DNA of 64,000 bases from positions 1,798,001 to 1,862,000 of the forward strand of contig NZ_CP107929.1 in the NCBI RefSeq assembly GCF_036017915.1. The letters run 5' to 3'. This document shows positions 1-64,000 of this stretch, piece after piece; the first letter of the stretch is position 1; every line of letters starts with the position of its first letter. A model generated the notes under the pieces. It was not told the origin of the DNA and did not search any database. It worked only from the letters and a program-made list of their open reading frames with translations. The DNA is from Micromonospora sp. NBC_00421. GTDB taxonomy: Bacteria > Actinomycetota > Actinomycetes > Mycobacteriales > Micromonosporaceae. The translations under genes and the position numbers were made by a program.

Positions 1-666
1 CACTGGTTCGGCACCGACCACCTCGGCCGTGACGTCTGGACCCGGGTGGTGCACGGTGCCGGGCACTCGCTGACCATCGGTCTCGCCGCGACCGCGATCG
101 CGGTCACCGGCGGGGTGCTGCTCGGACTGCTCGCCGGGCTGGCCCACCGGTTCGCCGACGAGGCGCTCAGCCGGTCCTTCGACGCGTTGTCGGCGTTCCC
201 GCTGCTGCTGCTGGCGCTGCTGCTGATCACGGTCGCCGGCCCCGGCACGGCCAGCCTGATCGTCGCCATCGGCATCGCCACCCTCCCGCACCACGCCCGG
301 GTGGTACGCGGACAGACCCTGCTGGTGCGCCGGGCCGGGTACGTCGAACAGGCGGTCAGCTTCGGCCTGTCCCGGCCCCGGCTGGTGCTGCGGCACGTGC
401 TGCCCAACGTGATCGGCCCGGTCCCGGTGCTCGCCGTGATCGGGCTCGGTGAGGCGATCCTGGCCGCCGCCGGGCTCAGCTTCCTCGGCCTCGGCCCGCA
501 GCCACCGTCACCGGAGTGGGGCGCGATGCTCTCCGAGGGCCGCAACTACCTGCAGGTGGCCTGGTGGATGACGGTGCTGCCGGGCGCGGCGGTCACCGCC
601 ACGGTGGTGGCGCTGACCGTGGTCGGACGACACTGGCAGGTCCGCTTCGACGGGCGGCAGCCGTGA
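1..666 (+). CDS. Peptide/nickel-type ABC transporter permease (DppC/OppC family), 5' end missing
   Basis: The reading frame is open from base 1, so the gene begins before the window. The visible start shows the family hallmark GTDHLGRDVW, which in DppC/OppC permeases lies in the N-terminal third. Hydrophobic membrane segments follow, with a cytoplasmic EAA-type loop (QAVSFGLSRPRLVLRHVLPN) that docks onto the ATPase, and the usual C-terminal pattern LSFLGLGPQPPSPEWGAML. It should form the membrane channel for a dipeptide, oligopeptide or similar solute. Its stop overlaps the start of the fused ATPase gene (TGATG), so the two are translationally coupled. The substrate cannot be told from this fragment. 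The monooxygenases downstream suggest a sulfur- or nitrogen-containing organic compound rather than plain peptides (inference). Confidence 0.93.
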   Translation, partial: HWFGTDHLGRDVWTRVVHGAGHSLTIGLAATAIAVTGGVLLGLLAGLAHRFADEALSRSFDALSAFPLLLLALLLITVAGPGTASLIVAIGIATLPHHARVVRGQTLLVRRAGYVEQAVSFGLSRPRLVLRHVLPNVIGPVPVLAVIGLGEAILAAAGLSFLGLGPQPPSPEWGAMLSEGRNYLQVAWWMTVLPGAAVTATVVALTVVGRHWQVRFDGRQP

Positions 667-2300
667 TGGCCCCGCTGCTCACCGTGGAGGACCTGCACGT
701 CACCTTCGACACCCCGACCGGCCCGGTGGAGGCGGTACGCGGCATCGACCTCACCGTCGGGGCCGGCGAGTGCGTCGCGGTCGTGGGGGAGTCCGGCTCG
801 GGCAAGAGCGTCACCGCCCGTACCCTGGTCGGTCTGGCCGGTGACGGTGCCCGGGTCCGGGCCGCCCGGCTCGACCTCGCCGGCCGGGACGTGCGGGCCT
901 ACCGACCACGGGACTGGCGGCGGGTGCGGGGCCGGCTCGCCGGGCTGGTGGTGCAGGACGCGCTGGCCTCCCTCGACCCGCTGCGCACCGTCGGCGCGGA
1001 GATCGGCGAGGTGCTCGCCGCGCACGACATCGTCGGTCGGTGGGAACGCGCCGGCCGGGTCACCCACCTGCTCGACCAGGTGCACGTGCCGGAACCCGGC
1101 CGCCGGGCGCGGCAGTACCCGCACCAACTCTCCGGCGGGCTGCGGCAGCGGGCGCTGATCGCCTCGGCGATCGCCGGCGAACCCGCCCTGCTCATCGCCG
1201 ACGAGCCGACCACCGCGCTGGACGTCACCGTGCAGGCGCAGATCCTGCGGCTGCTCGCCGAACGGCGGGCCACCGGGGTCGGGCTGCTGCTGATCAGTCA
1301 CGACCTGGCGGTGGTCGCCCAGGTGGCCGACCGGGTCCTGGTGATGCGAGACGGCCGGATCGTCGAACACGGTCCGACCGGGCGGGTGCTGCGGGCCCCG
1401 CAACACCCGTACACCCGGCAGTTGCTTGCCGCGGTGCCGTCGGCCACGTCACGGGGGCGTCGGCTCGGCGAACCGGCCCGGGTCCGCGACGGCTGCGCGG
1501 TGCCGGCGCTGGGGCGTACCCCGCTGCCGGCGCGGCCCGCCGTCCGTCCGGACGACACCGTGCTGGCCGCGGTCGGCCTGACCAGGCGGTACGGCCCGCA
1601 CACCGTCGTGCGGGACGTCTCGTTCAGCGTCGCCCGGGGCGAGACGCTGGGGCTGGTGGGCGAGTCCGGCTCCGGCAAGAGCACGATCGCCCGCCTCGTC
1701 GCCGGCCTGCTCGCCGCCGACGCCGGCACCGTCACCTTCGAGTCCACCAGGTGGTCCGGGGTGCCGGAGCGGACCCGCCGTCCGCTGCGCCGACGGATGC
1801 AGCTGATCTCCCAGGACCCGTTGGGCTCCTTCGACCCCCGGTACACCGTCGGCCGGCTCGTCGCCGAGAACCTCGACCCCGGGCCGGACCGGAGCGACCG
1901 GGTGGTCGCCCTGCTGCACCGGGTCGGCCTCGGCCCGGAGCTTGTCGACCGGCACCCCCGGTCGCTGTCCGGCGGGCAACGGCAACGCGTCGCCATCGCC
2001 CGCGCCATCGCCCCCCGGCCCAGCCTGATCATCTGTGACGAACCGGTCTCCGCCCTGGACGTCTCCGTCCAGGCCCAGGTCCTCGACCTGCTGGCCGAGC
2101 TGCGGGCCGCCGACGGCACCGCCCTGCTGTTCATCTCCCACGACCTGGGCGTGGTGCACCACCTCGCCGACCGGGTGCTGGTCCTGCACGACGGCGCGGT
2201 GGTCGAGCAGGGTCCGGTCGGCGACGTCTTCAGCTATCCCCGGCACCACCACACCCGGTCCCTGCTCGACGCGCTGCCCACGCTCGTCACCGCCGGCTGA
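666..2300 (+). CDS. Fused double ATPase of peptide/nickel ABC transporter (DppD-DppF type), 544 aa
   Basis: Two ABC nucleotide-binding domains sit in one chain. Domain 1 (about residues 5-270) has Walker A GESGSGKS, signature LSGGLRQRA and Walker B LLIADEP. Domain 2 (about 295-540) has GESGSGKST, LSGGQRQRV and LIICDEP. In many bacteria these are separate DppD and DppF proteins; fused forms are common in actinomycetes. The ATG at 666 was chosen because it overlaps the permease stop and starts directly at a typical MAPLLTVEDLHV beginning. Longer upstream starts only read antisense to permease sequence. It powers uptake through the permease upstream and sits 16 bases before the first monooxygenase, in the same direction. 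Confidence 0.95.
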   Translation: MAPLLTVEDLHVTFDTPTGPVEAVRGIDLTVGAGECVAVVGESGSGKSVTARTLVGLAGDGARVRAARLDLAGRDVRAYRPRDWRRVRGRLAGLVVQDALASLDPLRTVGAEIGEVLAAHDIVGRWERAGRVTHLLDQVHVPEPGRRARQYPHQLSGGLRQRALIASAIAGEPALLIADEPTTALDVTVQAQILRLLAERRATGVGLLLISHDLAVVAQVADRVLVMRDGRIVEHGPTGRVLRAPQHPYTRQLLAAVPSATSRGRRLGEPARVRDGCAVPALGRTPLPARPAVRPDDTVLAAVGLTRRYGPHTVVRDVSFSVARGETLGLVGESGSGKSTIARLVAGLLAADAGTVTFESTRWSGVPERTRRPLRRRMQLISQDPLGSFDPRYTVGRLVAENLDPGPDRSDRVVALLHRVGLGPELVDRHPRSLSGGQRQRVAIARAIAPRPSLIICDEPVSALDVSVQAQVLDLLAELRAADGTALLFISHDLGVVHHLADRVLVLHDGAVVEQGPVGDVFSYPRHHHTRSLLDALPTLVTAG

Positions 2301-2316
2301 CCGTAGGAGGAGAACC

Positions 2317-3525
2317 ATGCCCGATCCCACCCTGCACCTGGCCGTCGCCCTCGACGGCCTCGGTTGGCACCCCGCCGCCTGGCGGCTGTCCCACGCCGAC
2401 CCGGCGGCGCCGCTGTTCCCCCGCTGGTGGGCGTCCCTGGTCGGACAGGCCGAACGGGGTGCCCTGGACCTGGTCACCATCGAGGACTCGCTTGACCTCC
2501 AGTCGTCCCTGCCCGACGGGCCGGACGGCCGGGTCGACCAGGTCCGGGGCCGACTCGACGCGCTGCTTGTCGCCGCCCGCATCGCCCCGCTGACCCGGCA
2601 CATCGGGCTCATCCCGACCACAAGCGTCACGCACACCGAACCGTTCCACGTCTCCACCGCGGTGGCCACCCTCGACCACGTGACCGGCGGCCGGGCCGGC
2701 TGGCTGCCCCGGGTCTCCGCCCGCCGCTCCGAGGCCGGACACTTCGGCCGGCGGAACCTGCCCCCGCTGGATCCGACCCGGCTGGCCGAACCGCAGCACG
2801 CACGGCTCGTCGGTGACCTGTTCGCCGAGGCCGCCGACGCCGTCGAGGTGGTCCGCCGGCTCTGGGACAGTTGGCAGGACGACGCGGAGATCCGCGACGT
2901 CCCGACCGGCCGGTTCGTCGACCGGGACCGGCTGCACTACACCGACTTCACCGGTCGGTGGTTCTCGGTCAGGGGGCCGTCGATCGTGCCCCGGCCGCCG
3001 CAGGGGCAACCGGTGGTCGCCGCGCTGGCCCACTCGACGGTGCCGTACGCGTTCGCCGCCCGGCACGCCGATGTCGTCTTCGTCACCCCCACCGACGCCG
3101 GGCACGCCGAGGCCGTCGTCGCCGAGGTCCGGGCGGTGGAGGAGACCGTCGGCCGGTCCGGCCCGCCACTGCGGATCCTGGCCGACCTGGAGGTGCTGAT
3201 CGACGACACCCCGGCCCTGGCCCGGCGGCGTCGGACCCGGTTGGACGAGCTGCACGGCGCGGAGTTCCACGCCGACGCCGCCGCCTTCACCGGCAGCCCC
3301 GGGCAGCTCGCCGACCTGCTCGCCGAGTGGCGTCGGGCCGGGGCGGACGGCTTCCGGCTGCGTCCCGCCGTGCTGCCCGACGACCTCGTCACGATCACCA
3401 GGGCGGTGGTGCCAGCGCTGCGCGACCGGGGCCTGTTCCGCGCCGGTCACCCCGGTGGGACGCTACGCGACCTGCTCGGCCTGCCCCGGCCGGACAACCG
3501 GTACGCCGTCGCGGGCACCGACTGA
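2317..3525 (+). CDS. LLM-class flavin-dependent oxidoreductase, 402 aa
   Basis: A luciferase-like (TIM-barrel, FMN/F420-using) oxidoreductase. The N-terminus has the family pattern of a GWHPAAWR segment followed by ERGALDLVTIEDSL, then a central ATLDHVTGGRAGWLPRVS stretch that matches the conserved LD-x-L-S-xGR-xxW region. The start ATG has a strong ribosome site, AGGAGGAG, five bases upstream. It is the first of four such enzymes following the ABC transporter genes. The family oxidises small organics (alkanesulfonates, nitrilotriacetate, dibenzothiophene derivatives, long-chain alkanes); the specific substrate is not visible. It is only distantly similar to its three neighbours, so the cluster is not a recent tandem duplication. 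Confidence 0.9.
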   Translation: MPDPTLHLAVALDGLGWHPAAWRLSHADPAAPLFPRWWASLVGQAERGALDLVTIEDSLDLQSSLPDGPDGRVDQVRGRLDALLVAARIAPLTRHIGLIPTTSVTHTEPFHVSTAVATLDHVTGGRAGWLPRVSARRSEAGHFGRRNLPPLDPTRLAEPQHARLVGDLFAEAADAVEVVRRLWDSWQDDAEIRDVPTGRFVDRDRLHYTDFTGRWFSVRGPSIVPRPPQGQPVVAALAHSTVPYAFAARHADVVFVTPTDAGHAEAVVAEVRAVEETVGRSGPPLRILADLEVLIDDTPALARRRRTRLDELHGAEFHADAAAFTGSPGQLADLLAEWRRAGADGFRLRPAVLPDDLVTITRAVVPALRDRGLFRAGHPGGTLRDLLGLPRPDNRYAVAGTD

Positions 3526-3540
3526 TCCCAGGAGACACCC

Positions 3541-4896
3541 ATGCCCAAGCAGATCATCCTCGCCGCGCACTTCCCCGGGGTGAACAACACCACCGTGTGG
3601 AGCGACCCGGCCTCCGGCAGCCACATCGACTTCGCCTCCTTCGTCCACCTGGCCCGCACCGCCGAACGCGGCAGATTCGACTTCTTCTTCCTGGCCGAGG
3701 GGCTGCGGCTGCGCGAACAGCGGGGCCGGATCCACGACCTGGACGTGGTGGGTCGACCGGACACCCTCACCGTGCTGGCCGCGCTCGCCGCCGTCACCAC
3801 CCACCTGGGTCTGGCCGGCACCCTGAACACCACCTTCCGGGAGCCGTACGAGCTGGCCCGGCAACTGGCCAGCCTGGACCACCTCTCCGGTGGCCGGGCC
3901 GCCTGGAACGTGGTCACCACCTCCGACGCGTTCACCGGGGAGAACTTCCGCCGGGGCGGCTACCTCGACCGGTCGCTGCGCTACGAACGGGCCGCCGAGT
4001 TCGTCCGTACCGCCCGGCAGTTGTGGGAGTCGTGGCCGGCGGACGCGGTCGTCGGCGACCGCGACGGCGGCCGCTACGTCGACGAGGCCGATCCGGGGGT
4101 CTTCGCCCACCGCGGCGACCAGTTCGACATCGCCGGGCACTTCACCGTGCCGCGCAGCCCGCAACTGCACCCGGTGATCCTCCAGGCCGGTGACTCGGGT
4201 GACGGCCGGGATTTCGCCGCGTCCAGCGCCGACGCGATCTTCTCCCGGCACGGCACCCTGGCCGACGGTCAGGAGTTCTACCGGGACGTGAAGGCCCGGC
4301 TGGCCCGCTACGGCCGCAACCCCGACGATCTGAAGATCATTCCGGGGGTGACCTTCGTTCTCGGCGACACCGACGCCGAGGCCCAGGAACGCGCCCACCA
4401 CATCCGCCGCCAGCAGGTCAGCCCGCAGACCGCCATCCTACTGCTGGAACAGCTCTGGAACCGGGACCTGTCCGGGTACGACCCGGACGGCCCGCTGCCG
4501 GCCGAGGACCCCGACGTCTCCGCCGACGCGATCAGCCGGGGCCGGGCGGGGATGTACCCGGACCCGGTCGGCACCGCCCGGCAGTGGCGGGCGCTGGCGC
4601 AGGAGAAGGGCCTCGGCATCCGCGACCTGATCATCGAGGTCACCGGCCGGCAGTCCTTCGTCGGCACCCCGCAGCGGGTCGCCGAGCGGATGAACCACTT
4701 CGTGCAGTCCGACGCCGCCGACGGGTTCATCCTGGTGCCGCACCTGACCCCGGGCGGACTCGACGAGTTCGTCGACCGGGTCGTCCCGCTGCTCCAGGAA
4801 CGCGGCGTGTTCCGCACCGAGTACACCGGCACCACCCTGCGCGACCACCTCGGCCTGCGGCCCGCCCGCCCGCTCACCCGGGTCGGTGCGGCATGA
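3541..4896 (+). CDS. LLM-class FMN-dependent monooxygenase, NtaA/SnaA/DszA type, 451 aa
   Basis: The length, the N-terminal MPKQIILAAHFPGVNNTTVW and the central LASLDHLSGGRAAWNVVTTS are typical of the two-component FMNH2-dependent monooxygenases of the NtaA/SnaA/DszA branch. These depend on a separate flavin reductase, which is not visible here. CAGGAGAC lies six bases before the ATG. The gene begins 15 bases after the previous monooxygenase, and its stop overlaps the start of the GNAT gene by four bases (ATGA). It probably hydroxylates or desulfurises a compound imported by the upstream transporter. That link is inference from operon structure. Confidence 0.92.
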   Translation: MPKQIILAAHFPGVNNTTVWSDPASGSHIDFASFVHLARTAERGRFDFFFLAEGLRLREQRGRIHDLDVVGRPDTLTVLAALAAVTTHLGLAGTLNTTFREPYELARQLASLDHLSGGRAAWNVVTTSDAFTGENFRRGGYLDRSLRYERAAEFVRTARQLWESWPADAVVGDRDGGRYVDEADPGVFAHRGDQFDIAGHFTVPRSPQLHPVILQAGDSGDGRDFAASSADAIFSRHGTLADGQEFYRDVKARLARYGRNPDDLKIIPGVTFVLGDTDAEAQERAHHIRRQQVSPQTAILLLEQLWNRDLSGYDPDGPLPAEDPDVSADAISRGRAGMYPDPVGTARQWRALAQEKGLGIRDLIIEVTGRQSFVGTPQRVAERMNHFVQSDAADGFILVPHLTPGGLDEFVDRVVPLLQERGVFRTEYTGTTLRDHLGLRPARPLTRVGAA

Positions 4897-5417
4897 CCGG
4901 CCCGCAGACGTCCACCCCGGTCACCGTCTGCCGGCTGCGCTGGGACGACCCGGACGCGGTGGCCCTGCGGGCGGCGATGACCGGGGAACTGCGCCAGCGC
5001 TACGCCGACCGTCCGCACGACCCGATCCACCTGCCCCCGGCGCGGGTGCTCGCCCCCGGCTCGGTGGCCTGGACCGGGGTGGCCTACACCGCCGACGCGC
5101 TCCCGGTCGGCCACGCCGCGCTGCGCTGGCACGGCGTCGACCTGGAACTCAAACGGATGTACGTGGTGCCCGCCCACCGGGGGCGGGGCGTCGCCGACCA
5201 GCTCCTGGACGCCGCCCGCGAAGCGGCCGGGCAGTTCGGCGCGGGCCGGATCGTGCTCCAGACCGGCGACCGGCAACCCGACGCGGTCCGCCGCTACGAA
5301 CGCGCCGGCTACCGGCCGGTCCCGGTCTTCCCGCCGTACGACGCGTTGCCCTACTCCCGCTGCTACGCCCTGGTGGTACGCCCCGCCTCCGCACGGAAGG
5401 CCCCGGTCCCGGCATGA
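4893..5417 (+). CDS. GNAT family N-acetyltransferase, 174 aa
   Basis: A Gcn5-type acetyl-CoA-dependent acyltransferase. The acetyl-CoA loop is at about residues 90-105, KRMYVVPAHRGRGVADQLL, matching the conserved Q/RxxGxG/A motif. It is followed by the family's aromatic/Gly pattern RRYERAGYRPV. The start ATG at 4893 overlaps the stop of the preceding monooxygenase, and its own stop overlaps the next monooxygenase start (ATGA both times). It is therefore part of one polycistronic unit. It may modify the imported substrate or a breakdown product. Nothing in the sequence names the acceptor. Confidence 0.9.
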   Translation: MTGPQTSTPVTVCRLRWDDPDAVALRAAMTGELRQRYADRPHDPIHLPPARVLAPGSVAWTGVAYTADALPVGHAALRWHGVDLELKRMYVVPAHRGRGVADQLLDAAREAAGQFGAGRIVLQTGDRQPDAVRRYERAGYRPVPVFPPYDALPYSRCYALVVRPASARKAPVPA

Positions 5418-6481
5418 AGTTCCTGCTGATCACCCTGATCACCCACCTGCCCGACCCGGTCACCGGACGACGCCGGAGCACCACCGAACGGTTCCGGGAG
5501 GTGGTCGACACGGCAGTGCTCGCCGAGGAACTCGGTTTCGACGGCTACGGCGTCGGCGAACGACACGAACGCCCCTTCATCTCCTCCTCCCCGCCGGTGG
5601 TGCTGAGCCACATCGCGGCGCGGACCCGCACCATCCGGCTCTTCACCGCCGTCACCACGCTGAGCCTGCTCGACCCGGTCCGCGCCTACGAGGACTACGC
5701 CACCCTCGACCACCTCTGCGACGGTCGGCTGGAACTGATCATCGGCAAGGGCAACGGCACCGCCCAGGCCCAGCTCTTCCACGTCACCGCCGAGGATCAG
5801 TGGGACCGCAACCGGGAGGGCTACGAGCTGTTCCGTCGGCTCTGGCGGGAGGACCGGGTCACCTGGTCGGGCCGGTACCGACCGGCGCTGACCGAGGCCG
5901 AGACCTGGCCCCGTCCGCTGCAACAGCCCATCCGGGTCTGGCACGGCAGCGCCACCAGCCGGGAGTCGGTCGACCTGGCCGCCCGCCACGGCGACCCGAT
6001 CTTCTCCGCCAACGTCACCAACCCGGTCGAGCCGTACGCCGAGCTGGTGCGCTACTACCGGCAGCGGTGGGTGCACCACGGCCACGACCCGGCGGACGCC
6101 CTCGTCGGGGCCGGCACCGCCGGCTTCTACACCGCCCGGACCTCGCAGGAGGCGGTCGAGACGTACCGGCCGATCTTCGAGGCCCGGCTCGCCGCGTTCC
6201 GCCGGCTCGGCGTCGAACCGGTCTTCCCCACCATCGAGGACGCCGTGGCCCGCAGCTCCCTGCTGGTCGGCAGCCCGCAGCAGATCGTCGACAAGGTGCT
6301 GCGCTACCACGGGCAGCTCGGCCACGAGGTGATGCACCTCCAAGCCGACCACGACGGGCTGACCGAAAAGGCCCACCGGCTGAGCCTGGAGCTGTTCCAG
6401 GCCGAGGTGGCGCCGGTGCTGCGCCGGGAGATCCCCAGCCGTCCCTTCCGTCCGCCGGCGACCGCCGCCGCACCACGCTGA
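5414..6481 (+). CDS. LLM-class flavin-dependent oxidoreductase, 355 aa
   Basis: Starts MKFLLITLITHLPDP, then ERFREVVDTAVLAEELGFDG and VGERHERPF, the luciferase-like N-terminal pattern in which the enzyme reads GxGERH in place of the more usual AEHH. YEDYATLDHLCDGRLELIIGKG is the conserved barrel strand before the flavin site. The ATG overlaps the GNAT stop by four bases. It resembles the bacterial luciferase-like group that contains many uncharacterised actinobacterial enzymes. Function in the operon is probably oxidation of the imported compound, but whether it uses FMN or F420 cannot be settled from the motifs. Confidence 0.9.
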   Translation: MKFLLITLITHLPDPVTGRRRSTTERFREVVDTAVLAEELGFDGYGVGERHERPFISSSPPVVLSHIAARTRTIRLFTAVTTLSLLDPVRAYEDYATLDHLCDGRLELIIGKGNGTAQAQLFHVTAEDQWDRNREGYELFRRLWREDRVTWSGRYRPALTEAETWPRPLQQPIRVWHGSATSRESVDLAARHGDPIFSANVTNPVEPYAELVRYYRQRWVHHGHDPADALVGAGTAGFYTARTSQEAVETYRPIFEARLAAFRRLGVEPVFPTIEDAVARSSLLVGSPQQIVDKVLRYHGQLGHEVMHLQADHDGLTEKAHRLSLELFQAEVAPVLRREIPSRPFRPPATAAAPR

Positions 6482-6499
6482 CCAGAAACGGGGAATCCG

Positions 6500-7645
6500 A
6501 TGTCATCGACCGCACTGTCCGTGCTCGACCTGTCCCCGGTGCCCGCCGGTGGCACCGTCACCGACGCCCTGCGGCACACCGTGGACCTGGCCCGCCGGGT
6601 CGAACAGTTCGGTTACCGCCGCTACTGGCTGGCCGAGCACCACCTGGCCGCCGGGGTGGCCAGTGCCGCCCCGGCCGTGCTCATCGGGCAGGTCGCCGCG
6701 GCCACCAGCGTGCTGCGGGTCGGCTCCGGCGCGGTGCAGGTGGGTCACCGCACCGCCCTGTCGGTGGTGGAGGAGTTCGGCACCCTCGCCGCCCTCCACC
6801 CGGGTCGCATCGACCTCGGCATCGGCCGGTCCGGCCAGCGTCGGGCCGAGGCCGCCCAGGAACCCGCCGCGCCCCTGCCACCACCGGCCGAGGCCCGGGT
6901 GGTCGACGGGCTGCTGATCCCCGCACCTTTCTCCTTCGCCCACCTCGTCGGCGCACCCCGGTACGCGCTCGCCGCCGCGCTGCTGCACCAGGCCGGTGCT
7001 CAGCCGCCCGCGTTCGCCGGGCAGCTCGACGACATCCTCGCGTTGCTGCGCGGCGACTACCGGGACGCCGACGGCCTGGACGCGCACGCCGTCCCGGGGG
7101 AGGGGGCGGACCTCCAGGTGTGGCTGCTGGGCAGCAGCGGTGGGGAGAGCGCCCGACTCGCCGGGGCGCTGGGCCTGCCCTTCGCCGCCAACTACCACGT
7201 CAGCCCCGCCTCGGTGCTGGACGCGGTCGGCGCCTACCGGGCCGCGTTCCGACCTTCGGCGGCGCTGGCCGAGCCGTACCTGGTGGTCTCCGCCGACGTG
7301 GTGGTCGCCGACACCGATGCCGAGGCGCGTCGGCTGGCCGTGCCGTACGCGCCATGGGTGCGCGGCATCCGCAGCGGCGGGGGCGCGATCCCGTACCCGA
7401 GTCCCGAGCAGGCCGCCGTCCTGCCGTGGACGGACGCCGACCGGCAGCTCGTCGCCGACCGGGTGGACACCCAGTTCGTCGGCGCGCCGGAGACGGTCGC
7501 CGCCCGGTTGCGCACCCTGCGGGACGTCACCGGCGCCGACGAGCTGCTGGTCACCACGATCACCCACGATCACGCCGACCGGGTGCGGTCCTACCAGCTG
7601 CTGGCGAAGGAATGGGCCCAGTCCGGCGACGCCGGCCGGGCCTGA
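6500..7645 (+). CDS. LLM-class flavin-dependent oxidoreductase, MsnO8/YhbW type, 381 aa
   Basis: Begins [20 protein letters not shown], followed by [16 protein letters not shown], the signature of the MsnO8/YhbW subgroup of luciferase-like proteins. [20 protein letters not shown] and [13 protein letters not shown] also fit. It lies 18 bases after the previous gene and is the last of the apparent seven-gene operon. Next on the strand is a 185-base gap with a candidate new promoter. No regulator is encoded beside the cluster, so the control signal is unknown. Confidence 0.9.
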
Positions 7646-7830
7646 GGTGCGGTCGGTTCGCTCACCCCGGCCCGGACGGGACCACGTATCGGGGGTGTCC
7701 GGGTCGGGGTGTCGCGTCAGCTCATCGCACTGAGCAGGCCGGTCTCCGGCTGGGTTCGTCCGTGGCCGCGGCTTTCGCCGGGGCCGGGCTATATTGACGT
7801 CAGTCGCTTGCTGCTCTGGAGGTGTCTGAC

Positions 7831-9348
7831 GTGAGAGCCCGTTCGATGGTGGTGGCGGCGGTCGTGGCGGGGCTCGCGGCGACCGGCGCAGGCACCGCCA
7901 CGCTCGCCGGTGCCGCCCCGGCCGCCCAGGCACCGGCCGCGGTGGCCCTGGCCACCGGTGACTTCGACTTCACCCGCCCCCAGGTGGTGGCCACCGGCCT
8001 GACGGTCCCCTGGGGGATGGACTTCCTGCCCGACGGCAGCGCCCTGACGGCGCTGCGCAACTCCGGCCAGGTGGTGCGGGTCCGCCCCGGGCAGGCCCCC
8101 GAGCAGGTGGCCCAGGTCTCCGGCGTCAACGCCACGGGCGAGGGCGGGCTGCTCGGCCTCGCGGTCTCCCCGGGGTACGTCCAGGACGGTTACGTCTACG
8201 TCTACCTCACCACCGCCACGGACAACCGGATCGTCCGCTTCCGGCTCACCGCGCCCCAGAACCAGGAGCCGGTCCTGACCGGGCTGGCCCGGTCCAGCAT
8301 CCACAACGGCGGGCGGATCGCCTTCGGCCCGGACGGGATGCTCTACGCCGGCGTCGGCGACGCGGGGCAGACGGCCAACGCGCAGAACCCGCAGAGCCGC
8401 AACGGCAAGATCCTCCGGATGCGGCCGGACGGTTCGGTGCCATCGGACAACCCGACGGCCGGCTCCCTGGTCTACAGCCTCGGGCACCGCAACGTGCAGG
8501 GCCTGACCTGGGACGCCCAGGGCCGGCTCTATGCCGCCGAGTTCGGGCAGAACACCTGGGACGAGGTCAACCTCATCGTGGCCGGCGGCAACTACGGCTG
8601 GCCGACGGTCGAGGGTCGGGCCAACGATCCCCGGTTCCGGGATCCGCTCGTGGTCTGGTCGACCGCCGAGGCGTCCCCGAGCGGCGCGGCGATCGCCGGC
8701 AACCGGCTCTTCGTCGCCGCGCTGCGGGGTACCCGGCTGTGGAACGTGCCGCTCACCGGGACCGGTGGGGTCGGCACCCCGACGGCCGAGTTGACGGGCG
8801 CCTACGGCCGTCTGCGCACCGTCGAGTACGGGCCGGACGGCTGGCTCTGGGTCACCACCAGCAACCGGGACGGGCGCGGCACCCCGGCGGCCACCGACGA
8901 CCGCATCCTGCGCTTCCCGCCGAGGGACACCGCCACCCCGCAACCGACCACTGCCCCGCCGACGACCGCCCCGCCGACCAGCTCGCCCACGACGCCCCCG
9001 CCCACCACCACCCCGCCCGGCACGCCCCCGCCCGTCTCGTGCCGGGTCAGTTGGCAGCCCAACCAGTGGAACGGCGGGTTCACCGCCGAGGTGTCGATCA
9101 CCAACCTCGGGTTCTCGGTGACCGGTTGGACGTTGACCTGGACCTTCGGTGCCGACCAGCGGGTCACCAACGCCTGGAACGCGCAGGTGACCCAGTCCGG
9201 GGCCGCCGTCACCGCCCGTAACGTCGCCTGGAACGGCGACCTGCCGCAGAGCGGCACGGTCACCTTCGGCATCCAGGGCACCTTCGGCACGAGCAACCCG
9301 CGCCCCACCGCGTTCCAGTTCAACGGGGGTGTCTGCCTGGTCCAGTAA
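7831..9348 (+). CDS. Secreted PQQ-dependent sugar dehydrogenase-like beta-propeller with C-terminal CBM2, 505 aa
   Basis: A signal peptide (VVAAVVAGLAATGAGTATLAG, cut near AQA) leads into a GSDH-family six-bladed propeller of about residues 45-370. Recognisable parts are LTVPWGMDFLPDGSAL, GEGGLLGLAVSP, SIHNGGRIAFGPDGMLYAGVGD and SLGHRNVQGLTWD, which carry the quinone/calcium-binding residues. A Pro/Thr linker follows, then a CBM2 cellulose-binding module of about 100 residues with Cys at both ends (CRVSWQPNQWNGGF ... GGVCLVQ). The GTG at 7831 has GGAGGT eight bases upstream, so it is preferred to the GTG at 7822. TATATT at 7790 is a possible -10 box, next to the palindrome TGACGTCA. It likely oxidises sugars at a cellulose surface and could feed electrons to extracellular oxidases. 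Confidence 0.92.
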   Translation: MRARSMVVAAVVAGLAATGAGTATLAGAAPAAQAPAAVALATGDFDFTRPQVVATGLTVPWGMDFLPDGSALTALRNSGQVVRVRPGQAPEQVAQVSGVNATGEGGLLGLAVSPGYVQDGYVYVYLTTATDNRIVRFRLTAPQNQEPVLTGLARSSIHNGGRIAFGPDGMLYAGVGDAGQTANAQNPQSRNGKILRMRPDGSVPSDNPTAGSLVYSLGHRNVQGLTWDAQGRLYAAEFGQNTWDEVNLIVAGGNYGWPTVEGRANDPRFRDPLVVWSTAEASPSGAAIAGNRLFVAALRGTRLWNVPLTGTGGVGTPTAELTGAYGRLRTVEYGPDGWLWVTTSNRDGRGTPAATDDRILRFPPRDTATPQPTTAPPTTAPPTSSPTTPPPTTTPPGTPPPVSCRVSWQPNQWNGGFTAEVSITNLGFSVTGWTLTWTFGADQRVTNAWNAQVTQSGAAVTARNVAWNGDLPQSGTVTFGIQGTFGTSNPRPTAFQFNGGVCLVQ

Positions 9349-9449
9349 CCCGATCTCACGGTCAGCGTCGACGGCGGCCGGGGTCGGTCGAACCGGGGCA
9401 ATGTGCCGGATTCGCCGACGCCGGGCCCCGTTCCGGTGGAGCCTGCGAG

Positions 9450-11105
9450 ATGTGCCATCGCGTACGGCTGCCGCGGAACGGGGTGATCGTGAACCGGAGG
9501 TTCGTCGGGCTGTTGGTGCTGACCAGCGTGTCGCCGATGATCGAGGCCGCCGTGGTCGTCCTGCTGGGCTTCCGGGCAGCCGAGGCGCTCCCGCCGCAGG
9601 TCACCGCCGTCTGGCCGTACGACACCTACCACGATCTGCGCTGGCTCTACGTCTACCACCGGTCGTGGTGGGAGTTCGTGCTCTGGCTGTGTTACGTGTT
9701 GGTCGCCCGGGGCCTGTTCACCACCGGGCTGGTGGTGCTGGCCTGGCCGGCCGGGATGCGCAGGCCGTCGGTGTGGTGGCTGCTGCGGCGCAACGTCGGG
9801 CTCTCCGTGCTGGTCGGCGGTTTCGTCGCACCGTGGGCGGCGATCTCGGTGGCGGCGTCGGTGGTGGCGCTGTCCTGGGTGCTGCTGGCGTCGCTGCTGC
9901 CGATGTTCCTGCTCGCGCCGTTCCTGCAACGGGCTGGCGTGGTGGAGCACTGGTGGCGGGGGCTGCCGTCGATCTCACTGATCGGCTGGTCGCTGCTGAA
10001 CTTCGTGGTGCTCACCCTGGCCGGGGCGCTGTGCTGGAGGGTGCCCGGCTGGTGGACGGTGCCGGTGGCCGGCGCGGCGGGGGCATTGAACGGGCTGCTG
10101 TGGAACCGGACGATCCGGGCGGCACTGCTGCCGTCGCGGGTGCGCTGGGCCCGGGTGCCGGTGACTCCGCTGGCGGCCCTGCTGGCGTTCGCCGTACCGC
10201 TCGTCATCCCACCGCTGACGGATCTGGTGCCGGGCAACGAGCCGTGGATCAAGACGGCCGTGCTCGACCGGCCGCTGCCGTCCGAGGTCACGCACGCGGT
10301 GATCGTGCTCACCGGCTACGGCTCGGCCTACGGGGGCGAGCAGCCGGCCGACCCGCGGGTGCAACGCTTCTCCTACCGGGGGCTGGGCCCCGACGGCAGG
10401 CCGCTGGCATACCAGCCCCGGGACACCACGAAGTCGATGGCGGACAGCGTGCGGCTGCTCGGCCAGCAGGTGGAACGGCTGCACCGGCGTACCGGACGGC
10501 GGGTGGCGCTGATCGGGGAGAGCGAGGGGGCGATGGTGGCCCGCACCTACCTCGCCCGACGCCCCGATCCGGCGGTCGACGCCCTCGTGATGTTCAGTCC
10601 GTTGATCTTCGCCGGCCGGGCCTACTACCCGCCCCCGCACCACGACCAGGGGTGGGGGGTGGTCACGGGGTGGCAGTTGCGGGCCGTCTTCGCGCTGGCC
10701 GGCGTCGGCAGCGGGCCGGACGAGCCGTTCATCCGTTCGCTGCTCGACGACGCGCCGTTCTACCGTAACCAGCTGATGTGTCCCGTGCCGGGGGTCCGGA
10801 TGGTCGCCTTCCTGCCCACCGCGACGGCCACCGAGGCGCCCCCGGGCGAGTACACCCGGATTCCGGTGGTCCAGATTCCCGGGGTGCACGGCGCACTGTT
10901 GGACCGGCGGCTGCTCCAGCAGCGGCTGATCGACTTCCTCCTCGGTAAGCCGATCGCCCAGACCAGGGTCGAGTATCCGCTGCTCCAGAGCTTCGCCGCC
11001 GCCTGGCAGGCGCCGCCGCTGCCGATCGCGGCGAACCCGGCCTGGGCGGGCAACCGGCAGCCCGATCCGGCGTTCACCGGAAAGGTCTGCCTGCCGGCCC
11101 GGTGA
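9450..11105 (+). CDS. Multi-spanning membrane protein with C-terminal alpha/beta-hydrolase domain, 551 aa
   Basis: About seven to eight hydrophobic segments fill residues 15-270 (for example FVGLLVLTSVSPMIEAAVVV and GLFTTGLVVLAW). The C-terminal half has an alpha/beta-hydrolase look: HAVIVLTGYGSAYG, a nucleophile elbow GESEG at about residue 358 (VALIGESEGAMVARTYLARR), and a final IPGVHGALLDRRLLQQR that could supply the catalytic His. I do not recognise a named family; it may be a lipase/esterase or acyltransferase anchored in the membrane. GGTGGAG lies eight bases before the ATG at 9450, though a GTG at 9483 or 9489 could also be used. It appears monocistronic. Confidence 0.75.
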   Translation: MCHRVRLPRNGVIVNRRFVGLLVLTSVSPMIEAAVVVLLGFRAAEALPPQVTAVWPYDTYHDLRWLYVYHRSWWEFVLWLCYVLVARGLFTTGLVVLAWPAGMRRPSVWWLLRRNVGLSVLVGGFVAPWAAISVAASVVALSWVLLASLLPMFLLAPFLQRAGVVEHWWRGLPSISLIGWSLLNFVVLTLAGALCWRVPGWWTVPVAGAAGALNGLLWNRTIRAALLPSRVRWARVPVTPLAALLAFAVPLVIPPLTDLVPGNEPWIKTAVLDRPLPSEVTHAVIVLTGYGSAYGGEQPADPRVQRFSYRGLGPDGRPLAYQPRDTTKSMADSVRLLGQQVERLHRRTGRRVALIGESEGAMVARTYLARRPDPAVDALVMFSPLIFAGRAYYPPPHHDQGWGVVTGWQLRAVFALAGVGSGPDEPFIRSLLDDAPFYRNQLMCPVPGVRMVAFLPTATATEAPPGEYTRIPVVQIPGVHGALLDRRLLQQRLIDFLLGKPIAQTRVEYPLLQSFAAAWQAPPLPIAANPAWAGNRQPDPAFTGKVCLPAR

Positions 11106-11167
11106 CTGTCCGGACCGGCCCTGTCACCCCACCCGCCGACCCGCAGGCCGCGCGCCGGCCGCCGTGG

Positions 11168-12583
11168 TCAGCTCCACAGCAGTTGGACGACGACCAGCGC
11201 GGCGACCAGATCAGGGCCGCGCAGCACCTGACGGACCAGGTCGACCGGCATCATCGCGAAGGGGGTGTTGACCATCGCCCCGCCGTAGCGCATCGGTGGG
11301 CGGGTGCCGGCCCAGAAGGCGGCCGTCACGACCCCGGGCAGCAGCACCGCGTCGAGCGGGCCGGGGACCGACCGTAGGGCGGGCAGGGTGGCCAGGTACC
11401 ACAGCGTGGCCCCGACGCCCGGCAGGACCAGGTGCGTCAGTCGCAGCAGGATGTCGTTGCCGCCGAGGGACCGCCGCAGGCCCGGTGAACGGCTCACCGC
11501 GCGGAGCCCGCCGGTGAGCAGACCCGTCGCCAGGTACGCCAGGATCACGTGTGCCGGGCCCGCGGCCGACGGCAGCGCCACCGCGACGGCGTACATGGTC
11601 AGCAGCGCCCCGGCCCAGCCGACGAGGGCGCCCCGACGCCGGGACAACCGGCGTACCTCCGCCTGGAGCAGCACCGGGAACCGGCCACCGGGGCGGAACC
11701 GTCGGCCGCGCACCAGTCCGACCGCGCGCCACCGGCGGCTCTCCACCAGCGCGGCGAGCAGCGACGGATCCAGCAGCACGGCGGCGGTGGTGGCGGCGTT
11801 GGCGAACTGCGCCCCCGTGGTCAGCGCCGCCCGGTCCACCCGGGCGAGCTGCCGGTGCGCGCGGACGGTCGACGCCACCGCGACCGGCAGCAACGCCAGG
11901 CCGACGCCGGCGGTGAGCGGCACCGGTGGCAGCGGGAGGGACCACCCGACGGCGTGCCCGACCACCACCAGCACCGCGATCGCCGCACCGACGGCGGGCA
12001 GACCGACGGTGAGCAGTCCCGCCCAGCGGGGCGTGGCGCGGGCGCTCTGGGCGATGACGGCACACCCGGTCGCGGTGGCTCCGCAGGTGAGACCGGCCAA
12101 CGCCGACCAGCCCAGGTCGGCGGGGCGGTCGAGGCCACCGGCGAAAGCGGCCGCCACCGCCAGCAGGCCCGCCCCGGCGGTGACGCCGCCGACCAGCCCG
12201 CCGAACCGGGGGAGCAGCCACGCCCGGCGGTCCACCGGAGAGCTGACCAGCCAGGTCTGGGTAGCGGGGGTGACCAGCAGCGGTCCGATCAGCCGCAGCC
12301 CCCACCAGGCGAGTCCGGCCCCCGCCGTCACGGCGGCGACGGCGATCCAGTACCGGTCGCCCGGGTCGGTCCGGGTGACCTGTGGGGCCGCCAGGTGGTC
12401 GCGGATCGCGGCGACCGCGAACCAGCCGTACAGGGCGACGAACAGGACCACGACGTAGGCGTCGGTGAGCACCTCGCCGAGCGAACCGGGATGGTGCCGG
12501 CGGCGGGCCCGTCGCAGCCGGGCCCGCAGTTCCCGGGGTGCGGGTCCGACCACCGGCGGTGGGGAGGTCCTGGTCGACGTCAC
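11168..12583 (-). CDS. Multi-spanning membrane protein, ABC-transporter partner (DUF6297-like), 471 aa
   Basis: About ten or more hydrophobic segments without soluble domains. A basic N-terminal tail (LRARLRRARRRHH) precedes them. It begins one base after the stop of the ABC ATPase gene, so it almost certainly forms a complex with it. The charged motif WLVSSPVDRRAWLLPRF after the second membrane pair resembles the coupling region of ABC-2-like exporters of actinomycetes. The DUF6297 label is from memory of similar actinobacterial proteins and is tentative. Substrate unknown; drug or lipid export are possibilities only. Confidence 0.75.
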   Translation of the reverse strand: MTSTRTSPPPVVGPAPRELRARLRRARRRHHPGSLGEVLTDAYVVVLFVALYGWFAVAAIRDHLAAPQVTRTDPGDRYWIAVAAVTAGAGLAWWGLRLIGPLLVTPATQTWLVSSPVDRRAWLLPRFGGLVGGVTAGAGLLAVAAAFAGGLDRPADLGWSALAGLTCGATATGCAVIAQSARATPRWAGLLTVGLPAVGAAIAVLVVVGHAVGWSLPLPPVPLTAGVGLALLPVAVASTVRAHRQLARVDRAALTTGAQFANAATTAAVLLDPSLLAALVESRRWRAVGLVRGRRFRPGGRFPVLLQAEVRRLSRRRGALVGWAGALLTMYAVAVALPSAAGPAHVILAYLATGLLTGGLRAVSRSPGLRRSLGGNDILLRLTHLVLPGVGATLWYLATLPALRSVPGPLDAVLLPGVVTAAFWAGTRPPMRYGGAMVNTPFAMMPVDLVRQVLRGPDLVAALVVVQLLWS

Positions 12584-12584
12584 C

Positions 12585-13220
<636 letters not shown>

Positions 13221-13259
13221 GCGGGCCGATGGTGCCGCCGCCCTGGTCCGACGTAACGG

Positions 13260-14183
13260 TCAGCCCTTCACGGCACCGATCAGCACACCCTTGATGAAGT
13301 GCCGTTGGATGAACGGGTAGACCGCGACGATCGGGGCGACGGTGAGCACCACCACCGCCATCTTGATCGCCTCGGTCGGTGGCATCGTCACGCCGCTGCT
13401 GCCGCCGGAGGTGTGCGGGGCCTGGCCAGCCAGCAGGTAGCTCTGCAACACCCGCTGGATCGGGTACATGTCGTTTCGGTCCATGAACAGCAGCGCATCG
13501 AACCAGACGTTCCAGTAGCTCACCGCGTAGAACAGGCCGACCACGGCGATGACCGCCCGGGACAACGGCAGCACGATCCGCATCAGGGTACGGAAGTGAC
13601 TGGCCCCGTCGACCCGGGCGCTGTCCAGCAGCTCCTGCGGGATGGCCTGGAAGAATCCCCGCACCACCACCAGGTTGAACACGCTGATCGCCGGCGGCAG
13701 GATCAGCGCCCAGATGGTGTCCTTGAGGCCGAGCCCGGTCACCACCAGGTATTTCGGCACCAGCGGCGGGTAGACCAGGAACGGGACCAGGAAGTAGATC
13801 AGCAGCCAGCGGTAGCCGACCGAATGCGGCTGGGACAGCCCGTACGCGGCGAGCACCGTCACGGTCAGCGCCAGCGCGCTGCCGATGACGGTGACCAGCG
13901 TGCTGATCCACAACGCCCGGGTGACCGCCCCACCGGCGAAGATCGTTTCGTAGGCCGCGGTGTCGATGCCCCGGGGGATGACGACGATGCCGCCGGCCTC
14001 GGCGAGGGTCTCCCGGGAGGACAGGCTGGTCACCAGGATCACCCAGAGCGGGAAGAGCACGCTGAGCACGAGCAGGGTCAGGAAGGCGGCCTTGAGCCCC
14101 TGGCCGATCCGGGTCGGCGGTTCCTCCCACACGGGCCGACGGTCGCGCCCGGTGCGGGCCCGCAGTGCGACGGTCTCGGTCAT
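13260..14183 (-). CDS. Carbohydrate ABC transporter permease, LplC/MalG type, 307 aa
   Basis: Six predicted membrane helices with the EAA loop DSARVDGASHFRTLMRIVLP that contacts the ATPase. The ending FIQRHFIKGVLIGAVKG is the standard C-terminus of LplC/YtcP-like permeases of CUT1 transporters. The ATG overlaps the upstream permease stop by four bases (ATGA). It forms a heteromeric channel with the next permease and receives sugar from the lipoprotein encoded first in the operon. No ATPase gene is included. These systems normally share a general sugar ATPase (MsiK-like) encoded elsewhere. Confidence 0.95.
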   Translation of the reverse strand: MTETVALRARTGRDRRPVWEEPPTRIGQGLKAAFLTLLVLSVLFPLWVILVTSLSSRETLAEAGGIVVIPRGIDTAAYETIFAGGAVTRALWISTLVTVIGSALALTVTVLAAYGLSQPHSVGYRWLLIYFLVPFLVYPPLVPKYLVVTGLGLKDTIWALILPPAISVFNLVVVRGFFQAIPQELLDSARVDGASHFRTLMRIVLPLSRAVIAVVGLFYAVSYWNVWFDALLFMDRNDMYPIQRVLQSYLLAGQAPHTSGGSSGVTMPPTEAIKMAVVVLTVAPIVAVYPFIQRHFIKGVLIGAVKG

Positions 14184-15205
14184 TTCGAGTAGATCCCCCG
14201 TTCGCCGAGCAGGTGGGCGACCCGGTTGGCGGCCAGGATCAGGCCGAGCCCGATCGCGGCCTTGAACAGGCCGGCCGCCGCCCCGTAGCCGTAGTTCCCG
14301 GTGGCGATGGAGAAGTGGTAGACGAAGGTGTCGAGCACCTCGGCGGCCTGCCGGCCCACCGCCTCGCGTTGCAGCAGGAACTGTTCGAAGCCGACCGAGA
14401 GGGCGTCACCCAGCCGCAGGATGAGCAGCAGCACGATCACCGGGCGCAGACCGGGCAGGGTGATGTGCCACAGCCGCCGCCACCGGCCGGCGCCGTCGGC
14501 CGCCGCCGCCTCGTAGAGGCTGGTGTCGATGGTGGACAGCGCGGCGAGGAAGACGATGGTCCCCCAGCCGACGTCCTTCCAGACCGCCTCGGCGGTGACC
14601 AGGATGATGAAGGTGTCCGGGTTGGTCATCACGTTCCACGGCTGCATGCCGGCGTCGCGCATGGTCTGCGCGAGCAGGCCGGCGCCGCCGAGCATGGCGA
14701 CGAAGAAGCTGACCACCAGCACCCAGCTGAAGAAGTGCGGCAGGTAGACGACGGTCTGCACGAAGCCGCGCCACCGGCTGGAGAGCAGGTTGTGCAGCAT
14801 GATCGCCAGGAAGATCGGCAGCGGGAAGAAGAAGACCAGCTGGAACGCGGTGATCGCCAGGGTGTTGCGGAGCGCTTCCCAGAAGGCCGAGTCCTCGAAG
14901 AGCAGCTGGAACTGGCCGAAGCCGATCCAGTTGCTGCGCGCGAACGCCTGCAGGGGGTTGTCCCCGAGGTAGGGGTTGTAGTCCTGGAAGGCGATGACGT
15001 TGCCGAGGATCGGCAGGTAGCTGAAGACCAGCAGGACGAGGAAGCCGGGCGTCACCATGGCCAGCAGTTGCCAGTCCCGCCCGAGCCGGGCGCGCAGCGG
15101 CACCCGGCGCCGACGGGCGGGGCGCTGGCGGTGCCTCGCCCGGGTGGGGCCGTCGGGCCGGGTCCGGTCGGACCCGGCCACGACGGTGGTGTCGCGAGTG
15201 GTCAT
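14180..15205 (-). CDS. Carbohydrate ABC transporter permease, LplB type, 341 aa
   Basis: A long basic cytoplasmic N-terminus (about 45 residues, Arg-rich) is followed by six membrane helices. Family patterns are FSYLPILGNVIAFQDYNPYLG, HNLLSSRWRGFVQTVVYLPHFFSW and the EAA loop EAAAADGAGRWRRLWHITLP. The C-terminus LFKAAIGLGLILAANRVAHL is typical of LplB. The ATG at 15205 overlaps the stop of the solute-binding protein gene (ATGA). A longer frame exists upstream but lies inside the solute-binding protein gene and lacks a ribosome site. Confidence 0.95.
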   Translation of the reverse strand: MTTRDTTVVAGSDRTRPDGPTRARHRQRPARRRRVPLRARLGRDWQLLAMVTPGFLVLLVFSYLPILGNVIAFQDYNPYLGDNPLQAFARSNWIGFGQFQLLFEDSAFWEALRNTLAITAFQLVFFFPLPIFLAIMLHNLLSSRWRGFVQTVVYLPHFFSWVLVVSFFVAMLGGAGLLAQTMRDAGMQPWNVMTNPDTFIILVTAEAVWKDVGWGTIVFLAALSTIDTSLYEAAAADGAGRWRRLWHITLPGLRPVIVLLLILRLGDALSVGFEQFLLQREAVGRQAAEVLDTFVYHFSIATGNYGYGAAAGLFKAAIGLGLILAANRVAHLLGERGIYSK

Positions 15206-16881
15206 CGCCCGGCCTTGGGCAGCGACTTGGCGAGCAGTTCCCGTGCTTCCTCGCCCCCGTTGGCCTTCCACTCCTGCACGATGGCGTCGACGTCGGAGAG
15301 CGGCCGGCGGCCGCGCAGCACGTCGGTGAGCTTGTCCTCGGTGGGCACCTGGTTGGCCTTGTACGCGGCCGGCATCTCCAGCTTCACCCCGTCCCAGGGG
15401 TCCTTCTCCAGGTACTTCACCATATCGTTGGAGTAGGTCAGGAGGTCCGGCACGTAGTTCGGGGTCTCCGGGTACGGGCCGATGGTGGGGTTGCGACCGC
15501 TGATGAAGAAGTACTGGTTGGCGATCTCCTTGAACGCCAGGTCGGTCTTGACCGGCCCGTTCGGCGTGCTGGTGTGGTGCTTGCCCGCCACCCCGTAGTC
15601 ACGCAGCTGGGCCTCCTGCGAGCCCAGCGGCGCGGAGCACCAGTTCATGATCCGCAGCAGCTCCTCGACCCGCTCCTTGCCCAGCCCCTTCTTGACGAAG
15701 GTGAAGGAGATCGGTTCGTCGTCCCCCCAGACCAGCGGGTCGCCGCCGGTGGCGGAGAAGACCGGCACCGGCTGGATGTTGAGCTTGGGGTTGACCTTCT
15801 GGTGCTCGGCCTGGGCGCCCTGCCAGAAGCCCACGCCGTTGCGGGTGAAGACGATCGCGCCGTTCTTGGCGAACAGCTGGGCGCTGTCCGCACCTCTGGT
15901 GGCGATGATCTCGGGGTGGACCAGACCGTCCTTGTAGATCTTGGCCATCACCTCCAGGGCCTGCCGGTACTCCGGGGTCTCGTACTTGAACTCCGGGGTC
16001 CCGTCGGCCTTCAGCCGCCAGCCCTGCTTGGAGGCCGGCACCTTGTGGTACATCTGGATCATGTCGAAGACGTTGTCGAACGCCCACACCTTCTTGGCCG
16101 GGTCGGTGACCTGCTTGGCCACGGAGAGCAGGTCGTCGAGCGACGCCGGCACCGCCAGCCCCCGGGCGTCGAGCAGGTCCTTGCGGGTGAACAGCGCCCA
16201 GGGGAACGGCCCGTCGGTGGGGTTGGGCACGGCCACCAGCCGCTCGTTCCACAGCGAGTTGCGCCAGGCCCCGGTCGGGAACGAGGCAAGCATCGGGTAC
16301 GCGGCGGCCGCGTCGCCCTTGAGGTAGTCGGTGAGGTCCTCGAAGAGCACCTTGATCGCCTCGGAGAAGCGCGGGATCTTCTCCACTTCCCAGCCCGGTA
16401 CGCAGAGCAGGTCCGGGACGTCCCGGGCGCCGAGCATCGCGTTGAGCTTGTCGGCGTAGGTGTTGCCGTCCTGGATGGTGAAGCTGACAGGGGTGCCCAG
16501 CTCGGCGTTCACCGCCTGCAGGTAGGCGCTCTGGGTGACCCCGGGCGGGGCCGGTCCCCACGCCGGGGTCATCGCGGTGACCTGCTTGCCGCTGGTGCCG
16601 GGCCGTTCGGTGATCGCGTCGACAAGCGAGCTCGGGTACTTCGTGTAGCCGTCGGGCACCGGGCGGGTGCCGATGATGTCGGGCTTGATGCTCTGGGCCA
16701 GGTCCTTGTGCGTCGGCAGCAGGTCGGCGAAGGCGTCGAGGTTCTGCGCGGCGCCGGAGCCGGCCGGCTTCTCGGAACACCCGGCGAGCAGCGGGCCGCC
16801 GGCGACGGCGGCCGTGCCGAGGCCGACCAGGCCGAGGAAGTGTCGGCGCGAGGCTGTCGAGCCGGGTTTCTGGGGTGTCAT
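15202..16881 (-). CDS. Sugar ABC transporter solute-binding lipoprotein, LplA type, 559 aa
   Basis: The N-terminus has a twin-arginine motif SRRHFLGLVG and a lipobox LLAGC (Cys at about residue 35), so it is probably Tat-exported and lipid-anchored on the outer face of the membrane. The mature part matches large (about 500 residue) extracellular solute-binding proteins of the LplA/YtcQ group, which bind oligosaccharides such as those from pectin, xylan or glycosaminoglycans. It is first in a three-gene operon with two permeases. An imperfect inverted repeat resembling XylR/ROK operators lies about 50 bases upstream of the ATG and may respond to the imported sugar. Confidence 0.94.
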   Translation of the reverse strand: MTPQKPGSTASRRHFLGLVGLGTAAVAGGPLLAGCSEKPAGSGAAQNLDAFADLLPTHKDLAQSIKPDIIGTRPVPDGYTKYPSSLVDAITERPGTSGKQVTAMTPAWGPAPPGVTQSAYLQAVNAELGTPVSFTIQDGNTYADKLNAMLGARDVPDLLCVPGWEVEKIPRFSEAIKVLFEDLTDYLKGDAAAAYPMLASFPTGAWRNSLWNERLVAVPNPTDGPFPWALFTRKDLLDARGLAVPASLDDLLSVAKQVTDPAKKVWAFDNVFDMIQMYHKVPASKQGWRLKADGTPEFKYETPEYRQALEVMAKIYKDGLVHPEIIATRGADSAQLFAKNGAIVFTRNGVGFWQGAQAEHQKVNPKLNIQPVPVFSATGGDPLVWGDDEPISFTFVKKGLGKERVEELLRIMNWCSAPLGSQEAQLRDYGVAGKHHTSTPNGPVKTDLAFKEIANQYFFISGRNPTIGPYPETPNYVPDLLTYSNDMVKYLEKDPWDGVKLEMPAAYKANQVPTEDKLTDVLRGRRPLSDVDAIVQEWKANGGEEARELLAKSLPKAGR

Positions 16882-16932
16882 CGGTCCCCCTTCGAGAAGG
16901 GCTGGGAAGCGGATTCGCAGGCTGAGGTGCAG

Positions 16933-16959
16933 TAGTTGGTGTGGATGTTAAACAAACTA
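16933..16959 (-). promoter_or_regulatory. Candidate ROK/XylR-type operator upstream of the LplABC operon
   Basis: Imperfect inverted repeat TAGTTGGTGT-N7-AAACAAACTA (8 of 10 arm positions match). Read on the minus strand it gives TTAGTTTGTTTAAC, very close to the half-site of the Bacillus XylR operator (TTAGTTTGTTT). It is a marked AT-rich patch in a GC-rich context and sits just upstream of the solute-binding protein gene, where a repressor would act. No ROK regulator gene is in the window. Confidence 0.5.
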
Positions 16960-17145
16960 ATGGACGGCGGGAGATTCCGACAAGAGGCATCGATGCCCCG
17001 GCCTCGGTGGACCCGGTCCCGACCCGGCCGTCGAGTCGGCCGGGTACGTCCGGTGCCCCCGGACGTCGATGTCGGCCGGTGGTGACGGCGGGAACGGCGG
17101 CGCTGTCGACAGGCGGCCCCCCCGCCGGCTGCGTAGGCTGCCCGG

Positions 17146-17676
17146 ATGAGCGCACCGTCCCGCATCCTGGTCTACGGGGTGTACGGCGCGGGCAAGTCCA
17201 CCCTCGCGGCGGTGCTGGCCGACCGGCTGCGGCTGCCCTGGCACCCGGTCGACGACCTGCTGTGGCAGCCCGGCTGGGTCGAGGTGCCGGTCGCCCAGCA
17301 GCGCAGCCGGATCACGCAGATCTGCCGGGGAGAACGCTGGATCCTCGACGGGGCCTACCACGGGTGGCGGGATGTGCCGTTGGCCCGCGCGGACCTGGTC
17401 GTCGCCCTGGACTACCCGCGCTGGCGGTCCTTCGGGCGGCTGCTGCGTCGTACCCTCGGCCGGCTGGTGACGGGGGAGGAGATCTGCAACGGCAACCGCG
17501 AGTCACTGGGGAGCGTGCTGTCCCGGGAATCGATCCTGGTGTGGCACGTCAGCGCGTTCGGCCGGGCCCGGCGACGGATGCGGGCCTGGCAGGCGGATCC
17601 GTCCGGGCCGCCGGTGCTGCTGTTCCGGTCGCCGGCGGAACTGGACCGCTGGGTGGCCGCCCTGCCCCGGCGGTGA
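17146..17676 (+). CDS. P-loop kinase-like protein (adenylate kinase/FlaR-like), 176 aa
   Basis: Walker A motif YGAGKST at about residues 13-19, then PWHPVDDLLWQPGWVEV and ERWILDGAYHGW, the pattern of the adenylate-kinase-like 'topology modulation' (FlaR) family. LVVALDYPRWRSFGRLLRRTLGR is the lid-like region rich in Arg. The family is assumed to phosphorylate small molecules, but the substrates are unknown. It is transcribed divergently from the sugar transporter operon and ends at a strong hairpin shared with the convergent gene. Confidence 0.8.
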   Translation: MSAPSRILVYGVYGAGKSTLAAVLADRLRLPWHPVDDLLWQPGWVEVPVAQQRSRITQICRGERWILDGAYHGWRDVPLARADLVVALDYPRWRSFGRLLRRTLGRLVTGEEICNGNRESLGSVLSRESILVWHVSAFGRARRRMRAWQADPSGPPVLLFRSPAELDRWVAALPRR

Positions 17677-17677
17677 G

Positions 17678-17709
17678 CGGGCCGGGGCAGCCCCCTGCGC
17701 CCCGGCCCG
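17678..17709. terminator. Bidirectional hairpin terminator
   Basis: CGGGCCGGGGC and its exact complement GCCCCGGCCCG form an 11-bp stem with a 10-base loop. It sits between two convergent genes, right after the P-loop kinase stop. There is no U-tract, as is usual in high-GC actinomycetes. Confidence 0.7.
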
Positions 17710-18552
17710 TCACTGTCGTGGCGCAGGACCGTTGTCGACGAACCGGAACACCGTGTTCAGGGTGGCGTCGCCCAGCTCTTCGAGGATCAGCCCGCGCTGG
17801 TCGGAGTACTGGAGATAGGCGGAGTTGTTGCTGAGGGCATAGGTCTGCTGGCCGCCGTCCGAGCCGTGCGCGACGATCGAGAACAGTTGTCGCGGCTCGG
17901 CCGGCGAGCAGGTCGCCGCGACGACGGTGAGCGGGTCGGAGCCCGCCGCCCGGACCTGCCAGCAGGCCCGCTTCCCGTCCGCGTCCGGCTCGGCGGTGCG
18001 GACCAGGTAGTTGCCGGACTCCTGCGGCACGAACACGAACAGCCGACGACCCTCGTCGCCATCGACCTCACCGAGCCCCTCGTCGGCGAGCAGGGACACC
18101 ACGGATTCCACCGCCGAGGACCGGACGAGGACGAACTGGCGTTGGCCGAGCCGCAGCGGGTCGGTGGGCGACGAACTCCGGGGCGCACTGGGCGTGGCAC
18201 TGGGGGTGGCGCTGGGCGATCCGGACGTCGGTTCACCGGTGTCCGAGGTGTTCGGGGTCGGTTCGGCGGACGGGGTGCCCGGGGTCGGCCCGGCGGACGG
18301 GGAGCCCGACGTCGTCCCGTTCGGGCCGGCGGGCAGGGTGGTGTGTGGGGCCCCGGCAAGGCGGACCATGGTGACGCCGGCCCCCAGCGCGCCCACCAGG
18401 GCGACCCCCAGCGCGGCGCTCGCGACCTGTCGACGACGACGCCGGCTGTCGCCCCGACGACGGACCTCGGCGACGGCGGCGAGCCGACCGGTCTGTCGGG
18501 CGTGCTGGGCCAACCCGCGCAGGGCCTCGTCGAGCGTGTCGTCAGGCCCCAT
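17710..18552 (-). CDS. Membrane-anchored protein with Ser/Pro/Thr stalk and novel C-terminal domain, partner of SigE-like factor, 280 aa
   Basis: Layout: cytoplasmic basic N-terminus (residues 1-42, ending RRRRRQVA), one membrane helix (about 43-65), a stalk of Ser/Pro/Thr/Gly repeats (about 70-130), and an external domain (about 135-280). That domain is clearly related to the lipoprotein encoded at 19173-19793: both have R-Q-(F/Y), EVD-D-GR-LFV, CW-V, A-TC, PRQ-F, and end GLILEELGD-FRF-DNGPAP. Its start overlaps the sigma factor stop by 11 bases, the position normally held by an anti-sigma factor. It has no zinc finger; regulation of the sigma factor by the N-terminal tail is inference. Confidence 0.8.
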   Translation of the reverse strand: MGPDDTLDEALRGLAQHARQTGRLAAVAEVRRRGDSRRRRRQVASAALGVALVGALGAGVTMVRLAGAPHTTLPAGPNGTTSGSPSAGPTPGTPSAEPTPNTSDTGEPTSGSPSATPSATPSAPRSSSPTDPLRLGQRQFVLVRSSAVESVVSLLADEGLGEVDGDEGRRLFVFVPQESGNYLVRTAEPDADGKRACWQVRAAGSDPLTVVAATCSPAEPRQLFSIVAHGSDGGQQTYALSNNSAYLQYSDQRGLILEELGDATLNTVFRFVDNGPAPRQ

Positions 18553-19054
18553 GGCTCCTCCCGCCCGTCGTCTGATGTTCGTCCGCGGTCAGGTGCACGG
18601 CCAGGCCCCTGCGTCCCCGGGCCAGCCGGGTCTTGACGGTGTTCGGATTCGCCCGGGTCTCCACGGCGATCTCGGCCACGCTGAGGCCGACCAGATGATG
18701 CAGCACGATGGCCCGGCGCTGCTCGGCGGGGATCCGCCGCAACGCGTCGACAAGCACGACGTGGTCGACGGAGACCGAGTCGACCTGCTGCCCGGCCGCC
18801 TCCCGCCGGTGCGCCCGGACGCGGTTCACCGCCTTACGCCACGCGCTCACCGCGATCCGGTAGGCGACCTTGCGGACCCATGCCTCGGGGCTGTCGCACT
18901 CCCGCACGGTCGACCACCGTCCCCAGGCGCGGGCGTACGCCTCGGCCACCGCGTCCTCGGCCTCGGTACGGCTGCCGACCATCGCGTACACCTGCCCCAG
19001 CACCCGCTGAGCCGACGAGGCGTAGAAGGCGTCGAACTCCTCGGTGTCACGCAT
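18542..19054 (-). CDS. RNA polymerase sigma factor, SigE (ECF-like) family, 170 aa
   Basis: Region 2 at about residues 5-75 (FDAFYASSAQRVLGQVYAMV ... AEAYARAWGRW) and region 4 at about 110-160 (IPAEQRRAIVLHHLVGLSVAEIA, NPNTVKTRLARGR). This matches the actinobacterial SigE-like sub-family, which is abundant in Micromonosporaceae. The next gene overlaps by 11 bases and encodes a membrane protein that may sense outside signals for it. A 118-base gap separates it from the upstream lipoprotein gene on the same strand. Confidence 0.93.
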   Translation of the reverse strand: MRDTEEFDAFYASSAQRVLGQVYAMVGSRTEAEDAVAEAYARAWGRWSTVRECDSPEAWVRKVAYRIAVSAWRKAVNRVRAHRREAAGQQVDSVSVDHVVLVDALRRIPAEQRRAIVLHHLVGLSVAEIAVETRANPNTVKTRLARGRRGLAVHLTADEHQTTGGRSHGA

Positions 19055-19172
19055 CGATCAAACTCTCCACCCGACCGGTCACCGCTGATCCCACTCCACC
19101 GGGCCAGGGGGCCGCCCTGGCGCGGTCGGATCGGTCGGGGCCGTCCTCCCGTCCGATCCGACCGGCCTGCCG

Positions 19173-19793
19173 TCAGCGGTTGGCGGGCGCGGGTCCGTTG
19201 TCGTTGAACCGGAAGCTGCTCGTCGGCGGGGCGTCACCCAGCTCCTCGAGGATGAGGCCGGAGCGTGCGGAGTTCCGCAGGAACGCCCCGGCGTTGCTGA
19301 TCAGGTAGGACGGCGTGGTGCCGCTGGTGGCGGTGATGATCTCGAACTGCTGGCGGGGGTCGTCGGCCTTGCAGGTGGCGGCCTGTACGACCAACGGCTG
19401 GGTGTTGCCCGGATTATGCACCCGCCAGCAGAGCGGACCCGCACTACCCCGGGCGTACGCCTTGATGAGGTACTTCTGCTGGCCCAGCGGAGTCGGCACG
19501 AAGAGCTGCCGGCCCTGGTCGTCGTCGACCTCGGCCAGCCGTCCGGAGTCGGTCAGCGACAGACCGCCCTCGAACGAGCCGACCCGCACGATCGTGTACT
19601 GACGGGTGCCGGTGAACCCTCTCGGCGCGGAGCTGGTCTTCGGCGGCGTGGCGGACAGCCCCACCGGGACGGCCGCCGCACCCTGCTCCGGCGCGGCCGC
19701 CGGTGCGCCGGGCCCGGTGTCGACCGCGCACGCCGCCAACGCGCCGGTCAGTGCCAGCAACCCGGCACCCGCGATCCATCGTTTCATCGACAT
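19173..19793 (-). CDS. Lipoprotein sharing the C-terminal domain of the SigE-operon membrane protein, 206 aa
   Basis: Begins MSMKRWIAGAGLLALTG followed by lipobox LAAC (Cys 22), so it is a probable surface lipoprotein. GAGGAG lies upstream of the ATG at 19793. Residues from about 60 onward match the outer domain of the 17710-18552 product, including two Cys that align (CW and TC) and the ending FRFNDNGPAP. I do not recognise a named family. The QQF-like motifs and the Gly/Asn-rich ends recall beta-trefoil lectins, but that is only a guess. It is encoded upstream of the sigma factor in the same direction. Confidence 0.8.
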   Translation of the reverse strand: MSMKRWIAGAGLLALTGALAACAVDTGPGAPAAAPEQGAAAVPVGLSATPPKTSSAPRGFTGTRQYTIVRVGSFEGGLSLTDSGRLAEVDDDQGRQLFVPTPLGQQKYLIKAYARGSAGPLCWRVHNPGNTQPLVVQAATCKADDPRQQFEIITATSGTTPSYLISNAGAFLRNSARSGLILEELGDAPPTSSFRFNDNGPAPANR

Positions 19794-20125
19794 TGTCCGC
19801 TCCTCGGGGTGGATGATGTGGTCGGTGGGCACGTCGTCGCACCGGCCCGGTGTCGGCCTCGTTGCCCGACTCACCCTTCAGGACGTCCGGCACGGCCACC
19901 CGGTTTCCACCCCACCCCACGTTTTTCGGCACCCCCGACGTCGTCCGCGGCGACGGGAGCGGGTGTGGGGCTCAGCCGCCCGGCCGATCACCGATCGCGG
20001 GTCGGCCCGCAGCCCGCGGAGCGACACGCGGTGCCGGCCGGCCGATGGGCGGTGCCCGGACGACGAGTTTGGGATGCTGTGCCGGTCCACAGATCGACAT
20101 CATCCGACCCGAAGGGACCTCTCCG
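19794..20125. other. Divergent intergenic region
   Basis: This 332-base stretch lies between the lipoprotein gene (minus) and the dihydrofolate-reductase-like gene (plus). Longer open frames cross it, but they have no ribosome sites and no recognisable protein features. Apart from a candidate ECF promoter at 19882-19908 I see nothing specific. It presumably holds promoters for both flanking genes. Confidence 0.6.
19882..19908 (-). promoter_or_regulatory. Candidate ECF sigma promoter upstream of the lipoprotein gene
   Basis: On the minus strand GGAAAC is followed 17 bases later by CGTC, close to the classic ECF pattern GGAAC-N16/17-CGTC. It would give a leader of about 80 bases before the lipoprotein ATG. 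It could let the neighbouring SigE-like factor control its own locus (inference). No equivalent was found directly before the sigma gene. Confidence 0.35.
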
Positions 20126-20737
20126 ATGGCAAAGGTCATCTCCACGCTGTTCATCTCGGCCGACGGCGTGGCCGAGATCGACCCCGAGTGGCACTTCCCG
20201 TACTTCGACGACAACATGGGCCGGGCCGTCACCGAGGACTACGCCACCGCCGACGTGCTGCTCGTCGGCCGGGAGACCTACGACAGCTTCGCCGGGGCGT
20301 GGCCCGACCGGGAGGCCGCGGGCGGCGAAGACGCGCCCTTCGCCAAGCAACTCGGCGACCTGCGCAAGGTGGTCGTCTCGCGGCAGCCCCGGGACTTCTC
20401 CTGGCGGAACTCCGAACTGCTCGACGGTGAGCTCGTCGCCGCCGTCGCCGCGCTCAAGGACGACCCCGCAGTGGGCGGCATCCTCATTCCCGGGTCGATC
20501 TCCGTGGTGCAGCAGCTGCTCGCCGCCGGCCTGGTCGACGAGCTGCGACTGCTCGTGCACCCGGTGGCGGCGCGCAAGGGCCGTCGGCTGTTCGACGAGG
20601 GGGAGTCGCCGTACCACCTGCGGGTGACGACGACGGAGGCGTTCCCGACCGGGGTGATCCGGGTGATCTACGTGCCGGCCGACGCGCCCGTCCCGGCCGG
20701 TTACGACGAGGCCAAGGAGAATCTGGCGGGAGAGTAG
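20126..20737 (+). CDS. Dihydrofolate reductase family protein (RibD C-terminal-like), 203 aa
   Basis: MAKVISTLFISADGVAE is the standard opening of the stand-alone RibD-C/DHFR-like family common in actinomycetes. It is followed by ADVLLVGRETYDSF (NADPH-binding loop), KVVVSRQPRDF and GGILIPGSISVVQQLLAAGLVDEL. Unlike true DHFR, these proteins mostly have no proven substrate. GAAGGGACC lies upstream of the ATG at 20126. It stands alone between divergent and convergent neighbours. Confidence 0.9.
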   Translation: MAKVISTLFISADGVAEIDPEWHFPYFDDNMGRAVTEDYATADVLLVGRETYDSFAGAWPDREAAGGEDAPFAKQLGDLRKVVVSRQPRDFSWRNSELLDGELVAAVAALKDDPAVGGILIPGSISVVQQLLAAGLVDELRLLVHPVAARKGRRLFDEGESPYHLRVTTTEAFPTGVIRVIYVPADAPVPAGYDEAKENLAGE

Positions 20738-20888
20738 CCGCCCGCCCCGCGCGGACCGCCCGGCCGCCGTGCGCCGCCGGTGTCGCGTGGTGCCGACCCG
20801 GTCGGCGGCCCGCGCGGCGTGACGCTGACGGATACGCGATCCTGTTCGTCCGGTCTGTCGTGGCGGTGTCGCCGGTCGGCGTACCGGA

Positions 20889-21656
20889 CTATCGCGTGGA
20901 TCCGGGTGGCTGTCGGTCCAGCTCGGCGGTGGTGACGCCGCCCTGCGTCCGCAACCAGGCGACCAGCTCGGTGGCGCCGCGCCGGACGGCCGCGTCCAGG
21001 GCGGTGCGGTGCTCCCACGGCGGTATCCAGTTGAGCCGGGCACCCCGCTCCCACAGGTAACCGGCGCAGGACTGCCGACCGCCGTGACAGGCTCCCCAGA
21101 ACGCCACGTCGATCTCGTCCGACGACGGAAGGGTGACGCCGCTGAAGGCCTGCTCCACCCGGTCGAGCAGGCCGAGCGTGGCCGCGTCGGTGAGGGTGGT
21201 GCGGGCCCCCCGTACGACGAGCCGGTACGCCGCCCGCCACTGGGCGAAGGCCCGCGCGTCGGCGAGCGGCGTGCCGCCGGCGATCACACCCCCGGGGGCC
21301 TCGATGTCGGCACCGGCGTCCAGCAGCGCGTCGACGACGTCCACGTCGTCGCAGCTGGCGGCCCAGTGCAGCGGGGTCTCCTGGTGCGGTCCGACGAACC
21401 GGGCGTCGACGTCGGCACCGGCGGCGACCAGGGTGGCCACGGTGGCGGCACCGTGCGGAAACCGGCCCGGCCAGTCGGTGACCACGTGCAACAGCGTGCG
21501 GGAGGTGACGCCGGGTCGGTCGACGATGCGCGCGGTGGTCAGCCCCGGGTGTGCGGTGAGCAGCTGCCGCAGCGCGGTGCGGTCGCCGTCGCGGATCGCC
21601 CCGGTCACCGCGACCGCCAGCGGATCGTCGACGCTGAGCAGCAGGGGATCAGTCAC
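20889..21656 (-). CDS. Ankyrin-repeat protein, about 255 aa
   Basis: Ankyrin-type repeats are visible in the middle, for example TPLHWAASCDDVDVVDALLDAGADIE and ATVATLVAAGADVDARF, with degenerate repeats on both sides (AVTGAIRDGDRTALRQLLTAHPG). Such proteins bind other proteins; no enzymatic motif is seen. The start is uncertain: the GTG at 21656 overlaps its own GGAGGTG ribosome site, so translation may use a nearby non-ATG codon. An in-frame TTG at 21776 would overlap the upstream phosphatase gene. The gene lies downstream of the cobalt genes in the same direction but has no evident link to them. Confidence 0.78.
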   Translation of the reverse strand: MTDPLLLSVDDPLAVAVTGAIRDGDRTALRQLLTAHPGLTTARIVDRPGVTSRTLLHVVTDWPGRFPHGAATVATLVAAGADVDARFVGPHQETPLHWAASCDDVDVVDALLDAGADIEAPGGVIAGGTPLADARAFAQWRAAYRLVVRGARTTLTDAATLGLLDRVEQAFSGVTLPSSDEIDVAFWGACHGGRQSCAGYLWERGARLNWIPPWEHRTALDAAVRRGATELVAWLRTQGGVTTAELDRQPPGSTR

Positions 21657-21753
21657 CTCCGCGACCCTACCTGTCGTCGGGAAGCAGCCGGTCCAACGGC
21701 CGGGGACGTGCTCCAGATCGAGGGCGCGCACCAGCGCGACGGCGTATCGCGCC

Positions 21754-22344
21754 TTACGGCCGCTGGTGGTGCCCAAACTGGAGTTGCCACCGGGAGCCGT
21801 AGCGGCTGAGTCGGACCACCGCCAGCGGCGCGACGTCCAGCCGGGGCAGGGTGGCCGTCGGGAGCCGCAGTGCGTGCCCGATCGCCACCCGGACCACCAT
21901 CGGGTGGGTCACCGCGACCACCCGGACGCCCTGGGCGAGTCGGCAGTCGAGCCAGCCCCCGACGCGTTCGCGTAGCGCGGCGAGGGACTCCCCGCCGTGC
22001 GGTGCGGCGTCGGGAGTGTCCCACCACTGCCGCAGCGCGTCGGGGTCCCGCGCCCCCACGTCCGCCAGGCTCTGCCCGGACCAGTCGGCGTACCCGCAGT
22101 CGGCCAGCGCGGCCTCGACTGTGGGGCGCAGCCCGAGGGCGTGAGCGGTCTGCACCGCCGCCGGCGCCGGGCTGGTCAGGCAGACGTCGACCGGGCCCAG
22201 TGGGCCGCGCCGGTCGGAACCGGCCAGGGCGAGGGCGGCCCGCCGGCCGCCCTCGTCCAGGTCGTCGTCACCCGCGCCGAACACCGCCCGCCGCAGGGCG
22301 GCGGTGTGCGCGTGTGCGACCAGCCGCAGGCTGGTCGCGGTCAC
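21754..22344 (-). CDS. Histidine phosphatase superfamily protein in cobalt/B12 operon, 196 aa
   Basis: Phosphoglycerate-mutase-like fold judged from LVAHAHT at the start, DVCLTSPAPAAVQTAHAL, CGYADWSGQSLADV, GGESLAALRERVGGWL and VAVTHPMVVRVAIGHAL. The catalytic His of the RHG motif is kept (residue 11), as is the second His (THP). However, the flanking Arg and Gly are Ala (A-H-A), which is unusual. It starts with GTG, 19 bases after the CbtA stop, under the same cobalamin riboswitch. A role in B12 nucleotide-loop assembly (CobC-like) is possible; this is inference from position. Confidence 0.82.
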   Translation of the reverse strand: MTATSLRLVAHAHTAALRRAVFGAGDDDLDEGGRRAALALAGSDRRGPLGPVDVCLTSPAPAAVQTAHALGLRPTVEAALADCGYADWSGQSLADVGARDPDALRQWWDTPDAAPHGGESLAALRERVGGWLDCRLAQGVRVVAVTHPMVVRVAIGHALRLPTATLPRLDVAPLAVVRLSRYGSRWQLQFGHHQRP

Positions 22345-22363
22345 GCCGGTGTTCCCGCACCGG

Positions 22364-23158
22364 TCATCGGCTCGCCGGGGTGACAGTCGGAATCCCGCCC
22401 GCCCCCGGTCGCCGGTCCAGCCGCCGGCCCTGGCTCATCAGGGCGCTGAACAGCAGGCCGATCGCCGCCCAGAGCACCACCTGGGTACCGAGAGCGGCCA
22501 ACCGGAAGTTCCACAGCAGAGTCGCGGGGAAGTCGTCCGGCACCTCCTGGAAGGACGGCAGGACGACATACCCGGCACCGGCGACCAGGAGGAAGCCCCC
22601 GACGGCCGCGCCGACCCGTTGCCAGACCGGTGCGTCGGGGCGGACCGACCGGTAGCCGAGGGTGCCCGCCCAGACCGCCACCAGACCGAGCACCACCAGG
22701 GTCAGGTAGGCGGCGGTGCGTTGGTCGATGGTGTCGGGACTGCCGACCGCCGGGGGGTTGGCCGGATACTTGAGGAACGGCACGAGCACCGCGCCGAGCA
22801 GGGCGCCGCCGGCGAGCAGCAGCGCCGACCGGCCGTCGTCCGTGGTCCGCAGGCGACGGCGCAGGAGCGCGTACCCGGTCGCCAGCAGGCCACCCATCGC
22901 GGTGCCGAACAGCCCGGTGGCCAGGAACAGGCCGGCCCGCTGGCCGCCCCGGCCCACCAGGGCGTCGGCGTGGTGGTCGTCGGCCACCGGCCCGGTGTGG
23001 CTGGCTGCCTCCTCGATCGCGATGGCCGCCTCGATGCGCGGCTCACCGACGAGGTAGCCGAACGCCCCCGCGAGCAGGCCGGCGACGAGACCGGCGAGCA
23101 GACCGCGGAGCAGGACGGTGGCGAACGTGGGTGGATTGTGGGTGGGGTTCAGTGGCAC
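22364..23158 (-). CDS. cbtA: CbtA family cobalt transporter subunit, 264 aa
   Basis: A membrane protein with about six to seven helices. The first is VLLRGLLAGLVAGLLAGAFGYLVGEP, and EEAASHTGPVADDHHADALVGR is the conserved His/Asp-rich loop. NPPAVGSPDTIDQRT and VLPSFQEVPDDFPATLLWNFRLAALGTQ are characteristic CbtA motifs. The GTG at 23158 overlaps the end of cbtB by 10 bases. CbtAB is a predicted energy-coupling-independent cobalt uptake system usually controlled by B12, and the riboswitch here fits that. Confidence 0.93.
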   Translation of the reverse strand: MPLNPTHNPPTFATVLLRGLLAGLVAGLLAGAFGYLVGEPRIEAAIAIEEAASHTGPVADDHHADALVGRGGQRAGLFLATGLFGTAMGGLLATGYALLRRRLRTTDDGRSALLLAGGALLGAVLVPFLKYPANPPAVGSPDTIDQRTAAYLTLVVLGLVAVWAGTLGYRSVRPDAPVWQRVGAAVGGFLLVAGAGYVVLPSFQEVPDDFPATLLWNFRLAALGTQVVLWAAIGLLFSALMSQGRRLDRRPGAGGIPTVTPASR

Positions 23159-23352
23159 GGGACACCGAGCAGGTGCCGGCCGTCGTGCATGAGCTCGTGC
23201 AGGTACATGCCACTGCGCGAGACCGCGCCCTGGTCGAACGCGACCAGATAGGTGAGCAGCAGGAGTACGCCGACGACGGCCAGTGCCGCCCAGTACACGC
23301 GGGTCGACCCGACGGGGTGCACCAGCGGCTGGGCGGGAGTGGAACTCGACAT
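23149..23352 (-). CDS. cbtB: CbtB family cobalt transporter subunit, 67 aa
   Basis: One membrane helix (VYWAALAVVGVLLLLTYLVAF) followed by the family's metal-binding tail HELMHDGRHLLGVPCH, which has four His and one Cys at the C-terminus. GGAAGG lies upstream of the ATG at 23352. Longer frames to 23541 read through the riboswitch and are not coding. It forms a pair with CbtA, overlapping it by 10 bases. Confidence 0.95.
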   Translation of the reverse strand: MSSSTPAQPLVHPVGSTRVYWAALAVVGVLLLLTYLVAFDQGAVSRSGMYLHELMHDGRHLLGVPCH

Positions 23353-23394
23353 GGGACACGAACCTTCCCGGGGATGACGCGTCCCCATCGCAAG

Positions 23395-23515
23395 GCTGCG
23401 GACGACCGAGCGTCCTGGCTCGCGGACCCGTCGACGACGGGGACCGCTCACAGTGGCGCGACCGCGCCGGATTCTCACCGGCTTACCTCGCGACGCCGCA
23501 GATTTGGATCGACCG
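23395..23515 (-). ncRNA. Cobalamin (B12) riboswitch
   Basis: On the minus strand the core reads AAGCCGGTGAGAATCCGGC, then GCGGTCGCGCCACTGTGA, then GAGCCAGGA. These are the conserved elements of the cobalamin riboswitch (the GGTGAAAATCC loop, the GCCACTG B12 box, and GCCAGGA). It lies just upstream of cbtB. A small hairpin (GGGGA/TCCCC at 23370-23386) next to the cbtB ribosome site could be the expression platform. High B12 should switch off cobalt uptake and the phosphatase. Exact ends are estimates. Confidence 0.93.
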
Positions 23516-23641
23516 TAGCGGCGTGACCCCCGAGCGGTCAATCGTCATCCCGCCGAATGTGAGCAACCGGGGCGGGGACCGGCGCTGCGCGAGTCGACCG
23601 CCCCGTCCGACGCCGAGCGGGCGGCCGGACGGGGCGGTCGG

Positions 23642-25117
23642 TCATCGACCGGCTGGTGCGGGTGAGGTGGGGACGGTGCTGGTACGGCGTCGTCGGCCCA
23701 CCGCCCCCAGGACGACGTCGACGAGGAGGAAGACGAGCAGGGTGAGCCCGATCAGCGGCAGCGCCCAGCCGACCGCCACGACCAGTGGTGTGCCGACGAT
23801 CAGGACGCCGCGCGGAAGGCCGCGTACGCCGCCGCGGGCCGGTGGGGTGCCGGTGAGGGCGCGGCGGTCGGCGCGGGTGGGCCGGCGTTGCCACCACATG
23901 CGGTAGCCCCAGACGATGACGCAGAGCAGCCCGAGGGCCAGCGCGGCGAGCAGGATCTGGTTGAGCGGTCCGAAGAGCACCCCCATGTGCGCCTGGATGC
24001 CGAGACCACTGAGCTTGGCCAGCAGTGGCCAGTCGGCGAAGTCGCTGCGGGCGGTGACCGTGGCCGTGGTGGGGTCGACGGCGACCCGGTCCTTCGCGAC
24101 CGGCCAGACGTTGTCGACCTGCGTGACGGTCCAGGCCGAGCCCGGTTCCGGCGCCGGGGCGATCTCGACCGGGCCGGTCAGACCGGCCGTACGGGCGGCG
24201 GTCAGGACCCGGTCGAAGGCGGCCGATTCGACCACCCCACCCGCTCCGGCCGCCTCGTGGTGACCACCACCGGTGTCGGCCGGGGCGGTGGGCGCGGCGG
24301 TGAGGGCGGTGGAGATCTGCGGGGCGCGGGCGTCGAGCGCGTCGAGGCCGGCACCGAAGTTGGCCCCGGCGTACCGGGACCAGGTCAGCCCGGTCGCGGA
24401 GAGGAACAGCAGGCCGACGGTGAGCCAGACGCCGACGGTGGCGTGCCAGCCCCGGGTCCGCCGTACCCCTCTGGCGGTGGACAGATCCGGCACGAGCAGG
24501 TGCCGGACGGTGGCCCGGGAGGCGCGGCGGCGACGCCACCACAGTACGACCCCGCCGAGCGCGATGACCCACAGCCAGCTCGCGGCCAGCTCCGAGTAGT
24601 GCCGGCCCACCACCCCCAGATGCAGGTTGCGGTGCAGGTCGTCCAGCCAGGTGGTGGCCGGCGTGGACCCGAACCAGGTGGTCAACTGCCCCTGCACCCG
24701 GCCCGTGAACGGGTCGACGTATACGGTGTGCTGCTTCTCGCCCAGCTCCGGCGCCGAGAACACCACCCGGGTGGTCCGGTCGTCCGCACCGGGCTGCACC
24801 GCGGCGACGCTGCCGTAGGGGTGCGCGTTGCGTGCTGCCCCGACCTGGTCGGCCACCGGCAGCCGACGCTCACCCACCTGGGCCACCGTCAACCGGTCGC
24901 CGTAGAGCATCCCGTCCACCTGCGGAGCCACCGTGTAGGCGAGTCCGGTCAGCGCGGCGACCACCAGGAACGGCGCGACCAGCACACCGGCGTAGAAGTG
25001 CAACCGCAGCAGCAGCGCACCGAACGGGGAGGTACCTCGGGCCGACCGGGCGGGTGGGTCGGCGGTGGTGGCGGCGGGCTCCGGCGTCGACGGGCCGGAC
25101 AACTCGGTGACAGACAT
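23642..25117 (-). CDS. PepSY-domain membrane protein (PiuB-like), 491 aa
   Basis: Starts MSVTELSGPSTPEPA, then a first helix LRLHFYAGVLVAPFLVVAALTGLAY, typical of the PepSY-associated TM family. A large outer part (about residues 75-165) follows, then LDDLHRNLHLGVVGRHYSELAASW and further helices. The His in HFYAG and HRNLHLG are conserved and possibly heme- or iron-linked. The family includes iron-uptake protein PiuB and siderophore reductases. GGAAGAAC precedes the ATG at 25117. A palindrome TTCCGATCGGAA (25122-25133) overlaps that region. A 242-base gap separates it from the copC-like gene, so it may have its own promoter. Confidence 0.88.
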   Translation of the reverse strand: MSVTELSGPSTPEPAATTADPPARSARGTSPFGALLLRLHFYAGVLVAPFLVVAALTGLAYTVAPQVDGMLYGDRLTVAQVGERRLPVADQVGAARNAHPYGSVAAVQPGADDRTTRVVFSAPELGEKQHTVYVDPFTGRVQGQLTTWFGSTPATTWLDDLHRNLHLGVVGRHYSELAASWLWVIALGGVVLWWRRRRASRATVRHLLVPDLSTARGVRRTRGWHATVGVWLTVGLLFLSATGLTWSRYAGANFGAGLDALDARAPQISTALTAAPTAPADTGGGHHEAAGAGGVVESAAFDRVLTAARTAGLTGPVEIAPAPEPGSAWTVTQVDNVWPVAKDRVAVDPTTATVTARSDFADWPLLAKLSGLGIQAHMGVLFGPLNQILLAALALGLLCVIVWGYRMWWQRRPTRADRRALTGTPPARGGVRGLPRGVLIVGTPLVVAVGWALPLIGLTLLVFLLVDVVLGAVGRRRRTSTVPTSPAPAGR

Positions 25118-25359
25118 GTTCTTCCGATCGGAATTGTCGGGATACACCCGGTGGTCGTTCCCCGTGCATGCGTGCGGGTCGGCCGGGTCCGTGGTGTCGG
25201 CCTCGCCCGGAGAGGTAGTCGGCGCGAGCGCCGCCATGGTTCCCGGGAATGTCCGGACGGGACGGGTCCGTCGAGGGTCCGGTGCCTGGTGGCGGCCCGT
25301 GCCGTCGCGGCTGTCGACATCGGAGGGTCCGGTCCCGGCGTACGGGTGGACGCCTGACC

Positions 25360-25947
25360 TCAGCGGCGAAGCGGGCGGCGTCGCCACCACACCAGGCCCG
25401 CGACCACCGCCAGGACGACCACCGCGCTGCCGGCGACGGCGGTGCCCGGACCACCACCGGTGTCCCCGGCCGCGGCGGTGACCGGGCCGCCCGACGCCGT
25501 CGGGGGAGCGGCCGTCGGCGCGGCACGGCCGGCGGGGTCGGCCACGGTGAACGGGTACGACCCCTGCACCGGATGCCCGTCGGCGGAGACCACCCGGTAG
25601 GCGACGGTGTACGTCCCGTTGGGCAGTGGGTCGGTCACCTGGACGGTGCTCTTCGTTCCGGTGACCACCGGATCGCCGGTGGGGACCCGCCGTTTCGTCC
25701 CGTCGGTGAGCACGATGGTGGTGAAGGTCGGGTCCAGCCGTGCCATGAATTCCAGCGTGATCTCGGCCGGCGCGCTCGGCAGCGTCGCCTCCCGGGCCGG
25801 GGAGGCCGAGCGGAGGCTGTTGTGCGCCCACGCCGGCGTTGCGGCGACGAGCAGCGCCAGCACGGCGGCCGACAGCGCGGCGGCGAACCGGACGACGGCG
25901 GGGCGGATCGGCGTGGTGATCATGATGCTCCGGGTGGGCTGGTTCAT
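25360..25947 (-). CDS. CopC-domain copper-binding protein with C-terminal membrane anchor, 195 aa
   Basis: A signal peptide ends at AWA, so the mature chain starts AHNSLRSASPA; the His at mature position 2 is the conserved copper ligand of CopC. The CopC fold spans about residues 40-135 (ITLEFMARLDPTFTTIVLTDG, VQVTDPLPNGTYTVAYRVVSADGHPVQGSYPF, which includes the second His ligand). An Ala/Pro/Thr linker and a terminal helix ending WWRRRPLRR anchor it. The ATG overlaps the DyP peroxidase stop (ATGA). It likely supplies or stores copper outside the membrane. Confidence 0.93.
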   Translation of the reverse strand: MNQPTRSIMITTPIRPAVVRFAAALSAAVLALLVAATPAWAHNSLRSASPAREATLPSAPAEITLEFMARLDPTFTTIVLTDGTKRRVPTGDPVVTGTKSTVQVTDPLPNGTYTVAYRVVSADGHPVQGSYPFTVADPAGRAAPTAAPPTASGGPVTAAAGDTGGGPGTAVAGSAVVVLAVVAGLVWWRRRPLRR

Positions 25948-27185
25948 CCGAGCACCTGTTGGCCGATCCAGCCGTCGGGTGGGCAGCCGGGTGGGATGGC
26001 GAAGACGGCGGAGCCGATCGGGGTGGTCCACTCGTTGAGCAGGTCCCGGTCGGCGAGCCGGCGTTGGATTGGCAGGAACTGGTTGGTGATGTCGGCCTGG
26101 TAGGCGGCGAAGATCAGTCCACTGTCGGCGTGCCCCTGCGGGGTGGGGGTGCCGTCGTAGTTGTAGGGGCGGCGCAGGATCCTCAGCCGGTCGTCGGTGA
26201 CGTGGGCCCGGGTGAGGTGGGAGAAGTCGGGGATGACGGTGAGACCGTCCTCGCCGACGGCGGCGAAGTCGGGTTCGTCGTGTTCGTCGGTGCCGGTGAG
26301 CGGGGCCCCGGTGTCGAGGCGGCGGCCGATGGCCAGCTCCCGGTCGGTGCGGCCGAGCAGGTCCCAGGTCTCCAGGTTCATCCGGATCCGGCGTACCACC
26401 AGGGTGGTGCTGTCCTTGAGCCAGGCCGGGCCGTCGGGCACCCAGACGGCGGTGTCCAACGGGGTGCCGGGGCGGGGGTTGGCGGTGCCGTCGAGTTGGC
26501 CGAACAGGTTGCGTTGGGTGTGGCCGGCGGGTTCGACGCCGGGGCTGCGCCGGAAACCCTGCTGCACCCAGCGGACGGTGGCGAAGGGCCGGCTGTCCTT
26601 GATCAGCACCCGCTGGGCATGGGCGACGGTGACCGCGTCGTCGGCGCAGATCTGCACCAGCAGGTCGCCGCCGGACCAGGCCTGTTGGAGCCGGTCGATC
26701 CGCAGCGCCGGCAGGTCGACCACCGAGGTCGGTCGCCGGTCGTCGACGCCGGCCGCCCGGTAGAGGCCCGGCCCGAAACCGAAGGTCACCGTGAGTCGGG
26801 CGGGCAGCAGCCCGAGTTCCGCCTCGGTGTCGGCCAGCGCCGGCCGGCCCTGGGTGAGTCGGGCGGCGTCGTCGCTGAGCAGCCGCAGCAACCGGCCCAG
26901 CGCCGCCCGGTCGGTTCCGGGCCGCAGGGTGAACGCGACGAACGCGCCGTGGGCCTGCGGCTCGGTGGCCACCCCTGCCTGCCGGGGGCCGTGGAACGGC
27001 TCGACCAGGCTGCCGACGGCCGCGACGGGCGTGATGTCGGGGGTGGCCTGTGGTGGTGCTGCACTGTCCTCGGCACGGATCGCGGTGACGGCGGCTGCTC
27101 CGGCGAGGGCTCCTCCGGCGGCCATGACCCCGCCGGTGAGCAGGCCGCGCCTGCTCACCGGCCGGGCGGGTGGCGTGTCCGTCAC
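25944..27185 (-). CDS. Tat-exported DyP-type heme peroxidase (EfeB/DtpA-like), 413 aa
   Basis: Tat signal SRRGLLTGGVMAAGGALAG at residues 11-30. The DyP signature GxxDG appears as GQLDGTANP at about residue 210, and the distal Asp and downstream Arg region are present (LVVRRIRMNLETWDLLGRTDRE). The start GTG overlaps the PCu(A)C chaperone stop (GTGA). In Streptomyces lividans a related DyP peroxidase works with an extracellular copper chaperone; the same pairing here is a parallel from known biology, not proof. EfeB-type iron release from heme is the alternative. Confidence 0.94.
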   Translation of the reverse strand: MTDTPPARPVSRRGLLTGGVMAAGGALAGAAAVTAIRAEDSAAPPQATPDITPVAAVGSLVEPFHGPRQAGVATEPQAHGAFVAFTLRPGTDRAALGRLLRLLSDDAARLTQGRPALADTEAELGLLPARLTVTFGFGPGLYRAAGVDDRRPTSVVDLPALRIDRLQQAWSGGDLLVQICADDAVTVAHAQRVLIKDSRPFATVRWVQQGFRRSPGVEPAGHTQRNLFGQLDGTANPRPGTPLDTAVWVPDGPAWLKDSTTLVVRRIRMNLETWDLLGRTDRELAIGRRLDTGAPLTGTDEHDEPDFAAVGEDGLTVIPDFSHLTRAHVTDDRLRILRRPYNYDGTPTPQGHADSGLIFAAYQADITNQFLPIQRRLADRDLLNEWTTPIGSAVFAIPPGCPPDGWIGQQVLG

Positions 27186-27787
27186 GACGCCGGGCTCATG
27201 CTCATGGTCGGCGTGGCGCTCATACCGGGCATGGGCTGGCCGTGACCCGGGGCGTAGCTCTCCTGCGCGCCGGTGAACGGCTTGGCCACGGCGGTGAACT
27301 GCTGGGTCCTGCCGTCGGCGAAGGTCAGGGTGAACGTCAGCTCGTCGCCGGCCTGCACGGGCTTGGCCAGGTTCATCAGCATGAGGTGGTCACCGCCGGG
27401 CTCCAGCGCGTGCGTGCCCTTCGCCTTGATCACGATGCCGCCCTGCTTCTGCTGCATGACCATCTTCCCGTCCTTCATGGTCATCTCGTGCAGCTCCATC
27501 GGGGACACCGACGTGGTGGCACCGGTCAGCGTCACATCCGCGTCGCCGTCGTTGACCAGGGTCCCGAAGGCCGCCGTCATCCCCTTGTCGGCCGCCTTCA
27601 CCCACGGGTCGCGAATACCGACCACCCCTGCGGCCGTACCCGCCGAGGCCGCGGCAGAGGCGCTCGACTGCGGGCCCGACGCCGGGTCGGCCGGACCGCA
27701 GCCGACGACGCCGACCGCCAGCAACGCTGCGGTGGTGAGGATGACCGACGAGCGTCGATTCGAGCCGAGTGGGCCGGTGGGGCGCAT
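27182..27787 (-). CDS. PCu(A)C-type copper chaperone lipoprotein, 201 aa
   Basis: Lipobox region LLAVGVVGC (Cys about residue 30). The mature domain carries the PCu(A)C copper motif: MELHEMTM and later GGDHLMLMNL, matching H(M)-X10-M-X21-H-X-M. The C-terminal tail is Met/His-rich (GHGQPMPGMSATPTMSM) and may bind further copper. GGAGGAAG lies upstream of the ATG at 27787. First gene of an operon with the DyP peroxidase, CopC and perhaps the PepSY protein. Tandem repeats lie just upstream. Confidence 0.94.
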   Translation of the reverse strand: MRPTGPLGSNRRSSVILTTAALLAVGVVGCGPADPASGPQSSASAAASAGTAAGVVGIRDPWVKAADKGMTAAFGTLVNDGDADVTLTGATTSVSPMELHEMTMKDGKMVMQQKQGGIVIKAKGTHALEPGGDHLMLMNLAKPVQAGDELTFTLTFADGRTQQFTAVAKPFTGAQESYAPGHGQPMPGMSATPTMSMSPAS

Positions 27788-27845
27788 GGGTTTCTTCCTC
27801 CGTTGTCCTGATGATCTGTCCCGTTGGTCGGTCACCGGGCACCGA

Positions 27846-27906
27846 AAGTTCCGGCCGGGCGGGATTGTGAAGTTCCGGCCGGGCGGATCGTCGTTCCGTC
27901 GGGCGG
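27846..27906. repeat. Tandem direct repeats upstream of the copper operon
   Basis: Two exact copies of AAGTTCCGGCCGGGCGG (27846-27862 and 27870-27886) are followed by a degenerate third (CGTTCCGTCGGGCGG, 27892-27906). They lie between the anti-sigma stop and the PCu(A)C start, where they could serve as repressor or activator sites. The regulator is unknown. Confidence 0.6.
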
Positions 27907-27922
27907 GCCGGGCGACGGCCGG

Positions 27923-28750
27923 TCAGGCCGCCGACCGGTCGCGGACCCGCGCCGAACCCGGGTGCGGGGGCAGCAGGCGCAGCGTCGGCGTGGCGGCGGC
28001 GGGCACGTCGTTCGCGGTGAGCCGCCAGGCGGGACGGTCGCCGTGGCCACGCCCGGCCGGACCGTCCGGTCGCCACCGGGGCCGGGACAGGGCGACCACG
28101 ATCAGGTAACCGGTGAGCAGGAAACCGTGACTGACCAGCCGGGTCGGATCCACCCGGCCGGTCACCAGGTCGTTGGCCGAGAGCAGCACGAGCGCCCCCA
28201 CGAAGGCGCTCAGGGTCGGCAGGAGCCCGCTGGTCGGGGTGCGCCGGGCCGCGACGAAGAGGAAGCCCGCGCCGACGGCGATGTTCCACGCCGCCGACTC
28301 GTGCCACAGGTGCCCGGACGCCAGTGCGTCGAGGGCGCCGTGGGCGTGGCCGCCGACCGTCGGGCCCCGACCCACCTGCGCCAGCCCCAGCACCAGTTGC
28401 AGGGCGCCGATGAGGGCCAGCCCGGTGCGCAGGGTGAGCACGAGTCGGTCCCGGAGCCGCCGGGGCGCGGGGAGCGCGGCCAGGACGACGTCGGCGAGGT
28501 CGGGCCCGGTTGGGTCGATGGTCGGACGTTGCCGGTCGGGAGCGGGTGCGGCGATCGTGAACCGTTGCCGGTCCGGACCGGGGGAGGAGAGCGTCAGACG
28601 GGACCGCCGGGTCACCGTCGCGGCCTTGTCACACCAGTCCCGGCAGTCCGCGCACCGGTCCAGGTGGGCGTCGGCCGCGAGCCGTTCGGCAGGGGTCTCC
28701 TCGCCGTCCAACTGCGCCGACAGGATCTCACGCCACTGCTCACACCCCAT
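27923..28750 (-). CDS. Zinc-finger anti-sigma factor-like membrane protein, 275 aa
   Basis: The N-terminus has the zf-HC2 zinc finger: CEQW near the start, then AHLDRCADCRDWC (HxxxCxxC). A linker with two QR-(F/P)TI-P repeats follows, then four or more membrane helices (GLALIGALQLVLGLAQV, AWNIAVGAGFLFVAA, and others). The ATG at 28750 fits the zinc-finger start; the frame extends upstream, but that part is antisense-like. It lies 77 bases after the ECF sigma gene on the same strand and probably holds that factor inactive at the membrane. Confidence 0.88.
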   Translation of the reverse strand: MGCEQWREILSAQLDGEETPAERLAADAHLDRCADCRDWCDKAATVTRRSRLTLSSPGPDRQRFTIAAPAPDRQRPTIDPTGPDLADVVLAALPAPRRLRDRLVLTLRTGLALIGALQLVLGLAQVGRGPTVGGHAHGALDALASGHLWHESAAWNIAVGAGFLFVAARRTPTSGLLPTLSAFVGALVLLSANDLVTGRVDPTRLVSHGFLLTGYLIVVALSRPRWRPDGPAGRGHGDRPAWRLTANDVPAAATPTLRLLPPHPGSARVRDRSAA

Positions 28751-28827
28751 GTACCGATAGTCGGACCGCAGGGCGTCGTGGTTCCCCGCCGCCTTCCCTG
28801 ATCTGCCGTGGCGGCCCAGGTCACCGG

Positions 28828-29397
28828 TCAGCCGGCGGCGCTTCCCGGCCTGCGTCGGATCGACTGCGGGTTGCCGTCGACCGCCGCGACGAGATCTTCC
28901 CGGGCCCGCGCGACCCGGGAGCGGATGGTGCCGACCGGGCAGCCACAGACCTCGGCCGCCTCGGCGTAGGACAGGCCGAGGACCTGGGTGGCGACGAACG
29001 CCTCCCGACGGTCGTCGGGCAGGGCCAGCAGCAGGTCGTTGAGGACCACCTCGCCGTCGAAGCCGCTGCCCCGGGTGTCGGGCGTGTCGTGCCACTCGGA
29101 CAGCGGGACTGTCCGTGGCCGGGAGGTGGCGGCGCGGACGTGGTCGACGGCGGTGCGGCGGGCGATGCCGAGCAGCCAGGTGCGGGCCGACGACCGGGCG
29201 GCGAACGATGGTAGCGAGCGCATGGCCCGCAGGTACGTCTCCTGGGTGAGGTCGTCGGCCTCGGCCGGGCTGATCAGGTGGGCGACGAACCGTCGTACGT
29301 GCTGCTGGGTCGCCCGGATGAACCGGGCAGCGGCGTCCCGGTCACCCCGACCCGCAGCCAGCGCCCACGCGGTGATCTCCGCGTCGTCGTCGGTCAC
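28828..29397 (-). CDS. ECF RNA polymerase sigma factor, 189 aa
   Basis: Region 2 about residues 25-90 (RFIRATQQHVRRFVAHLISP, AEADDLTQETYLRAMRSLPSF, SSARTWLLGIARRTAVDHVR) and region 4 about 125-175 (LPDDRREAFVATQVLGLSYAEAAEV, CPVGTIRSRVARARED). The GTG at 29397 has GGAGGTGGCAG directly upstream at ideal spacing, better than the longer reading. It is followed by a zinc-finger anti-sigma protein and by copper genes in the same direction, so it may respond to envelope or metal stress (inference). Confidence 0.94.
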   Translation of the reverse strand: MTDDDAEITAWALAAGRGDRDAAARFIRATQQHVRRFVAHLISPAEADDLTQETYLRAMRSLPSFAARSSARTWLLGIARRTAVDHVRAATSRPRTVPLSEWHDTPDTRGSGFDGEVVLNDLLLALPDDRREAFVATQVLGLSYAEAAEVCGCPVGTIRSRVARAREDLVAAVDGNPQSIRRRPGSAAG

Positions 29398-29719
29398 CTG
29401 CCACCTCCGTGTCCGGTTCTGCCGGCCGCCATGGTCCAGCGCCGCCCCATCAGCCGTCACGACGGGGTGTAGTAGGTCCCGGGTGAGCGTACGGCATACC
29501 CCGCGTCACCCCCGCCCACTGGTACGGACGGAAGCCGACGGCGGATCACCTCCGGGCGCAGGCCGTCGGGTGGGATGCCCGCCGGGAACGGTGGCACAGC
29601 CGTGGGCGAGTTTTGAACACGGGAACTCGATGTTGGGTGCTCGTGACCAAAACTTTTGCCATCTGCGTAAAAAGTTCGTGAACTGTTGCGCGAAGTCCAC
29701 GCTTCGTGAGGATGATCCG
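29398..29719. promoter_or_regulatory. Divergent control region with AT-rich island and inverted repeats
   Basis: This 322-base region separates the ECF sigma gene (minus) from the large CopC fusion (plus). Its right half (about 29615-29700) is strikingly AT-rich. It contains AACTTTT-N12-AAAAGTT (29651-29676) and the palindrome AGTTC-GT-GAACT (29673-29684), both 35-70 bases upstream of the ATG at 29720. These look like binding sites for a transcription regulator. The left half shows nothing specific. Confidence 0.5.
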
Positions 29720-31768
29720 ATGCGCCGTCTCCCTCCGACCTGCGGACCCGTCGGACGTGCCCTCGCGGGCCTGTTCGCGTCCGTGCTCGCCGCAGCGATC
29801 GTCTTCCTGCCCACCCCCGGGCCGGCACAGGCACACGGCACCCTGGCGATGTCCACCCCGGCCGCCGGCGCCACGGTGGCCGAGCCGCTGACGGAGGTGG
29901 AGCTCTACTTCACCGAGCAGGTCGCCGCCAACGCGTACTTCACCGTCACCGGCCCCGGCGGCGGTCGGGTCGACGCCGGCTGGCGGCACGGCTCGCCCCG
30001 GCCCCTGGACAAGCCGGTACGGGAGTACCTGCTGGTCAACGGGAAGTTCGAGCCCAAGGAGTACAGCACGGGGTTCCCTGCGGTGGTGACCCTCGCCCAC
30101 CTTCCGGCGGCGGGGCAGTACGCGGTGAGCTACCTGTCGGTGGCCTCCGACGGCGAGCCGGTGCGGGGCACGATGAGCTTCCGGTACACCGGCCGGTCGA
30201 CCGCCGCGCCGCAGGGTTGGCGTCCACCGGTCGACCAACCGGACCCGGCGCTGGTGGCCGCCGCCGAGCAGCACGCGACCTCCGGACACGCCGGCGGCCC
30301 GGCGGCGTCCGCGGTGCCGACGGCCCCCTCGACGGCCGCCGCCCCCGTGGCTCCGCCGGCCGCCGCCCCCGACGACGACGAGGGTGGCCTCGGGTGGTTG
30401 GTGTGGGCCGGCGGCGCGGTGCTGGTGGTGGCGGCGGTCGGTTACGCGGGCTGGCGTCGTCGCCCGGTTCCTGCCGGTCGACCGGCAGGCCGGGCGGGCG
30501 GTCGCTCCGGCGGCCGGTCGCGCGTGCCGGGTACGACCCCCCGGCGGGGTGCCGCCGCCCGTGCCGGACGGCCCGGGACGGTAGCCGGTCGCAAGGGCGC
30601 GGCCCGTACCGCCGCCACCGCCGCCCCACATGCCGCCGGCTCGCGTCCTGCCGTCACCGCCGCCTCGCGTGCGACCACCACCTCACGTGCCACCACCGTC
30701 GCCCCGCGGGCCAGGGTGGACGACCGGCTGGCAGTGGTGGCCGACGACGGTGCTGCCCCGACCGGTGACGGAGCACTGGCCGGTGACGGTGTCGTTCCGG
30801 CTGGCGGCGGTGCCGCCCCGACAGGTGACGGTGTCGGCCCGGCCCCCGGTTCTCGGCTGGGTAACCGGAACCTCGCGTTGCTGGTGGGGGGCCTGGTGGT
30901 GGCCCTGCTGGCCGGCTTCGGGCTGGGGCGGATCAGTCCCACCGCGCCGCCGCCCACCCGGGCCGCCGGCACGCCGCTGTCCACCGGGCCGGTGCTCTCG
31001 GCGGGGGACGGACACCAGCACGGGGCGGGCACCGGACCGCACACCCATCCCGGTGACGGGGGTGGGACCCAGGTGACCGGGATGTCGGTCAACGCCGGGG
31101 GCTACACGGTGCAACCGACGGCCCGGTCCCAGCCGGCGGGCGTACGGGCGGACTACCGGTTCCGGATCGTCGGCACCGACGGACAGCCGGCGACCCGCTT
31201 CGCTGTCGTCCACGACAAGCAGCTGCACCTGGTCGTGGTGGGTCGGGACCTGAGCGGTTACCAGCACCTGCACCCGACGATGGAGGCGGACGGCACCTGG
31301 ACCGTCCCGCTGACGCTGGCCCGGCCCGGCGGCTACCGCATCTATGCGGACTTCTCGGTGACCGGTGCCGACGGCAGCACGTTGCCGCTGGTCCTGGGCG
31401 TCGACCACCAGGTCCCCGGTGCGCACGACCCGGTCCCGCTGCCGCCGGCCGCGCCCCGGGCGACGGCCGGGCCGTTCACGGTGACGATGGCCGGCACGCC
31501 CACGGTGGGCGTGACGGTGCCGCTGTCCTTCCGGCCCGACGGGGTCGACCCGGCGCGTCTGGAGCGCTACCTGGGGGCGTACGGGCACCTGGTCGTGGTG
31601 CGGGAGGGCGACCTCGGTTACGTGCACGTCCACCCGGAGCCGGAACTGGTGGACGGGGCGGTCCGGTTCTGGCTGACGGCACCGAGTGCGGGTCGGTACC
31701 GGGCGTTCTTCGACTTCCAGGTCGACGGGAAGGTGCACACCGCGCAGTACACGCTCGACCTGGCCTGA
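29720..31768 (+). CDS. CopC-domain protein fused to long basic linker and His-motif C-terminal domain, 682 aa
   Basis: Signal peptide to AQA, then a CopC domain starting HGTLAMSTPAAGATV (about residues 38-150, with the copper-ligand His first). A first membrane helix lies at about 225-245 (GWLVWAGGAVLVVAAVGYAG), followed by an Arg/Ala/Thr-rich linker of about 130 residues and a second helix (NLALLVGGLVVALLAGFGLG). A 240-residue outer domain ends the chain, with two similar halves carrying QHLHP and VHVHP motifs that could bind metal. GAGGAT precedes the ATG at 29720. The double helix suggests the linker faces the cytoplasm. Role in copper handling is inferred. Confidence 0.88.
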   Translation: MRRLPPTCGPVGRALAGLFASVLAAAIVFLPTPGPAQAHGTLAMSTPAAGATVAEPLTEVELYFTEQVAANAYFTVTGPGGGRVDAGWRHGSPRPLDKPVREYLLVNGKFEPKEYSTGFPAVVTLAHLPAAGQYAVSYLSVASDGEPVRGTMSFRYTGRSTAAPQGWRPPVDQPDPALVAAAEQHATSGHAGGPAASAVPTAPSTAAAPVAPPAAAPDDDEGGLGWLVWAGGAVLVVAAVGYAGWRRRPVPAGRPAGRAGGRSGGRSRVPGTTPRRGAAARAGRPGTVAGRKGAARTAATAAPHAAGSRPAVTAASRATTTSRATTVAPRARVDDRLAVVADDGAAPTGDGALAGDGVVPAGGGAAPTGDGVGPAPGSRLGNRNLALLVGGLVVALLAGFGLGRISPTAPPPTRAAGTPLSTGPVLSAGDGHQHGAGTGPHTHPGDGGGTQVTGMSVNAGGYTVQPTARSQPAGVRADYRFRIVGTDGQPATRFAVVHDKQLHLVVVGRDLSGYQHLHPTMEADGTWTVPLTLARPGGYRIYADFSVTGADGSTLPLVLGVDHQVPGAHDPVPLPPAAPRATAGPFTVTMAGTPTVGVTVPLSFRPDGVDPARLERYLGAYGHLVVVREGDLGYVHVHPEPELVDGAVRFWLTAPSAGRYRAFFDFQVDGKVHTAQYTLDLA

Positions 31769-31812
31769 GCGCCGGCCGGGCCGGGGGCCGGCCGGTCGGG
31801 CATGATGGGTCG

Positions 31813-32664
31813 GTGAAGATCCTGTCCATCCAGTCCTCGGTCGCCTACGGGCACGTCGGCAACTCGGCGGCCGTGTTCCCCCTCCAGCGGCTCGGGCACG
31901 AGGTCTGGCCGGTGCTGACCGTGCACTTCTCCAACCACACCGGGTACGGCGCCTGGCGCGGGCCGCTGCTGGCCCCGGCCGACGTGGCGGAGGTGATCGA
32001 GGGCATCGCCGACCGTGGGGTGCTCGGCAGCGCCGACGCGGTGCTGTCGGGATACCAGGGCGACCCGGCGATGGGTGCGGTGGTCCTCGACGCGGTGGAC
32101 CGGATCAAGGCGGCCAACCCGGACGCGGTGTACTGCTGCGACCCGGTGATGGGCGACACCGGCCGGGGGATGTTCGTCCGGCCCGGCATCCCGGAGTACC
32201 TGCGCGACGTGGTCGTCCCGCGCGCCGACATCATCACCCCGAACCACTTCGAGCTGGACTTCCTCGCCGGCCGGGCGACCACCACCCTGACCGACGTGCT
32301 GGACGCCGTCGACCTGGTACGGGCGACCGGGCCACGACACGTCCTGGTCACCAGCGTGCTGCACGGCGACGTGCCGGCCGGCTCGCTGGAGGTGGTGGCC
32401 GTGTCGGACGAGGGGGCCTGGGCGGTGACCACCCCGTTGCTGCCGATCAACCCCAACGGCGGCGGTGACGTGACCGCGGCGCTCTACCTGGCGCACCTGT
32501 GGACGACGGGGTCGCCCGCGACGGCGCTGGAACGGACCATCGCCTCGGTCTTCACCGTGCTGGAGCGGACCCTGGCGGCGGGTACCCGGGAGATCCAGCT
32601 GATCGCGGCCCAGGACGCGATCGCCGATCCGCCGGCCAGGTTCGCCGCACGCCGGTTGCGCTGA
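31813..32664 (+). CDS. pdxY: Pyridoxal kinase PdxY, 283 aa
   Basis: Phosphorylates pyridoxal to PLP in vitamin B6 salvage. Diagnostic parts: ILSIQSSVAYGHVGNSAAVFPLQRLGHEVW at the N-terminus (split here for length: substrate loop SSVAYGHVGNSA), YCCDPVMGD, ADIITPNHFELDFLAG and the ATP/anion-hole region NPNGGGDVTAALY near residue 220. Usual family length. The start is GTG. A PLP-dependent MocR regulator is encoded about 1.8 kb downstream on the other strand, a possible functional link. Confidence 0.95.
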   Translation: MKILSIQSSVAYGHVGNSAAVFPLQRLGHEVWPVLTVHFSNHTGYGAWRGPLLAPADVAEVIEGIADRGVLGSADAVLSGYQGDPAMGAVVLDAVDRIKAANPDAVYCCDPVMGDTGRGMFVRPGIPEYLRDVVVPRADIITPNHFELDFLAGRATTTLTDVLDAVDLVRATGPRHVLVTSVLHGDVPAGSLEVVAVSDEGAWAVTTPLLPINPNGGGDVTAALYLAHLWTTGSPATALERTIASVFTVLERTLAAGTREIQLIAAQDAIADPPARFAARRLR

Positions 32665-32689
32665 CCAGGTCCGGGCGGCTGTATCGAGC

Positions 32690-32941
32690 AGCGTCGACCG
32701 GGCCGCCGTGCTCGTCGGCACCGCCGGTGAGGGCCTCCACCACCTGCCCGTAGTCGCCGAGGTCGGCCAGTAGGAACTCGCCGTCGACGTCGCGGGGATC
32801 GCGCCCTGCGGCCCGGTCCACGGCCAGCACGTCGACACCCACGGCCCGCAGGTGGGCCACCACGGCGCGGCCGAGCTTGCCGGTGGCCCCGGTGACGACG
32901 ACACGTCTGGGAAGTGCGGATTCAGCTGCCCGGTCGGTCAT
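32690..32941 (-). pseudogene. Truncated NAD(P)-binding Rossmann-fold dehydrogenase/epimerase remnant
   Basis: The frame from the ATG at 32941 encodes a normal SDR-type N-terminus: RRVVVTGATGKLGRAVVAHL (TGxxGxxG NAD motif) and VDGEFLLADLGDYGQVVEAL. After about 83 residues (near 32690) the family pattern is lost, just where YxxxK and the rest of a 280-300 residue enzyme should follow. The frame then runs antisense into the 3' end of pdxY. It looks like a gene whose 3' portion was deleted when it was joined to pdxY. Translation is possible but function is unlikely. Confidence 0.6.
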
Positions 32942-33103
32942 GCCCCTCATCCTTGCGGCAGTGGGGTCGTACCGCATCCGGGAGCCGGTGACCCGGACCC
33001 TCGCGGGCCGGCGACCCGTCTCGGCGACGGGCGGCGACGGCCGGGCGCCGGCGCGACACCCGGGTCGGTCGGGTGGTCCCGGCGCAGGCTGACGCCGCCG
33101 GGC

Positions 33104-34498
33104 TCAACCGGCGCGCAGGGCGTGCGCGAGCCGGCGGACGGCCTCGTCCATCAGGCCGGGCGGGGCCGACGCGTAGCTGAGCCGCAGGTGCGGGGCCGGG
33201 GGTTCGGCGGCGTACCAGGGGCGGCCGGGGAAGACGACGACACCGGCGGCGGCTGCGGCGGCGGCCAGCGCGACGTCGTCGGTCCCCGCCGGCAGCCGGA
33301 CCCACAGGTGCAGGCCGCCGCGCGGGACCGGCTGCCCGACGAGCTCGGGCAGGTGCCGGCGCAGCGCGGTCAGCAACGCCTCGCGACGGGCACGCAGCGC
33401 AGTGCGCAGGGTACGCCGGTGCCGCTCCCAGGCCGGGCCGCTGACGAACTCCATGGTGGCCTGTTGCAGTGGCCCGGCGACGAAGAAGTCGTCGAGCAGC
33501 CGGCCCGCCCGTAACCGGTGACCGGCCGGGCCACGGGCGCCGATCGCGGCCACCCGCAGCCCGGGAGCGGCGGACTTGGTCAACGACCGTAGGTAGACGA
33601 CGTGTCCGTCGGGGTCGTCGGCGGCCAGCGGCGGCGGGGCCGGCCCGTCGATGGTGAGGTCACGGGCGTAGTCGTCCTCGATCAGGAACGCCCCGGCGTC
33701 GCGTACCGCCTCGACGACCCGGGGCCGGCGGTGCGCTGCGAGCGTCGCGCCGTGCGGATTGGCGTACAGCGGCTGGCAGTAGAACAGCCGTGCGCCGGTC
33801 CGGGCGAACGCGGCGGCGAGCTGGTCGGGTCGTACCCCGTCGGGGTCGGCGGGCACCGGCACCACCCGCAGCCCGGCGGCCCGGCCGGCGGCCAGCGCGC
33901 CCAGGTAGGTAGGTGACTCGACGAGCAGGGTGTCGCCGGGCGCGGCGAGCGCCCGCAGTGTCGACGACAGGGCGGCCTGTCCGCCCGAGCAGATCACCAT
34001 GTCCTCGGCGTGCAGCCCACCCCCGGCCTCCCGGGCGAACCAGGCACGCAGGTCGGCCCGGCCGTGCGCCGGGTCGCGCTGCCAGGACGCGGGTTGCCGG
34101 GCGGCGCGGGTGAGCGCCGCGCCGAGCGCGGCGGCGGGCTGGAGGTCGGCGTCCAGGTAGCCACCGGAGAGCGGGATCGCCCCGGCGGGCGGCAGCGCCA
34201 GCAGCGCCCGCATCTCTTCCTCGCCGGGCCGGCGCGGGCCGAGCGCCACGGTCTGCCAGGACAGGTCGGCGACCGGCGTCGGCCGGGGCGGGGTGGCCAC
34301 GAAGGTGCCCCGGCCGGCGCGTGCCTCGACCAGCCCCTCGGCCACCAGCTGCCGGACGGCCGCGGCGACGGTGACCGGGGAGGCGTGATGCCGGGCGGTC
34401 AGCTCACGGACCGACGGCAGCCGGGCACCGGGCTCTGCGCCGGCCACCGACCGGCGCAGATCTTGGATAACACGCTCGGCTGCGTTACCGTCTTCCAT
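33104..34498 (-). CDS. MocR-type GntR regulator with aminotransferase domain, 464 aa
   Basis: A winged-helix GntR DNA-binding domain (about residues 10-80: ERVIQDLRRSVAGAEPGARLPSVRELTARH, split; core RLPSVRELTARH) is joined to a fold-type I aminotransferase domain. The latter has the PLP-lysine region YLRSLTKSAAPGLRVA and FLIEDDYARDL. Such proteins sense PLP or amino compounds. The ATG at 34498 overlaps the start codon of the divergent EamA transporter by two bases, so control sites must lie inside the coding DNA. It may be leaderless. Likely regulates itself and the transporter. Confidence 0.93.
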   Translation of the reverse strand: MEDGNAAERVIQDLRRSVAGAEPGARLPSVRELTARHHASPVTVAAAVRQLVAEGLVEARAGRGTFVATPPRPTPVADLSWQTVALGPRRPGEEEMRALLALPPAGAIPLSGGYLDADLQPAAALGAALTRAARQPASWQRDPAHGRADLRAWFAREAGGGLHAEDMVICSGGQAALSSTLRALAAPGDTLLVESPTYLGALAAGRAAGLRVVPVPADPDGVRPDQLAAAFARTGARLFYCQPLYANPHGATLAAHRRPRVVEAVRDAGAFLIEDDYARDLTIDGPAPPPLAADDPDGHVVYLRSLTKSAAPGLRVAAIGARGPAGHRLRAGRLLDDFFVAGPLQQATMEFVSGPAWERHRRTLRTALRARREALLTALRRHLPELVGQPVPRGGLHLWVRLPAGTDDVALAAAAAAAGVVVFPGRPWYAAEPPAPHLRLSYASAPPGLMDEAVRRLAHALRAG

Positions 34499-35504
34499 GA
34501 GAGCCAAGAGTAACGCTACCGTCCCCGAAGCGGTAACAGCCGACCGGTTTACCGGCCTCGCCCTGGGCGCGCTGGGCGTGTGCGCCTTCAGCCTGTCGCT
34601 GCCGGCCACCCGGGTCGCGGTGCAGCAGCTCGACCCGTGGTTCGTCGCCTTCGGCCGGGCCGTCGGCGCGGCGCTGCTGGCCTGGGCCTACCTGCGGTGC
34701 ACCGGGGCGCCACGGCCCACCCGCGCCCAGCGGCGGCGACTGTCGATCGTCGCCCTCGGGGTGGTGGTCGGCTTCCCGCTGTTCACCTCGCTGGCGCTGC
34801 TCGACCAGACCGCCGCGCACGGGGCCGTCGTCATCACCGTGCTGCCGGCCGTGACCGCCGTGTTCGCGGTGCTCCGCAGCGGGGAGCGCCCACCGCCGAC
34901 GTTCTGGTTCGCCAGTGGCGGCGGGCTGCTGACGGTGCTGGTCTTCCTCGGCGTCGGCGGCGCGGTGCGCGGCGCGCCGGCCACGTCGGACCTGTTCCTG
35001 CTCGCCGCGGTCCTGCTCTGCGGCCTCGGGTACGCCGAAGGCGGCGCGGTCGCCCGCGAGCTGGGTGGCGCCCGGACGATCTGCTGGGCGCTGCTCTACG
35101 CGCTGCCGGTCACCGTGCCGGCCGCCCTCGCCGCTGCCGTGGCCCACCCGCCACGGGCGGACGCCGGGGCCTGGTCGGCCTACGGCTACCTGACCGTGGT
35201 CTCCATGTTCCTGGGCTTCTTCGCCTGGTACGCGGGACTGGCCCGGGGTGGGGTCGCCCGGGTGGGTCAGCTCCAGCTCGCCCAGCCGGTGCTCACCCTG
35301 CTCTGGTCGGCGTTGCTCCTCGCCGAGCATGTCCCGGTCACCGCGATCGGCGTGGCCCTGCTGGTGCTGGTGCTGGTCGTACTGATCCAGCGCACCCGCG
35401 ACCGGACCCTGGCGTCGGCCCCGCCCCGGCCCGTGCCCCCGTCCACGGGCAGCCCCGATCGGGGTTCCGGTCAGCCGGAGCCGGATCGTTGCGGGGCGGC
35501 CTGA
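34497..35504 (+). CDS. EamA family (DMT) transporter, 335 aa
   Basis: Ten hydrophobic segments in two EamA halves: GLALGALGVCAFSLSLPATR, FVAFGRAVGAALLAWAYLRC, ALLDQTAAHGAVVITVLPAV in the first, and PATSDLFLLAAVLLCGLGYA, GFFAWYAGLARGGVARVGQL, PVLTLLWSALLLAEH in the second. The tail is hydrophilic. It is a probable amino-acid or metabolite exporter controlled by the divergent MocR regulator, a known type of gene pair. The first codon lies on the MocR start; the next 15 residues are polar and may not be part of the protein if a later start is used. Its 3' end overlaps the convergent DUF817 gene by 34 bases. Confidence 0.93.
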   Translation: MRAKSNATVPEAVTADRFTGLALGALGVCAFSLSLPATRVAVQQLDPWFVAFGRAVGAALLAWAYLRCTGAPRPTRAQRRRLSIVALGVVVGFPLFTSLALLDQTAAHGAVVITVLPAVTAVFAVLRSGERPPPTFWFASGGGLLTVLVFLGVGGAVRGAPATSDLFLLAAVLLCGLGYAEGGAVARELGGARTICWALLYALPVTVPAALAAAVAHPPRADAGAWSAYGYLTVVSMFLGFFAWYAGLARGGVARVGQLQLAQPVLTLLWSALLLAEHVPVTAIGVALLVLVLVVLIQRTRDRTLASAPPRPVPPSTGSPDRGSGQPEPDRCGAA

Positions 35505-36451
35505 ACCGCCGGGGGTCCGGTCCCCGTCGATGGGGCCGACGGGCGTTCCTGTTCCGCCGACAGTTCCTGTTCCGCCGACCGTTCTGGTTCCGGTGGTCGG
35601 GGTGGCGAGATCCAGGTGACCAGGACCACCGAAATGATCATGAGGAGGAACCACGAGGCGAGCTTCGTCGGCGACACCGGGTCCCAACCGGCCACCTGGC
35701 CCGGGTAGAGCCAGGCCTGCGACCAGGTGGCGATGTTCTCCGCCAGCCAGATGAAGAAGGCGACCAGGAGGAAGGCCAGCAGCAGCGGCATCCGCAGCCG
35801 GAACCGGAAGACCCGGAAGTGCATCACGCAGCGCCCGAACACCAACGCGACGACGGTGATGAGCAGCCACCTGCCGTCCGGAAGGTAGTGGTTGGTGAAG
35901 AAGTTGGCATAGATCGCGATCGCCACCAGGGCCGTCACCCAACGCCGGGGATAGCGGGCGAAACGCAGGTCGAACAGTCGGTTGACCCGTACCAGGTAGG
36001 AGCCGACCGCGGCGTACATGAAGCCACTGAACAGCGGCACCGCACCGAGCCGGAACACTCCGTCCGGGGCGTAGGACCACGAGCCGACCTGCGTCTTGAA
36101 CAACTCCATGACCGTCCCGACGAGGTGGAACAGGAGCACCACCCGCAGTTCCCGCAGGGTTTCCAGGCGTCCGGCCAGCATGGCCATCTGGATGGCGACC
36201 GCGGCGACCGTCAACAGGTCGTTGCGGGCGAGGGCGGCGTCCTGCGGGTACCAGAGCCGGGCCGCCAGGATGACGGCCAGCATCGCCCCACCGAACACGC
36301 ACGCCCAGGCCTGTTTGAGTCCGAAGACCAGGAACTCGACCAGCCAGCCGGCCGGTCCACGTCGGGGCAGCCGGGCCAGGAACGCGCGGAAGCGGGCATC
36401 GACCGCACGTTCCGTCGTGGTCAGACCGGCCGGTCCGGGCGCAGGAGGCAT
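35471..36451 (-). CDS. DUF817 membrane protein, 326 aa
   Basis: Eight or so hydrophobic segments and the family block FKTQVGSWSYAPDGVFRLGA, VPLFSGFMYAAVGSYLVR and FTNHYLPDGRWLL identify DUF817 (YoaT-like). Function is unknown in all members. AGGAGG stands immediately before the ATG at 36451; the frame extends upstream without support. The C-terminal 50 residues are polar and rich in Pro/Glu/Ser, and its 3' end overlaps the convergent transporter gene. Confidence 0.88.
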   Translation of the reverse strand: MPPAPGPAGLTTTERAVDARFRAFLARLPRRGPAGWLVEFLVFGLKQAWACVFGGAMLAVILAARLWYPQDAALARNDLLTVAAVAIQMAMLAGRLETLRELRVVLLFHLVGTVMELFKTQVGSWSYAPDGVFRLGAVPLFSGFMYAAVGSYLVRVNRLFDLRFARYPRRWVTALVAIAIYANFFTNHYLPDGRWLLITVVALVFGRCVMHFRVFRFRLRMPLLLAFLLVAFFIWLAENIATWSQAWLYPGQVAGWDPVSPTKLASWFLLMIISVVLVTWISPPRPPEPERSAEQELSAEQERPSAPSTGTGPPAVQAAPQRSGSG

Positions 36452-36494
36452 CGGTGGCGACGCTACCGTGCCCCGGTCGGGCGGGTGCCGACGG

Positions 36495-36980
36495 TCAGGG
36501 GGACGTCGAGAACACGCCGAGGAGACCGAGGCCACCGCAGCAGAGCACCCCGAACACGGCAAGCGTGACGAGCAGGATGCTGTAGTTCGACCACATGCCG
36601 AACTTCGTCACGTCGGTGCCGTGCCCGTCGTGGACCCGGTTGCGCCAACCGCCGAAACGGAACGACAGCGGGTACACGACCCCGGGCTGGACGACCAGCG
36701 CGGTGGTGATGACGGGGATGCCCATGAAGTCGGTGTAGCGGACGTCGTGCGGCCCGGCCGGAACGGCCACGTACCAGGTGCCCTCGCCGGGGATCGCCAC
36801 CAACCGGCCGTCGACCTTGAACCGGCTGGTGGACGGGGCGGGCACCAGGTACGGCCCCCGGTTGACCGAGACGACCAGCACCGCGTGCCCCGGCGGCGGG
36901 GGAATCGGGTGAGGATAGGCGATCATCGGCGTGACGCCACCGGGCGCGGGCGGGTACGACGGCTGAGGAGGATACGACAC
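36495..36980 (-). CDS. Proline-rich protein with C-terminal membrane anchor, 161 aa
   Basis: Starts VSYPPQPSYPPAPGG from a GTG at 36980. A compact domain of about 90 residues follows (HAVLVVSVNRGPYLVPAP ... FRFGGWRNRVHDG), predicted beta-rich, and a terminal helix ILLVTLAVFGVLCCGGLGLLG. I do not recognise the family. It is 43 bases upstream of the DUF817 gene in the same direction, so they may be co-transcribed. The domain pattern recalls small actinobacterial proteins of unknown function near membrane transporters. Confidence 0.65.
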   Translation of the reverse strand: MSYPPQPSYPPAPGGVTPMIAYPHPIPPPPGHAVLVVSVNRGPYLVPAPSTSRFKVDGRLVAIPGEGTWYVAVPAGPHDVRYTDFMGIPVITTALVVQPGVVYPLSFRFGGWRNRVHDGHGTDVTKFGMWSNYSILLVTLAVFGVLCCGGLGLLGVFSTSP

Positions 36981-37167
36981 CGCCACATCCTGGCACGGCC
37001 CCCGGAGCGGGTCCGCGCGGGCGGCGTACGACAGGCGTGGGTGGGACGGCAGCGGCGGACCGCCCCTCGCGCAGTCCGGAGCCGCTCGGGTTGAACCGTC
37101 GGCGCCCCGGTTCGTAGAAGGGGGCCGGGACGGGAGGATGTCGGTGGGACCGAGGGTGTGGAAAGCG

Positions 37168-39075
37168 ATGGTGGGGATGCGGCGAGCCTTTGTCACGGTG
37201 CTGCTGGTCGGGATCGCGCTCGTCGTTCCGGCGGGACCGGCACGTGCGGTGCCCGCCGAGACCGGTCGGTACTACGTGGTCGGGCCACCGGTCGACGGGC
37301 AACGGGAGTACCTCTACGCCATCGCGCTGCGTACCCTCGGTAACGGCAACCGGTTCCGGGAGATCGTCGACCTCAACGTGGGTCGGGTCCAGCCGGACGG
37401 CGAGACGTTCACCGACGGTGTGGTCCTGCGCCCCGGCTGGCGGCTCGTGCTGCCCCGGGACGCCAAGGGCCAGGGGGTACGGATCGGACGGCTGCCGCAG
37501 GCAGGTGCGCCTGCACCGCGTCCGCCGAGCCCGAGCGCGCGGGCCTCGACCCCTTCCCGGCCCAGCCCGACCCCTCGTACGGTGGCCCCCTCCTCGGCGG
37601 TCGCCTCCCGCCCCGCCACCACCCCGGCGCAGGCGGGAACCCGGGCGGTCGCCCGGCCCCCCGACGACCCGGCAGCGTCCGGCCCGCTGGACCCCCTGGT
37701 GATCCGGGTCGGTGCCGGGTTGCTGGCGGTCTTCTTCGCCGCCGTCGCCGTCATGCTGCTGCGTCGGGGCGGGGGCCGCCGGGTGGTGCTGGAGGACGAC
37801 GGGCCCTGGCCGCCAGCACGGCACCACACCCCGACCCCGGCCGAACTCGCTGCCGGGCCGGTGACCGACCACCCGGACCTCCCGCCGTCGGCGACCCGAC
37901 CGGCACCGGCAATCCTGCCGCCACCTCCACCACCGCCCACCGTGCCACCACCACCGCCCACCGTGCCGGCGCCGCCCACCCTGCCGCCACCTCCGGCACC
38001 GCCCACCGTGCCGGCGCCGCCCCGGACGATCCGGCCGGTACCGCTGACCCGGCCGGCACCTGCACCTGCATCCGCGCCATCAGCACCGCCGGCAGTGGCG
38101 GCGGCAGTGGCACCTGAACCGGCGGCAGTGGCACCTGAACCGGCGGCAGTGGCACCTGAACCGGCGGCAACTGCATCGGCACCGGCGCAGCCGGGGATCG
38201 GGGCGACGAAACAGGACGAAGCCGCAGCCGCCGTGCCGTCACCCTCGGCACCGGTCCTGCCGGCGAAGCCGGTGTGGCCGCCCCGGACACCGCAGTCGGC
38301 ACCGCCCCGGCCCACCACGGTCGACCTACCGTCGGTGGCGTCACCGGAGACAGCGACGCCAGCAGAGTCAGCGACGCCGGTGGCGCCGGTCGAGCCAGTG
38401 GCGCCGGTGGCGTCACCGGCCCCGGGCCGGCCGGCGACCGCAGTCCCGGCTACGCCCGCCCCGCCCACCGGGCCGGAGCTGCCCCGACCGGCGGTGCCGA
38501 GCGGGAACGAGGTCCCCTACCTCAGCACCGACCTGGAGACCGGGTTGGGGGCGATCCGGGTCCGGTTGGTCGGGGTGGCGGCGGGCCGGGGCGCGCCCGC
38601 CTATGCCTGGCTCGGTCCGGACGAGGCCGCCCCATCGGCGACCCTGCCGTTGGTGCTGGGGCACAAGGGGGGCTGGCGGTTGCACGTCGACCTGGGCCGG
38701 GCACCCGACGTGCTCACCCTCGTCGGTGACGCCGAGGACTGCCGGCACACCGCCGCTCTCTTCGCCCGACAGCTGCGGGCGGCCGGGATCGGGGTGGCCA
38801 CGGTGGGCGCGGTGCTCGGCGCAGAGGCCCCGGAGGGCGCCTGGTCGCTGCCGGGGCTGCCGGCGGCACCCGCCCCCGGTGCCGACCCGCCGCCGTACGT
38901 GGTGTTCACCCCCGGCCTGACCGGCCCGGCGCTGGTCGGGGCGCGTCGACTCGCCACCGAGACCGGGGGGCGGTGCGTGCCGGTGGTGATCGGACCGGTG
39001 CCCGCCGGCCGGTGGTCGGTTCAGGTGGCCCCGGGCGACGGCGGGTCGACCACCCGGGGTGGGACGGCGGACTGA
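37168..39075 (+). CDS. Secreted/membrane protein with LysM-like domain, Pro/Ala stalk and unknown C-terminal domain, 635 aa
   Basis: Signal peptide (FVTVLLVGIALVVPAGPARA), then a LysM-like domain at about residues 30-115: YYVV, YLYAIALRTLGNGNRFREIV, LNVGRVQPDG, LRPGWRLVLP. A membrane helix (VIRVGAGLLAVFFAAVAVML, about 175-195) follows, then a Pro/Ala/Thr stalk of about 250 residues including three exact 21-base repeats, and a folded C-terminal domain (about 450-620) that I do not recognise. GAGGGTGTGGAAAG precedes the ATG at 37168; ATG 37138 is an alternative. Its LysM-like part is clearly related to that of the pseudo-mycosin at 41459. Its last 55 bases overlap the convergent gene. Confidence 0.8.
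   Translation: MVGMRRAFVTVLLVGIALVVPAGPARAVPAETGRYYVVGPPVDGQREYLYAIALRTLGNGNRFREIVDLNVGRVQPDGETFTDGVVLRPGWRLVLPRDAKGQGVRIGRLPQAGAPAPRPPSPSARASTPSRPSPTPRTVAPSSAVASRPATTPAQAGTRAVARPPDDPAASGPLDPLVIRVGAGLLAVFFAAVAVMLLRRGGGRRVVLEDDGPWPPARHHTPTPAELAAGPVTDHPDLPPSATRPAPAILPPPPPPPTVPPPPPTVPAPPTLPPPPAPPTVPAPPRTIRPVPLTRPAPAPASAPSAPPAVAAAVAPEPAAVAPEPAAVAPEPAATASAPAQPGIGATKQDEAAAAVPSPSAPVLPAKPVWPPRTPQSAPPRPTTVDLPSVASPETATPAESATPVAPVEPVAPVASPAPGRPATAVPATPAPPTGPELPRPAVPSGNEVPYLSTDLETGLGAIRVRLVGVAAGRGAPAYAWLGPDEAAPSATLPLVLGHKGGWRLHVDLGRAPDVLTLVGDAEDCRHTAALFARQLRAAGIGVATVGAVLGAEAPEGAWSLPGLPAAPAPGADPPPYVVFTPGLTGPALVGARRLATETGGRCVPVVIGPVPAGRWSVQVAPGDGGSTTRGGTAD
38101..38163 (+). repeat. Three 21-bp tandem repeats in the stalk of the LysM-like protein
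   Basis: Three exact copies of a 21-base unit (begins GCGGCAGTGGCACCTGAACC) encode AVAPEPA repeats. The unit is a multiple of three, so copy changes would alter stalk length without a frameshift. Perfect identity suggests recent expansion. Confidence 0.85.
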
Positions 39076-41180
39076 AGAGCGGCGACGGCGGACGGTAGCG
39101 GGCCTGGGGCGAGATCCCCGATCCGCTGCCACCCGCCCGCCTGCGCACGGTAGGCGCGCTGCACCACGATCCGGTCGTACGACCGGCTGCCGAGGACGAG
39201 CGCGACTCCGGCCCGATGCAGCTGCTCCACTCTGGTCCGCACCAGGGGCAGCCCGGTCAGCAGGGCGTGGGTGGCGTCGATGTCCACGGTGCGGCCCGGC
39301 GGCACGCGGACCTCGACCAGCAACCGGCCCGGCACTGCGACGGGCCGCTGCTGGTAGAGCGGCAGCCAGCCCCGAGGCAGCCCTCGCGACGTCGCCGGTA
39401 GCAGGGCATAGGCCTGCCGGCTGCCGAAGCCGGGCCAACGGCGGACGTCGTTCGGCAGCCCGGCGACCGACCGGCCGGTGGGTGCGGGCCGGATCCGCAG
39501 CGGTTCGCCGTCGGCGTCCACGGTGGGCAGCAGCCGGCCGAAGTCGTCGAACCGGAAGCCACCGACCAGCCGGACCCGGTCCAGCCGGCCCGCCGGTAGC
39601 AGGTATGTGTCGGGGCTGCCCAGGACGTGCTTGAACCGCGCCGGGACGTGCGAGCGCAGCACCACCGTAGGGATGGCGCCGCCGGGCCCGATCCGGACCC
39701 GCAGCAGGTGGCTGCCGGTGGGGGCCGACCGGGGGTCGAGGAAGGCGGCCAGGAACAACTCGACGCCGGGCACGCCGTCGCTGACCGCCCGGGACGGATC
39801 GCCCTCGGTGAGGACGTACGCCTCGAAAGCCTCGGCGTTGACCTGCTGGCCCCGCCGTAGCCAGGGCGGGCCGTAGTCCGCTGCGCGGCGGTGCTCGGTG
39901 ACCAGGGCGGGCCGGGGTAGAGGCACCGCCGGCTGCCCCGACGCCGACCCGGTGGCACCGCCGGCCACCACCGGGGACGGTGCGGTCGCGGTGCCCGTGG
40001 TGGAGGGTCCGGTGCGGCTCGGCGTCGCAAGCTCGGTGGCGTCACCGTCCGGTACGGGTGCCGCGTCGTCCACCCGGTCCGCTGCGGGGTGGTGGCCGTC
40101 CACCAGGGCGGCGTCGTGGCCCCAGGCGGCGGGGGAGGCCACCACGATCCGCTGTCGGTCCAGCCGGGACACCAGCAGCCCGTCGGCTGTCGCATCGAGG
40201 GTGGACGGGCCGTCGGCGTACCTCGGTCGGTGGGCCTGCCAGGCGGCGACCGCGCCGGTCGGGTCGAATGCGCGCAGGTCACGGCGGTCGTCGACCAGCT
40301 CGGCCCGGCCTCCCGCGGGTGGGGTCCAGACGGTGGCCCCGGTCGTCTCGGCCAGTTCGACCGCCTGCGCTACGAGGCGGGCCTGTTCGTCGGCGTCGGA
40401 CGGCCAGGTCAGCCAGAGTCGCAGGTCGGCCCCGTAGAGCGGCAGGTCGCCGAGGACCGCGGCGAGCTGCCCGCCGCTGTGCACCTCCTGGGTGCCGCTG
40501 TAGTTCCCGACCAGGAAGCCCCCGGACCGGGCCGTGACGGCGACGGTGACCACCCCGGTCGACGCGCCGAGGCGGTGCGCGGTGGCCCGCCTGGTCACGA
40601 AGTCGGCCCGGGTGGCGAGGGCGAGGCCGTCCGGCAGCGGCAGGCCCACCACCCCGGTACGGGGACGGACCAGACCGTCGTCCACCGCGAACCAGCCCGG
40701 CAGGGAGGTGGCGAGATCCGGTGGCTGGAGCACGAGCCAGTCCATCGGCTGGCGGGTCACCCGGTCCAGGGGGACCGCGTCCAGCGGCCCGCCGTCGGCG
40801 GCCGGCCGGGCGGCCCCGCCGGTCGTCCGGTCGGTGGCGTGCCGGATGTCGGAGCCGTCCGGGCTGACCAGCACGTCGTGCCCGAGCAGCCCGGCCACCT
40901 CGGTGAACAGGTCGAGGTGCCGGGCCCCGTCGTCGGCGAGGATCCGGACGTCCTGTGCGGCGTCTGCGCCGTGTCGGACCAGGGTGGCGACCGCGCGGGC
41001 GTCGAGCGGTCGGCCGGGGTCGGTGGGCACCACCAGCCGCCCGCCGGGGCCGGGTGCCAGCCAGAGGTCGAACAGCCCGGCGATCCGGCGGTGCCGGCGC
41101 GGATCGAAGCGGCGGGTGGCCGGCACCCGGTCCAACCCGCTGCCACCCGCCGGCCCTGCCGTGCGCCCAGACCCCTTCAC
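39021..41180 (-). CDS. Large protein of unknown function in LysM/pseudo-mycosin locus, 719 aa
   Basis: No signal peptide and no membrane helix can be seen, so it is probably cytoplasmic. The start is GTG at 41180. The N-terminal half (about residues 20-345) alternates beta/alpha elements such as LVVPTDPGRPLDARAVATLV and GLFDLWLAPGPGGRLVVP. The middle (about 365-420) is an Ala/Pro/Thr linker, and the C-terminal third (about 435-700) has conserved-looking stretches like GPPWLRRGQQVNAEAFEAYV and RRWPGFGSRQAYALLPATS. I do not recognise a family. It lies between two genes sharing a LysM-like domain, one convergent and one divergent, which suggests a common envelope process. Confidence 0.78.
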   Translation of the reverse strand: MKGSGRTAGPAGGSGLDRVPATRRFDPRRHRRIAGLFDLWLAPGPGGRLVVPTDPGRPLDARAVATLVRHGADAAQDVRILADDGARHLDLFTEVAGLLGHDVLVSPDGSDIRHATDRTTGGAARPAADGGPLDAVPLDRVTRQPMDWLVLQPPDLATSLPGWFAVDDGLVRPRTGVVGLPLPDGLALATRADFVTRRATAHRLGASTGVVTVAVTARSGGFLVGNYSGTQEVHSGGQLAAVLGDLPLYGADLRLWLTWPSDADEQARLVAQAVELAETTGATVWTPPAGGRAELVDDRRDLRAFDPTGAVAAWQAHRPRYADGPSTLDATADGLLVSRLDRQRIVVASPAAWGHDAALVDGHHPAADRVDDAAPVPDGDATELATPSRTGPSTTGTATAPSPVVAGGATGSASGQPAVPLPRPALVTEHRRAADYGPPWLRRGQQVNAEAFEAYVLTEGDPSRAVSDGVPGVELFLAAFLDPRSAPTGSHLLRVRIGPGGAIPTVVLRSHVPARFKHVLGSPDTYLLPAGRLDRVRLVGGFRFDDFGRLLPTVDADGEPLRIRPAPTGRSVAGLPNDVRRWPGFGSRQAYALLPATSRGLPRGWLPLYQQRPVAVPGRLLVEVRVPPGRTVDIDATHALLTGLPLVRTRVEQLHRAGVALVLGSRSYDRIVVQRAYRAQAGGWQRIGDLAPGPLPSAVAALQSAVPPRVVDPPSPGAT

Positions 41181-41458
41181 CGCCGCCCCACCTTCGTCTC
41201 CACCGGCACCTGCCGTCCGGTCCGCCCGCTCGTCACCACCGTCGGCGTCGGACGGTCGGCTTCCTACCGGTCTACCCGCTCCCCCGGGGGACGGCCCGAG
41301 GAGATCTTCCCGTCATCGGCGGCCGGTACTCTCGGCTGACCTCATGACGAGGATCATGGAAATCTGGTTCAGATTGATTTGAACGAACTCGCCGCTGATC
41401 CGCAATAGACGGTGAAGGCCGGTGACGCCCGGCCGTGGCGACTGAAGGGGGACACCCA

Positions 41459-42940
41459 GTGCTGGCGAAGCGCTCCATCCTTGCCCGCCTGCTCGCGGTG
41501 GTGGTGGCCGGCTGCGCGCTCATGGCGCCGACCGGGCCGTCGGTGGCGAAGGCCGCGAACGATCCGCAGCCGTACGTGAAGTACTACGTGGTGGCGGCGC
41601 AGTACCAGGGCCAGCCGGAGAGCCTGACGGCGATCGCCCGGCGGTTCCTCGGCAGCGGCGAACGGTCCGCGGAGATCTACCAGCTGAACACCGGACGGGT
41701 GCAGCCGGACGGGTCCCGACTGACCGACCCGGGCCGGTTGAAGGCCGGCTGGCAGCTGGTGCTGCCGTGGGACGCGGCAGGTGAGGGGGTGGAGTACGGC
41801 CAGCTCCCGACCGGGAAGCGCCCCACCCCGAGCGCCCGCCCCACCGGCACGAGCGGCCAGGAGCCCGACGCCGCCAGCCCGAAGCCGAGCCCGACGCGGA
41901 CCATCGGCAGTCCCCGACCCGGCGCTACCGGCCCGAAGTGCACCGCCACCACCGGGTCGAGCAGCCGTTCGGACTGGGCGCAGCTGAGGATGGCCGCCGA
42001 CAGCGCCTGGACCCTGACCCGGGGCAACGGGGTCAAGGTGGCGGTGGTCGACACCGGTGTCGACGCGACCGTCCAGCAGCTGAGCGGTCGGGTCGCGGTC
42101 GGCGCGGACGTGACCGTCGGCAACGGGCGCGGCGACACCGACTGCCTGGGCAGCGGCACCGCCATGGCGGGCATCATCGCCGGTGACAGCAGTGTCGACG
42201 GCAGCCCGGTCGGCATCGCCCCGGACGCCACCATCCTGCCCGTGCGGGTCGTCCGTGGGTCGGGTGCCGCCCGGGCGGCCGACGCGGCGAACGCCATCGA
42301 GGTGGCGGTCAGCGCCGGTGCGTCGGTCGTCGCGGTCGGTTCCCACGTCGACCTCGGTGACCCGGCGGTGGCGGCCTCCGTGGCCACCGCCCTCGACCAC
42401 GACGTCCTGCTGGTGGCCGGCGCGCCGACCAAGGCGGTGACGCCGCCGTCTCCCGCCGGCCGGTCCGGCGGTGGGGCGCTGCTGTTCACCGGCGGCGTCG
42501 GGGCCGGTGAGCAGCTCGCCGAGCAGTACGCGGAGGGTGCGGTCGAGGTGGTCGCGCCCGGGGTGGACGTGGCGAGCCTCGGCGTCGGTGGTGGCCGGGC
42601 GGTCAGCAACACCGGCACCGAGTTCGCCGTGGCGTTCGTCGCCGGGCAGGCGGCGCTGATCCGGGCGGCCCAGCCCGACCTGACCGCCGCCCAGGTCAAG
42701 GAGCGGATCCGGAGCACTGCCGATGCGATCGGCGGGACGGCCCCGGAGGCCAGGTACGGCTCGGGCATGATCAACCCGGCCGCCTCGGTGTCGGTGGCGG
42801 TGGACGACCGCAACCAGGTGGCCAGTCAGCAGCAGGGCAACAGCGGCGCGGCGTTCGCCGTCATCCTCGGCATCGCGCTGCTCTGCGGCGCCGGCGTCGT
42901 CTTCGGACTCCGCCTGCGCCGCCGCCGGTTCGGCGGCTGA
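41459..42940 (+). CDS. Mycosin-like subtilase pseudo-enzyme with N-terminal LysM-like domain, 493 aa
   Basis: Signal peptide (RLLAVVVAGCALMAPTGPSV), then a LysM-like domain (YYVVAAQYQGQ, LTAIARRFLGSGERSAEIY, LNTGRVQPDG, LKAGWQLVLP). A Pro/Ser/Thr linker leads to an S8 peptidase fold (about residues 170-430) and a C-terminal helix (FAVILGIALLCGAGVVFGLRL), the layout of mycosins. The catalytic Asp is kept (VAVVDTGVD, Asp198). The His motif reads LGSGTAMAGI, with Ser232 where His should be, and the Ser motif reads GTEFAVAFVAG, with Glu388 where Ser should be. It is therefore very probably catalytically dead. The GTG at 41459 has AAGGGGGA seven bases upstream. The inverted repeat GTTCA-N8-TGAAC (41367-41384) lies in its promoter region. 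Confidence 0.88.
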   Translation: MLAKRSILARLLAVVVAGCALMAPTGPSVAKAANDPQPYVKYYVVAAQYQGQPESLTAIARRFLGSGERSAEIYQLNTGRVQPDGSRLTDPGRLKAGWQLVLPWDAAGEGVEYGQLPTGKRPTPSARPTGTSGQEPDAASPKPSPTRTIGSPRPGATGPKCTATTGSSSRSDWAQLRMAADSAWTLTRGNGVKVAVVDTGVDATVQQLSGRVAVGADVTVGNGRGDTDCLGSGTAMAGIIAGDSSVDGSPVGIAPDATILPVRVVRGSGAARAADAANAIEVAVSAGASVVAVGSHVDLGDPAVAASVATALDHDVLLVAGAPTKAVTPPSPAGRSGGGALLFTGGVGAGEQLAEQYAEGAVEVVAPGVDVASLGVGGGRAVSNTGTEFAVAFVAGQAALIRAAQPDLTAAQVKERIRSTADAIGGTAPEARYGSGMINPAASVSVAVDDRNQVASQQQGNSGAAFAVILGIALLCGAGVVFGLRLRRRRFGG

Positions 42941-42964
42941 CCGACCCCGCACCGGACGGACGGT

Positions 42965-43010
42965 GCCGGATGCCCGGTGGCCACCCCGAAGGGGCCACCG
43001 GGCATCCGGC
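42965..43010. terminator. Strong bidirectional hairpin terminator
   Basis: An 18-bp perfect stem, GCCGGATGCCCGGTGGCC with its complement, and a 10-base loop, between convergent genes. It is the strongest hairpin in the window. Confidence 0.88.
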
Positions 43011-43022
43011 CGTGGCGGTCGG

Positions 43023-44618
43023 CTACCGCCGGGTGAAGGTCTGCTTCGGGTTGAACACGCAGACCCAGGACATCATCGGGGCGCCCACCCCGTGACCGTC
43101 GACGTCGAGGCAGCGGTCGGTCTCCCGGTTGAGCAGGGAGCTACGCTCGCCGCGCTTGATCCACTCCCACTTCTGGGCGGGGTTGCCGCTGCACACGGCG
43201 ACCTGCACGGGAGTGCCGTCCTTCTTCTCACCCCAGGCCACGTCGAGGCAGAGGCCGTTGGCCCGGACGCTGCCGTCGGAGCGGAAGTCCCACCACTGCG
43301 ACCTCTCCTCCCGACACTTGCTCAGCACGGCGCGTACCCCGTCGCTGGTGCCGGCGGTGACGCACAGCCCGGTCTCCTGCCCGACGATCTGCTTGGTGCC
43401 GGCCGGTCGGGTCGGTGCCGGCGTCGGCTTCTTGCTCGGCGGGTTCGCGGGAGGCGTCGTCGGTGCGGCCGGGCTGTCGCTCGGGGTGGGCGACGGCGGC
43501 GCCGACGGCGTCGTGGTGGGCGTGGGTGACATGGGCGACGGGCTGGCCGACGGCGGTGCCGTCCGGAGCCGGTTGTCGAGGGCGTAGTAGTCGGTGTGCT
43601 CGCGTACGGTCCGCAGGAACGCCTGCGTCCCGGCGTCCAGGTCGCCGCCGGCCTGGCGCACGGCGGCCGGACCGTTGCGGTACGCGGCCAGCGCCAGCAG
43701 GGACGGGTCACCCTCCAGCCCGGCCAGCTCCCGGTGCAGGGCGCACAGGGCGGCGCCGGCCGCCGGGATCGCCACCTGCGGATCCCAGGCCGAGGAGTCG
43801 GTCGGGCCGTACGCCTGCCACACCTCGGGTCGGAACTGCGCGATTCCCCGCTGCCCCTCGGCGCCCAGCATGTTGGCGTCGAAACCGGACAGCGCCATCA
43901 ACTGGGCGGCGACCAGCGGGGGCGTGACCTCCGGGCAGACCGAGCCGGCCCGGACGACGAGCGCGGTGTAACCGCCGGGCACCGCCTTGGGCTGCTGCAC
44001 GCCGTTGCTCGGCCGGACCTCACCGGAACCGCCGAACGCGGTCAGCTTGCCGTAGTAGGCGGCGTACCCACTGGCCCGGTCGACGTACTCGACGGCGTCG
44101 GTCGGCACCCCCTTGGCGTCGCGTACCTGGTCGAGGTCGGTGTGGAACGCGGCCAGCGAGAGCCGCCACATCTCACCGGGGACGTCCGCCAGCCGGACCT
44201 GCCCGTTGAGGTCACACATCAGGTGGGCCAGGGCGAGGATGTTGGCGGCGGGATCGGAACGCTCCGCACCGGGCCAGGGGGCCCACTGCTTCCATGCGGC
44301 GGCGTCGAGACCGGCGATGCCCTGACCACCGGAGGCGGTGCTGCCGGCCTGCCCGTCCAACCCCGACTCGGCCATCAGCTGACCGGCCAGCCGGGCCGGG
44401 GTGAGCGTCGGGCAGGAGCGGGCGGCGGCCTGGATGGTCGTCAGGTGTTCCTTGGAGACGGTCCGACCGGTCAGGTCGTCGTCCCGGGCCGAGGCCGCGC
44501 CCCAGCCGACGGCGGCCACCACCGTGGACAACACGGCCAGGCCGGCGAGCACGCCGGCGGCGGTACGACGGGGGATCGACCCCAGTCGCGAGCGTAGGGA
44601 GGGGTGATCGGATTTCAC
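43023..44618 (-). CDS. Tandem transglycosylase (SLT)-like protein with ricin-type lectin domain, 531 aa
   Basis: An N-terminal membrane anchor (GVLAGLAVLSTVVAAVGWG) is followed by two SLT/lysozyme-like units. Unit 1 (about residues 55-200) has LAGQLMAESGLDG with the catalytic-type Glu84. Unit 2 (about 215-345) reads VAAQLMALSGFDA, with Leu243 replacing that Glu, though it keeps GIAQFRPEVWQAYG. A Pro/Ser/Thr linker with (S/P)P repeats leads to a ricin-type beta-trefoil (about 415-531; QxW-like WWDF, KWEW, TFTRR). It probably binds and cuts peptidoglycan with one active and one inert unit. The start is GTG at 44618. Confidence 0.87.
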   Translation of the reverse strand: MKSDHPSLRSRLGSIPRRTAAGVLAGLAVLSTVVAAVGWGAASARDDDLTGRTVSKEHLTTIQAAARSCPTLTPARLAGQLMAESGLDGQAGSTASGGQGIAGLDAAAWKQWAPWPGAERSDPAANILALAHLMCDLNGQVRLADVPGEMWRLSLAAFHTDLDQVRDAKGVPTDAVEYVDRASGYAAYYGKLTAFGGSGEVRPSNGVQQPKAVPGGYTALVVRAGSVCPEVTPPLVAAQLMALSGFDANMLGAEGQRGIAQFRPEVWQAYGPTDSSAWDPQVAIPAAGAALCALHRELAGLEGDPSLLALAAYRNGPAAVRQAGGDLDAGTQAFLRTVREHTDYYALDNRLRTAPPSASPSPMSPTPTTTPSAPPSPTPSDSPAAPTTPPANPPSKKPTPAPTRPAGTKQIVGQETGLCVTAGTSDGVRAVLSKCREERSQWWDFRSDGSVRANGLCLDVAWGEKKDGTPVQVAVCSGNPAQKWEWIKRGERSSLLNRETDRCLDVDGHGVGAPMMSWVCVFNPKQTFTRR

Positions 44619-44827
44619 GGGAGGTGTCCCTTCCGGCGTGGCGACATCGCTGTCGTGACGGACGCGCGATGCCTTCGGTTCACCGGGCTCGAATCGGATC
44701 GGATGATTTTGGTCCGGTCGTCATTGAACCGAGGGGGTGACCGGGCCGTCAACGTGGCTACCGCCGGGCCGGGCCGATTCGGCACCGGACGCCGGCGGCG
44801 ATGGCCGTGTCGTTGATCGGAGCTGTG

Positions 44828-46495
44828 ATGCTGACTCGCCGCAGGGTACTCGGGATGGGATTCGCCGGCGCCGCCGTGGTGGGCGTGCCGCTGGTGGCGG
44901 CCCCGTTGATCTCCCGGGCACGGGCCTCGGGTGGCCTACCGTTGAACGTGGTGAACAGCACAGGCCGCTTCGCCAACTCGGCGATCCGGATGTACGTCGT
45001 CGGCACCGACCCGGAGACCGGCGCGATGGGCTACGTCCGGGAGAGCGGACGCTTCACCCCGGCGGACCCGGCGCACAACGGCCCGGACGGCGTTGCCGAC
45101 ATCGGCATCCCGCTGGCCGGCTCCGGGGTGACCCGGTTCGTGCTGCCGATGATGTCGGGCCGGATCTACTTCGCCATCGACGGCCGGCTGAGGTTCACCG
45201 TCGTCACCGACGGCAACGGGCGGCCGGCGTTGCAGTACCCGGTCGGCTGGGTGGCCGACGACCCGAGCTTCGGGGTGCTGCACGACTGTTGCGAGTTCAC
45301 CTACAACGCGACAGGGATGTTCTGCAACACCACCACCGTGGACATGTTCAGCATTCCGCTGTCGATCCGGCTGCTCGGCGACGTGGAGCAGGCCACCGGC
45401 AAACTGGTCGACGGCGGTCGGGATGCGATCTTCGCCGAGCTGGCCCGCCAGCCCGGGTTCGAACGGCTTGTGGTCGGCGGCGGGTTGCGCGTCATCGCGC
45501 CCGGCAAGGGCATCGAGACGGGTCGTTTCGACCCGGCGTACTACGACGGCTACATCGCCGAGACGTGGGACCGGTACAGCCGCACCGACCTGCGCGTCCA
45601 CGGCCCGACGGGCACCTTCCGCGGCCGGGTGGTCGACGGGCGGTTCACCTTCGACGGCGGGGTACGGGCCTTCGACCGGCCCTCGACGCTGAACGTGTTC
45701 CACTGTGACGGGGCGCTCGCCGCGCCGAACGACGGGCGCTCCGGGCCGGTGGCTGCGGTCCTCGGCGCCGGGTTCAACAGGTCGGTGCTCGACCAGCCGG
45801 ACCAGCCGACCACCAACCGGGACGCCTACTACCAGCATCCGGTGACCAACCACTACTCCCGGGTGCTGCACCGGCACAGCGCCGACGGCCGGGCCTACGG
45901 CTTCCCCTTCGACGACGTCGCCGACGACGCGTCGTACATCCAGGACACCGCGCCGCGGGAGATGACGATCACCCTGACGCCCTTCGGTGCGGGCGCGGCC
46001 GAGGCTCCGCCGCCCCAGGCCGGTCCGCCGGTGGTCGAGGCCGGTCCGCCGGTGGTCGTCGCGCCGGCACCTGTCGTCACCACCGGGAACCGTGGGGTGG
46101 GGCAGGAGATCGCGGCGGCGGGCTTCGACAGGCAGCAGGGCGTCCGGACCGCACCGTCCAGCGAGGGCGGCGAGCACCTGGGGTTCCTCGCCCACGGCGA
46201 CTGGGCCGGGTACCGGGGGGTCGACTTCGGCCGTGAGCCGGCGACCCAGTTCCAGGTGCGGGTGGCCTCCGGCGCACCACAGGGCATCTCCGGCCTGATC
46301 GAGGTACGCCTCGACGCCCCCGGCCTGCCACCGGTGGGCACCATCGCGGTGGCCAGCACCGGCGGCTGGCAGAGCTGGGTCACCGTGCCGGGGAACCTCG
46401 CCCCGGTGACCGGGGTGCACGACGTCTACCTGACCTTCGCCAGTGGACAGCCCGAGGAGTTCGTCAACGTCCGCTGGCTGCGTTTCACCCGATGA
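44828..46495 (+). CDS. Secreted GH64 beta-1,3-glucanase with C-terminal CBM6, 555 aa
   Basis: A Tat-like start (LTRRRVLGMGFAGAAVVG) precedes a GH64 domain (about residues 37-400). The block CCEFTYN ... NTTTVDMFSIPL gives Glu156 and Asp172. Their spacing of 16 equals that of the known catalytic pair of laminaripentaose-producing beta-1,3-glucanase. A Pro/Ala linker leads to a CBM6 (about 420-555: GGEHLGFLAHGDWAGYRGVDF, split; ending FVNVRWLRFTR). It likely degrades fungal or plant beta-1,3-glucan. GGAG lies five bases before the ATG at 44828. It is monocistronic or followed by the sigma factor after 203 bases. Confidence 0.93.
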   Translation: MLTRRRVLGMGFAGAAVVGVPLVAAPLISRARASGGLPLNVVNSTGRFANSAIRMYVVGTDPETGAMGYVRESGRFTPADPAHNGPDGVADIGIPLAGSGVTRFVLPMMSGRIYFAIDGRLRFTVVTDGNGRPALQYPVGWVADDPSFGVLHDCCEFTYNATGMFCNTTTVDMFSIPLSIRLLGDVEQATGKLVDGGRDAIFAELARQPGFERLVVGGGLRVIAPGKGIETGRFDPAYYDGYIAETWDRYSRTDLRVHGPTGTFRGRVVDGRFTFDGGVRAFDRPSTLNVFHCDGALAAPNDGRSGPVAAVLGAGFNRSVLDQPDQPTTNRDAYYQHPVTNHYSRVLHRHSADGRAYGFPFDDVADDASYIQDTAPREMTITLTPFGAGAAEAPPPQAGPPVVEAGPPVVVAPAPVVTTGNRGVGQEIAAAGFDRQQGVRTAPSSEGGEHLGFLAHGDWAGYRGVDFGREPATQFQVRVASGAPQGISGLIEVRLDAPGLPPVGTIAVASTGGWQSWVTVPGNLAPVTGVHDVYLTFASGQPEEFVNVRWLRFTR

Positions 46496-46698
46496 GCCGG
46501 GCCACCCTCGTCGCCCCCGTCGACAGGTGGGTGGGGGCCCCGACCGCCACCGCCGTTCACCCCCGCCGTCGACCGGCCGGCCGACGGCCCGGGCGATCGT
46601 CCGATGAGCACGGTTATGCTCTCTTCCTAGGCGGGCTGGACGTCGAGACGACGGCGCGGCCGTACGGGTGCGACCCGTACGTCAGGGGGAGGCGTTCT

Positions 46699-47262
46699 GT
46701 GTCGGCGGTGCCCAACGAAGCGCCCGGGGTCACCGGCGACGCGGCGGTCGAGCGGGCCTCCCCCGAGGCCCTGATGCGCTGGATCCACGAGCAGTACCGG
46801 GGGCCGCTGCTGCGTTTCCTCACCCGGCTGGTCCTCGGCCGACAGGAGCTCGCCGAGGACCTGGTCCAGGAGACGTTCCTGCGTACCTGGCGGAACCTGG
46901 AGACGCTGGCGGAGGATCCGCGTCGGATCGCCCCGTGGCTCTACACGGTCGCCCGGCACGTGGCGATCGACGCGATGCGCGCCCGGCAGGCCCGCCCGCC
47001 CGAGGTGGCCATTCCCGACCTCAACCGGCTCGCCTCGGCCGACGACGAGATGGACCGGGTGGTCAGCACCCACACGGTCCGGCTGGCGCTGCAACAGATC
47101 AAGCCCGAGCACCGCGAGGTGCTCGTCGAGATGTACTACAAGGGCTCCTCGGTCGCCGAGGCCGCGCAGCGACTGGGAATTCCGGAGGGTACGGTAAAGT
47201 CGAGAACGTACTATGCGGTACGCGCGCTGCACGCAGCGATCGGCCCGACCGAGTCGCCCTGA
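46699..47262 (+). CDS. ECF sigma factor, SigK/SigL-like, 187 aa
   Basis: Region 2: WIHEQYRGPLLRFLTRLVLG, AEDLVQETFLRTWRNLE, then APWLYTVARHVAIDAMRAR. Region 4: IKPEHREVLVEMYYKGSSVAEAAQRL, split; core PEHREVLVEMYYKG and IPEGTVKSRTYYAVRAL. This is the pattern of ECF factors partnered with zinc-finger anti-sigma factors in actinomycetes. The GTG at 46699 follows GGGGGAGG at six bases. The longer frame upstream to 46492 has no ribosome site. The anti-sigma gene follows 100 bases downstream. Confidence 0.94.
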   Translation: MSAVPNEAPGVTGDAAVERASPEALMRWIHEQYRGPLLRFLTRLVLGRQELAEDLVQETFLRTWRNLETLAEDPRRIAPWLYTVARHVAIDAMRARQARPPEVAIPDLNRLASADDEMDRVVSTHTVRLALQQIKPEHREVLVEMYYKGSSVAEAAQRLGIPEGTVKSRTYYAVRALHAAIGPTESP

Positions 47263-47362
47263 TGACGCGACGTGGCGGTTTCCCGCTCGATCCCCCGTAC
47301 GGCTGCCGTCCCGGGGGTCGTCACACCGGCTACGGTGTGTCCGGGTCGAGAAGGAGGGCGTG

Positions 47363-48262
47363 ATGCGCACCGGCGGCGAACATCCCACCGCTGAGCACGC
47401 CGCCCTGGCCCTCTACCTGCTCGGCGCGCTCGACGACACCGACCGGGTCGCCTTCGAGGCGCACCTGGCCGGGTGTGGGGAGTGCCTGTCCGCTGCGGGC
47501 GAGATGGGCAGCGTGACAAGTGCCCTCGGCGGGCTGGACGCCACCGACTGGGACGAGCTCGTCGCCCTGACGCCGGAGTTCGCTGTCCCCGTGGAGTTCA
47601 CCCCACCTGCGAGCCGCGCACCTGCCTCCACACCCGCCCCGCCTGCCGATCCCCCGCCGCCGACGACCTCCGACGCGCCGGCGACCCCGGCCGTGTCGGC
47701 GACCCCGGCTGCGTCGGCGACCCCGGCCGCGCCGACGACCCCGGCCGCCGACACCGGGCGGCCGACGGGGAGCCGTCCTGGCGGAAGTCGTCCCGGCGGA
47801 AGCCGACCGGGGAGAGCGTCCGGAGCCGGTGGCACCCGGCCCGGCGACCCGGCGCGGCGTCGCCGGATGATGCTCTGGGGCGGGGTGGCCGCCGCGCTGG
47901 TGGCCGTCGTCCTGGCCGGTGGGGTCGCGGCCGTCAACGGGTTCGGTGGCCGCAGCGGGGTGGTGCTCACCGCGACCGGGGAAGCGCCGGCCCAGGGGGT
48001 GAGCCTCTCCGTCGCGATCACCACCGACGAGGGACGCGGCTCCACCATCCGGATCACCGCGACCGGCCTGCGCCAGGGCCTGCGGTACCGGCTGTTCGCG
48101 GTGACCCGCGACGGCACCACCCACGTGGTACGGGACTGGACCGCCTCGACCGGGCCGCAGGAGGTGACCGGCGAGCTGTCGCTGCCGGTCGCCGACCTGG
48201 CCTTCGTCACGGTGGGGCTGGTGGACGGCACCGCGATCGTCACCGCGCCGATCTCCCGCTGA
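47363..48262 (+). CDS. Anti-sigma factor with zinc-finger and anti-sigma-K domain, 299 aa
   Basis: Zinc finger HAALALYLLGALDDTDRV then HLAGCGECLSA (His and CxxC) at residues 10-45. A Pro/Ala/Thr linker of about 90 residues follows, then a membrane helix (MMLWGGVAAALVAVVLAGGVAA) and an outer domain of about 110 residues typical of RskA-type proteins. AAGGAGGG lies just before the ATG at 47363. It should hold the adjacent sigma factor and release it on an outside signal. It ends at a hairpin shared with the convergent T4SS-side gene. Confidence 0.93.
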   Translation: MRTGGEHPTAEHAALALYLLGALDDTDRVAFEAHLAGCGECLSAAGEMGSVTSALGGLDATDWDELVALTPEFAVPVEFTPPASRAPASTPAPPADPPPPTTSDAPATPAVSATPAASATPAAPTTPAADTGRPTGSRPGGSRPGGSRPGRASGAGGTRPGDPARRRRMMLWGGVAAALVAVVLAGGVAAVNGFGGRSGVVLTATGEAPAQGVSLSVAITTDEGRGSTIRITATGLRQGLRYRLFAVTRDGTTHVVRDWTASTGPQEVTGELSLPVADLAFVTVGLVDGTAIVTAPISR

Positions 48263-48263
48263 G

Positions 48264-48303
48264 CCGCCCGGACCCGACCTGTCAGGTTTCCGGGCCCGGG
48301 CGG
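48264..48303. terminator. Bidirectional hairpin terminator
   Basis: Stem CCGCCCGGACCCG with CGGGCCCGGGCGG (12 of 13 pair, one G-U) around a 14-base loop, between convergent genes. Confidence 0.65.
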
Positions 48304-48312
48304 TCTCCGTCG

Positions 48313-48729
48313 TCAGTACGGGTCGGTGTGCGGGACCTCCTTGGCCCGGTGTGCTCCCGCCTTGCACCCGGCGAACGGCCCGGCCGGGTTGCGCAGGCTG
48401 TTCAGCACCGGTTCCAGGTAGTCGCGGTGCCAGTTCGCCGGGCCGCACAGCCCGGCGTCCGGCCCGGTGAGCTCCTGCCAGGCCAGCCACAGGCCGTGCA
48501 ACTGCGCCACCGCCTCGGGGTGCTGCCACCACCGCCCACACCAGGGCGCGGTGGAGGAGGCCTCCCGGGCGTAGACCGGTACGAGCAGCAGCCGGACCCA
48601 GTCACTGAGCAGCTCCAGTTCCTCGGTGTACTCGTCGTCGCGCAGGTAGAGGATGAACGGCGAGGTCGGCGGCTTGTCGACCGGTGGCCCGTCGTCGGCG
48701 GGGCGTTGCTCCTGCGGCGTCACCGTCAT
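48313..48729 (-). CDS. DUF4913 protein, 138 aa
   Basis: Diagnostic stretch: WCGRWWQHPEAVAQLHGLW, AWQELTGPDAGLCGPANWHR and YLEPVLNSLRNPAGPFAGC, typical of DUF4913. These small proteins are repeatedly found next to actinobacterial conjugation and integrative-element genes, but their role is unknown. The start is ATG at 48729. It lies 55 bases downstream of the SLT-like gene on the same strand, so the two form a small unit facing away from the T4SS operon. Confidence 0.88.
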   Translation of the reverse strand: MTVTPQEQRPADDGPPVDKPPTSPFILYLRDDEYTEELELLSDWVRLLLVPVYAREASSTAPWCGRWWQHPEAVAQLHGLWLAWQELTGPDAGLCGPANWHRDYLEPVLNSLRNPAGPFAGCKAGAHRAKEVPHTDPY

Positions 48730-48784
48730 GGAAACTCCTCATCGGTCTGCCGGCCGGATCCGGTCCGCCGGTCGGGTCGGGCTG

Positions 48785-49585
48785 TCAGTCGGTGGGCGTC
48801 GCGGAGGGCGTCGCGGTCGGCGGGAACGAGGGCGGTGGGCCGCCGAGCCCCTGGTACTTAGCGAACAGTGACCGCACCTGCGCCAGGTAGAGCTGCGCCG
48901 CGTTGCTCGAGGGGACGCCACCGGCCCGGCGTACCTCGTCGATGCCGACGGCGTACGCGGCGAGCGTCAGGTCGAGCACCTCGCCGATCGCCTGGCCGTC
49001 GTCGAGCAGGGCCTGGGCCTGTCCGGCCAGGGCACAGACGTGTTTGGCCTGCGCCGCGATCGAGTCCTCCTCGTCGGCCGCGTCGGTGTCACCGTCGTCG
49101 TCGCTGTCCTCGCCGTACTTCGTGAACACCTCGGGCGGTAGCTGGGAGATGCCCTTCTCCCCGTTCGCGCCCACCTTCGCCGGATCCCACCCGGAGGCCA
49201 CCTCGATCTGCGCGGCGATCACCACGGGCCCGATCTGGGTGCAGGTCTTCCCGGCGTCCTCGATGCTGTCGGCCAGGCCCTCGGGCACCTGGTCGGGGTC
49301 GAGGGTGCCCTTGCCGTCGCCCTGGGCGGCGGCGAGCGAGTCGTCGGCGGCGCTGACCGGGTCGGCCGAACCACCGCCGCCCCCGAAGAGCAGGATCAAC
49401 GCGACAAGCGGGGCCAGCAGCACGCCCAGCGCGCCGATCACGAAGACGGCGGCGGCGCCGACGACCCCGGCCACCGGCGTGGCCAGGCAGCTCAGCCCGG
49501 CCGCGACGGCCGCCCCGATCAGGGCCGCGCTGCTCCGGTTGGACCCTTGCGTCGGCTCCGCGCCGTCGTTGTCGGACGCTGCCAT
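48785..49585 (-). CDS. Membrane-anchored SLT-like (conjugation-type) protein with altered active site, 266 aa
   Basis: One long hydrophobic segment (about residues 22-68: LIGAAVAAGLSCLATPVAGV ... LVALILLFGGGG) may cross the membrane twice. The lysozyme-like domain is at about 110-250: TQIGPVVIAAQIEVASGWDP, split; then NGEKGISQLPPEVFTKYG, an acidic DSDDDGDTDAADEED loop and LTLAAYAVGIDEVRRAGG. The usual catalytic Glu before SGxxP is Ala130 here, with a Glu two residues earlier, so activity is uncertain. It probably opens or shapes the wall for the T4SS encoded divergently. Confidence 0.85.
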   Translation of the reverse strand: MAASDNDGAEPTQGSNRSSAALIGAAVAAGLSCLATPVAGVVGAAAVFVIGALGVLLAPLVALILLFGGGGGSADPVSAADDSLAAAQGDGKGTLDPDQVPEGLADSIEDAGKTCTQIGPVVIAAQIEVASGWDPAKVGANGEKGISQLPPEVFTKYGEDSDDDGDTDAADEEDSIAAQAKHVCALAGQAQALLDDGQAIGEVLDLTLAAYAVGIDEVRRAGGVPSSNAAQLYLAQVRSLFAKYQGLGGPPPSFPPTATPSATPTD

Positions 49586-49766
49586 CGTCGCCTCCCAGGC
49601 TGGTCGTCATCGCGGTGGAAAAAGTTCGTGCTCGGCGTGAACCGGGGGGCGGGAGCCCTCGTAGTGGCGTCCGTCGACCGCCCGGCCCGCCGTACTGACG
49701 GGGCCGGACCCGGGGTGGTTCAACCGGGAGCCGACGAATGGAGCGACATTTCCGAGGAGGTGGTGC

Positions 49767-50291
49767 ATGGGGCCCGCGACGATCGCCGACCCGGTAGCAC
49801 GCAGGCCACCGGGGCCGTCGTCCCCCCGGACCGGTCCCGGGGTGGGCACGCCGCCCCGCCGGTCGCTGTCCGAGACGGGCCTGGGCTGGATCGCGGCGCA
49901 CGGCGGTGCCGGTGCGACGACGCTCACCCGGCTCTTCGGCGGCACCGACCTGGGCTGTCGGTGGCCGGATGCGGCACGGGCGGAACCGGCCACGGTGATG
50001 CTTGTCGGCCGGACCGACGCCGAGGGGATGCGGGCGGTGTCCCGGGCCCTCAACGCCCTGCGGGAGGGGCGTCACCCGCCCGGGATGCGGCTGGTCGGGC
50101 TGGTGCTGCTGGCCGACGCCCCGGGCCGGTTGCCGCCGGCGCTGGCCCGCCGGATCCGGGTGCTGCGGTCGGTCGCGCCGGTGCACCGGGTGCCCTGGAT
50201 ACCGGCCTGGCGGCTGGGACAGCAGCCCGCGCGGCTGCCCAAGGCCCTGGAGCGGCTGCGGGCGGCGGCCGGGGACGGGAGGAAATCGTGA
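49767..50291 (+). CDS. Degenerate P-loop-like protein of T4SS operon (DUF6668-like), 174 aa
   Basis: A Pro/Arg-rich start is followed by IAAHGGAGATTLTRLFGG (about residues 42-59), which looks like the ParA/MinD deviant Walker A (KGGxGKT) with the lysines missing. MRLVGLVLLADAPGRLPPAL and VPWIPAWRLGQQPARLP follow. This pattern is seen in DUF6668-type proteins of actinobacterial conjugative elements (recalled, not searched). It is first in the T4SS operon, and its stop overlaps the next start (GTGA). Binding of nucleotide is doubtful. Confidence 0.75.
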   Translation: MGPATIADPVARRPPGPSSPRTGPGVGTPPRRSLSETGLGWIAAHGGAGATTLTRLFGGTDLGCRWPDAARAEPATVMLVGRTDAEGMRAVSRALNALREGRHPPGMRLVGLVLLADAPGRLPPALARRIRVLRSVAPVHRVPWIPAWRLGQQPARLPKALERLRAAAGDGRKS

Positions 50292-50617
50292 CCCGCGCGT
50301 CCGAGATCGTCGCCCACCTGCTGGCGCTCGGTCCGGGGGCGGGGCCCTCCCCGTTGCCGACCTTCAGACCACCACCGCCGTACAACCCGGCGGGCGGGGC
50401 GGCGGACGACCTGCTGAACCTGCTCGCCTGGGGGGTCAGTGCGGCCGGTGTCGCCGGGCTGCTCATTCTCGGCATCTCGATGGCCATCCAACTCAACCGG
50501 GGCGTGCCCGGGGAGATGAGCGACCACTTCCGTGGGGCGGTGTTCGTCGCGATGGGCTGTGTGCTCGGCGCGACCGCCGGACCACTCGTCATGTTCTTCG
50601 GTGACCTCGGACTCTGA
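50288..50617 (+). CDS. Small two-helix membrane protein, VirB2/TrbC-like candidate, 109 aa
   Basis: Two helices (LNLLAWGVSAAGVAGLLILG and FVAMGCVLGATAGPLVMFF) with a short basic loop between them, the shape of VirB2/TrbC pilins. The N-terminus is Pro-rich (PLPTFRPPPPYNP). GGGAGGAAATC precedes the GTG, which overlaps the previous stop. It is similar in layout to the next gene product, so there are two pilin-like paralogues. Assembly into a pilus is inference. Confidence 0.78.
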   Translation: MTRASEIVAHLLALGPGAGPSPLPTFRPPPPYNPAGGAADDLLNLLAWGVSAAGVAGLLILGISMAIQLNRGVPGEMSDHFRGAVFVAMGCVLGATAGPLVMFFGDLGL

Positions 50618-50733
50618 GCCGGATCGCCGCCGGCCGGACAGCGCACCCCGCACTGCCGGCCAGTTCCACCCCGTCACCGCCGGAGCGTCGCCGACGCCTC
50701 CGGTGATGTCCCCTGCCCGAAGGAGCTGTTCCG

Positions 50734-51096
50734 ATGTCGTTCACGAGCCTGTCCCAGTACGCCGGGGCCTACCTGGTCGCCCGCTTCCCGGTGGCCCTCG
50801 ACCCGACACCCGCCGGGGGTGGGGGGATCAACCCCACCCCCAACGCGCCGGGGCAGCTGAACACCCTGGTGAACAAGCTGCTGGGCCTGATCGCCTGGGC
50901 CGGCACCGCCGCCGGGGTGGCCGGGGTGCTGATCACCGGCACGATGATGGCGATCTCCGTGAAGCGCGGGGAGAGTTCCGAGCACATGTCCCGGCTCGGC
51001 CTGGTGCTCGGTGGTTGCATCCTGGTCGCCGTCGCGGGTCCGTTGGCGAACTTCTTCCTCGGCGGTGCCGGCACCACCGAGGGCCAGCCGCAGTGA
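50734..51096 (+). CDS. Second small two-helix membrane protein, VirB2/TrbC-like candidate, 120 aa
   Basis: As for its upstream paralogue: LLGLIAWAGTAAGVAGVLIT, then a charged loop KRGESSEHMSR, then LGLVLGGCILVAVAGPLANFF. The two share the order helix-loop-helix and motifs (G)VAGxL and AGPL(A/V). Its stop overlaps the next start (GTGA). AAGGAGCTG precedes the ATG at 50734. Confidence 0.8.
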   Translation: MSFTSLSQYAGAYLVARFPVALDPTPAGGGGINPTPNAPGQLNTLVNKLLGLIAWAGTAAGVAGVLITGTMMAISVKRGESSEHMSRLGLVLGGCILVAVAGPLANFFLGGAGTTEGQPQ

Positions 51097-51803
51097 TCGG
51101 CGGGCGACGCCGGTCCCCGTCGGACGCGCCGTTCTGGGCCGAGCGCGGTTGGATCCTCTCCGTCGCGTTCCTCGCCGGAATGACGCTGCTGGCGGCGGGC
51201 GCCTGGGCGTCCGGCGCGACCCGGGAGACGCCTGTCGACCCGGTGGCCCGCACCGCTGTCGCGCAGGTGGCGCAGTGCCCACCCCGGCCGGTGGTGGCGG
51301 CGGGGCCGGCCGTGCCGCCGGAGGACGTGACGTGGCGGACCCTCGACGGTGGGGACCGGGTGCCGGTCTCCGCCACGCAGGGCCCGTCGCGCACCGCCGA
51401 CGGGGTGCTGGGCTGCTTCGCGCACACCCCGATCGGTGCGGTGCTCGCGGCGCACGCAGTACCCACCCAGTTGGCCGGGTCGGCCTGGCGGGCGGTGGCA
51501 GAACGGCAGGTGTTGCCGGGGCCGGGCCGGGACGTGCTGGTGGCCCGACTGGAGGCCGCCGCCGGTGTGGTCACCAGTCGTGGCGGCGGCAGCTACGCCG
51601 GCTTCGCCCTCGTCCGGTACGCGGCCGACGCGGCCCAGGTGCAGTTGCTTGTCAAGACCGGTGCCGGCGGTTACGTGGCGACCCTGGTCGAGGTGCGCTG
51701 GGACGCCGGGGACTGGAAATTGGTGCCGTCCCGGGCCGGGGTGGTGCACGCCTCGATCGGCGCGGTCACCGGCAGCGCCGGCTACACCCTCTGGAGGAAG
51801 TAG
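51093..51803 (+). CDS. Single-helix membrane protein of T4SS operon, VirB8/TcpC-like candidate, 236 aa
   Basis: One N-terminal helix (WILSVAFLAGMTLLAAGAWA) is followed by an outer domain. Motifs include CFAHTPIGAVLAAHAVPTQL, SAWRAVAERQVLPGPGRDVL and GYAGFALVRY-like repeats (SYAGFALVRY). This is the arrangement of VirB8/TcpC-type core proteins, and PIGAV/AHA patterns recur in actinobacterial conjugation loci. No family assignment is certain. It ends directly before the VirB6-like gene. Confidence 0.8.
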   Translation: MIGGRRRSPSDAPFWAERGWILSVAFLAGMTLLAAGAWASGATRETPVDPVARTAVAQVAQCPPRPVVAAGPAVPPEDVTWRTLDGGDRVPVSATQGPSRTADGVLGCFAHTPIGAVLAAHAVPTQLAGSAWRAVAERQVLPGPGRDVLVARLEAAAGVVTSRGGGSYAGFALVRYAADAAQVQLLVKTGAGGYVATLVEVRWDAGDWKLVPSRAGVVHASIGAVTGSAGYTLWRK

Positions 51804-53000
51804 ATGGGCGGGTGTTCGCCTCCCAGTCCGCTCGACATCATCACCGGATTCTTCTCGTTCCTCGGTGACCCGATCGGCACCCTGGTCCGGATGATCGCCA
51901 ACCTGATGCTGGCCGCCGCGATCTCGATCTTCGCCGAGCTGAGTGCCTCGGTGCCGACGCTGGGCACCACGGCCGAGGGCGGCCCGGACGACGTGCCCAG
52001 CCTGATCAGCGACCAGATCGAGTGGGTCGTCACCTATCTCGCGATCGGGTCGGTGCTCTTCGCCGGGGCCCGGATGGCGATGGAACGCAAGGGCACGGCC
52101 GGCCGGACGGCGTTGCAGGGCTTCCTGCGGGTGATCCTGGTCGCCGGGGCCGGTTCGTGGGTGGTGGGCCGGGCGGCCAGCCTCTCCGACGGCTTCTCCG
52201 ACCATCTGCTCAAGTCCGCGGCGATGGAGGTGGTGATGGGGGTGCCGTGTGTGGACAACGGCTCCTCGATCGAGTCGTTCCTGCTGCTGGTGCTGGCCTT
52301 CCTGCTGCTGATCGCCGCCATCGTGCACGTGCTGATGCTCTATCTGCGGCTGGGCGTGATGACCATCATGCTCGGCACCCTGCCGCTGGCCGCCGCCGCG
52401 TCCATGACGAACTGGGGGGCCGGCTGGTGGCGCAAGCACATCGGCTGGACGGTGGCGTGGCTGCTCTACAAGCCCGCCGTCGGCCTGATCATGTTCTCCG
52501 GCGCGGAGATGCTCGCGGTCGGCAGCCGTACCCAGAACTCCTCGCACATCCGGATCGCCGGCATCGGCGTGCTGCTGTTGTCGGCGGTCGCTCTGCCGGC
52601 GCTGCTCAAGATCGTGGTGCCGGCCACGGCGGCGCTGGGCAACGGCGACCCGACCGGGACCGCCATCTCGGCTGCGGGCGGCATGGTCGCCTCCGGGGCG
52701 AAGCGGGTCGCCGGGTCCGCGCTGTCCCAGGGCGGCGGTGGTGGCGGCTCCCCGTCCGGAGCACGCGGAGCCCAGGGTCGCCGGGGCGACACCGGTGGGC
52801 AGGGCCCCGCGGGCAGCGAGGGGCGGACCGGCCGTACCGGTGGCACCGGTGGTGGCAGCGCGGCCGCCGCGAGTTCCGCGGCTCGACTCGCCGGCCCGGT
52901 CGGGGCGGCGATCGAGGGGGCGCAGCGGGCGGCCCGGACCGGCCGGAACATGGCGGCCGGCACGGTGTCGGGCGCGGACGGCGACGCCGGCCACAACTGA
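51804..53000 (+). CDS. VirB6/TrbL-like polytopic membrane protein with collagen-like tail, 398 aa
   Basis: Six or seven helices (for example LVRMIANLMLAAAISIFAEL, ESFLLLVLAFLLLIAAIVHV, HVLMLYLRLGVMTIMLGTLP) and a conserved-looking WGAGWWRKHIGWTVAWLLYK loop. A Gly/Ala tail follows, holding eleven consecutive Gly-X-Y triplets (GARGAQGRRGDTGGQGPAGS, continuing to GGTGGG, nt 52758-52856). The core fits VirB6/TrbL, the inner-membrane channel of T4SSs. Collagen-like tails are unusual there. The ATG directly follows the previous stop, with CTGGAGGAAG as ribosome site. Confidence 0.85.
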   Translation: MGGCSPPSPLDIITGFFSFLGDPIGTLVRMIANLMLAAAISIFAELSASVPTLGTTAEGGPDDVPSLISDQIEWVVTYLAIGSVLFAGARMAMERKGTAGRTALQGFLRVILVAGAGSWVVGRAASLSDGFSDHLLKSAAMEVVMGVPCVDNGSSIESFLLLVLAFLLLIAAIVHVLMLYLRLGVMTIMLGTLPLAAAASMTNWGAGWWRKHIGWTVAWLLYKPAVGLIMFSGAEMLAVGSRTQNSSHIRIAGIGVLLLSAVALPALLKIVVPATAALGNGDPTGTAISAAGGMVASGAKRVAGSALSQGGGGGGSPSGARGAQGRRGDTGGQGPAGSEGRTGRTGGTGGGSAAAASSAARLAGPVGAAIEGAQRAARTGRNMAAGTVSGADGDAGHN

Positions 53001-53066
53001 CAGCGCGGGCCGCCGGCCGGCCGGGAGAGACCCCGGCCGGCGGCCCGGTGAGACGAGGGAGAGGCA

Positions 53067-54560
53067 ATGTCGACGGAAGCCATCATCGAACCGACGTACG
53101 GCAACTGGCGTCGACCCCGCCGGGCCGGGCTCGGCCCGCTCGGCCTGGTCGGCACGGTCGGGGTGTTCGGCGGGCTGGTGCTGGTGCTGCTGGCCTCGCT
53201 GGCGTCGCTGCAGGCGGCGCTGGTGGTCGGCGTGCCGCTGGTGGTGGCCCTGCTGCCGATGGCCGTACGCACCCAGGACGGCCGCAACCTCTACCAGCTG
53301 CTGACGCTGCGGATCGGCTGGTCCCGCCGGGTGTCGCGGCGGGAGCACCTGTACGTCTCGGGGCCGCTGTCGGCCCGCCCGGGTGGCCGGTTCCCGCCGC
53401 CCGGCCTGCTCAGCGGGGTGCTCGCCCGGGAGGGCCGGGACGCCTACGACAGACCGTTCGGGGTGCTGCACCACAAGAGCCGCAACCTCTACACGATCGT
53501 GCTGCGCTGTGAGCCCGACGGTGGTTCGCTCGTCGACCCGGAGCAGGTCGACACCTGGGTGTCGCTGTGGGGTGAGTGGCTGTCCCGGCTCGCCCACGAA
53601 CCGGGGCTGCGCGGGGCCTCGGTGGTGGTGGAGACGGCCCCGGACCCGGGCACCCGGCTCGCCGCCGAGGTGCTGCCCCGGTTGGACGCCGCCGCTCCCG
53701 CCGCGGCCCGTGCCGTGCTGGAGGAGGTGGTCGACGACTACCCGTCGGCGTCGTCGGAGATGAACTCGTACATCACCCTCACCTACGCCCCGGTGGGTGG
53801 GCCACGGCGCGATCCGGAGGACGTGGTCACCGACCTGGCCATCCGGGTGCCCAGCCTGCTGACCGGGTTGATCGGTGCGGGCGGGGGCGTCGCCGAGCCG
53901 CTGTCGGCCGAGCAGATCGCCGAGGTGGTCCGGGTGGCGTACGACCCGGCCTGCGCCGCCGAGGTGCTCAGCGTCCGGGCCGAGCACGGGGAGACCGGGC
54001 TGGAGTGGGCCGACTGCGGGCCGGTCGCCGCGGTCGAGTCGGTGGACGCCTACCAGCACGACTCGGGGGTCTCCCGGACCTGGCTGCTCACCCTGGCCCC
54101 CCGGGGCACGGTGCGCTCCAGTGTGCTGCGCACCATGCTCGACGCCTCCGCCGGGACCCGCCGCAAACGGGTGGCGCTGCTCTACCGGCCGATCGACCCG
54201 GCGACCTCGGCCCGGATCGTCGAGGCCGACCGCCGGACGGCGCAGTTCATGGCCACCTCCGGGCGGGGCATGGTGCAGGCGCGGGCGGCCGCCGAGGTAC
54301 GCGCCGCCGAGCAGGCCGCCGCCGAGGAGGCCACCGGCGCCGGGCTGGTGGAGTTCTCGCTGATGCTCACCGTCACGGTCGACGACCGGTCCCAGCTCGA
54401 CGACGCGTCGGTGCTGGTCCGCAACATGACCGGAGCCACCCGGATCGCGATGCGGCCGGCCCACCGGATGCAGGCGGCGGCGTTCAGCTGCACCCTGCCG
54501 ACCGGGATCCTTCCGTGGGAGCAGACCGTGCTGCCACACGAACTCCAGGAGGCGATGTGA
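53067..54560 (+). CDS. SCO6880-family protein (PrgI/VirB4 N-terminal-like), 497 aa
   Basis: Two N-terminal helices (GLVGTVGVFGGLVLVLLASL and AALVVGVPLVVALLPMAV) are followed by RTQDGRNLYQLLTLRIGWSR. This is the PrgI-like part that in other Gram-positive systems precedes VirB4. The rest (about residues 80-497) resembles the N-terminal, non-ATPase half of VirB4. GAGAGGC precedes the ATG. The ATPase domain is encoded by the next gene, overlapping by four bases, so VirB4 is split into two chains. Confidence 0.88.
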   Translation: MSTEAIIEPTYGNWRRPRRAGLGPLGLVGTVGVFGGLVLVLLASLASLQAALVVGVPLVVALLPMAVRTQDGRNLYQLLTLRIGWSRRVSRREHLYVSGPLSARPGGRFPPPGLLSGVLAREGRDAYDRPFGVLHHKSRNLYTIVLRCEPDGGSLVDPEQVDTWVSLWGEWLSRLAHEPGLRGASVVVETAPDPGTRLAAEVLPRLDAAAPAAARAVLEEVVDDYPSASSEMNSYITLTYAPVGGPRRDPEDVVTDLAIRVPSLLTGLIGAGGGVAEPLSAEQIAEVVRVAYDPACAAEVLSVRAEHGETGLEWADCGPVAAVESVDAYQHDSGVSRTWLLTLAPRGTVRSSVLRTMLDASAGTRRKRVALLYRPIDPATSARIVEADRRTAQFMATSGRGMVQARAAAEVRAAEQAAAEEATGAGLVEFSLMLTVTVDDRSQLDDASVLVRNMTGATRIAMRPAHRMQAAAFSCTLPTGILPWEQTVLPHELQEAM

Positions 54561-56293
54561 GCAGCGCACCGGTGGTCCGCGCGGACGGGCTCGGGGCGGG
54601 CTGGCCGACCGGGACCTCGGGGGCGCACACCGCGCTGACCGGGCTGGTCGGCGATCCGGACGACGGGGCTCCCACCCCACCGAAGAAAGCCCGCCCGCCG
54701 CGTCCCCGCCGTGAGCTGCCCCCCTCGGCCCGGGGCTGGGATGGGCCCGGCGGTGGCCGGGTCGGCTATCTCGACGCGCCGACCATGTGGCGCGCCACCA
54801 CCGTGCAGGCGTGCGGGCTGTGGCCGTTCTCGGCCGGTTCGGGCGCGCCGATGTCCGGGGTGCCGCTCGGTCAGCACCTGTTCACCGGCGCCACGGTCTG
54901 CGGTGATCCGATCTCCTGGTTCACCCGGGCCCGGTACATCTCCAACCCGTCGCTGTTCATGCTGGGCATGCCCGGTCTGGGCAAGTCGACCCTGATCAAC
55001 CGGATGGCGGTGGGCCTGGCCGCCACCGGTGTGGTGCCGTTGGTGCTGGGCGACCTCAAGCCGGACTACGCCGACACGGTCCGCGCCCTCGGTGGGCAGG
55101 TGATCCCGATCGGGCGCGGGGTCGGCGGGATCAACGTGCTGGACCCGGGGGCGATGGGCCTGGCTGCCGAACGCATCGGCGGCCGGGCCGGCCGGGCGCT
55201 GGCCGCAGAGACGCACGGCCGGGTGCTGAACATGGTGGCGGCGTTGCTGACCATCGTGCGGGGCCGGGCTCTGGACGACCACGAGCAGTCGGTGCTCTCT
55301 GCCTGCCTGCGGCACCTGCGGGAACGTACCCCGGAGCACCGGGCCCCGCTGCTGCCGGACCTGCTCCGGGTGCTGGAGGAGGGGCCCGACCGGGTCCGCG
55401 CGGTGACCCTGGACCGGGGCCAGGAGAGCCGCTACCGGGACGCGGTGGACCCGCTGCACCGCTCCCTGCTGGGCATCCTCGACGGTGCGTTGGGGGACAC
55501 CTTCGGCGCGACCACCTCCACCCGGATCGACCCGGACGCCCCCGCCGTCTGCATCGACATCTCCCGGATCGGGGAGTCCGACACCCAGCTCACCGCGGCG
55601 GCGATGCTGGCCGCCTGGTCCGAGGGCCTGGGCACGGTCGCCGCCTCGCACGCCATGGCCGACGCCGGCCTGGCCCCGCGCCGCTGGTTCTTCACCATCC
55701 TCGACGAGCTGTGGCGGCCGCTGCGGGCGGCCTCCGGCATCGTCGACCGGATCGACGCGCTGACCCGGCTCAACCGGTCGCTCGGCCTCGGCGACGCCAA
55801 GATCACCCATACCCTGAAGGACGCCGAGGCGTTGGGTTCCGACGCCGACCGGGCCAAGGCGCGCGGTTTCGTGGAGCGGGCCGGGATCGTGGCCTGCGCC
55901 GGTCTGCCGGCGGCGGAGATGACCGACCTGGGCCGGGTGATCGGCCTGTCCAAACGCGAGATCGAGCTGGTCTCCTCCTGGTCGTCGCCGCCGGGCTGGG
56001 CGAGCACCGGCAGCAACGAGGAGCCACCCGGGCGGGGCCGGTTCCTGATCAAGGTGGGTGGCCGGCCCGGCATCCCGATCCGGGTCTCCATCACCGACAC
56101 CGAACGCCGGCTGCACGACACCAACCAGCGCTGGGTGCAGAACGGGTACGCAGCCCAGCAGGCCGCCGAGCGGGCGGCGGCCCGGCAGGCGGCCTTCGAG
56201 GCCGAGGCGGAGCTGGGAAACCTGGCCACCCGGCCGGAGCTGGCCCACCTCGCCGACGAAGCCGTTGCGGGCGAGCGGGGGTGGCGGGCATGA
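54557..56293 (+). CDS. VirB4-type conjugation ATPase, 578 aa
   Basis: Walker A GMPGLGKST at about residue 140, Walker B-like WFFTILDELW at about residue 378, and the typical conjugation-ATPase surroundings: FMLGMPGLGKSTLINRMAVG, VVPLVLGDLKPDYADTVRAL, INVLDPG and LGDAKITHTLKDAEAL. The GTG at 54557 follows AGGAGG and overlaps the previous stop. It should energise assembly and transport. The C-terminal 40 residues are Ala/Glu/Arg-rich and may form a coiled coil. Its stop overlaps the VirD4 start (ATGA). Confidence 0.94.
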   Translation: MSSAPVVRADGLGAGWPTGTSGAHTALTGLVGDPDDGAPTPPKKARPPRPRRELPPSARGWDGPGGGRVGYLDAPTMWRATTVQACGLWPFSAGSGAPMSGVPLGQHLFTGATVCGDPISWFTRARYISNPSLFMLGMPGLGKSTLINRMAVGLAATGVVPLVLGDLKPDYADTVRALGGQVIPIGRGVGGINVLDPGAMGLAAERIGGRAGRALAAETHGRVLNMVAALLTIVRGRALDDHEQSVLSACLRHLRERTPEHRAPLLPDLLRVLEEGPDRVRAVTLDRGQESRYRDAVDPLHRSLLGILDGALGDTFGATTSTRIDPDAPAVCIDISRIGESDTQLTAAAMLAAWSEGLGTVAASHAMADAGLAPRRWFFTILDELWRPLRAASGIVDRIDALTRLNRSLGLGDAKITHTLKDAEALGSDADRAKARGFVERAGIVACAGLPAAEMTDLGRVIGLSKREIELVSSWSSPPGWASTGSNEEPPGRGRFLIKVGGRPGIPIRVSITDTERRLHDTNQRWVQNGYAAQQAAERAAARQAAFEAEAELGNLATRPELAHLADEAVAGERGWRA

Positions 56294-58050
56294 GCCGGAC
56301 GTCGTCGGGCGCCCCCCGGGGGGCGGACCTGTTCTTCTGGGCGTTCTGCCTGGTGGTCCTCGCCAACGCGGCGCTGTTCACGGTCGCCTGGCTGGGCGGC
56401 ACCCTGGGCGCCGGGGTGACCGGGCACGGTTGGCAGCCGCCGCCGTTCACGCTCGGGGCCTACCTCACGCTGATCTCCGGGAACACCGGCACGCTCTGGC
56501 CCGGCGCGTCGCCGTACGCGGTCTACGCCGGGATGCTGGCGGTGTCGCTGCTGGTCGTCGTGCCGGCGGTGCTCGTCGGGCGTCGGCTGCTCGACCTGCG
56601 CGGGCGGGGCGTCGGGCTGGCCCGGGTGCGTGACCTGGCCCCGCTGACCCCCGTCGGGATCGCCGCCCGCGCCCGGGAGCTGCGTCCCTCGCTGGCCGGG
56701 GTACGGCAGCTCGCCCCGGACGAGACCGGCAACCTGCTCGGCGACCTCGCGCCGAACGGTCCCGAGCTGCGCTCCTCCTTCGAGGACGTGGAGTTGGACC
56801 TGATGGCCCCCCGGGCCGGCAAGTCCACCGGGATCGCCGTGCCCCGGGTGCTGCGGGCCCGGGGAGCGGTGCTGCTCACCTCCAACAAGTCCGACGTGTA
56901 CGCGGTGACCCGGGCCGAACGGGACCGCGTCGGTACGGTGTGGACCTTCGACCCGCAGGGCATCGCCCACGTTCCCCGCCAGATGTGGTGGGACATCCTC
57001 GCCGACTGCGCGACCATCGAGGGGGCCCGCCGGTTGGCCGGGCACTTCGTGGCGTCGGTCAACGACGACACCGCCAAGAAGGACTTCTGGATCTCGGCGG
57101 CGCAGAACACCCTGACCGCGCTCTTCCTGGCCGCCGCCCGGGGGCGGGCACCCGTCGCCGAACTGCTCGGCTGGCTGGCCGACCCGGCCGACCGTACCCC
57201 GATCGACCTGCTGCGCGATGCCGGTCTGCCGGCGATGGCCGAGCAGTTGCAGGGCACCGTACGCGGGGCGGTGGAGACCCGCGACGGCATCTACGAGACG
57301 GCCCGGCAGTGCGTGGCGTGCCTGCTGGACCCGGAGATCCTGGCCTGGGTTTCCCCGGACCCGTACCTGCCGCAGTTCCGCCCGGACCGGCACGTGCTCG
57401 GTCGGGACACCCTCTACCTGCTCTCCAAGGACGGTGGTGGCTCCGCCGCCGGGGTGATCGCCGGGCTCGCCGACGCGACCCTGCGGGCGGGAGTGGTCGC
57501 CGCCGAGCGGATGGGCGGCCGGCTCGACCCGCCGATGACGGCGGTGCTGGACGAGGCGGCGAACGTGTGCCGGATCTCCGACCTGCCCGACCTCTACTCC
57601 CACCTCGGGTCCCGGGGGATCAACGTGGTCACCCTGTTGCAGAGCTACCGGCAGGGGTCCCGGGTCTGGGGCGAGGCCGGGATGGACGCGCTGTGGGGCG
57701 CGGCCACCATCAAGCTGCTCGGCGCGGGGCTGGACGACGCCGACTTCGTGGAGAAGGTCTCCAAGCTGGTCGGTCAGCACGACGTGAGCACGGTCAGCGT
57801 CTCCCGCAGCCGGGACGGCTCGTCCCGGTCCACCTCGTACCGGCAGGAGCACGTGCTGCCGCCGGACCGGATCCGGGCCCTGCCGAAGGGAACGGCGTTG
57901 CTGCTCGCCACCGGCATCCGCCCGGCCGTGATCACGCTGCGGCCCTGGTACAAGGAGCCGGACGCGGGTCGAATCTCCGCCCAGGCCCGGCAGGAGGTCG
58001 CGGCGATCACCGAGCGGGCCGCCGGCAAGGCCACCACGACGCCGTGGTAG
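56290..58050 (+). CDS. VirD4/TraG-type coupling ATPase, 586 aa
   Basis: Two N-terminal helices (LFFWAFCLVVLANAALFTVA and VYAGMLAVSLLVVVPAVLVG) precede a TraG/TraD-type ATPase. Walker A is APRAGKST at about residue 175 and Walker B is AVLDEAANVC at about residue 420. VVTLLQSYRQGSRVWGE and STSYRQEHVLPPDRIRALPK are typical of type IV coupling proteins, which select the substrate (DNA or protein) for the channel. Its start overlaps the VirB4-type gene stop. This is the clearest marker of a T4SS here. Confidence 0.95.
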   Translation: MSRTSSGAPRGADLFFWAFCLVVLANAALFTVAWLGGTLGAGVTGHGWQPPPFTLGAYLTLISGNTGTLWPGASPYAVYAGMLAVSLLVVVPAVLVGRRLLDLRGRGVGLARVRDLAPLTPVGIAARARELRPSLAGVRQLAPDETGNLLGDLAPNGPELRSSFEDVELDLMAPRAGKSTGIAVPRVLRARGAVLLTSNKSDVYAVTRAERDRVGTVWTFDPQGIAHVPRQMWWDILADCATIEGARRLAGHFVASVNDDTAKKDFWISAAQNTLTALFLAAARGRAPVAELLGWLADPADRTPIDLLRDAGLPAMAEQLQGTVRGAVETRDGIYETARQCVACLLDPEILAWVSPDPYLPQFRPDRHVLGRDTLYLLSKDGGGSAAGVIAGLADATLRAGVVAAERMGGRLDPPMTAVLDEAANVCRISDLPDLYSHLGSRGINVVTLLQSYRQGSRVWGEAGMDALWGAATIKLLGAGLDDADFVEKVSKLVGQHDVSTVSVSRSRDGSSRSTSYRQEHVLPPDRIRALPKGTALLLATGIRPAVITLRPWYKEPDAGRISAQARQEVAAITERAAGKATTTPW

Positions 58051-58147
58051 GCCGGCCCGGCGAGAAAGTCGGAGCACCGGCTGAACCGGCCGCCGGGACC
58101 GGTCGTAAAGGGCGTGTCAACCGTTGGCCGAGCATCGAGGAGCCCAG

Positions 58148-59089
58148 GTGTCTTCACCCCATCAGCCGCCGCCGGGCGGGACCGGAGATCCCACCGGCAA
58201 TGGCTACAACTACCCGGTCCAGCAGCCCTACACCCCGAGCAACTACAGCCAGAACAGCTACGAGAGCGGCTACACCCCGAGCAACTACAGTCAGGACGCA
58301 CCGAGCACCACGTCCCTGCCGGCGGGCTACGGCCAGTACAGCGCGGCCGACTACCAGGCCGAGGTGGTCCAGCAGTACGGTACGTCGAACTCGTCCGGGC
58401 GCAGCAGCCCCGGCCCGGGTGACTCGATCAGCGTCGAGTGGAACGACCAGGAGACCAGCCAGCACTCCCTGGACGGCCAGAACCGGGTGATGACCTGGGC
58501 GCAGCAGGCCGGCCGGTGGGTCTACGAGAACGACGAGAAGATCGTCAACTTCGTGTCGTTGGTGGCCTCGCCCGGGGTGCAGGGCGCCGCCGGGCTCGGG
58601 GGCAGCGCGGTCGCGAACAGCGTCGGGCTGGCCCTGGCCGCCGGGCCGGGCGCGTACGTGGTGGGCAAGGAAGTGGTCAACTCGCTGCGCAACGGTCGGC
58701 AGGGGGACCTGGTACGGGCCGCGTACGGCGCGGTGGCTGCGGCGGGTGCGATCACCTGGGGTGTCGGCTACGCACCGGGCCAGAGCACGACGGCCGGCAA
58801 CGCGGGGGCCGTCGTGCACGGCGTGGGCTCCGGGTTCATGGTCACCCGGGCTCCCCGGGAACAGCCGAGACGATCGCGACGGGACCCGGAGTCCGGAGGA
58901 CGCGCCAACCGGGACGTCGCCGCCTCGGCCAGCTCACACCGCCGATCCGACGGGCAGTCCCGCCACCACAGCTCCCGCACCTCCGGCCACGACGCAGGTT
59001 CCGCCCGCGAGCCGGCGGTCAGGCGCGGCGCGTACGACCGGAACGCCGAGGGGCCTCGGAGAGGCGGGGGCGGGGGTGGGAACGGCTAG
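58148..59089 (+). CDS. Repeat-bearing membrane protein at the end of the T4SS operon, 313 aa
   Basis: The N-terminal part is rich in Tyr, Gln, Asn, Ser and Pro and carries two near-identical YTPSNYSQ units (nt 58229-58252 and 58271-58294; 23 of 24 bases match). A central hydrophobic stretch (NFVSLVASPGVQGAAGLGGS, AVANSVGLALAAGPGAYVVG, LVRAAYGAVAAAGAITWGVG) may be membrane-embedded. The tail is highly basic and Ser/Arg/His-rich. GAGGAG precedes the GTG at 58148. I do not recognise a family. The low-complexity, charged ends could suit a channel substrate or scaffold. Confidence 0.75.
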   Translation: MSSPHQPPPGGTGDPTGNGYNYPVQQPYTPSNYSQNSYESGYTPSNYSQDAPSTTSLPAGYGQYSAADYQAEVVQQYGTSNSSGRSSPGPGDSISVEWNDQETSQHSLDGQNRVMTWAQQAGRWVYENDEKIVNFVSLVASPGVQGAAGLGGSAVANSVGLALAAGPGAYVVGKEVVNSLRNGRQGDLVRAAYGAVAAAGAITWGVGYAPGQSTTAGNAGAVVHGVGSGFMVTRAPREQPRRSRRDPESGGRANRDVAASASSHRRSDGQSRHHSSRTSGHDAGSAREPAVRRGAYDRNAEGPRRGGGGGGNG

Positions 59090-59120
59090 GGGCGCACCCT
59101 GCCGTAACCCGTTCGGCAGC

Positions 59121-59161
59121 GGGGTGCCGCCGCGTCGCGTCCGTGGACGCGGCGGCACCCC
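59121..59161. terminator. Bidirectional hairpin terminator
   Basis: 16-bp perfect stem GGGGTGCCGCCGCGTC and complement with a 9-base loop, between the convergent T4SS operon and polysaccharide deacetylase gene. Confidence 0.88.
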
Positions 59162-59230
59162 GTACCCCTGCGGCGGGTTGCCGGGTCACCCGGCGGGCCG
59201 CAACGCCGCCCGCCGGGACGGGCTGGTCGG

Positions 59231-59833
59231 TCAGACCCGCCCGTGGGGCAGGGTGAACCGCCAGCGCCGCGCCCGTAGCGCCGGCACGGCCCGGTCGACC
59301 GCGGTGACTGTCTGGCGGCGGTCCCCGCCGCCGTCGTGCATCAGCACCACCGCGCCGGGGGTGACCCCGTCGAGCAGCCGACGGACGAGTTCGTCGGTGC
59401 CCGGCGGCTCCCAGTCCCCGACGGCCAGCCGCCAGCCGAGCGGCTGCATGCCCAGCGCGGCGGCCACGGCGGGACTCGCCCCCCAGGCCCCGTAGGGCGC
59501 GCGGAAGTACCGGATTCTGGCTTCCGGCACGGCCCGCCGGATGGCCTCGTTGGTCTCCCGCAGATCCGCCTCGATCCGATCGGGTGACCAGGAGGTCATG
59601 TCGTCGTGCCGCATGCCGTGGTTGCCCAGGCGGTGACCGTCGGCCACGATCCGTCGTACCACCTCGGGGTGCGCGTCGACGTGCTCGCCCCACAGGAAGA
59701 ACACGGCGGCGATCCGGTGCCGGCGCAGGACGGTGAGCAGCCGCAGCGTGTCGGTGGGGTTCGGGCCGTCGTCGAAGGTGAGGCTGACCGTCCGCCCGCC
59801 GCCCCGGGCCGTGTCGACGATGTCGGCGCTCAC
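59231..59833 (-). CDS. Polysaccharide deacetylase (CE4/NodB) family protein, 200 aa
   Basis: NodB motifs in order: LTFDDGPNP (Asp21, Asp22), GNHGMRHDD (His72 and His76, the metal ligands), YFRAPYG and the C-terminal VVLMHDGG. The family removes N- or O-acetyl groups from chitin, peptidoglycan or xylan. It starts with GTG at 59833. There is no signal peptide, unlike most CE4 members, so it may act inside or leave by another route. It is 8 bases downstream of the xylanase gene, same strand, so acetyl-xylan breakdown products are a plausible substrate. Confidence 0.92.
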   Translation of the reverse strand: MSADIVDTARGGGRTVSLTFDDGPNPTDTLRLLTVLRRHRIAAVFFLWGEHVDAHPEVVRRIVADGHRLGNHGMRHDDMTSWSPDRIEADLRETNEAIRRAVPEARIRYFRAPYGAWGASPAVAAALGMQPLGWRLAVGDWEPPGTDELVRRLLDGVTPGAVVLMHDGGGDRRQTVTAVDRAVPALRARRWRFTLPHGRV

Positions 59834-59840
59834 CGCCGGC

Positions 59841-61034
59841 CTACCGGCGCGGCTTCGGCGTCGCCCGGGCCCGCACGTACGGCGGTCCGGCGTAGATCAG
59901 GTCGGCCTTCATCAGCTGGTACGCCCGCTTGGGCTGGTAGTTCTCGTCGTAGATGGTGGCCAGGCCCTGCGGCGGGTCGTCGAAGGTGCCGGGCACCCAG
60001 GAGTGCCGGTCGGTGAAGCCCCAGACGGTGAACGACAGGCAGCGCGGCTCGGCCAGGCAGGCCTGCAACAGCACGTGGAAGTTCGCGGCGGACGCCTGGA
60101 GCCGCGGGTTGATCTCCTCGGAGTCGCCGGCCTGCACCCCGTCGGTCAACCGGCTGCGCACGTCGACCTCGGTGAACGCGGTGGACAGCCCCAACCCGGC
60201 GAACCGGTGCAGCGCGTCGGCGACCTGGAGGGTGTCGTAGTTGCCGTACTGGGTGCCCAGGTGACCCTGGCTGCCGACCCCGTCGATCGGTACGCCCCGG
60301 GCCAGCAGGCCCTTGACCATGTCGAACACGAACTGGGTCTTGTCGTTGGCCGGGTCGCCCGAGCCGAACGCCTCGATGTTGTAGTCGTTGTAGAACAGCA
60401 GGGCGGTCGGGTCGGCGGCGCGGGCCCAGCGGAACGCGTCCGCCACGTAACCCGGGCCGAGGTGCTCGGCCCAGAAGCCCTTGTAGTGCAGGGTGGACGG
60501 GGTGTCCCAGGGGTCGCTGACGGCCTCGTTGACCACGTCCCACTGCCAGATCTTGCCCCGGTAGCGGCTGGCCACCGTGGTGATGTGCCGGCGCAGGATC
60601 GACCGCAGCTCGGTGTTGTCGATGGACCCGTCGGCCACCCCGTCGGTCAGCCACTTCGGCAGTTGGCTGTGCCAGACCAGCACGTGGCCCCGGACCTTCT
60701 GGCCGTTGCGTCGGGCGGTGGCGACGAGTTCGTCGGCCGCCGTCCAGTCGTAGGTGCCCCGGGTGGGTTCCAGGGACTCCCACTTCATCACGTTCTCCGC
60801 GGTGACCGTGGAGAACTCGTCGCGCACGATCTCCCGGTAGCGGGGTTCGGCGGGGTCGGCGAGGGCGGCCATGTCGACAGCGGTGCCGACGTACAGGCCG
60901 TGGCGCTGGCCCAGGGTGCGCAGGCTCTGCGCGGTCGGGTCGTACGGCCGCTGCGCTGTGGCCGGCACGGCGTTCAACACGCCGGCGGTCGCGACGGCGA
61001 CCAAGCCGGCAGCCATCCACCGTCTGAACATCAT
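59841..61034 (-). CDS. Secreted GH10 endo-1,4-beta-xylanase, 397 aa
   Basis: A signal peptide (MMFRRWMAAGLVAVATAGVL ... ATA) precedes a single GH10 (beta/alpha)8 barrel. The acid/base Glu170 is in WDVVNEAV and the nucleophile Glu289 in STAFTEVDVR. RGHVLVWHSQLPKWL and FYNDYN are further GH10 marks. There is no carbohydrate-binding module. AAAGGAA lies upstream of the ATG at 61034. It cuts xylan outside the cell to oligomers that the GH43 enzyme and the ABC system next door could use. TTCCGGAA-type motifs lie in the upstream intergenic region. Confidence 0.95.
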   Translation of the reverse strand: MMFRRWMAAGLVAVATAGVLNAVPATAQRPYDPTAQSLRTLGQRHGLYVGTAVDMAALADPAEPRYREIVRDEFSTVTAENVMKWESLEPTRGTYDWTAADELVATARRNGQKVRGHVLVWHSQLPKWLTDGVADGSIDNTELRSILRRHITTVASRYRGKIWQWDVVNEAVSDPWDTPSTLHYKGFWAEHLGPGYVADAFRWARAADPTALLFYNDYNIEAFGSGDPANDKTQFVFDMVKGLLARGVPIDGVGSQGHLGTQYGNYDTLQVADALHRFAGLGLSTAFTEVDVRSRLTDGVQAGDSEEINPRLQASAANFHVLLQACLAEPRCLSFTVWGFTDRHSWVPGTFDDPPQGLATIYDENYQPKRAYQLMKADLIYAGPPYVRARATPKPRR

Positions 61035-61146
61035 CCGCGTTCCTTTCCTCAAGGCACGTCGACAGTCGACGGCGGTGAGCTGGGGGAGGGGCGCGGCCTG
61101 CCACCGCAGCGCGGGTGAGCGGCCGCACCGGACACAATCGATAGTT

Positions 61147-61222
61147 GAACATCGATTTCCGGAAGTCGACTGGAACATTACGAGCGCGGGCTCGTCGGGT
61201 CAACCATCGATACTTCCGGAAC
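61147..61222. promoter_or_regulatory. Candidate xylan-regulon operator sites upstream of the GH10 gene
   Basis: Two similar elements, CATCGATTTCCGGAAGT (about 61150-61166) and CATCGATACTTCCGGAACT (about 61205-61223), each combine CATCGAT with a palindromic TTCCGGAA. They lie 115-190 bases upstream of the xylanase ATG. Related elements occur at 62981-62991 and 63121-63149 near the other xylan genes. Confidence 0.45.
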
Positions 61223-61332
61223 TGCTGGTCAGCCCCGTCGACCGGTCATCGCAACAGTTTCGACAGCCAGGTCGCGCACGACCACGACCGGCCCCTCCCG
61301 GAGCCGGTCGTGGTCGTGGTGGGTGCGGCCGG

Positions 61333-62958
61333 TCAGTGCTCCCGGTAGGTGGCCAGGTCGAAGTCGGCGTGGCCGCCGTCGCCGCCGAGATCCTGGACCC
61401 AGAGGCCGAGGAACGCCCCGGTGAACCCCCAGGCCGCAGGCTCGCCGTCGATGATCAGGGCGGCGTGCTCGTCGGACAGGATTGTCGCGTCCAGGTCGAT
61501 CGGGAGCTGCTGCCAGCCCGCGTCCAGGTCGTAGCCGAAGCGGACCACCGGGCCGTCGAACTCCGCCCGCAGGCCGACCCGGGTGAGGCCGCCGGTGTCG
61601 ACGGTCAGCTCGGGGTGGGCGGTGCGCCGGCCGTTGTCGGAGCTGAGCAGCTCCAGCACGGTCCGGCCGTCGTCCGCCCGGGTCAGGTAGAGGTGGTGCC
61701 AGTTGAGGGTGTTGTAGTAGGCGGTGATCCCGGCCAGCTGACGGTGGTCGACCGGGTCGAACTCGACCACCGTCTCCAGCGCGCACCGGGTCGCGCCCAC
61801 CCGCCGGGCGACCAGGCTGGGGGCCTGCCGTCCCACCGGGGACTGCCCACCGTGCACCCGCAGGTGGGACGGGCGGGACCGCAGGTCGATCCAGTCCGGG
61901 GTGGCCGGTCGGCGCAGCGTCGACCAGGCCGGGCCGAGCTCGGCGGCGTCGAAGTCGTCGGTGGCGGGTTCCGCCGGCCAGGGATGCGCCGGCAGGTCGG
62001 GCGCGGTGATCTCGTCCGACGGCACCCCGCCGGGGATCCGGGGCCAACCACCGGCGGGCCACTCGACCTGCTGGAGCGCCGTCTCCCGGCCCAGCACACA
62101 GCTGCCCAGCGGGGAGTAGGGGCGGCCGACCAGGTGGGCCAGGTACCACCCGCCGTCGGGGGTACGCACCAGGCTGCCGTGGCCGGCCTTCTGCAACCGC
62201 AGATCGGGCCGGCCGACGGAGGTGAGCAGCGGGCCGTCCGGGTCCACCTCGTACGGCCCGAGCAGGTCCCGGGACCGGGCCACGGTGACCTGGTGCTCCC
62301 AGCTGGTGCCGCCCTCCGCGGTGATCAGCCAGTACCACCCGTCGTGGCGGTAGAGGTGCGGACCCTCGGTGACCCCGACCGGGGTGCCGGTGAACAGGAT
62401 CCGGGGCCGGCCGACGAGGCGGCGCGTGGCCCGGTCGTACTGCTGGATCTCGATGCCGCCGAAGCGGTCCCGGCCGGGCCGCCAGTCGGCGCTCATGGCC
62501 AGCAGCCAGGTGGTGCCGTCGTCGTCGTGGAACAGTGCGGCGTCGAAGCCGCGCCCGTGCAGCTTCACCGGGTCCGACCAGGGGCCGGTGATGTCGGGCG
62601 CGGTGATCAGGAAGTTCTGCGGGTCCCAGTAGCCGCTGGCGAAGCTGGCCACGTCGCTGTAGACGAGGTGGAACTCGCCGTCGTGGTAGGTCAGGTCCGG
62701 GGCCCACACCCCGTTGGAGTCGCCGCAGCCGCGCAGGTCGAGCAGGCGACGGTCGGTGATGATCCCGCCCAGCTGTCGCCAGTGCACGAGGTCGCGCGAG
62801 TGGTGCAGGCGCACCCCCGGGTACCACTCGAAGGTCGAGGTGGCCAGGTAGTAGTCGTCGCCGACCCGCAGGATCGACGGATCCGGGTGGAACCCGGCGA
62901 GCACGGGATTGCGGATCGACCGGGCAGCGGTCGCCACTTCAGCGGTGTCGGTCGACAC
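61333..62958 (-). CDS. GH43 beta-xylosidase (GH43_11 type), intracellular, 541 aa
   Basis: A five-bladed propeller of about residues 15-310, NPVLAGFHPDPSILRVGDDY being the GH43 opening with catalytic Asp26. GDSNGVWAPDLTYHDGEFHL is the central Asp region and GVTEGPHLYRHDGWYWL gives the general-acid Glu at about residue 205. A C-terminal beta-sandwich (about 330-541; YYNTLNWHHLYLT) is typical of GH43_11 xylosidases. No signal peptide, so it acts on imported xylo-oligosaccharides. The GTG at 62958 follows GAGGAG at five bases and is preferred to GTG 62964. Confidence 0.94.
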   Translation of the reverse strand: MSTDTAEVATAARSIRNPVLAGFHPDPSILRVGDDYYLATSTFEWYPGVRLHHSRDLVHWRQLGGIITDRRLLDLRGCGDSNGVWAPDLTYHDGEFHLVYSDVASFASGYWDPQNFLITAPDITGPWSDPVKLHGRGFDAALFHDDDGTTWLLAMSADWRPGRDRFGGIEIQQYDRATRRLVGRPRILFTGTPVGVTEGPHLYRHDGWYWLITAEGGTSWEHQVTVARSRDLLGPYEVDPDGPLLTSVGRPDLRLQKAGHGSLVRTPDGGWYLAHLVGRPYSPLGSCVLGRETALQQVEWPAGGWPRIPGGVPSDEITAPDLPAHPWPAEPATDDFDAAELGPAWSTLRRPATPDWIDLRSRPSHLRVHGGQSPVGRQAPSLVARRVGATRCALETVVEFDPVDHRQLAGITAYYNTLNWHHLYLTRADDGRTVLELLSSDNGRRTAHPELTVDTGGLTRVGLRAEFDGPVVRFGYDLDAGWQQLPIDLDATILSDEHAALIIDGEPAAWGFTGAFLGLWVQDLGGDGGHADFDLATYREH

Positions 62959-62980
62959 GGGCACTCCTCGGGGCAGCTCT

Positions 62981-62991
62981 CGAAACTTTCG
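62981..62991. promoter_or_regulatory. Perfect palindrome CGAAACTTTCG upstream of the GH43 gene
   Basis: CGAAA-C-TTTCG lies 23 bases before the GH43 start, with GGAAT directly after. Xylan genes in streptomycetes are known to carry CGAAA/TTTCG palindromes bound by LacI-type repressors (recalled knowledge). It probably controls the GH43 gene. Confidence 0.55.
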
Positions 62992-63120
62992 GAATCATGG
63001 CCATGGTCGGTGAGGCCCTGCACACGCTAGCCGTTTTCACCGCGATAGGACAGAGGTCTTGACCCGCGCGGAAACAACTCGTAGCGTGCCCGCCATCGAT
63101 CGGTAATACCGGCGACGCTC

Positions 63121-63149
63121 TGAAAGTTCCGGAGATACACGTTTCGAAA
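63121..63149. promoter_or_regulatory. Candidate operator pair upstream of the xylan-module solute-binding protein
   Basis: GAAAGTTCCGGAG (63122-63134) followed by the palindrome TTTCGAAA (63142-63149), 55-80 bases before the lipoprotein ATG. Both resemble the elements near the GH10 and GH43 genes, suggesting one common regulator. Confidence 0.45.
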
Positions 63150-63203
63150 TCGCCGGCTCGACCGGCACCCGAGCACCTCGTGAGTCCCCCGAAGGGATTG
63201 ATC

Positions 63204-64000
63204 ATGACCGCGCACCTCTCCCGCAGATCGCTGCTCGGCCTCGTCGGCGCCGGTGCCGGCGCGTACCTGCTCAGCGGTTGCAGCGACGACGCCTCCGACG
63301 ACCCGGACGCCCCGCAGACCATCAACTGGTGGCACATCCAGAACACCGAGCCGATGCTGCCGGTCTGGGCGGCGGTCGCCCAGGAGTACCAGGGCGCGCA
63401 CAGCAACGTGAAGATCGAGATCCAGCCGCTGGAGAACGAGGCGTTCAAGGCCAAGTTGACCACCGCCACCCAGGCCGGCTCCCCGCCGGACCTGTTCCAG
63501 TCCTGGGGCGGTGGGGTGCTCAAGCAGCAGGTGGATGCGGGTCTGGTCAAGGACCTCACCGAGACGGTGGCCCCGTGGAAGGACAGCCTGCTGCCGCTCT
63601 CCCTGGAGCCCTACACGGTCGACGGCAAGATCTACGGGGTGCCGTTCGACATCGGCATGGTCGGCTTCTGGTACAACAAGGACCTCTTCGCCCAGGCCCA
63701 GATCACCGCGCCGCCGGCCACCTGGGCCGAGCTGCTCGACGTGGTCCGCAAGCTCAAGACCGCCGGGATCACCCCGGTGGCGCTGGCCGGCAAGGACAAG
63801 TGGCCGGCCCACTTCTACTGGGCCTACCTGTCCATGCGCATCGGCGGGCTCGGCGCACTTCAGCAGGCCGCCAAGGACAAGAACTTCGAGACCCCCGACT
63901 TCGTGGCCGCCGGTGAGCGGCTCAAGGAGCTGGTCGATCTCCAGCCGTTCCAGAAGGGCTTCCTGGGCGCGGAGTACGGCTCGCCGGACGGTCAGGCCGC
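63204..64000 (+). CDS. Sugar ABC transporter solute-binding lipoprotein, 3' end beyond window
   Basis: Begins MTAHLSRRSLLGLVGAGAGA with a twin-arginine motif and lipobox LLSGC (Cys about 26). The mature start QTINWWHIQNTEPMLPVW and the following DLFQSWGGGVLKQQVDAGLV and IYGVPFDIGMVGFWYNKDLF match CUT1 solute-binding proteins for xylo-oligosaccharides and related sugars (BxlE/XynE-like). GAAGGGA precedes the ATG. About 265 residues are visible of an expected 420 or so. Divergent from the GH43 gene, so permease genes probably follow outside the window. Confidence 0.92.
   Translation, partial: MTAHLSRRSLLGLVGAGAGAYLLSGCSDDASDDPDAPQTINWWHIQNTEPMLPVWAAVAQEYQGAHSNVKIEIQPLENEAFKAKLTTATQAGSPPDLFQSWGGGVLKQQVDAGLVKDLTETVAPWKDSLLPLSLEPYTVDGKIYGVPFDIGMVGFWYNKDLFAQAQITAPPATWAELLDVVRKLKTAGITPVALAGKDKWPAHFYWAYLSMRIGGLGALQQAAKDKNFETPDFVAAGERLKELVDLQPFQKGFLGAEYGSPDGQA

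Follow-up and report, generated by a model that had tools for sequence, protein, structure and literature searches.

The 64,000-nucleotide stretch of Micromonospora sp. NBC_00421 DNA that we analyzed (the window) contains a module of ~22 kb, from ~37,092 to 59,089, that includes a type IV secretion system (T4SS) operon, and we estimate a probability of about 0.6 that it encodes a regulated chromosomal T4SS that is free of DNA transfer and dedicated to exporting proteins by C-terminal signals. The argument starts from gene content, linkage, a shared promoter motif, the absence of MobF and MobP relaxases, the module borders and a tail bias among orphan proteins, all of which can be read directly from the sequence: since the system shows no DNA-handling partner, has its own gene switch and comes with changing, tail-tagged cargo-like proteins, it probably exports proteins. 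An earlier note on this DNA had proposed that the locus may export proteins or be a domesticated conjugative element; both ideas fit our results, and the co-regulated orphans with their C-terminal tails provide the first positive evidence for export.

The same note had let the unit start at 48,313, which is too short, as the T4SS operon is the core of a larger module that begins at ~37,092 and whose ECF sigma factor orthologue tracks the T4SS. Besides the T4SS, this module encodes an ECF sigma/anti-sigma pair, a LysM-subtilase, an SLT-lectin protein, a GH64 enzyme, a conserved 719-aa protein and orfX, with the motif TGAACC-N16-CGT upstream of six of its transcription units. Its features are as follows (window positions, strand).

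37092..37116, +, ECF-type promoter motif TGAACC-N15-CGTA before the 645-aa gene, module left edge (motif search)
37138..39075, +, 645-aa protein, hydrophobic signal and LysM-like region at the N-terminus (in 10/10 modules)
39021..41180, -, 719-aa conserved protein, fold unassigned, no signal peptide by a crude rule
41347..41371, -, ECF-type promoter motif, N16 (motif search)
41435..42940, +, subtilase (S8), LysM-like at the N-terminus, hydrophobic segment at the C-terminus
43023..44618, -, SLT transglycosylase with ricin-B lectin
44658..44682, -, ECF-type promoter motif, N16 (motif search)
44725..44749, +, ECF-type promoter motif, N16, before GH64-sigma-anti-sigma (motif search)
44801..46495, +, GH64 beta-1,3-glucanase with CBM6 (only 4/10 modules)
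46492..47262, +, ECF sigma factor (23 genomes have an orthologue at 64% or more, each with the T4SS)
47213..48262, +, anti-sigma factor (zf-HC2)
48313..48729, -, DUF4913 protein (Pfam)
48785..49585, -, SLT-like cell-wall hydrolase, VirB1-like role (Pfam)
49638..49662, +, ECF-type promoter motif of the T4SS operon (motif search)
49698..49722, -, ECF-type promoter motif of SLT-DUF4913 (motif search)
49767..50291, +, DUF6668-like protein (E 1.8e-4, below cut-off)
50288..50617, +, small membrane protein, pilin-like (sequence; conserved)
50734..51096, +, TrbC/VirB2-like pilin (E 0.0027, below Pfam cut-off)
51093..51803, +, VirB8-like protein (one TM helix, NTF2-like fold)
51804..53000, +, VirB6/TrbL-like polytopic membrane protein (sub-threshold TrbL match; conserved)
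53067..54560, +, SCO6880 family protein, VirB4 N-terminal half (profile match)
54557..56293, +, VirB4 C-terminal ATPase half (intact Walker A/B)
56290..58050, +, VirD4 coupling ATPase (TraG-D_C match)
58082..58106, +, ECF-type promoter motif of orfX (motif search)
58148..59089, +, orfX, candidate exported protein with S/Y/Q-rich N-part and Arg/His-rich variable C-part
59090..59235, +, strong hairpin, right border (z -3.15; breakpoint 59,099)

The 645-aa protein had no Pfam match, its LysM-like N-terminus being our own reading; the 719-aa protein, which is 57-81% identical in 9 relatives, had none either, and a fold taken from its structure model was discarded (mean pLDDT 57).

The module borders were set because the promoter motif, the kept gene order and the scarred empty site of a relative concur. 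At the left edge (~37,092), the N15 motif, synteny and the empty-site comparison agree, while the comparison with the empty site places the right breakpoint at 59,099. Gene order is the same in 10/10 compared Micromonospora genomes, with variable outer flanks. The earlier note had located the T4SS between an anti-sigma gene and xylan genes, and this holds on one side only: the "xylan" genes do lie outside the module, but the anti-sigma gene is part of it rather than an outer boundary. The strong terminators invoked as bounds were likewise borne out in part, as strong hairpins lie on both sides (48,258-48,318, z -3.43; 59,090-59,235, z -3.15), but neither has a U tract and a consensus scan found 0 terminators. 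Base composition (GC) is level across the module, which therefore is not a recent foreign island by this measure.

The T4SS operon itself is real, with genes for VirD4, a split VirB4, VirB6-like, VirB8-like and pilin-like proteins, and Pfam matches confirmed the divergent SLT and DUF4913 genes. VirD4 matched TraG-D_C (2.6e-32) and retains DNA-transfer domains; the SCO6880 family protein (6.8e-146) is by position the N-half of the split VirB4, whose ATPase half has intact Walker A/B motifs in 15/15 aligned rows. The VirD4 and VirB4 ATPases expected of a Gram-positive VirB/VirD4 T4SS are thus both present, VirB4 being split over two genes, together with a cell-wall hydrolase in the VirB1 role (SLT, 22.3 bits for a cut-off of 21.3), the homologue of which bears a GH19 domain in a sister clade. 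Position and conservation fit the TrbC-like pilin assignment (E 0.0027, below the Pfam cut-off) and that of the polytopic VirB6-like protein (TrbL_4, E 0.74, sub-threshold). The VirB8-like protein combines one TM helix with an NTF2-like fold, but its TraM match is equaled by many NTF2 folds (VIA-align) and is therefore no proof of VirB8. PDB sequence searches gave 0 matches at 0.01 with the VirB4C profile and only two designed proteins with the SCO6880 profile (E 0.68 and 0.83), and PHROGs and PADLOC searches gave one weak match each (E 0.005 and 0.008). No type VII (ESX) EccC or WXG100 protein accompanies the subtilase among the Pfam-scanned module proteins.

An orthologous T4SS was found in 24/151 Micromonospora genomes, and the ECF sigma orthologue (64% or more) is confined, at that threshold, to 23 of these 24. 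Close relatives of the T4SS (69-78% identity) occur in 42/392 Streptomyces genomes, where most loci share the motif, which also precedes unrelated orphan genes. Near T4SS loci of other lineages, we observed Zeta toxin and GT4-conflict proteins. The locus is thus sporadic, a finding that the earlier note would have taken as a refutation; however, the module is a syntenic block at several genomic addresses, and the empty site of a close relative is scarred, with a gene remnant, which speaks for loss and against an active mobile unit.

The module's genes appear to share their own switch. Of the 69 N16 motif sites in the whole genome, 6 lie in the 22-kb module, all upstream of genes, and the enrichment persists when the two defining sites are excluded (Poisson P(>=4) = 6e-5). 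Among 90 loci surveyed in relatives, the region was readable in 78: a T4SS operon with the motif in front of it was seen in 55/64 main-lineage loci, in 0/11 sister-clade loci (no ECF match) and in 0/3 Arthrobacter-type loci, and a reversed motif pattern gave 0/78. Main-lineage exceptions are the 9/64 loci without the motif before DUF6668 and the 6/64 without an ECF match in the available stretch. We fetched 59 of the 63 N16 sites outside the module with their flanks; 15 rows (14 distinct sites) precede a called gene, and two of these genes have an end charge of at least 3 (L156 of 442 aa, in which a hydrophobic stretch precedes the end, and L175 of 163 aa). With no clear tailed orphan behind these sites, a regulon spread genome-wide was rejected, and the promoter search revealed no further clear cargo elsewhere in the Micromonospora sp. 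NBC_00421 genome.

We compared the C-termini of motif-bearing non-core genes after removing duplicate Micromonospora loci (11), loci without ECF (11) and Arthrobacter-type loci (5), as well as genes truncated at a stretch end or shorter than 150 aa. Those without a signal peptide are diverse (32 families by phmmer), and 25/32 families had a C-tail charge of at least 2.5 versus 24/72 controls (P 3.6e-5), with thresholds chosen after viewing the data and control gene calls that contain spurious ORFs. Tails also differed from the interior of these proteins (P 1.5e-6), and in the tail comparison the hydrophobic fraction over the final 60 residues was 0.117 versus 0.267. Held-out species gave 10/13 versus 6/28 (one-sided P 0.001) after L225 and L231 (identical to L101 and L136) were dropped, 11 of the 13 proteins being homologous to families already seen. 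Conceivably, these basic-tailed orphans are no cargo but act in the cytoplasm or bind nucleic acid, having just the sigma factor in common with the machine, as Arg-rich tails bind nucleic acid too; we hold this to be rather unlikely, given that the orphans are so diverse, adjoin a secretion machine and vary between relatives, and that signal-peptide members of the motif group have no tail bias (3/9 versus 11/48 controls, not significant).

In favor of export, orfX evolves fast (65-71% identity, dN/dS 0.34-0.47), whereas the machine genes are constrained (dN/dS 0.04-0.07 for SCO6880 and 0.12-0.14 for VirD4); against it, the anti-sigma gene evolves at about the pace of orfX. The homologue search with orfX covered the 7,997 candidates that had most words in common with it. 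Its last 20 residues carry only +1, the basic stretch lying further inward, and the motif-bearing 719-aa protein has a tail charge of 0. The tails of orfX and the 719-aa protein, and the presence of the T4SS on giant plasmids, some of them MOBP, were counted against the export reading.

Relaxases of the MobF (PF08751) and MobP (PF03432) types, the two families searched for, had 0 matches each in the whole 7.2-Mb genome, the nearest phage-type integrase (PF00589) lies ~370 kb from the module and the window has no tRNA genes, in line with the earlier claim of a locus without relaxase or integrase. With neither relaxase family present, no integrase close by and no tRNA, a still-mobile ICE, which would have a relaxase within the element and an adjacent integrase and attachment site or tRNA, was rejected. 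Several relatives at ~42% identity, by contrast, retain a relaxase. An FtsK-type gene ~79 kb to the left was judged unrelated. The machine might still transfer DNA in trans, with a relaxase encoded elsewhere and chromosomal copies being stranded parts of large plasmids: VirD4 does keep its DNA-transfer domains, and SCO6880 is found at 69-77% identity on ten plasmid records, all from Streptomyces (285 kb to 1 Mb), the four inspected being linear, three typed as mobilizable/MOBP and one as non-mobilizable. We consider this unlikely, because the genome lacks both relaxase families, an Arthrobacter-type relaxase query had no match in the 67-100% loci surveyed, each covered with no more than ~10 kb of flank, and a dedicated sigma/anti-sigma pair and cargo-like genes are not hallmarks of conjugation.

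If the module is a protein exporter, an envelope signal would cause the zf-HC2 anti-sigma factor to let go of the ECF sigma factor. We infer that this sigma factor reads the TGAACC-N16-CGT promoters, so that the channel (split VirB4, VirB6, VirB8, pilins and VirD4), the cell-wall cutters (two SLT enzymes) and the cargo genes would be switched on jointly. Largely hydrophilic cargo without a signal peptide would then be recruited by VirD4 through its basic C-terminus, as in VirB/D4 effector systems, the tails serving as the putative export signal, and might be delivered to the milieu, other bacteria, fungi or plants. Chances are about even that the locus represents a family of relaxase-free, ECF-sigma-controlled T4SSs in Micromonospora, Streptomyces and kin, exporting at least 25 fast-changing protein families, with no detectable relation among them, by a common hydrophilic basic C-terminal signal. 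A dedicated effector T4SS class in monoderm actinobacteria may be new, as our literature searches found no description of one. If true, genera known chiefly for their antibiotics would gain an export channel directed at contacts or at the milieu. The system can be put to direct test in soil bacteria that grow in culture, as the locus comes with a regulator, a promoter, a machine, named candidate cargo and a candidate signal.

In the Agrobacterium VirB/D4 system and the X-T4SS of Xanthomonadaceae, VirD4 recruits proteins via C-terminal signals, but these systems are Gram-negative with an outer-membrane core, unlike our module, and X-T4SS effectors are paired with immunity partners, none of which were recognized here. 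The T4SS of the Streptococcus suis 89K pathogenicity island reportedly also mediates the horizontal transfer of the island. This Gram-positive VirB/D4 T4SS is reported, apparently as the first, to secrete a protein, the subtilisin-like SspA-1, the excerpted account naming one substrate and mentioning no dedicated regulon (PMC12857230).

Also comparable are cmdABCDEF (SCO4126-4131) and SCO6871-6884 of S. coelicolor, likewise chromosomal and SCO6880-type, a likeness drawn from their description: CmdB is VirB4-like, and cmdB, C and D resemble SCO6878, SCO6880 and SCO6881 (PMC2782261, in excerpt). Aerial hyphae and segregation are normal only with the chromosomal cmd cluster, which does not affect plasmid transfer (PMC2782261), and the co-regulated wall hydrolases of our module would suit remodelling, so that our module could be an envelope apparatus with a developmental role, in aerial growth or in chromosome segregation, and not an effector exporter. 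This appears improbable, since the locus is present in so few Micromonospora and Streptomyces genomes and has been lost with a scar, and since SCO6878 or SCO6881 null mutants had no such phenotype (authors' unpublished data, PMC2782261). The excerpted cmdABCDEF account also mentions neither a sigma factor nor cargo, unlike our module (PMC2782261). The non-cargo reading of the orphans overlaps with this developmental reading and with DNA transfer, and the odds need not total 1.

The SCO6880-type T4SSs of actinobacterial conjugative plasmids and ICEs (Arthrobacter-type L147, L151 and L152; Micromonospora L237 and L238) have an SCO6880 ~40-44% identical to ours and genes arranged in the same way, DUF6668-pilin-VirB8-VirB6-SCO6880-VirB4C-VirD4-DUF4913, although no DUF4913 was seen in L238. 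All five carry a MobP-like relaxase, which our module lacks, whereas the sigma/anti-sigma pair, the wall hydrolases and the cargo-like genes distinguish our module from these conjugative loci.

The conserved components of the type IV secretion system (T4SS) are encoded in a single operon, next to a divergent gene pair and to orfX, the window's own candidate cargo gene. Gene starts were adjusted using overlaps (GTGA/ATGA) and frame GC.

Genes of the T4SS locus (window positions)
48,313-49,585, divergent from the T4SS operon: DUF4913 and SLT
49,767-58,050: T4SS operon (DUF6668, pilin-like 1, TrbC-like pilin, VirB8-like, VirB6-like, SCO6880, VirB4C, VirD4)
58,148-59,089, after the T4SS operon: orfX

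The coupling ATPase and split VirB4 that the earlier note had placed in one operon are indeed found there, as VirD4 and SCO6880/VirB4C: the first VirB4 gene matches the NCBIfam SCO6880 family (E 6.8e-146) and the second encodes a separate ATPase half, in which GMPGLGKST and LDELW are invariant in 15 of 15 aligned rows. In a predicted model (pLDDT 80), the VirB8-like protein has a transmembrane helix and an NTF2-like domain, to which pIP501 TraM is structurally near, but among many NTF2 folds. TraG-D_C matches the genome at one further place (537 kb), where the reading frame is matched by FtsK_SpoIIIE as well.

The locus had previously been delimited at 48,313-59,089, which is too narrow, since three lines (promoters, synteny and an empty site) agree on a larger module. 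Six transcription units of the module have the ECF-type pattern TGAACC-N16-CGT at their 5' side (41,371-, 44,682-, 44,725+, 49,638+, 49,722- and 58,082+, the last being that of orfX), and an N15 variant lies at the module's left end (37,092+). On the single contig of 7,231,838 bases that makes up the genome, with the window at 1,798,001-1,862,000, the N16/17 motif matches 96 times and the reversed pattern 9 times; N16 spacing accounts for 69 of the 96, six of them inside the module, and once the two motif-defining sites are excluded, the Poisson chance of the remaining four N16 sites in 22 kb is 6e-5. An N17 match at 35,502, inside a gene of the opposite strand, is regarded as a chance occurrence.

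Across ten Micromonospora genomes including the source genome (52-60 kb each; the gene caller overlooked some small genes), the order LysM protein - 719-aa protein - LysM-subtilase - SLT-lectin - (GH64) - ECF - anti-sigma - T4SS - SLT/DUF4913 was common to all ten, with GH64 in four and SLT/DUF4913 either upstream and inverted (the window's group) or downstream of VirD4 (the other group). Within the stretch compared, the outer flanks fell into at least five different sets. The empty site was found in a relative without an SCO6880 match (G036), which is 92.8% identical to the source genome up to 37,352 and 94.6% starting at 59,099; as 81 bases separate the two aligned parts, 21.7 kb are missing. 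G036 retains the promoter region, within its aligned part, and the beginning of the 645-aa gene in decayed form; we read this as the loss of an older module rather than as an untouched site. The 645-aa protein (37,138-39,075) and the subtilase (41,435-42,940) have a LysM-like N-terminus in common, a pair that recalls the mycosin of type VII systems; the module contains no ESX gene. In a second Micromonospora clade and Phytohabitans, a histidine kinase/response-regulator pair flanks the module (L045:488-2351, L143:2238-4108 and relatives), and several of these modules also have a second ECF sigma gene at the flank.

As to whether the locus is core or mobile across species, a question raised by the earlier note, gene order is conserved; presence is sporadic, and flanks differ. 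SCO6880 orthologues (67-100% identity) occur in 24 of 151 Micromonospora genomes, or 52 of 151 when distant SCO6880-type matches are counted. An ECF orthologue (at least 64%; next best 53%) was detected in 23 genomes, all among these 24 carriers; the T4SS of the sole exception, G082, is on a 25-kb contig. In Streptomyces, 42 of 392 genomes reach E 1e-190 or better (identity 69-78%), and an even class sample gave some SCO6880-type match at 1e-30 in 47 of 394. The 70 loci of a named-genome scan belong to Micromonospora, Streptomyces, Pseudosporangium, Jidongwangia, Phytohabitans, one actinobacterium and five Arthrobacter-type. In a quick, midpoint-rooted tree of 98 sequences, which gives no direction of any transfer, the orthologues from Micromonosporaceae group in a single supported clade (SH-aLRT 98) next to Streptomyces, and Arthrobacter-type and more distant Micromonospora relatives fall outside it. 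A contig labelled Vibrio cholerae 35D (L152, WNZI01000009.1) carries an Arthrobacter-type T4SS and relaxase and falls inside Arthrobacter on the tree; it is probably a contaminant of that assembly.

Some results run against a regulon serving export. Among the 64 main-lineage loci, nine have no motif within the 800 bases 5' of DUF6668, and six show no ECF match within the stretch compared. Since the Streptomyces ECF is only 34-46% identical to that of the source genome, it may be a different sigma factor. Eleven ECF-less Streptomyces loci, picked out by joint absence of motif and sigma, have the motif in 0/11 and form one clade, so that they count as one evolutionary comparison.

Many orphan genes adjoin the T4SS in relatives. 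As cargo candidates, we took all non-core called genes of at least 150 aa whose TGAACC-N16/17-CGT site lies between 300 bases 5' of the called start and 60 bases past it (92 genes; controls, 278 further genes from these loci, window included), classed by a crude hydrophobicity rule for signal peptides and by the charge of the last 20 residues. A signal peptide was absent from 61 of the 92 (32 families), and mean C-terminal charge reached at least 2.5 in 25 of these 32 families, compared with 24 of 72 among the control families (P 3.6e-5), the tails also being more charged than the interior of these proteins (P 1.5e-6). No tail bias was seen in the 31 signal-peptide genes (nine families, e.g. 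NlpC/P60 hydrolase; 3/9 families versus 11/48 controls). On 13 newly fetched Streptomyces loci minus two duplicates (L225 and L231, identical to L101 and L136), the rule held for 10 of 13 proteins versus 6 of 28 (one-sided P 0.001), 11 of the 13 being homologous to earlier proteins. When pooled, the last 60 residues stand out as hydrophilic, with a hydrophobic fraction of 0.117 versus 0.267; of the 74 pooled proteins, 48 end in R or K, and of 224 controls, 56 end in R. VirB/D4 translocation signals resemble these basic, hydrophilic C-tails. None of eleven no-signal orphans that were sampled, orfX among them, had a hit above the curated Pfam cut-off.

Judged by its sequence, orfX is a weaker example of candidate cargo than many relatives' orphans, because its last 20 residues carry a charge of only +1 and its basic stretch lies further in. 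Pfam gave nothing above its cut-off for it (SYNE1, E 0.06). Among the 7,997 candidates sharing most words, at least 13 homologues were found besides itself, those with a named organism being Micromonospora hypothetical proteins. Its C-part contains variable HTSR-type repeats, and it is 65-71% identical to the nearest relatives' copies versus 95-96% for VirD4.

Other genes near such systems include a cargo-like family with a conserved, possibly metal-binding HEVG(D/G)HE stretch (L046:2847-3650, L137:11621-12508) and, in ECF-less or other lineages, GT4-conflict glycosyltransferases (PF20706; L129:16435-18120, L116:16993-18537, L234:17084-18397), whose linkers are rich in Pro/Gly and whose ends are basic and which may be cargo sharing this tail. 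Zeta-toxin proteins lie near SCO6880-type T4SSs of several lineages (L129:18399-19349, L238:3681-4685 and, as annotated, L260).

The T4SS could instead be a DNA-transfer machine. The lack of relaxase and integrase noted earlier nearby extends further: relaxase families PF08751 (MobF) and PF03432 (MobP) had no match in the whole genome (control searches were positive in 1 of 14 genomes each), and the nearest of 15 PF00589 integrase matches, at 2,228,424, is about 370 kb off. An Arthrobacter-type relaxase (PF03432, E 3.8e-19, MobC adjoining), used as query against all collected loci above 9 kb, matched only in L147, L151, L152, L237 and L238, the last two on contigs of 73 kb and 126 kb. The DNA-transfer reading stays alive because linear plasmids of 310-510 kb carry the module (H1) or its T4SS (H2, H3, H5), three of the four being typed as MOBP and one as none; no annotated relaxase lies within 11 kb of the T4SS on these four in the incomplete PLSDB gene tables. 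Such plasmids offer a possible route for the module's change of address. VirD4 is followed, on a linear plasmid of 469 kb from Streptomyces, by a protein of roughly 2,107 aa that is annotated as hypothetical (L259:16541-22864).

Altogether, the most likely reading, to which we give roughly six chances in ten, is that this regulated T4SS module, with no relaxase detected in the MobF/MobP searches, acts as a protein exporter. Among the best-ranked matches in the open-licence PMC literature we found no description of this module, and in that literature no mention of DUF4913, with SCO6880 mentioned by a single paper; in an excerpt, the genome paper on M. lupini names one VirB4-like gene (PMC4182475). 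The module makes a long-standing question testable, as effector translocation by Gram-positive T4SSs is regarded as largely open in passages of a 2025 review (PMC12857230). By descent, its T4SS is akin to conjugation machines, and by the tests run it is not an ICE; another chromosomal SCO6880-type cluster, cmdABCDEF, is described in excerpts of its report as acting on differentiation, not plasmid transfer (PMC2782261).
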